Positions 1 to 64,000 of a stretch of DNA of 64,000 nt are shown here, in pieces. Each line of letters opens with the position of its first letter. Position 1 is the stretch's first letter. Both the position numbers and the translations under genes were made by a program. Where the stretch lies: NCBI RefSeq assembly GCF_000003815.2, contig NC_049980.1, positions 17,463,154 to 17,527,153 on the forward strand, written 5' to 3'. This DNA comes from Branchiostoma floridae. Lineage: Eukaryota; Chordata; Leptocardii; Amphioxiformes; Branchiostomatidae. The notes under the pieces are model-generated. The model was not told the DNA's origin. It made no database searches and saw only the letters and a list, made by a program, of their open reading frames with translations.

Positions 1-333
1 AGTTACGCAAATCAGAATCTATTTTGCATGATTAATGAGGAACGTTTATGAAACAACTCTATTCCATGATGGGGTTGTTCCTACATGTGACAGGTGAACA
101 TCAGTAAACACTAATTAGACCTCATTTGCATAAAGTATTAGAAAATGCTATTATAGCCCCTTTTTCAAGATTTTGTACGTGTGTTATTTTGGTGGAGATG
201 AACAACTAATATAATATATACAAATTATGCAAATGAGGAGGACCTTATCATTATACTTCATGACAAAATAACAATACATCAGTTGTAAAGGTTAAATTCA
301 TTTGGCGAATGTATGGAGTCACGGAACTCTAGT
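1..333 (+). repeat. Family A interspersed repeat, copy 1 (right end)
   Basis: AT-rich segment with repeated octamers ATGCAAAT/ATTTGCAT next to 'attaatgagg' blocks. It ends in GGAACTCTAGT at 323-333, the reverse complement of the terminus that begins the copies at 10080 and 34801. The left part lies outside the window. No protein is encoded, so it is probably a non-autonomous element; the superfamily is not determined. Confidence 0.6.
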
Positions 334-3300
334 TTTGAAATGGAATTGAGAAAAAAGACAAACGTACATTCAAGTAATACGGTCACGGTCACTGAGTAAG
401 GATGGGGAAGTGGTCCATGCATGTAAGACGTGCTGTTTCTTTAGATCTGATTATGTTTCTATGCTGTACAAGTGAGAGAAGAAAGTGAGAAGTACCAGAA
501 GAACCCCCCCCCCCCCCGTCAACATTGTTCTTATATCCAGCTTTACTGTAGATTGATTAGACCCCAGTCCAACCAGCCCGAGTCTTCTTGATTAAAAGGA
601 AACGTGCCGCACTGCTCATATGATTTATATGTCAGTCGGTACATATGGAATCTGCCATGAATATACTATAAGACTAGATCTGGAGAAAATCTAAATCAGC
701 AGAGAGTGCCAGAAAACTGCTTTTAGTTCTGGGCCGCCTGCGTATATTTTCATTTTATCCAGACAGGCAAGCAAAAGAAGCCAATGGCACAAGTCTAAGG
801 AAATATTTCATCCCCTATACAACTGGAAGTGCCTTTGTAAGAACTAAAATCCGTCCTAAAAGGACAATTGTCGTAAAGTGGGATGGCATGGAGTGAAGGG
901 ATGCAGCATTGACCGTGACTCAGTAGCGAACGCGATTCTGAACCTGTGAGGAAAGATAAGGACGGTGTCGTGTTCCTCTTGCATGCAGCACAAACAGCTT
1001 CCAAGTAAGTCTGCGACACGGAAGTGCTCTGGGTAATACTAATGTGGTCCCACAAGACGTCATGCCGAATCATGGGGTCGCTGCATCATTCCACCGTCTC
1101 GCTGTTGAACAGACTTATGTGACTGAGACTGTCATGGCCAAATGTGCTCAGTTTTGGATTTCCTTACCACACACATCCTTTCATGGAGGTCATAAGGGAG
1201 CTAACTGTAACTTTTTTTAGAAGTCTAAATGAGTTGATGATTTCAATTAGACAGGACAGTTCAGGGTTCAATTCTCATTCATTCCTTCACATATGAACAT
1301 TGCAGACATACAAGCAAAACAATGGTCTGGGTGATGTTAATACCTACAATTAGAGCATCATGTACATATGGGAGCTGAGGCTGAGAGGCAAGTTGAAGCA
1401 CAGTTTTTCATACAACTGAGGTTCAGAATACATGTACTCCTGCCTGCTTTATAACAGAAGGCAATGTTACTCCGTTGTCAAACCATTATTAAACGTATTA
1501 TCAGGTTAAAACTGTGCCAATCTTCATAACACATCTCCCTCAGGCTTCAGTTTTCAAATTGCACAAATTTGGTTGAAGTTTTTGTTTCTCCTGTATCTTC
1601 CTAACATCACATGTAATGCTACTAGCAGGCCGGTAATGCGTGCAATATAAAAGGATGATCTACGAATGATGCAGTTCACACAACCACATATCCTGGAATA
1701 TCATGGAACATTGCATTCTAAACAAACTCTTGCTAATGGACGGAACATTGATCTTTGTCATCACAATTCTCCAACATTCTTTACTACAATTTCCTTCTTC
1801 CCACTTAGGAATTCCCTCAGCAGGCAAAGCAACATGGACTGCTGTTACTTGAGATAATGAAGTAGTAGAAAATCGAAGACTGTCGTCCCCGAACAGAACC
1901 GCAGAGGTAATTATTTCCCGGGATGGAAGATTTCCATCATACTTTGGAAACTCCCTTGAAATTCCGAAGAGCTTATGAACACGCCAATGGCTTGCGATTT
2001 AAGTTGCTCTAAGTGTGGTTGTTGAAGATCTTGCTCCCTTTCCTCCGGCTAGACGTAACGTTGGGGATTTGAAAGTTAAGAGAAAAGCTACCGTGCGAAC
2101 TAATATCTCAGCCCCAGAGGCGTCATTTAAAAAGACTCTGATGTTTATCGATTTCTACAGGAATCTGCAAGAACAGTCTTAGATATTCATTACCGGTGAC
2201 ATTCAACGTTAGCAGTAACCCAATTTAACATTGGTAGTAATAAGGTGAGCGTCGTAAGATGATCCTGCTGTGTGTGTTATGTTGCGCCAAGTTGTGCAGC
2301 AAACACATATCAATCTCATATCCATATTATCTTTATACACACTGTGTCCGCATGCAGGTCCTTGTATTTTTTTGTATTGGTATCTTGTGTACATTTTTGT
2401 GCCTATTACACATGTGTGTGTTTGTTAAGTGTGTGTGCATGAATGTGTGTGTTCGTGTGTTTGTTACGTGTGCGTTCGTGTGTTTGAACTTGATTTGTCT
2501 GTGTGTGTACGTGTATATGTCAATCTAACTAATAAACCTTTCAGCTCTCCAGCACAACCTACTCCATATTCACACCAGGACTACCCACACCCAGGACTTA
2601 GTGTCGGTTAGCGTGGCGTGAATTATCGCAACTGTTACAGGGTCCCCGATCCCCATTTACAGGAAAAATAATTTACCCATCGCCACAGCCCCATGCCACC
2701 ATAACAGCTTTATCGAGTTATCGTGAATTGTACGTTTGTTTCAAGCGAATTCTATAGAAATCAAAGCAGTTAAATAGTATAACTTTCACCTGAACTTGAT
2801 CGCTGAATAGGAAGTAATTCATCATACAGGATACAAATGTGTTAAGCACATGCAGTCAGACAAGGAAATGTGCAGAAAAGGTCATGTAAATTGTACTGTA
2901 TTTGTCTACAACTAATATTGTTCTTTGTGTGTGCAACACTAACAAGGTAGTAGACCGATGTCCGGCTGTGATACTTTAGACGTTAAGTCGCCTAAACTAT
3001 AGTGGATGGATTCACCCAACATCTCGTGCAAATAACCGCTGGGATGAACTCTAACAGCGCGTCCGACAGGTGCAGGCTTGAAAATTGAAAGTTAAGTACC
3101 GCCAAATTAAACTCTCCGGATGGCTGTGCCCTGCTTTGGTGACATATACTTTGGCACTGAGCTTTAATGCTAAACTCCATTCCCATTTAATTTTCTGCCT
3201 GTGGTTGAAGGCTCCCACCCATATCTACGATGCGTCCAGTTTGACAAGGTCTTAATCTGACAGTATTGCCCTTTATATAAAATGCATTGATCACAGTTGC

Positions 3301-3650
3301 TGCAGTATTTTGGCACTGAGCGTTATCAGGCCAAGTTCAATCCCCGTGAAATTGTCAGTTATAGAGTTACACGACGGTGCTATTTTAGATTATCATAATA
3401 CTAATCGGTTGACCATTGATATTCATTTCGTTAAATGCAGTAACATCATTTGACTGTTAAATGTGTCATTCATTCACTGACGTCCCTATAATTGGTTTCT
3501 CAGTAGGCCGGAATACACCAGTCCAGTTTTTCGTGCCTTGTGACCAGTGCTTGTTGACCCGTGCAAGGATAGGGTATCGCTTGTTAAACTCATTCGGGTA
3601 CTGGACTCTGGAGAGAGAAAATGTATCAATTAATTGCCCAACCTCTCATT
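334..3650. other. Gene-free interval with simple repeats
   Basis: I see no supported gene here. Open frames are short and lack domain signatures or credible splice structure. It contains a poly-C run near 505-518 and a GT-rich degenerate simple repeat at about 2412-2520. Confidence 0.5.
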
Positions 3651-4450
3651 GTCTGTCTGTCAACAAGATAACTCAAGAACGGCTGGATGGATTGCTTTCA
3701 TACTTGGTGTGTTGGTAGGGTGTGATGAAATCTGGAAGTGATTAGATTTTGGGCCCCATAGCAGCTATCCTTGGTACTGCAGCGCAACTTCCGGTTTTGC
3801 TATCTCGTGTTCTGAACAAGCTATGGTCCCAATTTTGAGGTGTTGGATAGCTCTTGTGCTCAGGAATAAGTGACATAAGTTTGGGCCCCCTAGCGTCTAG
3901 TTTGGGAATAGCAGGGGCATTTTTGTTAAAAACTTCTGAAGCAGATAACTCAAGAAGGGAACAACGGATTTTTACGATTTTTGGTATGTAGGTACTTTAG
4001 ACAATGTTGTACAAGCTAAAATACTAATCATGCAAAATTAGAGTACATTTGCATAATTAATGAGAATATTCTATCATAGCAGTTTTTTCAATGTATCTCT
4101 TGTCCCGGAAATAATATGATCTTGACAATTGGGTGGTAGACAGCTTTCAGCGTCATGACAAGTTTCAGCTCCCTAACATTTAATTTTGGAACTGCAGGGG
4201 TATTTTTGTCAAGACATTGTAAAGAAGATAACTGCAGAGAGGAATGATGGATTTCCATCATTTTAGGCATGCAGGTAGCTTAGGCAAAGATGTTCATAAT
4301 GATATACATGTTATGCAAATGAGGACATTATTTGCATGATTAATGAGGAAAATTTATAATTCCATTATTTCAATAACTTGACTTCAATAAATGTAACAAA
4401 TGTACATTATGATAGATGAAACATAAGCAGATGCTAAATATGCTAATTAG
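3651..4450 (+). repeat. Family A interspersed repeat, copy 2
   Basis: Starts in a 'gtctgtctgt' run and carries the family's recurrent blocks (gatggattg..ttggtatgtaggtag, 'gggccccctagc', 'ctgcaggggcattttt') and octamer pairs near 4049, 4312 and 4330. It reads as the inverted counterpart of 10080-11113, sharing long stretches when that copy is reverse complemented. The SINE at 4455 follows directly. Confidence 0.6.
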
Positions 4451-4454
4451 GAAC

Positions 4455-4929
4455 TGATCGTGGTGACCGCGTGGCGCAGCGGTAGCATGTTCGGATTTGC
4501 ACCGAGAGGTTGCGGGTTCGAATCCGCCTACCGTGCCACCGATCTTGTGCCCTTGGGAAAGGCACTTTACACGACTTTCCTCACTTTACTCAAGTGAAAA
4601 ATGAGTCGTCCCTCGGATAGGACGTTAAATGGAGGTCCCGTGTATGGGGAGAGCCATACCCCATACACGTTAAAGAACCCCCACACGTGCGATGGTGCGG
4701 TGTGGATGGAGCAAACCATTCTGTCTGGAGTTGGTGATTCACTACAAGTCACCCGGGCGGAGGCCTGGCGAACCTTCGTGTCATATCAGCCATACGGTGA
4801 TTTACATCATTCACCATGCCCCGGAGAGGAGATAGGCGCCGCCAGGGGACTAAAATGCCTATTGATACAGCACAACATGTTGTGCTGCCCCTACGGCTGA
4901 TAAAAGGCTATGGGACGAACGAACGAACG
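4455..4929 (+). mobile_element. tRNA-derived SINE
   Basis: The head is tRNA-like. It has an A-box-like TGGCGCAGCGG at 4472-4482 and an exact B box GGTTCGAATCC at 4515-4525, with a possible anticodon arm between them (TTCGG / CCGAG stem around a 7-base loop). About 400 bases of non-tRNA body follow, ending in repeated GAAC units typical of a SINE tail, just before an assembly gap. The acceptor stem does not pair well and the body is long, so this is a SINE rather than a working tRNA gene. The element's promoter would be the internal Pol III A/B boxes. Confidence 0.65.
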
Positions 4930-5035
4930 NNNNNNNNNNNNNNNNNNNNNNNNNNNNNNNNNNNNNNNNNNNNNNNNNNNNNNNNNNNNNNNNNNNNNNN
5001 NNNNNNNNNNNNNNNNNNNNNNNNNNNNNNNNNNN
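4930..5035. other. Assembly gap (106 N)
   Basis: Run of N directly after the simple tail of the SINE. The real length and content are unknown. Confidence 0.99.
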
Positions 5036-5640
5036 ATGAACATGTGCAAGTCTGTTGCATAAAATTTACAAAAGCTTGAATATTTCTTGCAGAAATTCAG
5101 TTTTTTTGCAGCTTTTGACCTGGATGTGCTAGGGTCTTGATTTTTTGGTAGCAGATAGCTTGTAACATAAGGGATAGTGGTATATGTTTGGGTCCCCTAG
5201 CAGGTTGCTCTGGAACTGCAGCAGCGTTTTTCTCAAAATCTTCTAAGGAGGATAACTGGACAAGGGAAATACAAATTTAGATGATATTTGGTATGTAGGT
5301 AGCTTTGACAGAGATGTACATAATTAAGAGCAAATTATGCAAACTGGCACTTAATTTGCATAATCAATGAGGGGAATCTATATTTGTAGTGTTTGCCATT
5401 GTGGGACTCAAATACCTGTCATATATGTAGTTTGTGGCTGGTGGAACATTATCAGATATCAATTATGCAAATATGTCCCTAATTTACATAATTAATGTAA
5501 AAGTGCTATAATTCATCTAAATGGTAAATGATCGCACAATCAACATTTTGACCAGTGTAAGTTATCTAAATGTGTACATAACCAAGCATAGATTATCTAA
5601 ATGTAGAAATCATTTACATGATAGTGTTGATTTAGGCGGA
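5036..5640 (+). repeat. Family A interspersed repeat, copy 3
   Basis: Carries the family blocks 'gtttgggtcccctagcag', 'tggaactgcagcag', 'gatatttggtatgtaggtag' and paired octamers (5350, 5466). It closely resembles the copy at 45798-46440 over most of its length. Its start is lost in the gap. Confidence 0.55.
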
Positions 5641-5794
5641 AAGCGTAAATGAAATAATTTACTGCGCATGAGCCATGACCTATGCCCTCGGGCTCACGTG
5701 ATTCATCCTGTCTCCCATGTAAAGCAGTCCGAGAGGACGTAGATCGCAGAGTTAACTTTTATGCAACTTTTTGTGCAAGTTTACGCGATCCGAC

Positions 5795-5915
5795 ATGCCA
5801 AAACGCGCCAAAAAATGTCCCGGGTGTGGGCAAGACAACTCCCTTCACCCCAACGGCAGAGGTAACAAGCAGTGTAAGGGGATCAGCCAGCCTGTCCACT
5901 CGACACGGAGTCGAA
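5795..5915 (+). CDS. Possible first exon, zinc-ribbon-like start, cut by gap
   Basis: The ATG at 5795 opens a frame beginning MPKRAKKCPGCG, with one CxxC pair and a further Cys about 18 residues on, rich in Lys/Arg/Asn. It runs 40 codons into an assembly gap with no stop. GC content and codon use look more coding-like than the flanks. It could be the start of a small zinc-ribbon gene or of a transposon protein. I do not recognise the family. A possible partner is the coding-like piece at 7428-7616, but nothing links them directly. Confidence 0.3.
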
Positions 5916-6182
5916 NNNNNNNNNNNNNNNNNNNNNNNNNNNNNNNNNNNNNNNNNNNNNNNNNNNNNNNNNNNNNNNNNNNNNNNNNNNNNNNNNNNNN
6001 NNNNNNNNNNNNNNNNNNNNNNNNNNNNNNNNNNNNNNNNNNNNNNNNNNNNNNNNNNNNNNNNNNNNNNNNNNNNNNNNNNNNNNNNNNNNNNNNNNNN
6101 NNNNNNNNNNNNNNNNNNNNNNNNNNNNNNNNNNNNNNNNNNNNNNNNNNNNNNNNNNNNNNNNNNNNNNNNNNNNNNNNNN
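5916..6182. other. Assembly gap (267 N)
   Basis: Run of N interrupting the possible exon at 5795. Confidence 0.99.
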
Positions 6183-6349
6183 GGGGAAGTGTAAAAGCTA
6201 CATCAGCGAGCACACAACAAAATTGATAATCTTATAAGGTCATCCGTGTCATCTCGTATGAGCACGACAAGATTATATGATGAGAGATCCGGGGGTGCTG
6301 TCCTCTAATTGTAAATACATTTTCTGAATGCAGTTCTATCGTCCCCATT

Positions 6350-7006
6350 AGGGGTGGGTACCGGTACAGAAACTTCAGGTACATGTACGGTAAAGGTCCA
6401 GAGGATCAGGTCCAGGTCCGGACCTGAATCTGTGCGTAATTCTTTGTAAAAGGGCGATACACAAAACAATGTTCCATTTCGCTACAAAGAAATCTGTTTC
6501 CGTTAACAACGCTAACTGTCTCATTTAAGTTAGACCAAGTCTGACTTTTATTAATAGAAACTTGGTAAAATGACTATCAACTCTCCTCTACTCCGCTCTA
6601 TTTTCTTGGACCAATAAGCCTCAAAACACGTGAACACCGCTGCCACCATGTTGTGTTGTGCTCCCTGACTCCTTGTAGTGCTCTGTTGACTACGATTGAC
6701 GACCAGGAAACACTAGATGAGCGGACTAGGATTTATTCTATAACTTTTCTACATGTGACTGGCGTAGTGATACAAAAATAGGGCAGTGATTTGACTGAGA
6801 GTGATTCGGTCCAAGGCCCCATATGGTATGCTGGGCTTGCATGATGAGAATATCTGGATATGTAACAACCTGCCACCGTAGTGCCGGTATATTACGTATA
6901 ATCTGTTCATTTTCTAATCGGTCCAACATCCGGTTCCCTGAATTTTCTTAGGTCCGGTTTTTCTGGACCGGTCCAACAAGAAAAAACGGTTTGTACCGGT
7001 GTGACA
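6350..7006. mobile_element. Possible non-autonomous DNA transposon
   Basis: The left edge reads AGGGGTGGGTACCGGTACA and the right edge has TGTACCGGT followed by GTGACAG, so the palindromic ACCGGT motif sits near both ends. Inside are GGTCCGGACC-type blocks near both ends. The ends are imperfect and no target duplication is evident. The arrangement resembles degraded hAT-type ends, but that is only a suggestion. Confidence 0.2.
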
Positions 7007-7427
7007 GCGATCTCGCCCCCCCCCCCCCCGGGAATTAAACTGCCCCCCTGGGGGAGAAAAAAATTAATGAATCTCTCACCCACTTGGCGTATAAAAACAA
7101 AACACATCCCCTGCTTTTTGGGGCCATTTAGAATTTTTTGGTCAATTATTAACTTCGCCCAGCTTTCTCTACGTTCGAGAAACCCCTTTTCAAAATGTAC
7201 TTTCATTTCAATGTCATGTTTGCACCGAACAATATAGTATCGACTTTCGAGGTATGACAGGCATCTTACGGTACAGTAATAAGGTGCCATATAGGTACCA
7301 GGTAACACACCATACACGTTACTCCCCAGGTACAGTATAGTACCAAGTAGCGCACCTGTAATATGTAGTAACCAGCTGCTCTTGGGGGGGGGGCGAAAAC
7401 GCTAAAGGGGGGCGACAACGCTAGTAG

Positions 7428-7616
7428 CTTAAGCAAGCCCGTTGGGAGAAGGAAGTCGCGAGTTGGGAGGAAGAGCTCCAGAAGGCACGCTGCAGCACAG
7501 AACCCGCCAAAGAGACCGATCCTACTCGCCCAGAACCCGCCAAAGAGACCGATCCTACTCTTCCAAAGCCGCCGGAGCCGCGCACGAAGGACGAAAATGA
7601 GAGTGCAGTTAATTAG
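7428..7616 (+). other. Coding-like fragment with 33-bp tandem duplication
   Basis: The frame from 7428 to the TAG at 7614-7616 reads 62 residues. The N-terminal half is charged and coiled-coil-like (WEKEVASWEEELQKA). Then the unit EPAKETDPT occurs twice because a 33-bp block (7498-7530 and 7531-7562) is duplicated in frame, followed by a Pro/Lys-rich tail. An in-frame TAG immediately precedes 7428 and there is no ATG. 'tagtag' before it could be a splice acceptor, making this a terminal exon. It may equally be a fragment of a retroelement ORF. Function unknown. Confidence 0.3.
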
Positions 7617-7655
7617 ACTATTTCATGGAGATATGAGGTCTCCGAACTCTTGTTA
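7617..7655 (+). repeat. Family A terminus (isolated right end)
   Basis: TTCATGGAGATATGAGGTC followed by TCCGAACTCTTG is the family A right-end hairpin and terminus without a clear element body to its left. It may be a solo or deleted copy. Confidence 0.4.
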
Positions 7656-8557
7656 TACCAGTCTTTCACGGATGTGATAGGAATACGTAAGATGCACTTT
7701 GAGATCCTTTGCTATTCCATACCATAAAGCTCTTGGCTGAACCTGTCGACGTACGGTTATGAATGATTTGTTTGCTATGCCCATGATGAGAATTTCAATC
7801 ACTATCCTAAAGTGCATTATATGACGTTTATACATTTAATCAGTCCATAGCTGATACACTTGCGTAGTCAGAATAACCCTGTATTTTTGTCGATGACCCT
7901 TGGAGGCCATTAGTGGTCTAAAGGGTTGTTTATTTCCCTCACACAATGCATGGAATTGTTAAAAACGTTAACGGGTCACATCGTTGGGAACTTAATCTCT
8001 GGAATTCCTCAAATAATCCTGCCCGGCTTCAAAACGAAATGCTGAATTTTTGCATCATGAATCCGTTATGAGAAATGGCACGGTAAGGTGGTTTCTAAAA
8101 TGGCAGCACGCTCTAGCAGGCCATCCGACCAAACCGGTATGTGCTCTTCCCAACCCCCACATCCACCCCACTTCCAAAGATATCCACAGATATAACGTTA
8201 AGATCGCTATCAGTAAAATGCAAATGGAATCGCTAAAGAGAAGATGACAATTTTGGATTGTTCGATAGGAAACAAAGGTAAGGCAAAGTCAAGCTGAAAA
8301 CAACTTTGGATCGTCCAATAGGAGAGAAGGGTAAGACAACTCAATACGAAGTTGATACAATTGAGTCAATTAGCTTCTTCTGTTTGAGCTGCAGGAGCTA
8401 AATTAATTAATAATGTTTTGTCGTGGGGTCTGGACCTTCAACAAAGCCCGCAAACCCTTGGACCACTCTATGAAACGCAAACTATGGAGTTAACCTCCTT
8501 GGGCAAACCATTAACTGACAGAAAAAAAGATCAACATTACCATACCCTATGTATAGG

Positions 8558-8657
8558 NNNNNNNNNNNNNNNNNNNNNNNNNNNNNNNNNNNNNNNNNNN
8601 NNNNNNNNNNNNNNNNNNNNNNNNNNNNNNNNNNNNNNNNNNNNNNNNNNNNNNNNN
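8558..8657. other. Assembly gap (100 N)
   Basis: Run of N inside the Penelope-like remnant. 100 N is often a placeholder for unknown length. Confidence 0.99.
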
Positions 8658-9049
8658 TGCCATCAAACTTCAAACCTCCTCAGCCCTCCGGCAAAAACTG
8701 GTGCATCCAAAGGCCGACCTCGGAAATGTATCAAGGCCAGTGTTCTCTACAGACTCAAATGTGAAGAACCCAACTGCAGCAACATATACATCGGCGAGAC
8801 CAACTGGACACTAAAAGAAAGGTACAAGGAACATTGCAAATCTAGCGCTAACGGCTACGGCTACTTCTCTGGCATTTTCCACCAGTTACGACACATCCAG
8901 GGACGCTCATTCAACCTCCAATCCACATCCTAGACTACAAACCCCGCTGGTTCGAAGGGCGAGTTAGAGAGGCTACATATCATAAAATGTACAATCCCAC
9001 CGTCAACAGAAAAAGGGGCGTACATATGGCACTTTCCGGCACAATTTAG
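8658..9049 (+). pseudogene. GIY-YIG endonuclease domain of Penelope-like element, frameshifted
   Basis: The translation after the gap contains VLYRLKC...NIYIGETNWTLKERYKEH, the GIY-YIG core with the intact YIG, the following GET and the conserved Arg/His helix. The frame breaks at about 8925. One base over, it resumes as ILDYKPRWFEGRVREATYHK and ends NRKRG... at a TAG (9047-9049). The WFE-x-VREA block is the usual C-terminal part of Penelope-like endonucleases. The single frameshift and missing upstream RT mark it as dead. The encoded activity would nick target DNA for retroelement insertion. Confidence 0.7.
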
Positions 9050-9420
9050 CTCTTCCATCCTGCAACAAAACGTGGGGAGATAATTGACTAATTTGCATAA
9101 ACTTCAGCTTGACTTTGTCTTTCGGTTGTTTCCTATTAGACAATCCAAAATCATATCCAGCTCTTTTGCATTTCAATCCATAGTTAGGGTATAAAACAGT
9201 TTGTTTATTTGTTTGTGTCAACTTTATTCATTCATGAGAAGCTCAAATCTGCCTGAAGGCCGCTTTTCATTGAGGTTATGAGGGAGATAACGGGTTTTAC
9301 CAAATCTCTCGTGTAACTGACGGAAGGTACTGGATGCTATCTGAAACGTCTGACCGTCTCCAAAATAATATCCAGTTGCTTGAGTGGCTGCTTTCTATCA
9401 TTCCTACACTGCACTATATA

Positions 9421-10079
9421 TTTTTTACACTGCCTTTATGATAAGTCAGTGTAATACATCACCAAATGGTTCATGAGACACGATTTCAGTTTTCTTGTCT
9501 AATCAATTTCATTTAACAAACCATACCTGAAGAGACATACAGGGTTCCCTCCTGCATATGTATGTTGGTGATTTGTAATAATAGTTAAGTACTGAGTACT
9601 TGTGCTTGTATCACGTCGATCTAGAATTAATTAGCATGCTTACCATTTTAACAAAAATCTTATGACGTTTTTACCACGAAATTGATACAAAAGAAAATTC
9701 AACGAACTAAGGATGGTCGAAAACGTTTCATTTTCGTGAGCCAATCCCCGAACTTTCCCGCAAATTTGAAATTATACATGTTTGTGTGGTGGTGCTAGAC
9801 AAATCTTGGGTTGAGATCTACAGAGGTTATTGTGACTGTTGCCATTCCATCAGCTTGCATTTACAAACTGACAGGTAGCTGCAGTTTGGTGACGTAATAG
9901 TTTACCCTTATCTCCACCAAAGTTTCACAAGTTTCTGATCGGGTCATCTTGTCTGGACACAACATACAAAGGTCATACCAGGCCGTGACCCCTCGAGCAG
10001 ATTCCATCCATCATGCCTAGATCCTTGTTCGCAGCTGTACTGGGCGATAATGGGAAAACCTTTAAACTGCCACCTATAC
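9421..10079. other. Unassigned sequence
   Basis: AT-rich sequence between the Penelope-like remnant and a family A copy. I see no gene or clear repeat in it. Confidence 0.4.
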
Positions 10080-11113
10080 AACTAGAGTTCGGCGACCTCA
10101 TACCTCCATGAATATTTAGAGCTTTTGTAAATTTCATGCAATTGACTGATACATTAACATAATTTATGCATGGTATTGTTCACCATTGACTAAGGTACAC
10201 GTGTCACAATAATAAAATTCCCATCATTAATTATAAAGCGGTTTAGCAATTTTACATAAATTATGCAAATAAGTTCCTCATTACCATATTTGGTATCTGC
10301 TTATAATCCACCCATCATAATTAACATGTGTTACATTTATTGAAGTCCAGTTATTGAAAACAATCAAATTATACAATTTCCTCATTAATTATGCAAATTA
10401 ATTCCTCATTTGCATAACATTCATATCATTACCGATATATGAACATCTTTGCCCAAGGTACCTGCATGCCTGATATGATGCCAATCCCTCAATCCTTTCT
10501 GCAGTTATCCTCTTTGGAATGTCGTAACAAAAACGCTTGCTCCACTTTGTCATGACACATAAAGCTATCTACTGCTTAAATGTCAAGACCATAGCATGTC
10601 TAGAACAAGAGATACATTGAAAAAACTGCTATGATAGAATATTCTCATTAATTATGCAAATGTGCTCCTGTTTTGCATAATTAGTATCTTATCTTGTACA
10701 ACATTGTCTAAGGTACCTACATACCAAAAATCATGAAAATCCGCTGTTCCGTTCTTGAGTTATCCTCTTCAGAAGTTTTTGACAAAAATGCCCCTGCTAT
10801 CCCAAAACTAGACGCTAGGGGGCCCAAACTTATGTCACTTCTTCCTGAGCACAAGAGCTATCTAACACTCAAATATCGTGACCATAGTATGTTCAGAACA
10901 CCTAGATAGCAAAACCGGAAGTTGCGCTGCAGTACCAAGGGGAATCGCTAGGGGGCCCAAAATCTAATCATTTCCAGCTTTCATCACACACTACCAACAC
11001 ACCAAGTATGAAACCAATCCACCCAACCGTTCTTGAGTTATTTTGTTTACACACACACAGACACACACACAAACGGGGGGTAAAATATAACCTCCATGAC
11101 ATTTCATGGAGGT
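10080..11113 (-). repeat. Family A interspersed repeat, copy 4, near full length
   Basis: Starts AACTAGAGTTCGGCGACC at 10080 and ends in the palindrome CCTCCATGA-CATT-TCATGGAGG (11091-11112), so both family termini are present. This is the best reference copy (about 1.03 kb). It includes octamers at 10263, 10389, 10410 and 10653 and a short ACAC run before the terminal hairpin. No ORF. One hairpin end and one distinct end without obvious TIRs suggest a non-autonomous element. Confidence 0.65.
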
Positions 11114-11290
11114 AATTATCAATCAGACAGCCGTTTCACGGAGAATGTTATGGAGGATCTCATCGACAGTTCCCTTTACAGCCGGAGACAGCGGGGTTGG
11201 CCTGATGAGCCCTCAGCGCAGGACGTGATGGACTGCATGCACGTGAAGTCCATCATGGGGAGATTTCAAACGGATATTGGAAGTCTTTGA
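11114..11290 (+). other. Possible orphan terminal exon
   Basis: Directly beside the family A copy, a possible acceptor (atcaatcag at about 11127-11135) precedes a frame ending in TGA at 11288-11290. It encodes about 50 residues including NVMEDLIDSSLYSRRQRGWP and DVMDCMHVKSIMGRF. GC content and codon use are higher than in the flanks. I do not recognise the family. No upstream exon is visible because repeats occupy the preceding kilobase. It may be a displaced exon or a transduplicated gene fragment. Confidence 0.3.
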
Positions 11291-13483
11291 AGCAAGTGAA
11301 TGTAGCGAAGTAACTTAACATGTTATCTGCTACCAAAAGTTGTATTTATAATTCTATCAATATTAATACATACGAATAACACGTAAATACTCCTTAAGAA
11401 TGCAATGCTTGCTTCGTTCCATCCATACCTCAATTACCGAAAGTGTCCTACGTGCGAAGCAAATTGTAACATTTGTGGGTTTAGGTTTGTTTGGTATAAT
11501 TGTGTATCCCGTGGAGTTTTCTCTGGAGATTTGCCCCAGGGCAAGAATGAAGCGTCATTATACTTCTCACTAGAGACATTGTGAGAAATGCACTCTTACC
11601 GTACCGGAAATTTTACACCACTTGCAATATGACATGTTCCTAGGTGGGCCCATAATGTTAAGACGTTAGGCTAATTAAGAAAGTTGCTTGATATTTGTTA
11701 CACAGGAAATGGAAAATCTTTTTACAGGGAAAAGCAAAGTTCTTCTCGTCATAAACATAACAAACTAAAATGCCTCACTGAGGGCAAATCCAGACGGATA
11801 AACCCAATTCCTTTAAAGATGTTATACCTCAAATTGAAGCTATTTGCCAAACAGGCTTTTTTTTTTACGACCAGTGACAGCATCCTCTAGGGAACATCTA
11901 ACTCAGCTACCAGTAGCATTTTCCTCTCGCCTAAAAGCCCTGTCCATAATTTGGTCCATTTGTTAGCTATACATATATGTGTACCAAATACAGACCATTA
12001 GTTGGAAAATAAATTTCGTATTTATTTTGAAAAACAGAATAGATGCTGATACGATGCAACAGATAATTGGACAAGTATGTTGTCCCTACAAGACGGTCAC
12101 ATAAGAAGGCAGTTTGTCTTTTATTGTCCTTAGCATCAATGTTGATTAATCAAACCAACAATACAGAAGCGTTGTAGAGATGACTTCGTTTAGGTTAAGA
12201 TCTACTAGTACTCTAGCTGTCTACGGTTAGAGGCAAATCATTCATATGATGCAATGCACGGATTAAAGGCTTTGAGAGTTACTTTGGATAGGTATATTTT
12301 CATACCGATAGAATCAATGACAGATAATCACTATCAGTACCACTTTAAAGAAACGACGTAATTATCCTGATTGAAACAAATTACCATCCATGTATTTCAA
12401 ATGTAGCATTCAGTCTACAGAACGATGTCAATCAATTGACTACCATGAAATTTGTTGTGCTGCCACGTAACACTATTCGTTTCAACTGATACGAAAATTA
12501 TGTTGATTTTAATTTTTTAACAATAAGTACATGTCTGTATCTATTGTTTATTAAGCACGTTATAATATTGATAAAATTCGTCAATATGTTCTAAGAAAGT
12601 CTACGTTGCTCTTAGCAAATGCAAAAGTATTAAAATGTCCGTAATGTAGCTTTGAGCAAGATGTTCTAATAAATTACTTATTGTCTGTACGCACTTTGCT
12701 TCCGACCAGGTAAGAAACTTCTCTCAACTCATTTAAACTCGGCGCACGTTCTGTAGCTGTATAAGCTGGACTATGTCCTTTATCTCGCGGCCGCTGACCC
12801 TATAATTCTCAGTAGTATCCCCACCCAGGTTACTGTGAAACGGAGATGAAGCTCTTGCACAAAGAAGAAGCCTTCAATATACTTTGGATTGGTGGGAGGC
12901 AGAGGTTTTTTTCTGAGATAACAAAGCATATGGTGTCAGACGGAAAGATTTAGGGTGTGAAAGCGAGTACGTGGAATGTATACTACCGCAAGCATTAGTA
13001 TGGCTATCACGTCTGAGAGCGTACAACTGCGTTCGATCTAGTATAGCAGAGGTATGATGTACCTACCGAAACTGTTGTTGTGCATGTGATGGGAAATCAT
13101 CATTTAAGCGCGAATCACGGGCATGGCAATCATGTAAACCGTTTCAATGTTTATTAGCGCCATATTGCCATTGCCGATGAAAGGGTGAACACTGCATTTT
13201 TAGGACACTCATCTGAGTGCAGCAATGGTACTCGTGTTTGAACACGTTAGTGCCACTGATAGAGATATCGAAGTCTACTACCTGTTGTATGCCGTGTGCA
13301 TTTCATCATACGGTAGTTTTATCACTTGATACGTGCATGGTACTGGTTGCATTGCATTTTTCTGTTGTCCAACGTCAACATCTGATCCATTGTGGACTCA
13401 TGTTTTGATTTACGTAGTGACGACGGAGGGCACTAACCATGCAGCATGTTGAAAAAGTCCACTCTGAGGAGACGTAGGAGAAG
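11291..13483. other. Upstream region of the receptor gene
   Basis: AT-rich, with no supported ORF or recognisable repeat. The promoter and any 5' UTR exon of the orexin-type receptor should lie here, but I cannot place a TATA box or start site with confidence. Confidence 0.35.
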
Positions 13484-13646
13484 ATGGATAGCTTCCAGGA
13501 GGAGGAGGGGAACATCACTGTCCTTCCCACTGACTACGATCTGATCGACGCACTATGGCAGATCATCTACCCAAAACACTACGAGTGGGCACTCATCGTG
13601 GGGTACATCCTGGTCTTCATTTTCGCCATTTTGGGCAACGGTTTGG
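13484..13646 (+). CDS. Receptor exon 1: N-terminus and TM1
   Basis: 54 codons plus one base. The N-terminus is acidic (MDSFQEEEGNIT). TM1 ends in the GN motif (LGNGL) at the splice site, donor g|GTAAGT. The intron after GNxLV is phase 1 and is rejoined by exon 2 (tt) to give Val. Confidence 0.85.
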
Positions 13647-16600
13647 GTAAGTTTTTTCTTATTAAGTTTTGTCTTTTGTAAATCGGTACTTTGATGCATA
13701 CCTGAATTCCTATAAAACAATATTGCAGAAATATGTAATTGCCATTCACTTGTATATTTTCACTCTTGTGTTGTTTTTTTTTTTTTTACAAATTTCCACT
13801 ACAATTTTACATTTTTTTGGAGATTGAACGGAACATTGGCAGAATATTCAGGTCTAAGGTCACAGAAGGTGTGAGGGGTTATCTCATTTCCTGTCTTCAG
13901 TTTCCTGCTGTTGTCTTTTGCCTTAATTATGGGAACTATGAGGAAAATGCGGTTTGAGAGATGTTTGACATCATTTCAAGCCAGAACTTGGGTGTTTTTC
14001 CAAAGGAGAATCACAAAAAGAAGTTCAAAAGAAGTTCCATTATAGCTCATGTCGAATGTACATAATCAGATGCAAATTGATTAGTTTTGCATCATTCTTA
14101 AATTCTGGTGTTTTCCATTTTAGGAAGTCGATATATGTGACATAAGTAATGTAAGACGGGCAAAACATCAATAGCTATCAATGACGCACAAAAGTACAAC
14201 ATTTACATATTTGATTTAAACTGTCATTTAATAGGACATTTTAAGTTGATTAAAGATGATAATCGTTTTATCACATAGATATATGGACGCAATTTGCACT
14301 ATCAAAATCATCATCATTTGCCTATTTGCCTATCAATGGGGAAGAATACGCAAATGACTCGGAACAGGACAAGAAGTTCACAAGAGATTATAATATTTTC
14401 GATTTCTTGTTACTTAGTGTAAAAATATCAATTTTGGTAAATCCCGTTTCATATGCAACCAATATACGTGGGAAGACATCCATGTTTTCTCTTTCAAAGC
14501 TTCTTTGTCTTCTTCTTGGACTTGTTGGTTCAAGCCCACGTTCAAAGTAATATTCTGCCTTCTTCGTAGTGCGCATGACACGTCAGGGACGGTGATCTCG
14601 GGTTATTCCAAAGGGTAATCCATAAGCATTGTCCGTTCCCCAGTCATCACCATGTAGGACCGGGTCTACAGGTGAACTAGCAGCTCCTGTAAAGAAATTT
14701 AACAGACATATCTTGTCATATGTGTCTAACCGATACTCCCCGGAAAAGTTTCCCCGAAGAAAAAGATAGCTTATGTGCGTGAAATGAAATAATCTGCATT
14801 CATAAATACTTACCAGGTTAAGTATGTCTAGCAACTACAGTCCTATGTTATTTTGCAGACACGACGTAGGCGTTACCCGTTGTGATACACGTTTTGGGAG
14901 GCCCGTTTTCCTTTTTGTGACACCATTAAACATCTTCCTTCTCAAAAAACCATTACCACCATATATAATAGCTTGATATATCCATATTTAATGGTAATGG
15001 TGATATTGTTTGGGGATCCACATACAAAACTACACTGCAGCCCCTAAGACTTCTCCAGAAAAGATTTGCTCGCACCACAACTGGTTCCCATTTCCTCACC
15101 CATTCAGCGCCATTATTTACGAAGCTTAGGATTTTTGATATAAATAGACTTCAGCTCACCCTTTTTACAATGCATTTTTTTTAAATTCTCTTCCAGACAC
15201 ATTTGAAGGCTTTCTAACTCCTAACAATTCCACAAATATGAAACTCGACAAAGTCGCTATTTACATATTCCTCCAGTAAGAACCGTTCAAGCCCAAATGA
15301 GCGTAGATCTTAATGTGTATCAAATTGGAACAATCTTCCCCTCCACCTGAAAAGTTTTACGTCCATGATAAGTTTTAAGCGCAGTATCAAAAACTACTTT
15401 ATCTCATCCCCAGCCCCTCAGTAAAGGACACACATTTAACAATATTCAACATATGTTCATTCAGGTACTTAAATTGCTACATATCCTTGTTTTTTTTGGT
15501 TTTCTTTCTAGAATATTTTGCCATGCATCTATGATTTGTTATTGTACTATTTATTGATTAGTTATTGCCCTGTTAGATAGCTTCATTCATGTTACGTACT
15601 TGCTACTTTGCCTTATCATCAAATTGTTGTTACTCATTTATGAATTGTAATCATTTTTCCAATTTGCCGTATTGTTAATCATCTAATTGTTGTTACTCAT
15701 TTATGTTTTGATATAATTTGTTTCCCTTTTCAATTATTTCATTCGAATTGTGTTCAGCAGTTGCTAGGAGGGGGTTCCTATTAGCCGTTTTTGGCTTCTC
15801 CCTCGCTCCCGCACGATTTTTATGTATCATTTATCTTTACTATATGTATTTTGTTTTTATATGTGCAAATAAAAAATCAATCAATTAAATCATGGCCAAA
15901 AAAGGCTTCCTTTACGTTCTACATGTATGCAGTCTCAATCTGTGGCGAACAGCGCCACTGCTTTGTGATTCATTGCTGATTCAGATCGATTTATGCCTCA
16001 CATAAAGTAGCTATCGGGAATGAGATTATCATATTTCAGTACGACTTGGTCACGACTCCAATCCGAGACACGAGTCAGTGCCTTTATTGCACCACCCTGT
16101 TTAGATTCCAAGCCCTCTAATATGTTCCATATCTGCACACACGCCCAGATTTCCTGTCTTTAATAAGAGTACCCTTGGCGGAAATGATTGGCTTATAATT
16201 GTGAGACTCCTTGTATAAATCACTAACGCATCGCCTGCTTCATTAACTGTTCGACTTGAGGGAGGACAGAGATTCGGATTTCAAAGCTTCCTGTGATCTT
16301 CAGGAATCTGTCAGACTGTGTTAGCATTCCTACACCCTTGGTAGGTGGGCTGTAAAGCCTATTCGCAGAATCGGTGCTTATCTGAAGCAATATTTCACTC
16401 AGAAAGGTTTGTCACCAACGAACAATTTGCGGGACCAAAAGAAGCGATTACTTTCCTCACTCTCATGACGATAGTCTTGGCTGCTATATCAAGGTGAACA
16501 CGTGTTGATAAGGAAATTTGGTTTATTTTCTCCCCGGCAATCTACAGTAGCGCATTGCCTTAAACATTCAAGGCACATCGTTGTAATGTCATCAGCTTTT

Positions 16601-19600
16601 GAGAAAGGACAGGTCTTGCGACGATTCACAAAGGGACGGGTTTAGAGTGGAGACGTACTGAACACATTATTAAGTTTACTACCCGGTAGGAACTATCTGA
16701 ATAGCCGCTAGTCCCAATTATTCTTTTGGGCATGTGTATGATTAGCAACGGAGCATTGGGTTATTACTTCAGCTGACAGGGGAAGACGCTGTCTGATATC
16801 AGTATGCTCTCAATCAAGCAGAAGTGCGTGCATGGCATGTACTGTTCTTCTAACCTCTAATGACCAACAAAAACTTGCCAAAGCATCCCACAGAGACTGC
16901 ATGATAATAGTGACACATAGATAGAAAACAACATTTAGATAGTTACTTGTTGATATTTTGAGTAGCGAAAACCAAACTAAAATGCGCAGAAGATAATCGA
17001 CGTTTTGCAAAGCACTCGGCAAACGTTAACTTCCCCCTGAGGATGAATAATAATTCAAGTCACATATCGGACAGATTCCTTCCACAGTGTATGACATCAA
17101 AGAGAATTCCGGATCCCTCTAACGAGCTGAGGTTTCACGGGGTTGTGTGGGGGACGTGCCCTCTGCCACCCACCGGCTGTAATTGGGTTCAACGGTTGGG
17201 ATTCTGTTCTTCCCGACGCGCTTGGTGGTGACCTTTGCATTTCTTGAAGGACAAACAACAGAAATGTCTTCATAAAATGACTAAAGTTCACTGATCTTTT
17301 TCATGGCGATTATTTCATCTCATGGACAGAGGTTTGAAATAAGCCAGTATATTCAAAATGAAGTTTAATGTGACGTCACCTAAAAACTTTTCCGGGTTGA
17401 TGAATAGCCCCCATCAAACGCGTGGGAATTTACCATGGGATAACTGATCGAGATAACTGACCTAAATGTTCACGTCACATTTAGGTGATGTGCGTGTGCG
17501 TTAGATTCTGACCTAATTATACTAAAGAAATACTCACTGACGAATCAGCTTGTGTGTGCATGACTATATCTCCTCATAGCTCTCCTTGTCTTGCATTTAC
17601 ATGCTGTTGGAAATAGATGACACGTATACTAGGCCAGCCTGGTTAGGGGTCTTCAGTGTTTTTAATAGGTAGGAAAATACGGACCAATAAAACACCTCTG
17701 CCTGGTACGCAACTCAATTTCGCTTGTCAGTGTCGTTTTTGTACATCATCAATTGGATTTCCGCTCACTTGGAGCAAAGTCTTCCCAACAGACAGACTCT
17801 CCTGCGGACGTGTAGTCAAGGCCTCAATCAGGCAAGTCGGCGACAGCGGTTGAATAAAACATCATCCAATTACGCTAGTGGCGTCTTAAGTGCAACTGAG
17901 ACACAATTGTGTTACATTCTTGCTGTTTCATTGAATCATTAAATAATATTTAAACAAATTTTGATGCAAACCAGCTACATTTGTACCGGTTCTACGAGTC
18001 AAAGGTAGGTCAAATCCTTCAATGACATTTCATTTATTTATCTATTCTTCCATTCATACCATCAGAAAGAATGCAAAATAATATGTTCGTTGTGGTTTGT
18101 CTTGTCAAAAAGCGGAAAACGTTCCGTTGCTTTATTTCTAGCTAGGCGGTTCGACGTTACAGTAGAGAGATAATTGAAATAATAATTACTCTTGTCAAAA
18201 AGACTGTAGCGTGTACAATATTCAAATCGGCTGGGAGTAGTAAATGAAGCACAGCCTGCCAAGAAAGTTCTCTCTCATGACTGTTTATAAGGTATTGAAA
18301 GTAAAACTTTTAAGAACATGGCTGTCACTGGGTTCCACACTGGCACAGTCAGTTGCATGGCCACGCGTGGAGACTGGGGTTCCCGCTGGAGATGCCCAGC
18401 TTAAGGCGGACGGGCCGGGAGTCGCTATTGCAATGCAGGGGGCAATTGAGAATTTATCTAAAGGTGCACTCTCACTGCACTTGCGTCACGATTGCGTCAC
18501 TGCAGGGTTCGAGAGTTACTCAACTAATTTTAGAGATAAAGAACGAATTTTCTTACTTTTTGTGTATTTTGTCGTCTTCATATTTTACGCATTAAGCAAT
18601 ATCTAAATTATAAAAAATCGGAGAAAATAACAAAACAGTGACGCAGTGAACGGACCCCGCAGTAACGCAAACTTGACGCAAGTTTCTTTAGGAATCTGAC
18701 ATTAAATCCCCACCTCCCGCCACGCAAGCAAAGGTGAGACAGAATTACAACACCGGTGGACCTCCCACATTTTCCACCCACCTTGCCAGTCACCTTGAAG
18801 GAACGCTACGCGCTCAGGTCGAGGAACGTAGTCGGAATCGTAACTTTCCCATAAGTGCACTAATTACTTGGTGCTCTTCAAGAAACCGGTCGATAAATAT
18901 CTCACACGTATTGTACAGAATCGTAATGTACGGAATGACTCCCGGAAACTGCCGGGAAGCAATCGTCGCAGTTTTACTGTTCCCCACAGCTTCTTCTGAC
19001 GCATGAAAGGTGTAAAATTACTCATAACCCGGTGATGTTCTTCGAAAACAATAAAATGCCCCCATGTACTCAGTTTGCGGTAATAATTTTACGCATACCG
19101 TGCCACATTCTGCGATAGTTGGCTATGGTGGTATCACATATTCCCAACTGTAATATACTGTTCTAGTAACTGTGTGCTGCTGTAAGGTAACGTAACTAAA
19201 TGGTCTTCAGTGGTTAAGGTGGCATCTCACTGCACTTGGGGCACCGGCATACTTTGACCTTTCGAAAATTCTATCTATGAAAATTCTATCACGCAGTCAA
19301 TTTAGGTCGCAGCGAGGTCGCAGGGCGATCCCCGTCTCATATAACAGGGGCTTTATTGTCAACGTCATATTTACCAAATATATGTTTTAGTTTAGATATC
19401 TAAAGCGATAGAGACGGTTTAAAAACATTTTTTGTTAATGGCACTAACACATAACAGGACATATGTTGATGGTCCAAACTATCCGCGCTATGAAACATTA
19501 CCGTTGCACGTATTTCTGACGACACCACCATAAACTGAAAACATAAAAGACGCAATTAGTTACGTTTAAAATCAAAGAGGAATTATCGACAGTTTGGATC

Positions 19601-22600
19601 TTAAGCAATAAGAACATTATTTCATTTTCGCTAAGATGGTTATGTTTTCAGTTTTGTCGTATGGATGTTGTCGTAGGCAAGACATAGGTCAAGTTTGAGA
19701 ATGGGTGTCCTGACTGCTTTCCATTGTTCTGCATTAGAACTTGTATAATATGTTCATGTTCATGTCGTATGTGGACAGCATTACTCGAGAAAACGGTCTG
19801 CACGGCTTTTAATGATATTTGGCAGGTGGATAGGGGTCTGAAAAACGAAGGTCAAGTTGGATGATGGGCCTCCTGATGCTTCCTAAAGTAATGCAGCAGA
19901 ACTTCAAATATTTGCGACGGTCGTGATTTTTGAGTGGCGGATAGCTCTTGGGAGATGCTTGTTTGTGTAAGGCTTATTTGTAACGACAATGGGTCTTTTT
20001 GTTGGAATCATTGGGGGAGGATAACTCAAGCAGTGTTGACGATTATCGTTGTTTTGGGCAGGTAGATGCCGTTAGTTGATCATTAACATAATGAGATGTA
20101 TATGCAAATTAGGCAATAATGAGCATAAACAAATAGGAAGATCGTAATGTTATGTACTGCACGACCCATATTCGAGGACAAATATATCATGTTACACAAT
20201 CAATGAGAAAACGCTATAGTTCCATAGTGGTAAATGACGAAATTTTTATATCTACAGCATTTGGAAGTTGATTGAAATTGAATGTCGTCAAACATAAAGT
20301 AAGCAAATCAGGCCCTTATTTGCACAATTGATAAGAAAATACAAGAAAACCTCTCTGTGCTTACATAGGACTATCCTTTGACAAACAAGTGTTACATGAT
20401 GTTTATATATAATCTTATATGGGCAGATAAGATTATCAACTGATGTAACACATGCAAATGAGGACCTCGTTTGAACATTGCACTCATTTGCATAACTGGT
20501 AAGAAAATACTTGTACATACATGTACTAGCAAAGCTTCATTTGCTAAGATAAGAAATTGGATATGTACAAACTATCCACTTTGATGCACCAATTGAGTTT
20601 CATTTATTTCTGACGACATCAGCATATTGCTTACGTTTAACATTAATGAATTATCAACGGTATCTTTAGTGCTCTAAACAATTTATGGACCTGCCACATT
20701 TGATTCCTTTTACCTGGTAGGACAAACATGTATGAAAAGAGACTTTTTTCGGAACAGAAGGATCCAGTGACCTACTGTATGATTGTTTGTGTATTGACTC
20801 CTATCTTTAGCTTGGGGAATAAAAGAAAAACAACATGTTTAGTATGTTTGTACATAAAGTGATAATGCGTATATGTAAGCCAATGGACAAAACTAGTAGG
20901 AGTGTTGTTGAATTATGTTTGTCCATTTACAATATGTATCGCAATGCGAAAGAGAAATCATGTTACTTATTTTTCCTGCACATAGTTTGTGTGGTTGTGG
21001 CCAGAAACAGCCACATGCGGACGGTGACGAACTATTTCATCGCGAACCTGTCTGCAGGGGACCTGCTGGTCACCATCATCTGTCTGCCGCCCACTCTGGT
21101 GGTGGACATCATGGAGACATGGTTCTTCGGCGAGACTATGTGTAAGGTGTTCTCATACATGCAGGTAAGTGCATGGGACTTGATCGTCTTGCTTTAGTGA
21201 GAACCTTTTTCATGTTTTCGAAAATGTCCTTTCGTAATCAGGTCTCTCCTGTAGTCTCCCGTTAAGATGGTGGTTTAAACACAGATTGTGGTGTGTTATA
21301 AGGAATTAAGTGTGCTGTGACGAATGAATTTAAAGTACAGACTTTATGTGACTAGAGAACTGGTCATATGATACAGAAAAAATCACAGGCAGTCTCAGAA
21401 AATTCTGAATGGGATATCCTCAAGGGGGCGTTGGAGAAAGTATTCAAACCATCGGTAGTCAATTTAACTATGGGTAATGTCAATAGCTCTGGGAAGCGTT
21501 CCGAACCTCCGGGTATATCCCAGTGGTTAGAAATTCTATAGGTCAACCGGAGTTGCCGACTGTGTCTGGAGAATCCGCTCTGAAGGTTACCACCATAAAG
21601 CGACAGATGCTGATTTAACATGAGGCATAAGAAACGTTCATATGAAAACTTAACCACCTCATGTAAACCCAACACCGCAGGGTGATTAACGTTCCCTGTT
21701 TCATCTATCATCTAATATCGGTATTTCACAGTGGCGGCGCAATTATCACGGATCTGCCAAATTGCTAAGTATTAAAATTTTCCGGTTCGTCGCAGTTATT
21801 TGTCACGGAGTGTGCACGGAGGCATGGTAGCTGTCATTGTAATTATCTTTATCGCAATTTCATATGGGGAATGCCGTCCATGTCGCTAAATCTCTAATGT
21901 CGCTCAAAGACTGCTAGCTGATTTCAGAGGTTCTGTCGTTTATGATCATAGGAAACATGATGCAGCATGTGCCTCCTTGCATAGGTACACCTGCAGTGTA
22001 TACTATAATCATAATAACATACTTTTATCTGAAGAGTAATTAGGGACTCAAACTTAGTATACCGGAATGACCCGTTGATCTGTCTGACCCCTCTTAGATG
22101 GTGTCTGTATCAGTCTCCGTCCTGACCCTGTGCGCAGTCGCAGTTGAACGTTGGTACGCCATCGTTCATCCCCTGAAGTTCAAGAGCACCCCAGCGCGCG
22201 CACGGAACATCATCATCTGCATATGGGTGACGTCATTCCTGGTCACGATCCCCCTACTTCTCGTCTCCAAAACAAGCCACACCTTTGAAAGTCATATCAC
22301 CAACCTCTTTGTTATGTGTGACGAACACTGGCCAGGTTGTTAAAGTCATTTGTAGATAGTATAGATCATTTATCAAAGGAAATATGTTCATTTTTAAAAG
22401 TACAACTGGTTTTGCTACCGTTGTAGAAAATGTGTATCGTCTCTAACTAACATATTACTAGAAACTGTAAACAATGAGTTTCGACATCGGAGTAAATATG
22501 AATATGTACAGAAGATATTCCCCTCCAACTACTCTTTCCGTTAAAATTTGCTACGTTTTCTTGCAGTATATTGTGTTGGTCTGATCATGAGTGTCTGTGA

Positions 22601-25600
22601 TCCATGGCAATATTGTGTCGTTGTCTTTTAGAGAACACGTTCTACGGTCAGATCTACCACTCGGCCATCCTCGGACTGATCTACATCGTCCCGCTCTGCG
22701 TTATCTCCATCGCGTACACTATGATCGTCTGGAAGCTCTGGAGCAACCAAATCTCGCGTGAGTCTGCGTGAACTGTGTTCCTGTAGCAATAAGCGTGTAC
22801 ACGTCCAACATGCGAATGCACAGGTGAAGGGTGAAAAGGCTCCAGAAACATAAGCAAAAGACCATCGTAGCTTTAAATCGCCAAACAGATGTAGAGCCCC
22901 TTTTGTTTAAGTCGTGTTTTGGTGACATTCTGTAAGTCTTAACTTCCCAGGCGAGGAGACGAAAGAGACAGAAAGACCTACAAAGCATGTAAAACAAGCG
23001 GCCTATACTTCTGATTAAAGATTACACAGCTTTGACCACTTTCTTTGACAAGCTCACGCATTACTACAGACTAAATACAAATTCATCATGCTTTCACATT
23101 ATTGAAGCATCTTGGGTTATATAAACAATTAACTGAAGCGAAGCATAAGAACTAAGTATAAGCATGAAAATACAACTTCAGGCGTGACATCCATCAAATC
23201 AACACTTAAAGAGGCGTCAAGCTGTCTACTGACGTTGATTAGCCCTGAACAAATTTATTTAGCCTTGGGCTGATTTGTAATTAAGATTAGGCTACGTAAC
23301 CATCCATCAAGCTTACCTAACACCAAACAAAGTGAATACAGTTAACAGAAGGTTCGTCGCCTGCGGAAAGTGTGACTCATACAACATACACGTAGTACAC
23401 ATGGAAAGACTGATGAAAGACTGTCAATTGGGAACATTTCTCTTAGTAGTAGAACTCTGAGATCGGTTAGCTCTTCTGCAGCGCCCCCGCTACATAGGGA
23501 TGACAATAGCAAAGATCGTAAGGAATTGCATAAAGTAGATAGCGCAAGCCAAATCAAAGTTTTATACATGAATGGTCGTAGTATCAAATCTGTTAACAGT
23601 CGGCGAAATAAATTAGTGCTGTTCCAAAACCTTGTTGAATCAAATCAGCCTTCTTTAGTGGCAGTAACTGAAACTTGGCTAACCCCAAGTATCAAAGACG
23701 ACGAATTGCTTCCCAAGCGCTACTTGCTTTATCGCAAAGATCGTTGTACTGTCATTCCCGGCAAAATCGGCGGGGGCATTCTCTTAGCTGTCAATGGCAA
23801 TATTCTGTCAAGAAGGAGGTCTGATATTGAACCTGTTGACGAAATCTTGGTCTGCGAAATGCTGACAGAAAAACAGGGGAAAATCGGTATCATCTTGTTT
23901 TATAGACCCCCTAATGGGGACTTACTGGCATTTACTAATAACCTCCAATATACATTGCGTTTGGCCGACCAAGAATACAACAAGGTGGTCTTATTAGGTG
24001 ATTTGAATCTCCCTAATATCGATTGGTGTAGTTTGATAGGCAATTCTACTACAGAAAACCAGTTTTGTGATGTTTTGAATGATTTCTCACTAACACAGGT
24101 TAATAATGTTACTTCTAACAGTCATAACCATCTTTTGGATGTGATTCTGACTAACGTTCCTGAAAAATGTTCCAAAGTTGAAAAAGTATCATCTGATTTT
24201 CCTACTGATCACACTATTCTACAGTTTGACCTGAATTTTCGTACGGTATTCCGTCAATCAAACATGAAAAGACATGTCTACCAGTATAAAAAAATGCAAC
24301 TTTGATAACCTACGACAAAGTCTCAGAGACACTCTCGGTTCTCAAGGCTTTGTAGAATCTGATAGCATTGATGACTGTTGGGATACGTGGTTACAATGTT
24401 TGTGTGGCTTGGTTGAAAACCATGTACCAAAAGCTAAAATAAAAAATTCTTATTCCATGCCATGGTGTGATGGTGATGTCTACCATCTTAGAAATAAGAA
24501 GTTGACTGCATGGCGAAGGGCAAAGAAAACTGATCGCCCAGCCCACTGGCATAAGTTCCGGAAACTTAGAAATGGTCTACAAAAACTTATTCATTACAAG
24601 TACAAACTGTTTCTTGAGAACTTGGGATCCTTGGTCAATAATAATCCTAAGAAATTTTGGACTTTCTTTAAAAATAAAACAAAATCACATTGCTTGCCAC
24701 AAATTCTGAAATACAAACATTATCAAGGAACGACACCTACTGATAAAGCAAATCTGTTTAACAAGTTCTTCTTCTCTGTTTTTACTACCCCTGTAGTAAA
24801 TCAGCCTCTCCCTGAGATCAGTGCTTGGAGACATCCCTTCCTCGGCAACATTGACTTTACAATCAAGGAAGTTCTAGATGTCTTGCTTACCTTAGATTGT
24901 ACAAAAGCTATTGGCCCTGACTCTATATCCCCAGTGATCCTACGCGAGGGTGCACACGTATTAGCTCCTCAACTTACTGCCATCTTCAACAAAAGTATTC
25001 AATCGGGCATAGTTCCAGCTAAATGGAAAGAAGCCAACGTCTGTCCCGTCTTTAAGAAAGGCAGTAAAGACTCTGTTGAAAACTATCGACCCATTTCCTT
25101 ACTCAGTGTAGTAAGTAAGGTTATGGAACGTTGCATTTTTAACCGTATTTTCCCTCACCTTCAAGACCAAATTCACCCACTACAACATGGCTTTATTAAA
25201 GGAAAATCTACTACTACCCAACTATTGGAAACCTTTCAAACCGTCGGGACAACTTTGGATCACAGTGGCCAGATAGATATAATTTACCTCGACTTTTCCA
25301 AAGCTTTTGACAGCATTCCACATCACCTTCTTGTACACAAACTTAAGACATTTGGATTCCACTCGAATCTCCTAAATTGGTTCTCTGATTATCTGTCTAA
25401 TAGAAGACAACGAGTAGTCATTGAAGGAGTTTCTTCAGACTGGCTTCCTGTAATATCCGGAGTCCCACAAGGTTCCATTTTGGGACCTCTACTTTTTTTA
25501 CTTTATATTAATGACCTGCCCTCTACTATAGAATGTCCCATGGCCCTTTATGCTGATGACTCAAAATGTTACAAGCAAATTTCATCACCAGCTGATTGTA

Positions 25601-28600
25601 TTTCCCTTCAGCATGATATTGACAACATGGTCGAATGGAGTGTCACATGGATGATGAAATTTAATACCTCTAAATGTAACGTGCTCACTATCTGTAGGTC
25701 TAAAACACCAGTGCTCTATGACTACGAAATTGAGGGACAAGTGCTCTCATCAGTTACGGAATTTAATGACCTAGGTGTAACTATGTCCAACTGCCTATCT
25801 TTTAAGAGTCATATAAAAAACATCACAGCTAGTGCCAACTCGACCCTCGGCTTTATTAAGAGATCTGTTGGTTACCATGCCCCTGCAAATGTTAAGAAAA
25901 TCCTATATATTACACTAGTTAGGCCCAAACTCGAATATTGCTCGTTAATCTGGTCCCCCCACACTCATAACTTAATTACTTCCCTTGAAAAAGTCCAGAG
26001 ACGTGCTACAAAATACATTCTCAACAACCATACAACTGATTACAGGGATAGATTGATCTACTGCCAACTCTTACCTCTATCTTACCGCAGAGAATTATTA
26101 GACTTATCCTTCCTATTTAAATGTTTCTTGGGACAATACGGTATTGACATTCATCAATATATAAGTTTTCCACTCACATCCCTAAGATCCAACTCACAAG
26201 CCAAGCTCCAGCCCCAAAAATGTCTCACCACTACGTTTAAAAACTATTTCTTCCAAAGAATCGTCCACATCTGGAACGCTTTACCCCTCAACATTAGAAC
26301 TCTAAAACTTTCCCCAGTTGTTACAATTAATACCTTTAAGAAAGCAATCCTAGTTCACTATCTCTCTCTTACCAACGACAGATTTAACTCCAACGACGTA
26401 TGTACTTGGGTCACCCACTGTCAGTGTCCCAGTTGTACACCTTTCTAGATATTTCATATTTCATCTTACCATTATTTCTATGATTTATTTCTTTATATTT
26501 GTTATTATTGTATATTTGCTTTTATTGTCGTTGACACAATCATTATTATTTGATTGTACAATTGTTATTATTTGTTATCATTATGATTATTTTTCTATTA
26601 TTGTATAATTTAGTTGCACGGGAGGCAACTAGTAAAGGTTACAAAGTACCTGTTTTTGCCTCCCTACCATTTTGTAAACACATATGGTGAAGTTCAAATA
26701 AATAAAAGCTTGTTACGCACGCTCCAAGTGCTTTTGCCAACTTTACTTAAAAAGCTCCTGTCTTTGTGTCTAGTGACAGTTGCCCTGAAGGTGACCGGAA
26801 ATGACGTCGGGAAGCGGCGTGGCAGTCTCGTGGGACAGTTTCGACGAAGCCTACGACTGAAAAACAGTGAGTCATTATCATCATCATCATCATCGTCAAA
26901 TACATGTTCATGTTGCACAGTGCGCAATGTAGTCTACAACATTCAATGGATCTTTCAGTTGCATTTCTCCCTGAGACATGATTTCAATATGGAAAATTGA
27001 AACATCTTTACAGCTCAAACATCGCATGTATATAAAGTGAAACAAAGAAATTGTGCCCTGTTGTCCAGTGTATAGTTTAGCAGCCTCCCTTTCATCGATC
27101 ATCGGACGACGTTTACTCATATCACTTTGTACTTGTGGCAATTATGTACTTTGTACTTGTGGCAATTAAGTTAGGCAGTTAGGTGTTATATTTACTAAAA
27201 TCGAGACATGCCAACGCAAACTTCGTTGAGACATTGCAAAACGTGACAAATCAGTGAAGTTGGTTGTTTGTGAGTGCAAAATTCACTTTGCTCCTATCTA
27301 AAGGTGCGGACTTCAGCACCGACTTCCGACCCTACACCGTGTCCCCCGCAGACGAGTGCCCTCCCAGTCCGCGATCACAAACGGTGTCCCCAGCTGAGGA
27401 ACAGCCTCGCAGTGCGAGCCCCTCCAAGGACACCATCGGTCAAAGGTCAGGAGAGACCATCTTCGCTCGAAGAAAGGTTGCCCGGATGTTGATTGCCGTG
27501 GTTATCATCTTTGCGGTCTGCTGGGCGCCATCTATGGTCATGAACTTCATGAAAAGGTACCTTCTTTAAATGTGCTTCTTTTTAACTTCCTGATTATGAT
27601 AAACATTGCTATATCAAGAATATTGCAAATATAGAGCGGGAGCAAAAATTTGCAAAAACTCTTATCACAGCATTCATATACATGTGGTTTGTGAGTAAGG
27701 TCGTTCATACACAAGTAGATCAAAGAGATAGTTAATGTATCTTATTTGCCCTATTTGCCCTTATATGACCTGCACCTACTNNNNNNNNNNNNNNNNNNNN
27801 NNNNNNNNNNNNNNNNNNNNNNNNNNNNNNNNNNNNNNNNNNNNNNNNNNNNNNNNNNNNNNNNNNNNNNNNNNNNNNNNCTGATGTCAGTGTGTTGCCA
27901 GGTTGCCGGTACTCTAGATCTTGCAATTGGACGCTATAGGGGATCCTTATACAAAAAAAGACAAGTGTCTGTAGGATACAAGCCTTCTTGAAGTTATTAT
28001 GGTTTGCAGTGTTGGATAAGGTGTCTATCTGTCGTCATGGCAACTTTTGATGAACGTGACATCATATTGTAAAGTTTTTTTACTTCAATATTGTACTATA
28101 GAGGTGTTCATAGATGCAGTAGGAGTATCCTCATTAAAAAAGCTTTAAACAGTGCCGACAGTTACTTCGTTGTCTAACGGTTAGGCTTTTGTTTTGATAT
28201 AGGTCTGTTCTGTGTAATATACTAACCAGCTACTGCCTCTGCGTGCCTGCGAAGCTGGTATGTTGCACAGAAGAGTGGTTGTACCGGCTATATAGAAACA
28301 AATTGAGATATAGCATTCTGCTAGGGATGTGTATTTTAGCACAATAAAGATGTCCAGGAAATCATCCCAACCTCTCTGTCCTGGTTACTAGAGTGCTGGG
28401 ATCGTTTGACGTGACCTATGACCGGGGCGGGCTGTATGCCGCCTACAGCGTCGCCCATTGGCTCATCTACTTCAACAGCGCCATCAACCCTGTCATCTAC
28501 GGCTTTCTGAGCGGTACGTCACCAGTTACCACTGGATTTGAAGGCTCTTACAAGGATACTCTTCTGAAGTGCATATAGAGCCATTGCAAATGAAAACCCA

Positions 28601-29023
28601 TGGATACCCGTGTCATTCATTTCATTCATCAGCCGAAGGTTCCGCTTTGCATTGGTGGTCCCCGATCTAAATTTCTACCTCCTTTAAAGTGTTTCGGAAA
28701 AGATTTTCTTGGCGCAAACATTAGCATAACTGATTTAACTGAGTTTACGATAACTGTTATATATCAATATTTGGCATTTGCCCCTCTCCTCTGCTAACCT
28801 CCAAACGCATTTTGAACTTTCAGAGAAATTTCGGAACGGTTTCCAGGCGTCCCTCGGATGTCCCCAGGCTACCAAGAAGAAGCAGAACTTGATTCGCGAG
28901 GTGACCGTGACCCGACCGACCATCTCCAGAGTCATAACCACTAAGACCACCAGTACGGCCGATGTCGGCTCTAGACTGGAATCCATCCGGCAATATCCTT
29001 TCTTTACTGAGACAGTCGTGTAA
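13484..29023 (+). CDS. Orexin/hypocretin-type neuropeptide GPCR, 8 exons
   Basis: Eight exons join in phase to 455 codons: 13484-13646, 20986-21164, 22098-22335, 22632-22757, 26780-26866, 27304-27556, 28392-28513, 28824-29023. This is a class A seven-helix receptor of the plasma membrane. Landmarks: Cys107 at the top of TM3 and Cys188 in ECL2 (CDEHW, characteristic of orexin/allatotropin receptors), ERW at 131-133 in place of DRY, CWAP 337-340 in TM6, NPVIY 381-385 in TM7. The helix 2 stretch MRTVTNYFIANLS..DLLVT and IVHPLKFKS are close to vertebrate HCRTR; QRFP receptors fit less well at these positions. Expected role: peptide binding and Gq-type signalling (family knowledge). The ATG at 13484 is the first in frame and gives a short acidic N-terminus with one NIT glycosylation site. 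Length fits the family (about 425-445). Confidence 0.88.
14940..15890 (+). mobile_element. 5'-truncated LINE fragment in receptor intron 1
   Basis: 15010-15185 translates, with decay, to the C-terminal region of a LINE reverse transcriptase protein (WGSTYKTTLQPLRLLQKRF, then RTTTGSHFLTHSAPLFTKLR). An AT-rich 3' UTR follows, with 'gttgctaggagggggttcctattagcc' and a simple tail containing AATAAAAAATCAATCAATT near 15865-15890. It is truncated at the 5' end as usual for target-primed insertion and has several stops. The organisation is similar to the end of the LINE at 23376-26705. Confidence 0.6.
18458..18691. mobile_element. MITE with imperfect inverted ends, receptor intron 1
   Basis: Both ends begin CTAAAG. 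The left arm at 18480-18510 (CTTGCGTCACGATTGCGTC...) matches the reverse complement of 18653-18682 (CTTGCGTCAAGTTTGCGTT...) with few differences. The body is AT-rich and non-coding. A related terminus, AAGGTGGCATCTCACTGCAC, occurs at about 19217. Confidence 0.5.
19690..20520 (+). repeat. Family A repeat, divergent copy in receptor intron 1
   Basis: Shares the 'aatgatatttggcaggtggatag', 'gaggataactcaagcag' and octamer blocks (ATGCAAAT at about 20103 and 20453, ATTTGCAT at about 20468) with other copies but is more decayed. It lies about 500 bases upstream of receptor exon 2. Confidence 0.45.
20986..21164 (+). CDS. Receptor exon 2: ICL1, TM2, ECL1, start of TM3
   Basis: Acceptor catag|TTTGTG, donor gcag|GTAAGT. 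Encodes VCVVVARNSHMRTVTNYF, TM2 with DLLVTIICLPP, the ECL1 ETWFFGE block and the conserved TM3 Cys. Ends at a codon boundary. Confidence 0.88.
22098..22335 (+). CDS. Receptor exon 3: TM3, TM4, ECL2
   Basis: Acceptor cttag|ATGGTG. Begins with the SVSVSVLTL stretch of TM3, then ERWYAIVHPLKFKS, TM4, and ECL2 with the disulfide Cys in CDEHW. The donor is cag|GTTGTT, weaker than consensus but required by phase. Confidence 0.87.
22632..22757 (+). CDS. Receptor exon 4: end of ECL2 and TM5
   Basis: Acceptor tttag|AG, donor c|GTGAGT. Encodes ENTFYGQIYHS and TM5 with the conserved Pro, ending at WKLWSNQIS as in orexin receptors. Confidence 0.86.
23376..24305 (+). CDS. LINE apurinic-type endonuclease domain
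   Basis: Open from 23376 (after TGA) to TGA at 24303. Motifs of the exonuclease-endonuclease-phosphatase fold appear in order: LYMNGRSI (catalytic Asn), VTETWL (Glu), GGGILLAV, LLGDLNLPNIDW (Asp/Asn) and the terminal TDHTIL (Asp/His). It nicks target DNA for reverse transcription (family knowledge). Continuity with the RT frame is lost within an A7 run near 24288, where a single base would restore one polyprotein. Confidence 0.8.
   Translation, partial: LIQHTRSTHGKTDERLSIGNISLSSRTLRSVSSSAAPPLHRDDNSKDRKELHKVDSASQIKVLYMNGRSIKSVNSRRNKLVLFQNLVESNQPSLVAVTETWLTPSIKDDELLPKRYLLYRKDRCTVIPGKIGGGILLAVNGNILSRRRSDIEPVDEILVCEMLTEKQGKIGIILFYRPPNGDLLAFTNNLQYTLRLADQEYNKVVLLGDLNLPNIDWCSLIGNSTTENQFCDVLNDFSLTQVNNVTSNSHNHLLDVILTNVPEKCSKVEKVSSDFPTDHTILQFDLNFRTVFRQSNMKRHVYQYKKMQL
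24274..26448 (+). CDS. LINE reverse transcriptase domain
   Basis: About 720 codons with no internal stop. RT blocks in order: [88 protein letters not shown] (without its last residue within 20), catalytic YADD (about 25550), the thumb-like [10 protein letters not shown], then the C-terminal region [23 protein letters not shown]. Catalytic Asp residues are intact. It copies element RNA at the nicked target. The coding start is inside the overlap with the endonuclease frame and is probably not a real initiation site. Confidence 0.85.
   Translation: [724 protein letters not shown]
26780..26866 (+). CDS. Receptor exon 5: intracellular loop 3 (short exon)
   Basis: Acceptor gacag|TTGCC, donor aca|GTGAGT. 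87 nt encoding a basic loop segment (ALKVTGNDVGKRRGSLVG, then FRRSLRLKN). Phases match both neighbours (c+tt before, a+gt after). Skipping it would also keep frame (c+gt), so it could be an alternative exon of ICL3. Confidence 0.65.
27304..27556 (+). CDS. Receptor exon 6: ICL3 and TM6
   Basis: Acceptor taaag|GTGCGG, donor aaaag|GTACC. Encodes a Ser/Pro-rich ICL3 with repeated TVSPA motifs (possible phosphorylation sites), then ARRKVARMLIAVVIIFAVCW and the CWAP proline kink. Confidence 0.86.
27781..27880. other. Assembly gap (100 N)
   Basis: Gap in intron 6 of the receptor gene. Flanking exons are in phase, so no coding loss is implied. Confidence 0.99.
28392..28513 (+). CDS. Receptor exon 7: ECL3 and TM7
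   Basis: Acceptor actag|AGTGCTG, donor gcg|GTACGT. Encodes VLGSFDVTYDRGGLYAAYS and TM7 with HWLIYFNSAINPVIYGFLS, matching the orexin-receptor TM7 pattern. Confidence 0.87.
28824..29023 (+). CDS. Receptor exon 8: helix 8 and C-terminal tail
   Basis: Acceptor ttcag|AGAAATTT. Starts EKFRNGFQAS (helix 8), includes one Cys (palmitoylation candidate), a Lys-rich segment and a Ser/Thr-rich tail ending FFTETVV, stop TAA 29021-29023. The TVV end is a possible class I PDZ ligand. Confidence 0.85.
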
Positions 29024-29376
29024 TTAATTGGCCAGCAATAGTATGAATATTTTTTTCCGTTTGGCAATACATAAAAGGAATACATTGGTCTTGTTACCAA
29101 TAAGGGAGCGTTTCAAAATCCCTTTATATCCCTTCAATATATATTACAACCATAGCGTATATTTAAATCCCTCTTACACGGTTGCTTTTGTGCTTAGCTT
29201 AAGACTGTACTACAGCTTAAGACTGTTCTACCTTAATGTTACGCATATTACCGCAAATATGTTAAGAAATCATGTCCCAGTCCCACCAAGTGCACGTAAC
29301 TCTATATAGTTTAAAAACGATAATCTGCTTCCAGTGAGTCAAATACCCGTTTATGGCCCAAAGATGCCAATAGAGC

Positions 29377-29426
29377 CCATTAATGGTTACTAGTGTCATT
29401 ACCATTAATGGTCACTAGTGTCATTA
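29377..29426 (+). repeat. 25-bp tandem duplication
   Basis: Two adjacent copies of a 25-base unit (CCATTAATGGTTACTAGTGT + CATTA), differing at one base. Each contains the palindromes CATTAATG and ACTAGT. Confidence 0.7.
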
Positions 29427-29571
29427 ATATTACTATCTTGACCTATAATAGTAGTAGTAGTCCACTGTGTTCTGCTGCTGTAGTGGTTTTGGCAATCTAC
29501 AGCTGCCATTAATCTGACCTATAGAACATACAAATCAGCAAGGAGATTTTCAAATTATTCTCAGCAGTTAA

Positions 29572-29577
29572 AATAAA
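29572..29577 (+). terminator. Candidate poly(A) signal of receptor gene
   Basis: AATAAA 549 bases after the stop codon. It is the first canonical hexamer I notice downstream; not otherwise supported. Confidence 0.35.
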
Positions 29578-32148
<2,571 letters not shown>

Positions 32149-32179
32149 CCAAGGAGGTTATATCACATAACCTCCTTGG
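32149..32179. repeat. Perfect 13-bp hairpin
   Basis: CCAAGGAGGTTAT at 32149-32161 is the exact reverse complement of ATAACCTCCTTGG at 32167-32179, with loop ATCAC. The word AACCTCC also appears in family A termini, so this may be a relic of such an end. Confidence 0.7.
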
Positions 32180-32354
32180 TATCACGGTTGCCGTGGTCCG
32201 TGCTTTTCCTGTCTTATTTCGATAGAATAGATGTCACTATAGGACATGGACATAATGTGGTGGAATATGCTAGTATAATTGTTATGTATTTAAGCATGAA
32301 AACCTGCAAAAGGGTCGTTAACTGAATGTCTGTATCATAATTGCTTGTCTCTAA

Positions 32355-33125
32355 AGCGCATGGCCATGGGTTACGCATATAGCCGAACATGGCCCCCAGA
32401 CCTCCCCCAACCATGGAGCTAGGTCGGCTGTGATTGGCTGGTGGTGGTCGGCATGGTTGGTTGGTGTTTGGCTGTGCCAGCCAAATGTTTAGAAATGTTG
32501 AATGCCTTGAATGCATCGGCTGTTACTTAACTTGTGTTCTGGAGTGAGTCAGCAGTCAAATTTGCTCCCAATCCCAACCATTACATACAAGTTCAAAGCC
32601 TACCTATAACTCGCCCAAAATCCTTTAAAAAATCCTTGTTGATTCATTCCCAACCAAGGTGACTAAAACCACAGCGTGTGCCAACTACCCCAGAGCTTCA
32701 CCCAGCCGATACCCAACTAAAAAAACACAGAAAAACCATAGAAACCTAACTGTGATCCCGATTTGGTCTCTCGATGATGTTTATAACAAAAAATATGATC
32801 CGGATTATTTAGCTTAAAAACGAAAAGTACATCTCTTCCACCGTGTCTGATAGATGGATTACTCATTTAGGCTCGTATTAAAGAGGGTTGTCAATCGGTT
32901 GTCGGGGCTAGAGCTCGGGATGGTTGCCCTCAATGCTATGTTATACAGCATTCGGGGCACGGTCGGGAGTAAGTCATTTATCGGTTAGGAAATGATTGGG
33001 GCATTGTTAGGACATTTTCGGTACATGGCTGGCGCTAAAAGACAAGCGCGGTCTAAAACTGGTCAGACTGCTCCCGAACTTCCGCCAGCCATGGTTGATC
33101 GGTGGTCGGTTATGTGTAACCGTGG
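32355..33125. mobile_element. Possible MITE with imperfect inverted ends
   Basis: The left end CATGGGTTACGCATATAGCC resembles the reverse complement of the right end GGTTATGTGTAACCGTGG. The sequence inside is more GC-rich than the flanks near both ends. No ORF, target duplication not evident. Confidence 0.3.
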
Positions 33126-33201
33126 CTTAAGTGTATTCGTGCAGTGCGTGACAATGCAACAATAGTGTGGTACTTTGCTGTGTATTTGCATACCAAGTAA
33201 A

Positions 33202-33413
33202 TACTGTAAATGCAGAAATGTTCGCGGTGGATTGATGTTCGCGGTTTTCGCGGTGACCACTTCACCGCGAACATAAAACCACCGAGAACATTTTTCTATT
33301 ATGGTATTAGATTGCAGTCTATGGTGTTACCGCGAACTTAAATCCACCGCGAAAAGTCCTTTTCCCCGCTACCGCGAAATTAAATCCCCGCGAACTTTAA
33401 TGCATTTACAGTA
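33202..33413. mobile_element. 212-bp MITE with perfect 13-bp terminal inverted repeats
   Basis: TACTGTAAATGCA (33202-33214) and TGCATTTACAGTA (33401-33413) are exact reverse complements. If the outer TA is the target duplication, the element is CTGTAAATGCA...TGCATTTACAG. Inside are many short GTTCGCGG / CCGCGAAC words arranged in inverted fashion, so the whole element can fold. Non-coding, hence non-autonomous. Confidence 0.75.
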
Positions 33414-34800
33414 TATTGTGCATTTCAGCTTTCAAGCATTGTATTTCGTATAACAGTACTAGTGTAATGTTTCATTGATGTTCAGTGGTCTGGTAAAGCC
33501 ATGTGAACCACGAGAATGAAATGTAGAGCTATTGTACTGATTGTAATCATATGTGCGTACGTGAAGATCGGCTACTAAACGTTGTTAACTTAAGTCATCA
33601 AGACCAGAGGAAATCCGAAACAGAAGCCACGAAAATATCACAAATGTATGTAAATCACCTTACGTGTATGAGTGGTTGTCAAGAAAAGATTGTGACCGTA
33701 AGATAAATGTAAGATGCCAATGATCTGAATAAATTACCAAGTCTAAAAGTTTGATTTCGTCTCGTGGTTGTGATTATATCTTAAGTGGGATAATATGTCG
33801 TCACTATGCATATTAACACACTTTTAGAATTAAGCTGATAATATTTACGATGAATCAATAATTTGCAAACAACATGGATGCTTGCCAAAAAGGCGCATAC
33901 TTTAAAGGGATAAGTGACAAAAACATATAAATACAAGTGGCTCCCGCGTAGACTCAGGGTTTTAAATTCTACAACTTTTATGTTTATCAACTTCCGAGAA
34001 CCACAGATTCAGATCTACGTATTGGTGCCCTGGCTGATGATTCTAGTCACAGAAACGCACAGCTCTGATGACTTCACATGACTGCATCAAACTTTCACTA
34101 TTTTTCTTGCCTTCTTAAGATTTCTGATATGTTCAAGCGGTGACTCAACAAATAACTACGGCGTGGTACAAAGGCGTCTTGAGTCAAAATACCTTGCAAT
34201 GATTCATGGGCAGATCTCAGTTCTAGATAGGTCACGTTTTACCCCATAAATTTGTCTCTGTTTTGTTTACAAATTCTCCAAATCTAGCCATGTGGTACCT
34301 TGAAGAATGGTGTCTGTCAACAACAGTTGAAATTTAATAAACTGGAAATAGCTTGCCTTTGTTTGTCAGCAGGAAGCTGGTCCTTGAGAACTAAAGCTTG
34401 TTTATCTTGCTTTCAACTGAAAACACATCCTACACACTGGGTGAGCACACAGCGCACCTGCCAAGTTCAAGTTCACTGGGCAGCACCTCAAAACGATAGT
34501 ATTGACAGACAGTCACGGGTGGGATGGGCACGACTACCAGCAAAACACTTCTTTCCGATTCCAAGAAAAAAATACAGCTCTACTTGGTGTTGGGTTTTAT
34601 CTCCGAGGCATATTGTGTGTACAATTTGTATTTGGAAGGTAACTAAATGGACATAATTAAACATACATTATGCAAATCAACACAGCATTCTTTTTTGGTT
34701 AAGTTAAAACTTGTTATTTGTGTGAAGCAAATTATCAACTGGTACAATTTATGTCCGCATCGTTAAACGAATTCAACGCGATTAAAAGACAAAAACCTAA

Positions 34801-35082
34801 AACTAGAGTTCGGCGACCTCATACCTCCATTAGAGCTTTTGTAAATTTCATGGATATGACTTAAACATTTACATGATTCATGCATGGTGATGTTCATCAT
34901 TGACTTACGTACACAAGTATGAAATTCCCGTCATTAATCATTAAGCTGTTTCCGCTAGGAGGCCCAAAATCTAATCATTTACAGCCTTTATCACACCCCA
35001 CCAACACACCAGGTATGAAACCAATCCACCCAGCCCTTCTTGAATTATCTGACAGACAGACAGACACGCAGACACACAAAGG
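34801..35082 (-). repeat. Family A repeat, internally deleted copy
   Basis: Begins AACTAGAGTTCGGCGACC like the 10080 copy, then jumps to the 'gctaggaggcccaaaatctaatc' part and ends in a GACAGACAGA run. The middle is deleted. Confidence 0.55.
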
Positions 35083-35089
35083 CTGGTAA

Positions 35090-35866
35090 ACAAGTGTTCG
35101 AAAAACCTCATATCTCCCTAAAATAGTCTGGCTTTGTAAATGACTTCCACAATTACATAATCTATGCTTGGTTATGCACACCTTTAAGTAACTTAGACCG
35201 GTCACAATGTTGATTGTCCAATCATTTAGAAGAACTACCACAAATTTACATTCATCATGCAAATTAGTGCGCTATTTGCATAATTGGTATCTGCTAATGT
35301 TCCACCAGCCACAAACTAAATTTATATATATTACAGGTATTTGAGTCCTATAATTGAAAACACTACAAATATAGATTTTTCTCATTAAATATGTAAATTA
35401 AGTTTTCATAAGTTTGCACTTGATGATGTACATGTGTCTAAGCTACGAATATACCAAACATCATTTAAATCTGCCGTTCCCTTGTTCAGTTATCATCCTT
35501 AGAATTTTTGACAAAAACGCCCATGCAGTTCCAGAGCAACCTGCTAGGGGATCCAAACATAGGCCACATATTCCTTACGTCACACTCTATCTGCCACCAA
35601 AACAAATCAAGACCATAGCACATTCAGGTCAAAAGATACAAAAAACAGAATTTCTGCTGCAGTGTCAAGGTCACATACCAGGGGCGCAAAATTGACCTTG
35701 ACCTTCGTCTTTCTAGCACCTATACCTCCATACCAAATATCATCTTGAGGTATACTGACCACAAACACACAAACACACCCACAGGCACACACACACACAC
35801 AAATATATAACGTTATATCCATTTTTCATGAAGATGAATATAACCCCATGAATATTTCATGGAGTT
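35090..35866 (-). repeat. Family A repeat copy
   Basis: From CAAGTGTTCGAAAAACC to the terminal palindrome CCCCATGAATATTTCATGG (ending about 35866). Contains octamers at 35256 and 35275 and an ACAC run before the terminus. Very similar to 37546-38329. Confidence 0.6.
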
Positions 35867-36604
35867 AAAAAGGTACTATGGACAATGTTGGACGTATGTA
35901 CGTGTATGCCCAGTTTGTGACGGAACTTCTTCTTCCTCGTCGTGTCTTCTTTGTCGTGTCTTCTCCGTCGTCGTGACGGAACTGTTACATTCCTTTACAC
36001 AAAGTCAGGTAAAAACAATTCTATGGTTCACTGATTTCTAGGCCCTGGGTGTGTGCGTGGGTGTCTCTGTGTGTGCTTGTACCTTGCACACTTGTGTGTT
36101 TGCCTCTGTGGTGTGAAAAAAAATTACAATGATTTACGCGGAAGCCATGTCGAAATGATCATAACTTGTAATTATGATTGTAATGGGTGAGGACCATGTT
36201 TTCACTTTGAGCGAGTTTAACTTTGATGTAGTATGTGTCACTTTATGGCAGTTTATCCCAAACAGTGGTCAGTGTTTTTTCAGTCAGAGCTCGAAGATCT
36301 CCGAATGATCCAAGGTCTTCAAAACAACTCTCAGTGAGCTTCCAACCTTCTGAGCGACAGATGGCGTTCGGTAGCTCATTGGTTAACGGTCTCTGCCCTG
36401 TGCAAGCGGGTCCCAGGAAAACCCGGTGTACTTTTAACAAACGGGATGACTAAAGAGTAAGAACCAACCCAGTTCTATACATTAATTTTTTTAAACTTCC
36501 TTGACAAACAAGACCGTCTCTGACAGGACAAAGCTTTATGGATATTGACGAATTCTGCCACGTTGAAAAGTAGAAAAACTGGTTTTGCTGCATTCTCCCG
36601 AAGT

Positions 36605-36787
36605 CTGAAGCGAGACGTGGACTAGACGGGCTCACACCTGCGCACTGGCAGGTGTTTAAACAACGCCGTCTCAGGTACCAGTTACTGACAGCGCCCGGAT
36701 CGGAGGGGGCAGTGCGCTGGGGTTCGAGGGAAGTTTTGACGGGTGAAGAGGACTAAAGTCTACGAAAGAAGGAGTTCTGAAGACAGG
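36605..36787 (+). other. Exon-like GC-rich block with splice donor (unit 1)
   Basis: GC-rich segment ending GAAGACAG|GTGAGC, a strong donor, with no ATG inside. It resembles a 5' untranslated first exon plus promoter-proximal DNA. It is almost identical to 40565-40748, far more conserved than the surrounding duplication. No coding exon can be joined to it from sequence alone. Confidence 0.35.
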
Positions 36788-37545
36788 TGAGCTACCATTG
36801 ATTTGGGACTAATTACTAATATAATTGCCGCCGTACATTTTATAAATGCAGGGTACAATTTGTTTTAGACCCCGTGACTTAGACACAGAATCAGAAAACG
36901 TTCCGGTGGGAGTAAAGACATGGCAGATACACACAAGGAGATACTTTTGGTATGGTGTACAAAGATATTTCGATGTTACTTATTTCTACATTCGTACTGC
37001 TCAGTTCCATAGTCAGACATATGAAATACATGGAAACGATCCTAGTTAATCAAGAGATCTTAGGCACATCTACTCACACTGAATTAAGTTTATGTGCATA
37101 TGTCCGGGCCCGGTCAAATACCTGTTTGATTCGAGCATCAAAACCGTACAGCGCGGTCACATTCGTCGTCTGTCGCCGTGCTCTTTTAATGCCGTAGAAT
37201 TTTCCAGCAGGCTGCGACAGAACCAAGGACTTGCAAGGATCTAAGACCATTTCTAAAGCCATTTCTGCAAAAAGACAGCTAACCTTAGGACACGTGCGCT
37301 ATTGTGCCAAGAATACAATCTGTACGCGATTGTATTGCGATCGCCCCACGTATGTGACGGGACCCCAAGTCGAAACATTTTGTGACTTAGACAGTAAAGA
37401 TTATATATGTTAAAAATATGGGGGTCACGGTAAGGATCTCAAGACCACTTGTTGTTGTACATGTAAGTTATGTATAAGATGTATAAGGCTGCATGGGTCT
37501 TGCTGACAGATAGACAGACACACAGACAAACAGAGGCTGGTGAAA

Positions 37546-38329
37546 CAAGAGTTCGGAGACCTCACATCTCCACGAAATAGTCTGATTATGTAAATGACTT
37601 CCACATTTACATAATCTATGCTTGGTTATGCACACCTTTAAGTAACTTACACCGGTCACAATGTTGATTGTCCAATCATTTAGAAGAATTATCGCACTTT
37701 TACATTGATTATGCAAATTAGTGAGTTATTTGCATAATTAGTATCTGCTATTGTTCGACCAGCCACAAACTATATAGATTACATGCATTTGAGTCCTATA
37801 ATTGAAAACACTACAAATATAGATTTTCCTCATTAGATATGCAAATTAAGTTTTCATAATTTGTACTTGATGATGTACATATGTGTCTAAGCTACGAGCA
37901 TACCAAATATCATTATATATCGTTTCCTTCTCCAGTAATCCTCCTTAGAAATTTTGACAAAAACGCCCCTGAGTTCCAGAGTAACAGAGCTAGGGAATCC
38001 AAACATACACCACGTATTCCTTACGTCACACGCTATCTGCCACCAAAAAAAACCAAGACCATAGCACATCCAGGTCAAAAGATAGAAAAAACAGAATTTC
38101 TGCTGCAGTGCCAAGGTCACATACCAGGGGACTCAAAATTGACCTTGACCTTCGTCTTTATCATGAATCGTAATCCATCCAGAGGTTCTTGAGTTGTACT
38201 GACCACAAATATCCGGAAATACAAGCATACAGACACACACACATACAACCGCCCCCCCCCCAAAAAAAAAACTATATCTAAATTTTTCATTGAGATAAAT
38301 ATAACCTCCATGAATATTTCATGGAGGTG
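37546..38329 (-). repeat. Family A repeat copy
   Basis: CAAGAGTTCGGAGACCTCAC start; the right end is CCTCCATGA-ATATT-TCATGGAGG (38305-38327). It contains octamers at 37710 and 37848, a poly-C/poly-A stretch near 38251-38270 and the ACAC run. Both ends are present, about 780 bp. The adjacent 37500-37545 is the tail of another, deleted copy. Confidence 0.62.
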
Positions 38330-38899
38330 AAAAGGTACTATGGACAATGTTGGACGTATGTACGTGTATGTCCCGTTTGTGACGGAACTTCTTCTTGTTC
38401 GTCGTGTCTTCTTCGTCGTGTCTTCTTCGTCGTCGTGACGGAACTGTTACATTCCTTTACACAAAGCCAGGTACAACATGGTTTTATGGTTCGCTGATTT
38501 CTAGGCTCTGTGTAGGGGTGGTGGTACGTGCCGGGTGTCTCTACGTGTGCTTGTACCGTCAGCCTCTGTGGTGTGAAAAAAACATGTTGTAATGATTTAC
38601 GCGGAAGCCATGTGTTTCGAAATTATCATAACTTGTGATTGTAAATAATTATTGTAATGGGTGGTGACCATGTTTTCACTTTAAGCGAGTTTAAGTTTGA
38701 TGTAGCATGTGTCACTTTATGGCAGAAATCTGATGAATCTTTCCCAAACAGTGTTTTTTTAGTCAGAGCTCGAAGACCTCCGAATGATCCAAGGTCTTCA
38801 AAACATCCCTCAGTGACCTTCCTACCTTCTGAACGACCGATGCCGTTTGATGGCTCATTGGTTAACGGTCTCGGCCCTGTGTAAGCAGGTCCCAGGAAA

Positions 38900-39341
38900 A
38901 CTTTCCTCATTAATTATGCAAATTAGCTGTTGATTTGCATGAGTGGTATTTTTATATGTACGTCATCACCAAAAATCATGACGATCTGTCAACACTATCT
39001 CGAGGTATTCTCGTCCAAAGTTTGAAAGGAAATCGGCGCCTGCAGTTCTAAAGAAGCCGCTAGGGTGTCAAAACTCACAGCACTTACGCTCTGCCCCAAA
39101 GGCTATCTACCACTTAAAAATCACGAACACAGCATGTCCAGAAAACGACATATAAAAAAATGCTTCGGCTGCAGTACCTTAGGAAGCCGCTAGGGGGCCC
39201 ATTGTCGAACTTGGCTTTTGTGTCCGTGGCCCCTACCCACCAACCAAATGTCATCAGCATCCATCCAAGGCTTCTGGAGTTATGCTGTTCACAGACAGAC
39301 ATACACGCTTAAAACGTCACCTTGCCATTTTGGCGAAGGTA
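38900..39341 (-). repeat. Family A repeat fragment
   Basis: Octamers at 38918 and 38930, then the family body blocks ('gccgctagggggcccattg', 'tatctaccacttaaaaatcacgaac'). The end is degraded (ACAGACAGACAT...GAAGGT). Confidence 0.5.
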
Positions 39342-40564
39342 ATGATGATATGTCGTCACTATGCATGGTAACGCTCTTTAGAATTTGGCTGACCACATTT
39401 GCGATGAATCAACATGGATGTTTGCCAAAAATACGCATACTTTAAAGTGTTAAGTAAAACAGACAAATACAAGTGGATCCCGCATAGACTCAGGGTTTTA
39501 AACTTTACAATTTTTATGTTCATCAACTTCAAAGAATCACAGATTCAGATCCACGTATTGGTCACATGCACGGTCGTGGCTGCTATTCTAATCATAGAAA
39601 CGCACAGTTCTGATTGACTTCATATGACAGCATCAGACTTTCCTTATTTTTCTTCCTTTCTTAAAATTTGTGAAATATTAAAGCAGTGTCCCAACAAATA
39701 ACTACGGCGTGGCACAAATGCGTCTTGAGTCAAAATACCTTGCAATGGTCCACGGACAGATCTCATCAGTTGTAGATAGATCACGTTTTACCCCATTGTT
39801 TTGTTTACAAATTCCTGAAATCTAGGCATGTGTTAACTCGCAGAATGGTTAATATAATGAATACCCGAGAGATTTGTGTCCCCTGTCAACTGTTTCAGTT
39901 GAAATCTAGTTAGTTAACTAGGAAAACGTGCTTTTTGCGCGTGTTTTGTCAACGTACAGAGAGCTGAGAACTAAAGCTTGCTTGACTTGTTTTCAACTGA
40001 TCATGAAGATAAGTCCTGCACGCTGGATCCTGATGGGCACACACACAGTGAACGTGCCAAGTTCAAGTTCACTACGCAGCGGTAGGCAGATATAGTCACG
40101 GGTGGGACGGGTGATATCGACTACCAGTTATAACACTCCTTTCCGATTCTAAAAAAATACAGCTCTATTTGGTGTTGATATCTCTGAGGCATGCTGTATG
40201 TGCAATACGTGTATTAGGAAGTTAGCTAGATGGTATTATTAAACATACATTATATTACGCAAATCAGCACTGCGTTTGCAAAATGATTAATTAAATGCTA
40301 GAATAGTCTGTTTTCTTAAGGTAAAATTTTATAGTGGGGAAAACTTGTTATTTGGGTGAAGCAAATGATTTATCCAAGGTCTTCAAAACATCTCTCAGTG
40401 ACATTCAAATGTCTAAACGCCAGATGGCTTTTGTGAGCTCATTGGTTAACGGTCTCTCCCTGTGCAAGCGGGTCCCAGGAAAGCCGGAAGTACTTCTAAG
40501 AAACAGAATGACTAAGGAGTAAGAATCAATCCAGTTCTATTTACATTAAATACTTCTTACCCCC

Positions 40565-40748
40565 CTTGAAGCGAGACGTGGACTAGACGGGCTCACACCT
40601 GCGCACTGACAGGTGTTCAAACAACGCCGTCTCAGGTACCAGTTACTGACAGCGCCCGGATCGGAGGGGGCAGTGCGCTGGGGCTCGAGGGAAGTTTTGA
40701 CGGGTGAAGAGGACTAAAGTCTACGAAAGAAGGAGTTCTGAAGACAGG
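40565..40748 (+). other. Exon-like GC-rich block with splice donor (unit 2)
   Basis: Near-identical copy of 36605-36787; only about three substitutions seen by eye across the block. Ends GAAGACAG|GTGAGC. It could be an upstream 5' UTR exon of the plus-strand gene at 45521, but this is speculation. Confidence 0.35.
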
Positions 40749-40891
40749 TGAGCTACCATTGATTTGGGACTAATTACTAATATAATTGCCGCCATACATT
40801 TTGCAAATGCCGGGTACAATTTGTCCTTAGACCCCGTGACTTAGACACAGAATCAGAAAACGTTCCGGTGAGAGTAAAGACATGGCGGATA

Positions 40892-42112
40892 TATATGAGG
40901 GTCTGCATGGGGGGGTCTTGGTAACGCTTAACGGTGAATTCAGGAAGCCCGGTAACGGTTAACGGTAAATTCAGGAGGCCCGGTAACGCTTAACGGTAAA
41001 TTCAGAAGGAGTTACAAAACATACCACCGTTGAAAGTAACATTGACGTGCATTCCAATTCATACAACGATAGAGTAGTTATATCAATGGGGGAAAATTAT
41101 CCGACTAATGACAAAGCAAAAGCTGCCCAGAACCCGGAGGAATGACAGGGACAATGTCCATGACATCTGTAAATTGACGGAGGCAGAGTTCCCGGCCCGC
41201 CACAGAGACGGCGGCAGCAAATTTCTTATTGGGGGGATTGAACTATTGAACTACATGGAGCGCCGAAGGCGCGATCCATCCCAGGGGGTCCGGGGGTATG
41301 CTCCCCCGGGAAAATTTTAAAATCAAGACCCTCTGAAATGCTGTTTCCTGCATTTTCGGCAAATTCTGCCGACTGACTAAGGTAGGTTGATTTTGACATT
41401 TTCATCAACTTACACAATGATTATAGCTTTGGCCTCCGCCCCCGACATATTTTACCATTTCGAGCTCAGAAGGCACGAGACGTTGCAATATAAGTCCGGG
41501 AAAATTAAGATCTGGACCGTCTGAGACGCCATTTACTGCATTTTGAAGGACACATTTTGCTGTAAGACGAAGCTAAATTAAATGACATTTTATTAGAGAG
41601 AAAAGTTTTTTGTGCCTACCCACGCCCCAAACATATTTTCACCATGTCATCGTGAGCGCCAAAGGCCCAGAGAAACCTAATTTTTCTGCATTCTAGGAGT
41701 ATTTTTTGCCCGAAACTAAGCTAAGTTTACACTGAAATCTGTATGAGTGATAAAGTTTTTGAGGGCGACGCTTCCGCAACATATTTTACCCTGTCCAGAG
41801 CCGACGTCCGGGAGGCTCGGAGAAAATTTTGAAATCTGGACCCTTTGAAACGCCATTTCCTGCATTTTCCGGGGTTCTATCTGGCATTTGACTTCGTGTG
41901 TATAACGGGTTACGAATAATTTCTTGGTAACGCTTAACGGTGAATTTGGGATGACAAATAACGGTTAACGTTGAATTAAAACGAGCAGTAACGCTTCACG
42001 AAGAATATACCGATAACGGTTAACGTTGAATTAGAGAGGGTCGGTAACGATTAACGGTGAATTAAAATGGCTCGTAACGCTTAACGGAAAAAGGCATGCA
42101 GACCCTCATATA
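40892..42112. mobile_element. 1.22-kb non-autonomous TIR transposon with TA target duplication
   Basis: TATATGAGGGTCTGCATG (40892-40909) and CATGCAGACCCTCATATA (42095-42112) are perfect 18-bp inverted repeats. TA flanks both sides (40890-40891, 42113-42114). Unit 1 of the segmental duplication preserves the empty site with a single TA at 36928-36929. Subterminal zones hold repeats of GGTAACGCTTAACGGTGAATT in the same orientation at both ends, and the middle has three to four degenerate units of about 150-190 bp sharing 'gaaaatttt..ctggaccctttgaaacgccatttcctgcatttt'. No transposase. TA duplication suggests mobilisation by a Tc1/mariner-like or similar enzyme. Confidence 0.82.
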
Positions 42113-42690
42113 TACACACAAGGAGTTACTTTTGGAGTACAAAGATGTTTCGATGTTACTTAATTCTACATCCGTACTGCTCAGTACCATAGTCAAAGAA
42201 ATGAAATACAGGGAAACGATCCTAGTTAATCAAACGGTCCTAGGCACATCTACTCACACTGAGTTAACTTACGTGCATATGTCCGGGCCCGGTCAAATAC
42301 CCGCTTGGAAATTCTGCGGCATGAAAACACTTGTCGTATGTTGCCGCGCTATTTTGATGCCATAGAAGCAGGCTGCGATAGAACCACGTGTCGACAAGGA
42401 TGTGAGGCAACTGTTTCTGCAAAAAAGATGGCTAAATTCAGGACATGTGCACTTCTTTGCAAAGAATGCCCTCAGCTATGATGATCGTATTGCGATCGCC
42501 CAACGTATGTTTCTAACTTAGTAAAGTAAAGAGTATACGAGTATGTTAAAGATATGGGGGTCACGGCAAGGATTTGTAAAGACGGCGAAAAGAATGATAT
42601 ACTGTCAGAAGATCGACGTTTATTTCATTCAAAACCACTTGTTGTATATGTAACTTAGTATAGGACGTGTAAGGCTGCATAGGTTTGACC

Positions 42691-45520
42691 AGGCCTATAT
42701 TTCACCAATCTCCATTATCAGTTGGAATGTAACAGTACAAGAGTTTTCATCTATCATGCATGGCTCAATAATCACGTATTTACCTACTCTTTGAGACGTG
42801 ACTCTAGCTTGAATAAGGAATGACGTGAAATTGGCCTCATTTCAATTAACTGAAGACAGGGAGTTGTTCGTTCAAATAAAAAGAAAATAATTGATCATAA
42901 GAACAATAAACACTGTTTTCTAGAGGTATTCATACAAGCTTAGCTATTCACAAAACACGTTGGTCTATCGCACAATGCCATGAATATTTCAGGGCCCATT
43001 GGAGTTTAGACATAAAAGGCCCGTTCTGCTACGCTCTATGGAGTATGACTCGACATATGCCCTACCTTTTGAGGTGTTTGGCTCCAAACATAGTCGATGA
43101 GTTAAGCACAAAAAAGGCAGGATTTTCTTTCAAGGACAACTGCTGAATGCTAAAGGCCATCGGCAAAATAGAGACTTTTGAAGACAGGTAAAGGAACCCT
43201 AAAAATGTAGAGCGATTATCATGTGGAGGTAAGGTGTCCAGAATATGTTTAAAGCTGGTTTTGATCAGTCACGGTTCTTACTTTACTTGCAACGTGCATG
43301 GGACATCGGTGAAGTCGAAGGCGCCTTAATGAAGAAAGCTTTAACGTGTACAGCCGGAATCTATCAGACCTGAGTCATACGGAATATTCTGAACTTCGGC
43401 AATAGTCGAAGCATCGACCCCACACTTTGCTACATTTTCATTCATGAAAAGAGTTGCTCGTAGGCCAAACATATGAGGTCTAAAGTTGATTCATTGTGTG
43501 GGCGGTAAATGTTTCGGAATTTAACGCCCCGAGGACGTTTTACAATCTGATTTGGCAAACGTATGCCGATGTCTTTTCAAATACCAGGCACCCATAGCAA
43601 ACACTCTTCATTGAATTTCCAACCGAATCGTGTTGCTCAGTCTTCCTCTCCCCAGTATCAGTCTCCTACACCACCTAGTTTTAAACTTCATTTTTGCCCA
43701 GCTTGCCGACTCTTCCAAATTCCTTATACGTACTTCGCGATCGCAGGAAGGTCGGCTGATTTTAAGATCTTAAGATGGTCTTGCGTATTTTTCGCCCAAA
43801 ATCTGTCCCCCTCACATATAAGCGAGCCTCGCGCGGTCGACGGTGAATAAATCTATGACAATGAACCTCCCATGACCTCTTGCACGCGGACAAGGGAACA
43901 CAAAACGTTCCTCAAAAAAGGCAAGAGATCAATAAATGTTGCTTATTTTGTTGTCGGAATCTTTTCAACCAATGAATGGAATGCGCGGGCATAATAGAAA
44001 TGACACAAGAAAGGAAAGTGTTTTACAAAGCCAGCCTACATACTGCCACATGGGCCACAATGTTAGAATANNNNNNNNNNNNNNNNNNNNNNNNNNNNNN
44101 NNNNNNNNNNNNNNNNNNNNNNNNNNNNNNNNNNNNNNNNNNNNNNNNNNNNNNNNNNNNNNNNNNNNNNNNNNNNNNNNNNNNNNNNNNNNNNNNNNNN
44201 NNNNNNNNNNNNNNNNNNNNNNNNNNNNNNNNNNNNNNNNNNNNNNNNNNNNNNNNNNNNNNNNNNNNNNNNNNNNNNNNNNNNNNNNNNNNNNNNNNNN
44301 NNNNNNNNNNNNNNNNNNNNNNNNNNNNNNNNNNNNNNNNNNNNNNNNNNNNNNNNNNNNNNNNNNNNNNNNNNNNNNNNNNNNNNNNNNNNNNNNNNNN
44401 NNNNNNNNNNNNNNNNNNNNNNNNNNNNNNNNNNNNNNNNNNNNNNNNNNNNNNNNNNNNNNNNNNNNNNNNNNNNNNNNNNNNNNNNNNNNNNNNNNNN
44501 NNNNNNNNNNNNNNNNNNNNNNNNNNNNNNNNNNNNNNNNNNNNNNNNNNNNNNNNNNNNNNNNNNNNNNNNNNNNNNNNNNNNNNNNNNNNNNNNNNNN
44601 NNNNNNNNNNNNNNNNNNNNNNNNNNNNNNNNNNNNNNNNNNNNNNNNNNNNNNNNNNNNNNNNNNNNNNNNNNNNNNNNNNNNNNNNNNNNNNNNNNNN
44701 NNNNNNNNNNNNNNNNNNNNNNNNNNNNNNNNNNNNNNNNNNNNNNNNNNNNNNNNNNNNNNNNNNNNNNNNNNNNNNNNNNNNNNNNNNNNNNNNNNNN
44801 NNNNNNNNNNNNNNNNNNNNNNNNNNNNNNNNNNNNNNNNNNNNNNNNNCTGCAAAAATAATGAGGCGAAAAAAACAGGATGGGTAATTTTCAAAATAGA
44901 CACCATATTAAGAATTTAAGTTAACAAAACATGGCTCAGACAACAAATCATTTATTCCTGTCTTATAGAAGTGAACTATAGTGTTGTTAAAGTAAAAATA
45001 GTGTGGTAAACTGGTATCACTTATCGAGTTGGCAACTACACTCATGACTTCCATTGTGGTACCACTTTTGCAACTATCCAACTAAATTTAGTTTCACTAC
45101 AACTACAACTACTGAGTCATGGCTACCTCGCTAAGCTACAGTGTCACGTCTACAGGTACAATCATTAATAGTCCACAACGTAACATATTTTGTATTTTTG
45201 GAACCCAAGTTGACCATCTCAGATGAAGAAGAAAATAGTTTTTTTTCTCCCTGAAATCTGTCGAGAATTAACGAGTGCACGGATGTCATAAAATTTGCTT
45301 GCTTTGGCCCAAAAAATTGACCAGATCGCTCAACCATGCCCAACACTTAGTGTCTGTTTTCTGAATAGTAGCCGCTACCATTCAAAGTTTTAAATTGTCG
45401 ATGCTTTTTATTGACCAACTTGTATACCTTACGAGCCTAAATCAAAATGTTGTACAAAGTCACAATATCATTTATTTTTCCATTATCACACTATCTGCAA
45501 AAATCAAAATAAATTTCCAG
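42691..45520. other. Interval upstream of the chimeric gene
   Basis: No supported exon. The missing signal-peptide exon of the gene at 45521 should lie here, in the gap, or further left. A 37-nt ATG-to-donor piece at 45119-45155 has the right phase but is not hydrophobic, so I did not use it. Confidence 0.35.
44071..44849. other. Assembly gap (779 N)
   Basis: Largest gap in the window, immediately upstream of the chimeric gene; may hide its first exon. Confidence 0.99.
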
Positions 45521-47430
45521 ATTGTGGGCAGCAAGCCCTTGGGGGAGATTCGGGGTACGTGTTCTCCCCCAACCATCCGGGCCTGTATCCGCGTAACAAG
45601 AACTGCATCTGGACCATCACTGTGGACATCGACAAGAGAGTGGTCCTGACGTTTGACAGCTTTGATGTGGAGTACCATGACCACTGCGCTAACGACTATG
45701 TCCTACTTGAGGGGAAAGATGGAGACGCCATTAATGAGAACTCTGGTAGTTTTTACCTTATTTCCGCCTAACAGTAACGTTATTAGCGTAATTATTACCT
45801 CCATGACAAATGGAGGTATAGTTTTTGGTGAGTCTGTGTGTCTGTCTGTGTGTCTGTTTGTGTGTCCGGATATTTATGGTCCCCAAAGCTCTAGGACCTC
45901 TGGATGGATTGTAATGATATTTGGTATGTGGGTAGGTGTTGGAAAACGAAGGTCAGGGTCGATTTGGGGTCCCCTCGTGTACGACCTTGGTACTGCAGCA
46001 GAACTTCGATTTTTCGTATCTTTTGACCTGGACATACTATAATCTTGATTTTTTTGGTGGCAGATAGCTTGTGATGTAAGGAAAAAGTGATGTATGTTTG
46101 GGTCCCCTTCCCTAGCAGCTTGCTCTGGAACCGCAGGGGCATTCTGGTCAAACTCTTCGTTCCAAGGAGCATGACGGAAAATAGGAACGACGGATTTCCA
46201 TGATATTCAGCATGTGGGTATTTTTAGCAGAGATGTACAAAGTGAAATGCAAATTATGCAAATTAGGTCCAAATTTGCATAATTAATGAGAAAATCTATA
46301 TTAACAGTGTTTTCCATAATAGGAATCAAATACATGTAACAGGTGTAGTTTGTGGCAGGTAGAAGATTAGCAGATACCAATTATGCAAAAAAATCCCTAA
46401 TTTGCTTAATCAACGCGAAAGTATCACAACTACTCAAGTGCATGCATAAAGTATGCAGATGTGCAAGTCACTTTTTTCACTTGAAACTCTGGCTAACAAT
46501 CTTAAAACATTTCTTGATTACAGAATTGCAGAATCATTTAGTATTTTGATGTAACTAAGTTAAGATAACATGACGGAATTGATTACATACACCAGTCACA
46601 TCTTTGTTTCTTTTTTTGTGAAACAAAATTGGTATGAATCTTACAAAATTCGTTCAAATGCTTAGCCACCCATGACTGAAAGGACCATTCAAATGCAGGG
46701 TGAATTTTTCAAAATTCGATTTTGGACCGGGGGGATTATGTGCGAAGTCCAGTTTTTCAGTGGAAGTGTTTTTGAACTGGTCAATTTTAAGTTTGAGGTG
46801 CCCAACGAATAGTCTAATTTTGCACAGGGGTTGACTTTTCCTTTCAACTTTGAAACAGTCCATCTTTCATATGGTGGGAAATGGTTGAAATATGCTGTAT
46901 TTGCTCGCAAATGTTGCCAGTCTGGTTGAACCAGTTTTGCCTGCATTGTACATAGATGGTGAAGTCTCAGGAATATATCCAGGTGTGGATCTATGGAAGA
47001 AGACCCCTGATGGAGGTATGGGACTGTGATGTTACACTTGCTCCCCCTGTTCCCTCCAACATGCATTACTTATCATAATGTTTTGAAGTATTGATGATTG
47101 GCCAGTTTTGTTTCATTTCACCCCCGCCTATACTTTGCCAAGTCGGGATGGATTATAACATAATAGATAACATTGGAAACGGGTTCCTTCAGGTGGTATG
47201 AGCAATTTTTCGGGATCTTTGCCATACAGTATTTTAGAGCTGCAGGTTTTGGTACACTGCCCTTCTTCATGCCCTTCTTCCTTCAGGAAAATTATGCGGT
47301 ACCAAACCTGACAATTTTACTGTAATGAGGAATTACACTTCTCGGACTAACATCATGACCGTGACTTTCAAATCTGATGAGTGGGTCTCCGGGACTGGAT
47401 TCAACGCCTCATTTGTTGCTGTGGATAAAG
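45521..47430 (+). CDS. CUB domain 1 (2 exons)
   Basis: Exons 45521-45745 and 47287-47430 (g|ga makes Gly). Four CUB cysteines: CGQQ, NCIW, DHCANDY, LCGT. The aromatic/hydrophobic pattern YVFSPNHPGLYPRN..WTI is typical. The acidic set around VEYHDHCANDYVLLEG suggests the Ca-binding type of CUB. The intron between the halves holds a family A copy. Confidence 0.88.
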
Positions 47431-50400
47431 GTGCAATTCATTGCTTACTTAACTTATTGTTCACATAGATAAAGAAGGGATTTTACGATTTGATATGTTT
47501 TGCATATCACATGCCAAAAAGTTTGATGCCAACTTTCATTTGTTACATATACTGTGACCTCGAATACTCAGTATTACTATAGTGTCGTCAGTTTATAGAA
47601 TTTGAAGCGCTCTACATATTCGGCATTTCCTCACGTTAGGCCAGGGACTTCATGTCTGTAGACGCACCAATACCAGCCACAGCTTGAATTCCATCTCGAA
47701 TTAAAGTTATAACCAGTTTGCTTGCTTATCCAGATCCACCCACATGCTCTGAGAATGAGAAGGAGTGTGCTGACCTCTTGGGATGTGTGGCATTCGCCAA
47801 GATCTGTGACGGCTCAAATGACTGTGAAGACGAGAGTGACGAACAGAACTGTGGTAAGACAATACGTAGATAGCTGCCCTGCTTCCTTCCTTAACCAGTT
47901 GTAATGTTTTCAAAAAGGGGCGTGGCATCTGAAAGGACTTTGCTTTTTCAAGGGTTCTACATAAGTTATAGAAAAATATAAAAGTTATAATTTATATTGA
48001 TTAGATCGAAACAAAATGAACGCAAAGCAAGTAAACCTGGCGCCTCTGATGCCATTGTATTCTACATGTTCAATCAACAGTTCAGAATTCAGCGTTGGTT
48101 TTGTCCTTTCCGTAGTGTGTGAGCAGATCCCATCAGAACTCAGCATTTGCAAGGGTACCATTGACTATGGAACGATGGTCTACCCCAACCTGTACGGCCA
48201 TGAGAACGAGACTGTGCTTCTGAATTCCCCGATCCTCGGCAGTCTGCAGGCTCTACAGTCCACTCCCCACCCTTGCCATGACGACGTGTTTGCCTTCGTC
48301 TGTTCCCTGCTGGCTCCCAAGTGTGTGGGAAATATGATCAAGCCACCATGCAGGTACACATTACAGGAAGAATGTCACTTGTATAAAGCTAACAAAATAT
48401 GTGAAATTGTGTATTGTGTTAACTGTTATGATCCAGCTGGGCAAGATATATACCATGGAGTATCTTACTAAACTCAGATTCCATTGTGTTCTATGTGTAC
48501 CACCATTGGCACCAGCTAAAACCTATGATAATATTGATAGTAATAACATACAAATGTAGATAACCTAGAGAAAGTCTTTGTCCTTGTTGAACCCCCAGGG
48601 TCTGGTGTCCAGACATCATGGCCAGCTGTCAGAACCTTACCGACCTGGTGCCTGACATCTGTGCAACCCTGCCATTCTCTGAGGACTGCTACATCAACCG
48701 TGCCACAAACCAGCCGGGAGCGGGTGGACCAGAAGGACCAGGCAGTGGTATGTGTTCAGTGTTCATGTGCCTGGGGTTTGTGTTTGAGTCAGTAAATTTG
48801 ACATCTCCTGAATATCAGTCTGTATATTGTTAATACTTTATGTGACCGCATCTGAACTGTGAGCAGTGACACCTGTGCTGCAGTAACAATGTGAAACAGT
48901 CAGCATTGCCCCAAAGAAGGTGACAGACGGTCACCGAAACGTAAGTTATGAATAAAATAATGGTTGTGTAAAAAGAGTCTTTTCATTCAAATGTGACAAC
49001 AGTTTGGTGAAGTGGGTATAACAGTTCAAATTAGAGAGGAATGGTCTGATACTCTGATATTTAACTTTTTCATGTGTTGGTACATGGTAGCAAGTGGATG
49101 TGGAGGAGTTCTACGTGGACTAAACAGCACGTTCCAGTCACCCAACTTTGGGAGAGGCAACTATGGCAACAACAGAGACTGTGTCTGGTCCATCAGGGTC
49201 TCCCCGCACCTCGTCCCTGAGATATCTTTCCACAGCTTCAAGCTGGAGGGGGGACCAGCTGATGGGAACTGTCCCTACGACTATGTCAGGATATTTGATG
49301 GGGAATGGCCAGACAGCAAGTTCAGCAGCATCAGATGTGAATACCTTTCATCTATGCCTTTGATTGTTCTTTATCAGAATGATCACTATCACATTGTACA
49401 AGAGATAACAACCAAATTGAAACTGAAAAATGTTAATGGTGTCAGTTGTGTTCTGGATAACACTGTTTGAAAATATTTTTGTACCATAATATTTACTGTG
49501 ACCTGTATGACATCCGTATGACTGGTCTTGGGATATTATTATTCAATAATTAGCTTCCATGCATGGTTTTAAAATTGTAATGGTCACATCACTTTTAATT
49601 TTTCTTGCTAACAAGGCATTTCTATTTTTTTCAGTTCAAAGTGGTGAAACCCAAGGTATATATCCTACCACACCTTACAGATGCGATGATCAGTTGTTTA
49701 AGATTCTTGCTCCTGCTTACCTATGTTATACGTATTCCAATATGATAAGGTGAACAAGGTGACAGCAAAGAAAAGATTCCTGATGCTAAAATAAAAATAT
49801 GACTGTCACATGATAGCCAGATTTAACCACATTGTGTGAAATGAACTTCAGCACCAAGGACAGTGTTGTTGTGCTGTTTGGTGCTTCTCTTTCTAGCACT
49901 TATGTGATGATCATGACAAGTAGAACTGCATCAGAGAAAATCTGGTGTTCACACAAGTTTTGAACTGCCACACCAAGTTAAAATGTACTTCCAGTCATTA
50001 ATTGGCTTGAATATGTCTTGTATCTGCCCCAGTGCAACTGCCTTTTGTTACTTTCTTTAGATGCAGAGAGGCTCTGTGGGGAACTGACTGAGAAATTGGT
50101 GGTGAGACCAAAAAGCTACATAGTGTCAGTCATTTTCTCTAGTGATGGACAAAACTCCAAGGAAGGTTTCAGTGCATCTTACACAACAAGGGACAGAGGT
50201 ACAGCAATTCATTCAGAATTCCATTTCTGTGCTGTTTTTCCAAATTACTGTAACCCTATAAATGCCAATACATTTGAGTGTCAGTGTATGACAACTTAAT
50301 TTGATCAGTCATACAAACAAAGTCTGTGGGCTCTTTCCCAGTATTTACAGCTGCATATATACTAGTACTGCAAAATTGACTTGGAAACAAATTCATTGAA

Positions 50401-53400
50401 ATTATTGTAATGCACCTTATTCAACCCGTTTTGTTCTGTAACCGATATCTTCAATATGTCTGAATTCTTGCAGGTGCTCTGCCGTGCCAGAGAGGTGAAG
50501 AGTTGTGTGATGATAATGCCCAGTGCATCCCCCTGTCCATGTATTGTGATGGGAAGTTTGACTGCTGGGATAAAAGTGATGAAAAGGATTGCCGTAAGGA
50601 CAACACATTTTGTGATGATAGGAGCATTTGCGTAATTGTGAATATTTCAAGCATAATGTGAAAATATCGAATAACAGCCAATCCCACAGGTTACCTCAGT
50701 GGACAGAACATATCTATCTTAAGGTCAGGCCTAGTTGGGGATTTGAAGCCTATATGTGCATTGCTAACTATTTATCAACACAATTTTCCAAATGAAATGT
50801 AACACAGTTACATGGAGTATGATTATTTTGTTTAATGTTGACATGAAATAGGAAATGTTTTTTCATGTGTTTTCATGGCCTCTTCAGAGTGTAATCCACT
50901 ACAAGGTGAGCTGGAGGATCTATGTGCGAGGAGAGATGGTTCTAACTATGTGTCCTTCCCAAACATGATTGGGCACAAGACTGCCAATGAACTGCAGAAC
51001 TCCCAAGAATACAGCAGGTGAAGTTATGTTTGATACAGGATGGCTTTCGGGAATTTTGTGTCTATATGTGGTAACTTAAAGCTCATTAGTGTTTCCTTGC
51101 CAGTATGATATTCAAATACACACATTACATAACTTGTGTTTGAAACAGGACAGTATAGTGTTATCATTTTAGTAGCTTATGCTTGCAGGGCATAGTAAAT
51201 TATAATTTTAACTATAACCATAACTATAAATTTTTGTCTAACTGCACTAACTATATCTAATACTCAACAGGTTCATGTAACTTGTTAGCTTAACAGTTGC
51301 TGAAGCTGTTAAGCAAAATAATCCCAAACATCTTGTATAATGATGCTGATCAATGCCTATGATGTTTCCCCCCTAGCCTGAAGAGCCTGATGCGGAGCCT
51401 CTGCCATGTGGACATTGCCGTGTTTGTGTGTGAGATGATGTCTCCCTCGTGTGACCGCTCCACCGCCACCAGCAAAGCTCCCTGTAGGTCCTGGTGTGAA
51501 GAAATAAGGTCAGTCAAGTGCTGCCCTAGGAAAACACAGACTCCCACAAGGCGTGCAAGCGATAGTCTGGGGCCGGCGTAAATGGGGCCAGCTGGTAGTG
51601 CATGTGGAGGGTGTATGGTTGCGGGCGCGTAAGGCAACTCTTCTTTGTGAAGCTTCTTTGAGCTGGTTTCCCAGGGTAGTCAAGCGCATCATCACTGCAG
51701 CCACCAAAGTTTAATTGATAGGATGGCTTTCAGTTCTTAACTCAGTCTGACAATTCAAACATTACCCCAAACATATAAAAAAGCAATAAACAATAGCAGG
51801 CACACAATTTCTAACATAGTTACTTAATCTAAACATGCATTATCCCTGGATATAGTTCTTTGCTTATGTCTACTCATCTTTTCAAAGCAACTGGAATCGA
51901 TCGTTATTCATGCTTTTGCTGTGTGATAAGGGCGACACTCATTGGAATTAATATCACTGAATCAAATGAAAATTTTCCATAGGATTTTGCATGCAATGCT
52001 TCAGACTGCCTTTTAGCAGTATAATCTAAAGGCCTGAGCTTTGTGACAGCTTTGTATTAATTGCATCCTGATTGGATAAAACATTGACTGACCAAACGCA
52101 GTTTATACGATATTGTTGGGCAGGGAAAGTAGTGGATTTATCTGTGGTCATGGTCTAATTCTGGTAAAAGCAACAAATCAGAGTAGAAATTGAAATTTCC
52201 ATTAGCCGGACATTGGTTACTGAGCTCCTATCAGTATTTGATGATGATGATATAATGCTCCTAGATTGTGGTCTGCGTTGATTGGTTAATCATTGTATAT
52301 TTTTGTCAAATGTTCAGGTCAGCCTGTGAGAGTGAAGCAGAGTGGCCATCAGACTTCCCCTCTTGTGACATCATTGAGAGCCAGGATGCCAACAACTGTG
52401 TGCAAGGACCAACATCCCGTGAGCTTAATGAATTTCTCTTTCATTGTTCAAATGTAGATGTGCAGTGACTGTGATAGAATGTGAAGCAATTGCCATTTGG
52501 ATATGGCAAAATAACAAATTATTATGTAAAATTCACCATGAGTGTTTTTCCACATTTCATGTAACCAGTGTTTTCTAACCATTACAAGTATCTTAACTTA
52601 ATTGAAGTGTATTCATGCAAACACATAAATCTTGCTGTTAACATTAGAATCAACCTCCAACTAAGTTGTTGTCCATTGTCAGTACACTGTTACCACGGGA
52701 AGGGAGCCAACTTCAGGGGCCAGATTGCTGTGACTGAGACTGGGCGGAACTGTACTGCCTGGGCAGATCATCAGTACGAGGTTACCAACTTCCAATGGGC
52801 CAACCTGGACAACAACAACTGCCGCAACCCCGGTAATGTTGCAGAACGGCCGTGGTGCTACGTGGACAACCAGTGGGAGTATTGTCGTGTCCCGCCATGT
52901 AGTGGTGAGTTGTGACTGTGTTAGTACACAATGATAATGTTTTTCATACATGTACTGAGACTCCATTGATACAGATTGGACTGTAGGTCATGGACCCTTA
53001 AGTTAAAACTACCAAAATCCTGTATTTTAGGACAGGTTTGCCGCAACCGAGGCCTCCCCAGAAATGTTCAAGCCCATCCTGTGAAAGAGTTCTACTGGCC
53101 AGGAGATAAGGTGACGTACCAGTGTGCCTCCACCTACACACTGAAGGGCTCTGCAGTCATCAAGTGTCTGGACAACTCCACTTGGAGCAGCAGTCTTCCT
53201 ACTTGTATTGGTAAATACAGCTTTAGTATAATAACTTTGCAGATTTGAGGAACATGAATGTAGATGAAATGAAAAATTGGTGTTTTGAACATTAAAGTCA
53301 ACATTTGCTGCTTTGGGACATTCTTCCTTTTGTACTGATACCACAGTGAATGAGTACAGACAGTTGCTGGAGGATCTGTTTGACGTGTACAGTGCAGAGG

Positions 53401-56400
53401 CAGCACCCTCCGAGCTGCCAGTAGACGTCACTACAGTGTTCTCTGGACATGTTGTCAACATAGTGTCATTGGTAATTATGAGCTGTCTCTATTCTATAGT
53501 CCAGCTCTCTAATACAGAAGACTAACCATAGTGGCAGCACTAAAGTAAAGTGCACTGTTAAGATACATATTAACGTTAACATAATTCCAAATTTCAAGAC
53601 AGCTTTTTGTTGTCTCATATAGGGTTACAATCTTCATATCTTTGAATTGTGATATCTAAAGCATAATGTAATGTCTGTAACATTTCATGTATGTAATGAC
53701 TTAATCTGATATATTTCCTTTCAACAAAAATACATTCCTGACCAGATATGTAATGATTATTAACCATGTACATTTTTCAATACATCCTAGCATAAGGTGG
53801 CCAAAAACAAAATCTCCATTAAAATGATTTCAGAACAATTTTCTGTTTTTTTTTTTGCATGTGAATAGGATGAGACTGGACCAGAAGTGCAGACTGAAGT
53901 TGTGGTGGAATTTGTGAGTTGAACATTGACAAATTTGATTCCTACATCTTCTTAGAACTTTTAATAGATTAAAGTTGAAGCAGATTATGGCATTTCCTTA
54001 TAGATTGATCTGAAGTAGCTTGAATTGCTTCTGAGTATGCCAGAAACTAACTTTCAACTGCAAACTTGTGTTTCCCCAAAAATGCAGCGCTGGATTGACA
54101 ATAGGCTGTCTTGGACACCTACCTCATATGGCAACATAGACACCCTACAAGTGGCTTACGAGAGGGTCTGGGCTCCTACTGTGATTCTGCAGAGGAAGTG
54201 AGTCAAGCTAATTTACTTCTGGGACTTTGTGTGTATATGAATATCAATGGTGCTATAAGAGCCAAACACATTTGTAGAAGGGTTTGGATTTTTTGAAATT
54301 GTATTCTCTCTTTATAAAAATGATCATCTGACTCTCCCAACAGAACAGAAAATTAAAAATATTAGAAACATATTATCATGATCATTCAGTCACAATTGTC
54401 TGCAAGGAAGGTGCTTTGTGTTACAACACAAATGAAGCCATCTACTGAGAGGCAGTGTTGACCTAGTGTTAAGTCTCCTACAATTCTACTTCATGATCAT
54501 ACAAGCATACAAGAATACCATCATGCATCTTTCAGTTTGCTTGGCAAGGTTAAAACTGCCAGAGTTTCAGCACTATAAAATGCTATCAGTGCCAGGGTTG
54601 GCTGCTGACCTCCAGAAAGAAGGCACAAGGTCGAAGTCCCTAACTTCCTGGATTAGTGTGCTGCGCACGCGCAAAGCTGCTACTATAAGCTATCCCTGAT
54701 ATATCCAGGTGCGGTACACAGGACATGTACATGTATATGTATATGTGTGCCGGATATATCCAGGTTTGGCAGCAGAGGTAGATTTGGTATTCATAGATAC
54801 AGGATAGTGGTTGTCAAACAACCTAAAGATTGATATCACCATGCAAATCCTTAAATGACAACAGTAAGATTTCCCTTTCCCCATGTCAGTGCTGACACTG
54901 GCTTCACCAGATTGCCAACTGTGGATGTGACTTTGACATCATCAGGGGAGGTCATCTGGCAGGTGCAGACGCTGGTCACTACCACCTGTGACCTTGACCA
55001 GTACCTCTTCCCCTTTGACTCCATGACATGTCCTGTGTGTTTGAAGACAGACCTTACTAAAGGTGATGATTGCCAAGTTTAATAAGTTATTCTTAGATGT
55101 TGGGCATGACACATGTGATAGAAATATTCATAATGTATTCAGAATATAACGTTATCTATTTTTATGATATCAAAGATTCACATAACATATCATACATCAT
55201 TCAGTAAAGCTGTTACATTGCTCTACAAAGATATTAGGCATGAGTGAGTCATTAAAGGTTCCCTTTATTTTCTAAATTTAGAATGTGCAGAAGTCTAAGT
55301 CTATATTGTGTCCAACAGGTGAGAGACTGAGTTGTCCCCTTGAGGGTAACACGACAGCAGAGAACAACTTGAACTGCAGTACTTCCTCCCAGACGTCCAC
55401 AGGAGAGTGGTCTGTCACCATCACTGCAGAAAGTACAAACGACACAGGCTGCCTGAATCTGGCACTACAGCGGAACCCAACATACCATATGTGCACCACC
55501 ATCGCTCCTACCATCATCCTCGCCATTCTCATGGCCATCACCTTCCTCATCCCTATAGACAAGGTTAGAGTTGTCCTCTTACACACAGATGAAGGAGAGC
55601 CAGCACGATGATGAAAATTTGATTGTGTTGTTACAAGATGCATTTACACCTGTGTAAGTGAACATGTACATGTTTTAACTTGCAGGGAGACCGCTTGTCC
55701 TATGGGATGGCTGTTCTGCTGTCAATGGTGGTATCACTTGTCGTCATCACAAGCTTCCTTCCACGCTCCACTAACATCCCATTTGTTGGTGAGTCAGGCC
55801 ATCTCACAGCATTTTCAAGTTATCCATCAGATATTTGACATCACGTACATGTAATACTGGTGTTGTTAGAATTTAAGAGACAGATGAGGCTTTGGAGTAT
55901 TCTATGATTGGTATTCAATTATCTATTAACTTAAAGGTTCTCCAATACAGTGATATTCTATATTGAACAATTCTGCCAGTATCACATATAATGAATTGTG
56001 AACCATGAGCTCATTTTACATGTATTTAATTTGTCATTTCTACATTTGAATTTTTTGTCCTCAATGTACAGTATTGGTGATAGTACAAAATGATGCAAAA
56101 TATATAAAAATTATGGAAAGTTTAAGCTTCAACACCTAACGCTGATATTGTTATTAGACTTTTTTTACATTTATCTGTTTTCAAGTGTTAGAACCATTGA
56201 AATTTTTTAACTATTAAAAGTCAAGACTACTCTTACAGTGTAACGATTTCTTATACATGTAAATCAATATGATGAACCTTTGATGTCATTTCTTCCATTC
56301 CAGGGACCTTTGTGGTTGTGTCCATGTCCTTTATGGCATTCTTCATGCTAGTGACTCTGGCCATCATCATCATATCTGGCAAGGAGGGTGACCTCCCCTC

Positions 56401-57185
56401 TTGGGCTCGCACTGTCTTCCTCAGGTACATGTACATTGTACCCTTGTACATGTGTATAGTACATGACTTGTAGAATACCAACACTGCAATTTACAATGAA
56501 TGTCGTCTGTATCTGTATCGGGTCTTTCTGTATCTGGGATGTTGATTGCAAAATGATAATGTTATAGGTTACTCTGCATGATTTGGTAGCAGAAAAAGGA
56601 CTATAAAAATTTCCTTGCAATATTGGTAGGAAATACTATGCCAAACTGAGATTGTGCTAATTGTCCTTGTGTTTTTTTTAAATTAAAAACTATGTATAAC
56701 TGTAATATTTTAACAAATCATGTGGCATGTTAGAGATTTTGTATGTATACCAATGCAGTTCTAATTCTACAACATGCAGCTGACAATGTGCTCTGTTCTT
56801 CCACAGGTACATGGCCCAATGCCTTTTGATGGGAAACCTGGCCAAGAAGTCTTATACATTGGAGGTGGGTCGAAGCAAAAAAGATGTCATCTATGAGAAT
56901 GGCTCCTTCACAAACCTTTGGGAGGAAGGGCCACAGCGTGCGGAGGAAAAGTCAACTGGTGAGCAGACAAAGCCAGTCGATGCCAACCTGAGTGCCATGA
57001 TCAGTGGGATCAGGGAGAGCATTGACAGCCTGAATGCCAATATTGAAGCCATGGGACAACAGAAGGAAGATGAGGAGAGCGAGTGGGTGGTGCTGGCCCA
57101 CGTGCTGGACCGTCTGTGCCTGGTCCTCTACATTATTTCCTCCATCGTTGCCGTGCCCCTGTCTCTGTACCTAGGCCACCCTTAG
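45521..57185 (+). CDS. Chimeric CUB/LDLa/Frizzled/kringle/sushi Cys-loop ion channel subunit (5' partial)
   Basis: 22 exons: 45521-45745, 47287-47430, 47734-47853, 48116-48353, 48599-48747, 49091-49336, 49635-49655, 50061-50198, 50474-50593, 50888-51017, 51377-51508, 52318-52418, 52683-52904, 53031-53210, 53347-53471, 53869-53913, 54088-54197, 54890-55062, 55319-55563, 55686-55788, 56304-56424, 56807-57185. All junctions agree in phase, giving about 1,154 residues to the TAG. Domains: CUB 1-122, LDLa 123-162, FZ 163-291, CUB 292-426, LDLa 427-466, FZ 467-587, kringle 588-661, sushi 662-721, nicotinic-type ligand domain plus TM1-4 722-1154. It should form a pentameric plasma-membrane channel with a very large ectodomain. 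The first codon is split, so an upstream exon (signal peptide) is missing. Ligand and function are unknown. The alternative of two adjacent genes is unlikely: the 136-bp intron before the channel part has no room for a separate signal-peptide exon. Confidence 0.85.
45798..46440 (+). repeat. Family A repeat copy in chimeric-gene intron
   Basis: Starts with the terminal palindrome CCTCCATgacaaATGGAGG, then GTCTGTGTGTCTGTCTGTG and the family body, with octamers at about 46252 and 46274. The right terminus is not clear. Confidence 0.6.
47734..47853 (+). CDS. LDL receptor class A repeat 1
   Basis: Single 120-nt phase-1 exon. Six Cys (TCSE, KECAD, LGCVA, KICDG, NDCED, QNC) with the Ca-binding DGSNDCEDESDE. 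Confidence 0.92.
48116..48747 (+). CDS. Frizzled cysteine-rich domain 1 (2 exons)
   Basis: Exons 48116-48353 and 48599-48747 (ag|g makes Arg). All ten FZ cysteines can be counted: CEQ, ICKG, PCHD, VCSL, KCVG, PCR, WCPD, SCQN, ICAT, DCYI, with the usual FAFVCSLLAPKC core. Followed by a Gly/Pro linker. FZ domains bind Wnts or lipids in other proteins; ligand here unknown. Confidence 0.88.
49091..50198 (+). CDS. CUB domain 2 (3 exons including a 21-nt microexon)
   Basis: Exons 49091-49336, 49635-49655 and 50061-50198. Cysteines: GCGG, DCVW, NCPYDY, LCGE. The first exon ends aga t|GTGAAT. The 21-nt exon (acceptor tttttcag, donor GTATAT) reads FQSGETQ and restores the g|at junction before AERLCGE. 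Direct joining of the outer exons is also in phase (t|at), so the microexon may be optional. Confidence 0.8.
50474..50593 (+). CDS. LDL receptor class A repeat 2
   Basis: 120-nt phase-1 exon, the same length as the first LDLa exon. Six Cys with CDGKFDCWDKSDEKDC. Donor c|GTAAGG. Confidence 0.92.
50888..52418 (+). CDS. Frizzled cysteine-rich domain 2 (3 exons)
   Basis: Exons 50888-51017, 51377-51508 and 52318-52418. Ten cysteines: QCNP, LCAR, LCHV, VCEM, SCDR, PCRS, WCEE, ACES, SCDI, NCVQ. The intron positions differ from those of FZ1, so the two are either old duplicates or separately acquired. Confidence 0.87.
52683..52904 (+). CDS. Kringle domain
   Basis: 222-nt single exon. HCYHGKGANFRG start, six Cys, NNNCRNP, the RPWCYV signature, EYCRVPPC end. 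Complete and canonical. It follows directly after a FZ domain, the same order as in ROR receptors. Confidence 0.93.
53031..53210 (+). CDS. Sushi (CCP) domain
   Basis: 180-nt phase-1 exon with four Cys (VCRN, YQCA, IKCL, PTCI) and the Trp in STWSSSLPTC. Only 136 bases separate it from the first exon of the channel part. Confidence 0.92.
53347..55563 (+). CDS. Nicotinic-type Cys-loop ligand-binding domain and TM1 (5 exons)
   Basis: Exons 53347-53471, 53869-53913 (45 nt), 54088-54197 (110 nt), 54890-55062, 55319-55563. The 45- and 110-nt exons have the lengths of exons 3 and 4 of vertebrate nicotinic receptor genes. N-terminal helix VNEYRQLLEDLFDVY; RWIDNRLSWTP; VWAPTVILQRNADTGF; Cys-loop CDLDQYLFPFDSMTC with 13 residues between Cys and an FPFD core; TGEWSV; TM1 after RNPTYHMC. 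Odd points: an extra CPVC cysteine, two more cysteines in the beta7-8 region, loop C short and without vicinal Cys, and the loop D Trp and loop A Tyr not conserved. Confidence 0.86.
55686..55788 (+). CDS. Channel TM2 (pore helix) exon
   Basis: Encodes GDRLSYGMAVLLSMVVSLVV and the following ITSFLP. Aligned on GEK, it keeps an acid at -1' (Asp), a base at 0' (Arg), Leu at 9' and small polar residues at 2' and 10'. The extracellular 20' acid is Ser. A cation-selective pore is expected from the -1' ring. Confidence 0.87.
56304..57185 (+). CDS. Channel TM3, cytoplasmic loop and TM4 (2 exons)
   Basis: Exons 56304-56424 and 56807-57185. TM3 FVVVSMSFMAFFMLVTLAII; a loop of about 85 residues with a Glu/Ser-rich part and an amphipathic helix before WVVLAHVLDRLCLVLYIISS, the typical MA/TM4 entry with the DRL motif; ends at GHP and TAG (57183-57185). 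Confidence 0.87.
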
Positions 57186-58000
57186 CTACAGAGATGCACC
57201 AGAAGAATGAATGAGGATGTTTTAGATGACAGATTGTGGCCTTGATTTTTCTTTAGGAGTGAGGGAAAGATGATTACAAGCTATATCATGTAAGGCATGA
57301 TAAATTGGAATAATTGTAAGTGTGCCTGGCTGACACACTTATGCAATACTTTATCTCATGATGCCAAATTCTATTTCCAAATCTGGACAGCAGACATTGG
57401 GCTGAAATACTAAGTGTTCATAATCATATTAACCAAGACCAGTAGCAATGTGTGACTGAAATTTGCTTCTGTCACAATAATATCATCATGTATATTTGGT
57501 TGATAACATATAGCCAGACAGATTGACTGAATATTTCAGCCATGCTATGTTTCATGTAGTTACAGATGCATTGTATTCAATATTAAGGTTTAAGTGCTTA
57601 TTGAATGGAATTAATGTATTACATATTGTATTCAGGACTTTAACAAATTACTGCAGAATCATGGATCAATGGGAATTGCCTGTTGACTAAATGAGAATTC
57701 AATCTAAACAATCAGTTGCCTTTCCTTAGATTATTGCTTTCAGTAGTTTCAGTGTATTTCTTATAATCATGGTGATTGTATTGTTAACCTCGGTATGTCT
57801 TTTGTCGCACTTAGGGCTAATTAGCAAATATTGTAAGAGCTAACAGTACAATGTATATCATACTTCAGGGTGAATTTCAGACTTTGTTATTGATGGTACA
57901 ATTTACTATTATAATAATACTAATAAACTTTCTGTGTTTTGGAATTGGGAGTCACAAAGGAACTAATAAAACTTTTAAACATTGAATGTTACCATGATCT
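57186..58000 (+). terminator. 3' UTR with poly(A) signals of chimeric gene
   Basis: AT-rich untranslated sequence with AATAAA at 57922-57927 and 57965-57970 (another at 58224). The first two are likely cleavage signals. Confidence 0.5.
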
Positions 58001-58314
58001 TATCAATTCTTTTTGCCTGGTTAGTAAAAAATATTGACAACAGTTGATGACTATACCAGATTCCATTACAATGTCATGTACATTGAGTATCATCAACACA
58101 TCATTAAAATATATCATTGCATGGTTCGCCAAACGTGAAAATTTTACAAAAGTTGGCCAAATGATGTTTTATGTCTCAAAGACCAACTGACATATATAAG
58201 GTCTCTGAATTTAGTTTTACAGCTGAATAAAACTTGATAACACTTTGTAGATCATCTGAATATCATTTTGTAGATATTCAAAGGCATCCTTTAATAACTG
58301 CCATGGTTATTGTA

Positions 58315-59213
58315 CCTGTTCCTGAAAGCGTGTACATGGTGCTCAACACCATCCACACAAAGTAAAAAAACATACCTGTTCCAAGTGCTGAACAACATTC
58401 ACACGTAGGGAAACATAACAACTGTCAATGGTTCTAAACACCATCCAGACACAGGCAAACTACTTATGTCTCTGGTGCTGAATACTATCCACATGCAGGC
58501 AAACTTACTGGTCCTGTTCTTAGTACATAACACAATCCAAACAGGCACAAATTCCTGTCTTTGGTGCTGCACCAGCAAATATACCTGTCCCTGGTGCTGA
58601 ATGCCATCCACACACAGGTAAACATATTTGCAATCCTTTGTGCTTAGGACTCCATCCACACAAAGAAAACATATCCGACTGGTGCTGAATGCCATTAAAA
58701 CACAGGCAAATTGTGCATCACATCTCTCTGGGTCCTGAATGGTATCTACATTGTATACAGGCAAATACCTGTTCCTCAATACCATATACGGCCGGTGAGG
58801 CTATGGGACCGGTGAGGTGAGGTGAATACCATTCACACTGACACCATTGGCAAATATACCCTTAGTACTGACCACAACCCACACAGGTAAAAAATTCCTG
58901 TTTCTGAATGTCATTTAAACACAACCTTAGGGCTGAATACCATCTACACACAGGAAAAGATACCTGTCCCTGAATACTATCTACACACAAGCTAAAATAC
59001 TGGTCCCTGGTGCTGAAGTTCATACAGACACAGGCAAAACATAATGCTGAATGCTACCCATGCACAACAAACATACCTGTCCTTAGTGCTGGTCACCATC
59101 CTCAATTTGAACAGGCAAACATACCTGTTCTTTGCACAGGTAAACAGACAAAACTGTAATTACATGTCCTAGATACCATTCAAACACAGGCAAATATACC
59201 TGTCCTTCTGTCC
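58315..59213. repeat. Degenerate ~45-bp minisatellite
   Basis: About 18-20 imperfect units of the form ACCTGTCCCTGGTGCTGAAT + ACCATCCACACACAGGCAAACAT, with length changes and a GGTGAGG-rich interruption near 58795-58820. Located between two convergent genes. Confidence 0.75.
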
Positions 59214-60995
59214 TTTCTCTATTCAAATTGTAGTAATAAAAAAAAAATGTAGATGTACTTATGTCCATAATGTTACATAATACAAGAGTGGGTGACTCAA
59301 AATGATATACAACTTGGGGTAGAGACAGTTTCCTTCCTTTCTCTTTATTTCAACATCTTGTGTAGAAGCTCAATATCAGTGGCATTGCAAATATGCAATA
59401 CAGTTTCGGTATCTAAATGTTTACTTTGTGGAAACATATTTTGGTTAAGACTACAATCTGACAGATTTCAGTCAATTCAACAACATCATACAATATAGAT
59501 CATTTTCTTTGGGCATAGAAGATACAGTATATACACACAAGCATTTTTCTATTATTCTAATATTAAAACAATTTCCTCATATGGGGATCAGTGATATTGC
59601 CACATATTCACCCATGGCACAACATTTCAATGCTATGGCACTAATTTTATCTATCACTATCTACAGTGGCATCTGATCTATTGCACTGAGGAGTTATTGC
59701 ACATAATTGATGCTTGAATAACAGCAGCATCATTTATTTGACAAAAAAAATGAAATCCTTCCTTACAGCTTACCATACATTATTACATTCTTAATGCACA
59801 AAATACATAATTCGATTGGTGAGACCTAACAGTCGTCAAGGTCACTGAAAACATTCATGTACTTTGTCCTTACAATGTTGAGAAAATTGCCATTCTGTAG
59901 CTATTTCAAATTCTCCCTATCTGCACTTGTGATGTAATTTTACACTGGAATTCGGATCAACCATCCATGAAATTCGGAGGCTTCCTAGTATCCATGAAAT
60001 TGGTCAGTGATCCTAATAACCAAATGCAAACATCACTATCTCATTGCAAAATCTTGCTCTCAAGAAGCATTCAGTTTACCTAGTAGTATCCCTGTCCTAT
60101 AGGCAACAGCCGGCTACTCTTAGTAAACCTAATAGCAACTTTACCACGCCTGCACATCTTAAGGTTTCCCTTCAGTGATTCTATCTTCTCAGTAACAAGT
60201 CATTGACATGTGGAACACACAACCTAGTAAACGTAGTGAAGTGCAAACTTGGCATTCGGTCTGAAGCTCTTCTTCAGTTCTAATTTTGACTTTGCACCTT
60301 TATCTGCTTGCAAATGCCCAATATGCACAACCTGCTCATCGGATCCTAATGTAGACCATTTCTGTAAATACAATGCATAATGCAATATGCCATTTGCATG
60401 TAGATTAAGACTACAGTCCAAAAGTGGATGACAAAGCCTGTAAAAAAGCTGATGAGACCTAGTAGCCATAGTTTCACCAACCATAATGATTGCAAATATC
60501 GGTACTCCCTTAACCTGTACAATCACCTGCACTGACAATCACCTATAGTGGAATTCAGTAGAAACCTAGCTAGAAACCACAGGATAATGTCAGCTGCAAA
60601 TATCATGGGTCAAAATTCCCACAAACGTATCCAATGTTTTATACATGACCAAAGCAGCCGATATCATGCACAAAGACAGACTGGTATCAAGTCTTGTTCT
60701 CCAAATTCTGGAACTGCTTGTAATATCTGCATGTTTGAACAATTTTAGCAGCAACCCTTCACCATCTGTGCTACCAGTGAACCAGCACAATTCTGTTGTC
60801 AGTGGGTAATGCTACAGGTTACCAGTTATAAATTCTAATTTTCTAGGACACTGACGGCTGTCACTTGGTTTAATTATTTCTGTAGGAAGTTTGACCCATA
60901 GAGGCAATCCATTACAAGAAAGGTACTAAAAATTCAGACTTAATCATGGTAAATCTTTTTTGCAATGCCTTACTTAGGAGGTCTCTGGTGGTAGT
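59214..60995. other. Interval downstream of two convergent genes
   Basis: No coding exon identified. Part is probably the 3' UTR of the minus-strand gene ending at 60996; TTTATT hexamers (AATAAA on minus) occur near 59345 and 59732. Confidence 0.35.
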
Positions 60996-63925
60996 TTAGG
61001 CATGGCTCTCCCCAGTATCTGGTTCCACTGTTGCCTTGGGCCTGCACACAAGATAAGAGTATTAGAACAGAAATGGCCATGCTCATTGCACACAGTATAT
61101 GAATGATAAATGATGGGTAATAATGTAATGTAGTCTGTTAAAAAGGGATAAATCTAAATTTCTAAAATGAATGGAATTCTGGTGAAAGGTTGTAAACAGC
61201 AAGTAATCTCTTCTCATATTATCATTGCTTGATTCAACTTTAAACAGAGCATCAATGTTAAAAAAGGGGCAATTGGCTCAATAAAAACAGCACACCACAT
61301 ATTATGATGTTTATATTTTACAAAACTTAAACAAGAACATACTTTTTGTGTATGACAGTAGATCAGCTTATTTTACTCCTAATAAACATTCACACTCATA
61401 TATACTTGTAGCCTGAGTATACTTACTTCCAACGGAATATATAGAGCACAGCTATGAGGATTAACACCAGTATGACCAGGATGCCCAGTGCAATCACAGC
61501 TATAGCCCAGCCTGGCGTGCCGGACTCAGCAGCAGTTGGTTCTGCCAAGAGGTCATGTGGAGTATAGCCAACAACCTGTGTGAAAACAAGCAGAAAACGT
61601 TATTTTTGAAAATGAATCCTGTAACAGTACTATACAGTTCATTTTTAACACTGTATCATCTGTCTTTGACAGATAATGTAGAACCATCAAATCTCCTGCT
61701 GTCAATCTATTAGCCACTCCATGGATGGTGTGTAGACTATAGGAGCTAGCATAAAGAGAAATGCACAATCCATCTATGAAGTTGTTTAAAACAATTACTA
61801 CGCTTCTGTTTCCAATTAGAAAGCACATCTCATTCTTCATAATCATACCCCAAAGCATTATTAGGGCATTCAAACTAGCCTGACTGTATGGTTTTGACAT
61901 TAACTTCCTGACATTAGCACATTTTCATAATTATTTCATACTTTTAGCACAGAAAGTCGAGAAACCATCAAAATGTTAGCCCAGGACCCAGCCAGTAACT
62001 ATTTTAGACCCACAACTTTTGGTAAGTTCTGCATGCATGATGTCATGACTTCAAGTGCATTGAATGATGATGGCAGACCCCAGTGGTCCAAGACAAAGAG
62101 AATGTCCAGGGCAACCACGTCTGCTTTCAACACCAGTCAAGTAAACAAAGATTCAAGAGAACCTAAAGGATCATGAGCACTTAACTACACAACAAAAAAG
62201 GACACATCCTGTAACAAACTGACTTACATTTTGCACATCAGTCTTGCCCCTCTGCAGTGCTATCTTCAGCTCATCTCGATCAAACAGGTAGAAACCAGTT
62301 AGGGTCCTGTTCAGCTGCCTAGACAGTTCTGGGTGTGGCAAGCTCATAGCAAGCTCAGAAGGAGTGCAAAGGTCATTCTGCTGGGGGATGTGGACAATTA
62401 TGCCAACTCTGAAAAAAAGGGACATTTATGTTCAGTCAAAGAAAATGGATGACATCATGATGACAATTCTGACCATCATAATTATTGTAACCATAAAGAC
62501 TTTAACTTTCAATTATACAATTTGAAAATATGTTTACTTAAGCAAAGGCTGACATACATAGAAGTGACATGAATCACATTTTAACTGATAAATATCTAAA
62601 TCTGGAAAAAGAGAGAAATGTCTTTTAGATGTTGTTATCTAAATGATAATACTGGTAAAAGATGACCAGTGGTAAAGAGTTATCTTAAATTCTATAATAA
62701 TTAAGTTGAACCTTTTTTATATGACTACATTATGCTTACTCCAAATTCTTGTCGTTATCAACGCCCCTTGGAGTGCCAGGGATGAAAGTGATGTCGTTCA
62801 CACCTACAATGTCTCCTCTATTAGGTCTGGAAAAAAATGAAGACACAATTATCAATAACACTTTAATTAGAATTGACAACATGCCTATTACGTAGGAAAG
62901 CATATTTTGCAAAATGAAAATTTGTCACCATTGTCTGGCTGAGTTTTGAATTAGTGAACACACATCAATATATTTCAAGTGATCACGTTGTCAATATTGA
63001 TGACAAAAGGTGCATTTTCTGACTAGTACATCATAACTTACCCTTGGTCTTCTGAAGCCTCTGGGCAGCATATGGGGAATGCACCCCTTCCTCTGCAGTA
63101 CCTATTAACCAGGTTGGATACCTTTGCTCTTAGAGCTGCTTCCACCATTGGGTACTGGAATACAGATTCAGAGTATAAATGCCATGAGAATTAGAAATAG
63201 GCTTATGCCTTATATTATTAAGTTGCTATGTTCACCTGTGGCCATCAAAAGATAAGAATCATAGAATCTATTCAGTCTCACCTCTCCAGCAGGCATGTCT
63301 TTAAACTTCAAGAAAACAGCATTCTCCCTTTCAGTTGCATCAGCTGAGGTGAAAGATAAAATTAAGACCTTTCAAGCCCATGTTTGGAAACATCCATTGT
63401 GCTAGATAGAATAATCATTGTATTTAAGATCATTATTACAATCTATTGTGCCTTGCAGAAAATTTGTACATTATAGTAAATTATTAACAAGGATGAGCAT
63501 TCCCTCTTTATAACTTATTAACTTGGAAAAGGAGGGACTGTATCATACTTGTGCAGCCTGTCATTAATTTCTTTCTGACGTTTTTTTTCTTTCTATGGTA
63601 CCGTTACCATCATCAAAAAGCAAAATGTTCTATTAGATGTGGAGGAAATTATAAAGCATCAAGAGGGATCAAGTACTGTCTCAAATACAAGTTAATATCA
63701 ATGTACAATGCCATGTATAATACTAAGAATTTGGTCTCTGCTGTGACTCACAGGGACAGTTATTCTCCGCACACATCTGCACACCAGTGCTGCTCCCCTG
63801 ACATGTTGGCTGGCCAAAACTAGGTGCAGGGCTGTCGCACACCCTGGTCCTGGACTGCATGCCTAGGTCACATGACTTACTGCAAGGCCCCCAGTCAGAC
63901 CAAGGTCCCCAGCCACCAGAGTTCA
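60996..63925 (-). CDS. TSP1-domain single-pass membrane protein, last 7 exons (5' partial)
   Basis: Exons in transcript order: 63752-63925, 63282-63343, 63042-63154, 62740-62826, 62228-62408, 61427-61575, 60996-61041. All junctions match in phase, giving about 269 residues to TAA (60996-60998). A thrombospondin type 1 repeat (first exon) is followed by about 150 residues of ectodomain I do not recognise (AALRAKVSNLVNRYC; a CC pair; GIIVHIPQQNDLC), a TM helix WAIAVIALGILVILVLILIA and an 18-residue tail ending TGESHA. Type I orientation is expected, because the TSP1 repeat must be extracellular. More N-terminal domains lie beyond the window. It converges with the channel gene; the stops are about 3.8 kb apart. 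Confidence 0.8.
63752..63925 (-). CDS. Thrombospondin type 1 repeat exon
   Basis: Phase-1 to phase-1 exon. GGWGPWSDWGPCSKSCDLGM with the two-Trp WxxW motif, RTRVC, and six Cys ending MCAENNCP. Acceptor ctgtag|TG, donor t|GTGAGT. Confidence 0.92.
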
Positions 63926-64000
63926 CTACAGTGAGTGAGGTGGGATGGAAGGGGAAATATACATACAAGCCTTTAGTGACATACTAACTATGGTTTTTCT

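Follow-up and report, generated by a model that had tools for sequence, protein, structure and literature searches.

A predicted nicotinic-type channel subunit of Branchiostoma floridae carries eight extracellular modules and belongs to a family of about 65-72 loci

MFRP and corin carry CUB, LDLa and FZ ectodomains on single-pass membrane proteins and contain no channel. Animal Cys-loop receptors have been described with a stereotyped domain plan, and bacterial pentameric ligand-gated channels include proteins in which PBP-I, Cache or MCP-N domains are fused to the core of ligand-binding domain and four transmembrane helices (PMC549065, accessible sections). According to the available text of PMC4795631, associations of Cys-loop receptors with other domains are known at the genome level only and require validation. 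Within the nicotinic-like receptors, the chemotactile receptors of octopus do not respond to acetylcholine and Alpo4 is an orphan (PMC10338036, in part). CUB, LDLa and CCP modules occur in LEV-10, LEV-9, NETO and SOL-2, which are auxiliary or clustering proteins of ligand-gated channels, the LDLa module of LEV-10 being dispensable for clustering (PMC9083331, accessible sections). Fish, amphibian and bird MuSK includes a kringle (PMC3927609, in part), and the adhesion GPCRs of amphioxus display LDLa, CUB and kringle modules (PMC2246102, in part). In the open-access literature, to which our search was directed (subscription journals and database annotations lay outside its scope), we found no description, in the sections accessible, of an architecture combining such modules with a Cys-loop channel.

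The window analysed here is a stretch of 64,000 nucleotides of the B. floridae genome. Its + strand contains, from 45521 to 57185, a gene model of 22 exons and 1,155 residues (counted with a placeholder for one unknown base in the first codon) with one stop codon. All 22 acceptors are AG, all 21 donors are GT and the phases are compatible throughout, as expected from the original prediction of 22 in-phase exons on one strand with a single stop. The predicted protein reads CUB-LDLa-FZ-CUB-LDLa-FZ-kringle-sushi followed by a complete Cys-loop channel, and in the model the modules share one reading frame with the channel. The exons encode CUB1 (45521-45745 and 47287-47430), LDLa1 (47734-47853), FZ1 (48116-48353 and 48599-48747), CUB2 (49091-49336 and 50061-50198), LDLa2 (50474-50593), FZ2 (50888-51017, 51377-51508 and 52318-52418), the kringle (52683-52904) and the sushi or CCP module (53031-53210); the last exons of FZ1, CUB2 and FZ2 are placed by the gene model, the others by gene model and Pfam. 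A domain search of the joined protein, which had been proposed as a check, recovered all eight modules and the channel domains above their Pfam cut-offs: CUB, Ldl_recept_a and Fz twice each, Kringle, Sushi, Neur_chan_LBD (7.9e-32, 110.9 bits, cut-off 26) and Neur_chan_memb (1.3e-21, 78.3 bits, cut-off 28.1). The modules hold 4, 6, 10, 4, 6, 10, 6 and 4 cysteines in order from CUB to sushi. Both the predicted eight extracellular modules with full cysteine sets and the predicted complete Cys-loop domain with its four-helix membrane region are thus borne out. Pfam gave no kinase match. The kringles of plasminogen and HGF lie closest by E-value to that of the window gene, with ROR2 well below. At least 720 residues of modules precede the N-terminal helix of the channel.

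The 5' end of the gene is incomplete. Exon 1 lies below an assembly gap (N, 44071-44849). Since its entry phase is 1, one or more upstream exons must be missing and 45521, where the range of the original prediction opens, is internal; the missing exon or exons perhaps sit in the gap. Upstream, a search for a signal-peptide exon returned five weak candidates, none of them convincing, and the 10 kb preceding the window (L028) held no match to the exons of the gene. Within CUB2, a candidate microexon of 21 nt (49635-49655, phase 1-1), which completes the count of 22 exons, is optional for the frame, which stays open without it. At the equivalent position the closest paralog has 24 nt in phase 1, flanked by an acceptor and a donor. 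Since the peptide of this stretch scores 11, barely above the 10 of unrelated stretches, use of the microexon is putative.

The gene had been regarded as a single invention; it belongs instead to a family numbering about 65-72 loci. The genome contains at least 65 loci of its channel type, plus about 7 more divergent ones chosen by eye from the M1-M2 search. The genome search scores best candidates only, and the census of 99 rows comprised 65 with M1/M2 of family type, 23 other channel loci and 11 dropped as further exons of the same loci. In the M1-M2 search, the 63 family loci with un-split M1-M2 scored at least 71.4 bits, a small gap above the 64.6 of C7:6.33M, the first outsider. Because an intron separates M1 from M2 in the window gene and in C2:9.6M, these two scored lower. 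The sampled family occupies one side of a branch with 100/100 support (19 family rows, 16 of which were in a second tree); in these trees it forms one clade, and the second tree places C7:6.33M and the C13 loci outside it. With kringle ends set to start + 220, 60 of the 65 listed family loci have a kringle no more than 12 kb upstream on their own strand, as opposed to none of the 23 other channel loci, the controls being 0/65 downstream and 1/65 on the opposite strand. At 18 paralog loci that were read, spread over several contigs and showing the same plan on one strand, FZ was found at 18, kringle at 17, sushi at 16, LDLa at 15 and CUB at 9. A one-off fusion is rejected by the genome-wide census of paralogs and the kringle association. 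Among the matches listed, none of the 7 extra loci has a nearby kringle; one of them, L030, when fetched revealed a kringle, a sushi module and 12 residues matching FZ, and FZ matches lie upstream of two more. The 65 and 7 loci fall into 53 groups (within 150 kb), 41 of which are singletons. Some may be pseudogenes, and some on the unplaced contigs C230, C256 and C221 may be allelic copies.

The channel half begins with an exon for the N-terminal helix of the ligand-binding domain, without a signal peptide (53347-53471), followed by the beta1-beta2 loop region (53869-53913), all placed by the gene model. Exon 54088-54197 retains the loop D Trp and has lost the loop A aromatic, and exon 54890-55062 encodes the Cys-loop and an extra family cysteine and has lost the loop B Trp. 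These are followed by a shortened loop C with a single Cys, plus M1 (55319-55563), the pore helix M2 (55686-55788), M3 (56304-56424, gene model) and the intracellular part, M4 and stop codon (56807-57185). An RT-PCR had been proposed from the sushi exon into 54890-55062; both ends of that span stand as exons, and the three channel exons between them had been skipped. The Cys-loop, CDLDQYLFPFDSMTC, contains a Pro motif and has 13 residues between its two Cys; it is on a single exon at 18 of 19 family loci, being split by an intron in L030. The loop A aromatic is present at 0/18 family loci, with Phe in 3/8 canonical loci (the three that were pattern-matched). A Trp seven residues after the Cys-loop, that of loop B, is found at 0/18 family loci versus 8/8 canonical loci, a count for which paralog splice sites were taken without modelling and five family-locus pattern matches in other frames or places, one with a Trp at the loop B place, were dropped as unrelated. 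Much of loop C is gone in the family, and vicinal cysteines occur there at 0/13 family loci with the stretch on one exon and at 3/6 matched canonical loci. Two additional cysteines are conserved in the family, one after the Cys-loop and one in loop C. Membership among the acetylcholine-binding alpha subunits is rejected, since the aromatic of loop A, the Trp of loop B and the CC of loop C are all missing. The original prediction did not include this loss.

Gating and pore residues are kept. In alignment A1 the pre-M1 Arg, the 9' Leu and the M2-M3 Pro are invariant in 15/15 rows. The -1' Asp occurs in 14 of these, which read GDR (as the window gene does) or GDK, whereas L021 has GAR. The M2 exon has the lowest pN/pS of the measured exons (0.128). 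Cation-selective channels of this superfamily are marked by an acidic -1' residue in M2 and the absence of a PAR motif, a signature carried by the window gene, whose channel is predicted to be cation-selective. Most likely, the product is a cation-channel subunit whose own principal face would not mediate gating by acetylcholine. With the acetylcholine site lost, a non-classical ligand is likely.

We give about an even chance to the reading that the gene encodes one long subunit of a pentameric Cys-loop channel, with its acetylcholine pocket lost and an ectodomain that anchors it or senses ligands. The classical pocket would be gone on the principal face, the family-specific Cys pair could tie together strands near loop C, and the parts coupling extracellular domain to pore would be retained. 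Five ectodomain arms would crown the pentamer and might bind matrix, a partner at the cell surface, or a ligand that is a protein or is lipid-modified, whereby the channel would be anchored or its gating changed. As the last sushi Cys is two residues from the first helix of the channel, a ligand on the arms could do either. Unlike the separate clustering proteins of worms, the modules would act in cis; there is precedent for such modules (PMC11219042, accessible sections). Acetylcholine could still gate a complex in which the subunit is joined by normal alpha subunits. We infer, in line with the original prediction, that through the ectodomain ion flux might be coupled to ligands of matrix, lipid or Wnt type, although no residue evidence points to a particular ligand or to gating by the ectodomain.

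Somewhat unlikely is an environmental sensor family resembling the octopus chemotactile receptors, in which the ectodomain would concentrate or select ligands at the body surface. Its expansion (at least 65 loci and 7 more in one genome, 53 groups, 41 singletons) and the lost acetylcholine-site residues would suit such a role, but the pocket appears dismantled and not re-lined, and to our knowledge octopus receptors have no such modules. It is unlikely that the ectodomain itself is the ligand sensor, with an extracellular protein or lipid-modified signal (Wnt-like or matrix), captured on FZ, CUB, kringle and sushi modules, gating the channel directly and the old pocket discarded and locked by a new disulphide.

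Quite improbable is a channel part that merely anchors the protein in the membrane or forms a silent subunit, the ectodomain being a scavenger, Wnt-binding or immune receptor with no ion flow. Large expansion and mobile extracellular modules may be typical of recognition receptors, and the agonist pocket is lost; however, the low pN/pS of M2 and the conserved gating and pore residues described above are more than a mere anchor would need.

That ectodomain and channel form one fused gene, as originally proposed, is well supported by the seam and by the recurrence of the plan. The intron between sushi and channel is 136 bp long, and a heuristic scan found no signal-peptide-like start at the seam. 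Compared with the closest paralog, the two halves of the gene have pN/pS values of 0.376 (689 codons) and 0.393 (409 codons), and by this measure are under similar constraint. Two separate genes are rejected on the open, phase-consistent model, the similar pN/pS and the lack of a signal-peptide start at the seam; pseudogene status is rejected on the open model and pN/pS. Chance alignment of open reading frames is rejected by the kringle association and the plan's recurrence at paralogous loci. The frame continues 12 codons beyond the sushi exon to a stop within the seam intron, so intron retention would yield a soluble ectodomain. This would suit a locus that makes both a soluble ectodomain and, from an alternative promoter, a separate channel, with the fused form minor. 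Such an arrangement is highly unlikely: in the window gene the heuristic scan revealed no first exon specific to the channel, candidate signal-peptide starts occur at 1/17 family seams against 4/17 on the opposite strand, and kringle-channel adjacency is retained at 60/65 listed loci. Mis-assembly, or two adjacent genes read as one, is extremely improbable even though public protein sets often contain chimeric gene predictions (PMC3927609, in part), given that 18 paralog loci from several contigs show the plan on one strand, and given the kringle association (60/65 versus 0/23 listed loci).

A fused subunit of this kind would share the plan of its channel half with nicotinic acetylcholine receptor alpha1 and relatives (E 2e-39 for the best PDB match, query 6-423), including the 13-residue Cys-loop with FP, the acidic -1' residue of M2 and the 9' Leu. 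Compared with these receptors, it adds at least 720 module residues and two extra conserved Cys, and its family has no loop A aromatic, no loop B Trp and no CC in loop C. The octopus chemotactile receptors and Alpo4 are likewise nicotinic-like without a CC tip, but Alpo4 retains the loop B Trp, which the family has lost, and other cage aromatics; added ectodomain modules are not mentioned in the accessible sections (PMC10338036). ROR2 and non-mammalian MuSK present FZ and then kringle as the window gene does, and ROR2 matches one stretch across both modules (9fse, 9.2e-13), yet these proteins terminate in one transmembrane helix and a kinase, the window gene in a channel. MFRP and corin have module types in common with it on a single-pass protein lacking a channel. 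In the bacterial fusions an extra sensor domain is also joined to the core, but the domains are unrelated and the organisms prokaryotes. The adhesion GPCRs of amphioxus have the same modules shuffled onto a membrane signalling core, there a GPCR, here a channel. In worms, LEV-10 and LEV-9 bear CUB, LDLa and CCP modules, the same types as in the window gene, on separate acetylcholine-receptor-clustering proteins, with several CUB or CCP copies and in a different order; FZ and kringle are not mentioned for LEV-10, LEV-9, NETO or SOL-2 in the accessible sections (PMC9083331). These four act in trans, whereas the modules of the window gene are in frame with the channel in the model. A chordate family of some 65-72 loci joining FZ, kringle, sushi, LDLa and CUB modules to a channel without a transmitter site would mean that module shuffling has reached this superfamily at large scale, and offers a direct test of whether a modular ectodomain can gate or place such a channel. 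The family would be a natural counterpart in cis of the scaffolds by which synaptic receptors are clustered in trans.

The gene at 45521-57185 (+) comprises 22 exons whose compatible phases yield 1,155 codons and one stop, with AG at 22/22 acceptors and GT at 21/21 donors, which bears out the original prediction of 22 in-phase exons on one strand. A Pfam search of the joined protein recovered, all above cut-off, the eight predicted modules (CUB, LDLa, FZ, CUB, LDLa, FZ, kringle, sushi) followed by both Cys-loop receptor domains, ligand-binding and membrane. The borders separating the modules are in phase 1, which is typical of modules known to be shuffled. Only two residues lie between the final cysteine of the sushi and the first helix of the channel. 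Exon 1 is entered in phase 1 and preceded by 779 bases of N, so the 5' end of the gene is incomplete. In the closest paralog, on the same contig (C2:9.6M), a 24-nt phase-1 stretch of weak peptide similarity corresponds to the gene's 21-nt microexon. Upstream of the gene, the same peptide stretches at 36450-36808 and 40546-40769 (-), about 4 kb apart, form a local duplication. To the eye, two overlapping long ORFs at 23376-26448 (+) resemble a non-LTR retrotransposon's endonuclease and reverse transcriptase, and an ORF at 20823-21197 (+) resembles a rhodopsin-type GPCR exon.

Fusion of ectodomain and channel, as originally predicted, is well supported. The seam between sushi and channel is a 136-base intron. 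When the sequence was scanned in a simple way for an ATG with a hydrophobic stretch and a donor in phase 1, no separate signal-peptide first exon was seen from the sushi to the third channel exon; one candidate lies between FZ2 and the channel, inside an FZ2 exon. Across the family of loci with this channel type, the sushi-to-third-channel-exon stretch held a candidate in 1/17 loci versus 4/17 on the opposite-strand control. Compared with C2:9.6M, pN/pS is 0.376 in the ectodomain (689 codons) and 0.393 in the channel (409 codons), rough ratios given the strong divergence at synonymous sites (pS 0.63 and 0.52). Both halves thus appear to be under constraint.

The architecture recurs throughout the genome (513 Mb in 431 contigs). 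The channel half retrieved 99 listed rows: 65 are family-type loci, 23 are channel loci outside the family, and the remaining 11 are additional exons of loci already counted; these counts are of loci and may include allelic copies and pseudogenes. Among the matches listed in the kringle searches (the best ~150 scored matches each), a same-strand kringle lies within 12 kb upstream at no fewer than 60 of the 65 family loci and within 30 kb at 62 or more, compared with 0/23 other channel loci, 0/65 downstream and 1/65 on the opposite strand. Conversely, 57 of the best 58 kringle rows are followed downstream by a family channel within 30 kb. There are also about seven loci of greater divergence, and the one read has kringle and sushi. 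C256:10746-11021 and C8:17304908-17305183 share score, E-value and identity and are possibly allelic copies of one locus. FZ matches cluster at C4:10.19-10.23M, where the listed channel rows include no neighbouring family channel; this cluster may be related to the ectodomain donor.

Eighteen paralog loci, read in 21 stretches, contain FZ (18), kringle (17), sushi (16), LDLa (15) and CUB (9, many stretches stopping short of the CUB position). The FZ match at L030 spans only 12 residues; neither kringle nor sushi was detectable in L020, nor sushi in L017. Module order is the same, on one strand, except for an extra partial kringle match upstream in two loci (L025:9778-9882, L026:8965-9084). Among the loci read, two full CUB-LDLa-FZ sets occur only in the window gene and C2:9.6M. 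M1 and M2 share one exon in 16/19 loci read, an intron separating them in the window gene, L011 and L030. In L011 (the C2:9.613M paralog), the M1 exon end and donor site are followed by five further tandem copies in the next intron (L011:1206-1694), spaced 91-101 bp, some out of frame.

Judged by its core, the window gene is a Cys-loop receptor; the channel half has its closest solved structure in the muscle nicotinic alpha subunit, with an E-value of 2e-39. The family retains the 13-residue Cys-loop. Pre-M1 Arg, 9' Leu and M2-M3 Pro are present in 15/15 alignment rows and -1' Asp in 14/15; loop D Trp is present in the 18 loci matched, by a search pattern that itself requires it. The loop A aromatic is absent in 18/18 family loci, as is the loop B Trp, which 8/8 canonical loci possess. 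From GEW to the conserved Arg, loop C measures 24-25 residues in 13/13 family loci versus 29-34 in 6/6 canonical ones, and the window gene channel tested negative as an acetylcholine-binding alpha subunit. An extra Cys stands three residues past the Cys-loop in 18/18 family loci and L030 (0/8 canonical), and a single loop C Cys in 15/15 alignment rows and in L011, L012, L029 and L030. The former aligns with alpha1 K145, which forms a known pair with D200; the position of the latter is uncertain, since counting back from the conserved Arg places it near T202 and HMMER at Y198. We infer that the two cysteines may form a disulphide linking strands.

In trees of M1-M2, based on 90 and 82 columns and with many weakly supported inner forks, a branch supported at 100/100 sets the family apart, in a tree of 19 family and 6 canonical rows as well as in one of 16 family rows, 5 canonical rows and 7 further relatives. 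Seven other relatives were fetched, and in the five with the relevant stretch visible by eye, loop B Trp is kept (5/5) and the first extra Cys lacking (0/5); on these residues, Trp loss and first Cys are therefore placed on the ectodomain-bearing branch.

The open-access literature searched describes no channel with this module architecture, in agreement with the original prediction, and gene models may well be present in public databases. According to the accessible part of PMC4795631, extra-domain associations of such channels come from genomes alone; that of PMC6354393 reports amphioxus expansions among true nicotinic receptors and does not mention this family. The product would be a predicted cation channel crowned by five ectodomain arms, on whose own principal face the classical acetylcholine pocket would no longer form. 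We favour a role in cis, in which the ectodomain would anchor the channel or gating would depend on it. As the strongest alternative, the family would be an expanded sensor resembling the octopus chemotactile receptors (PMC10338036, seen in part).

In excerpts of PMC9083331, LEV-10 (CUB, LDLa), LEV-9 (CCP), NETO and SOL-2 cluster or tune receptors in trans, and the family's modules are of the same types. The FZ-kringle pair resembles ROR2 (9fse), whose FZ, per the portion available of PMC11219042, has no lipid groove; plasminogen and HGF kringles outscore that of ROR2, and sizzled and Frizzled are nearest to FZ1. Amphioxus adhesion GPCRs, which bear kringle, CUB and LDLa (PMC2246102, in part), provide a parallel case to a module-bearing channel.
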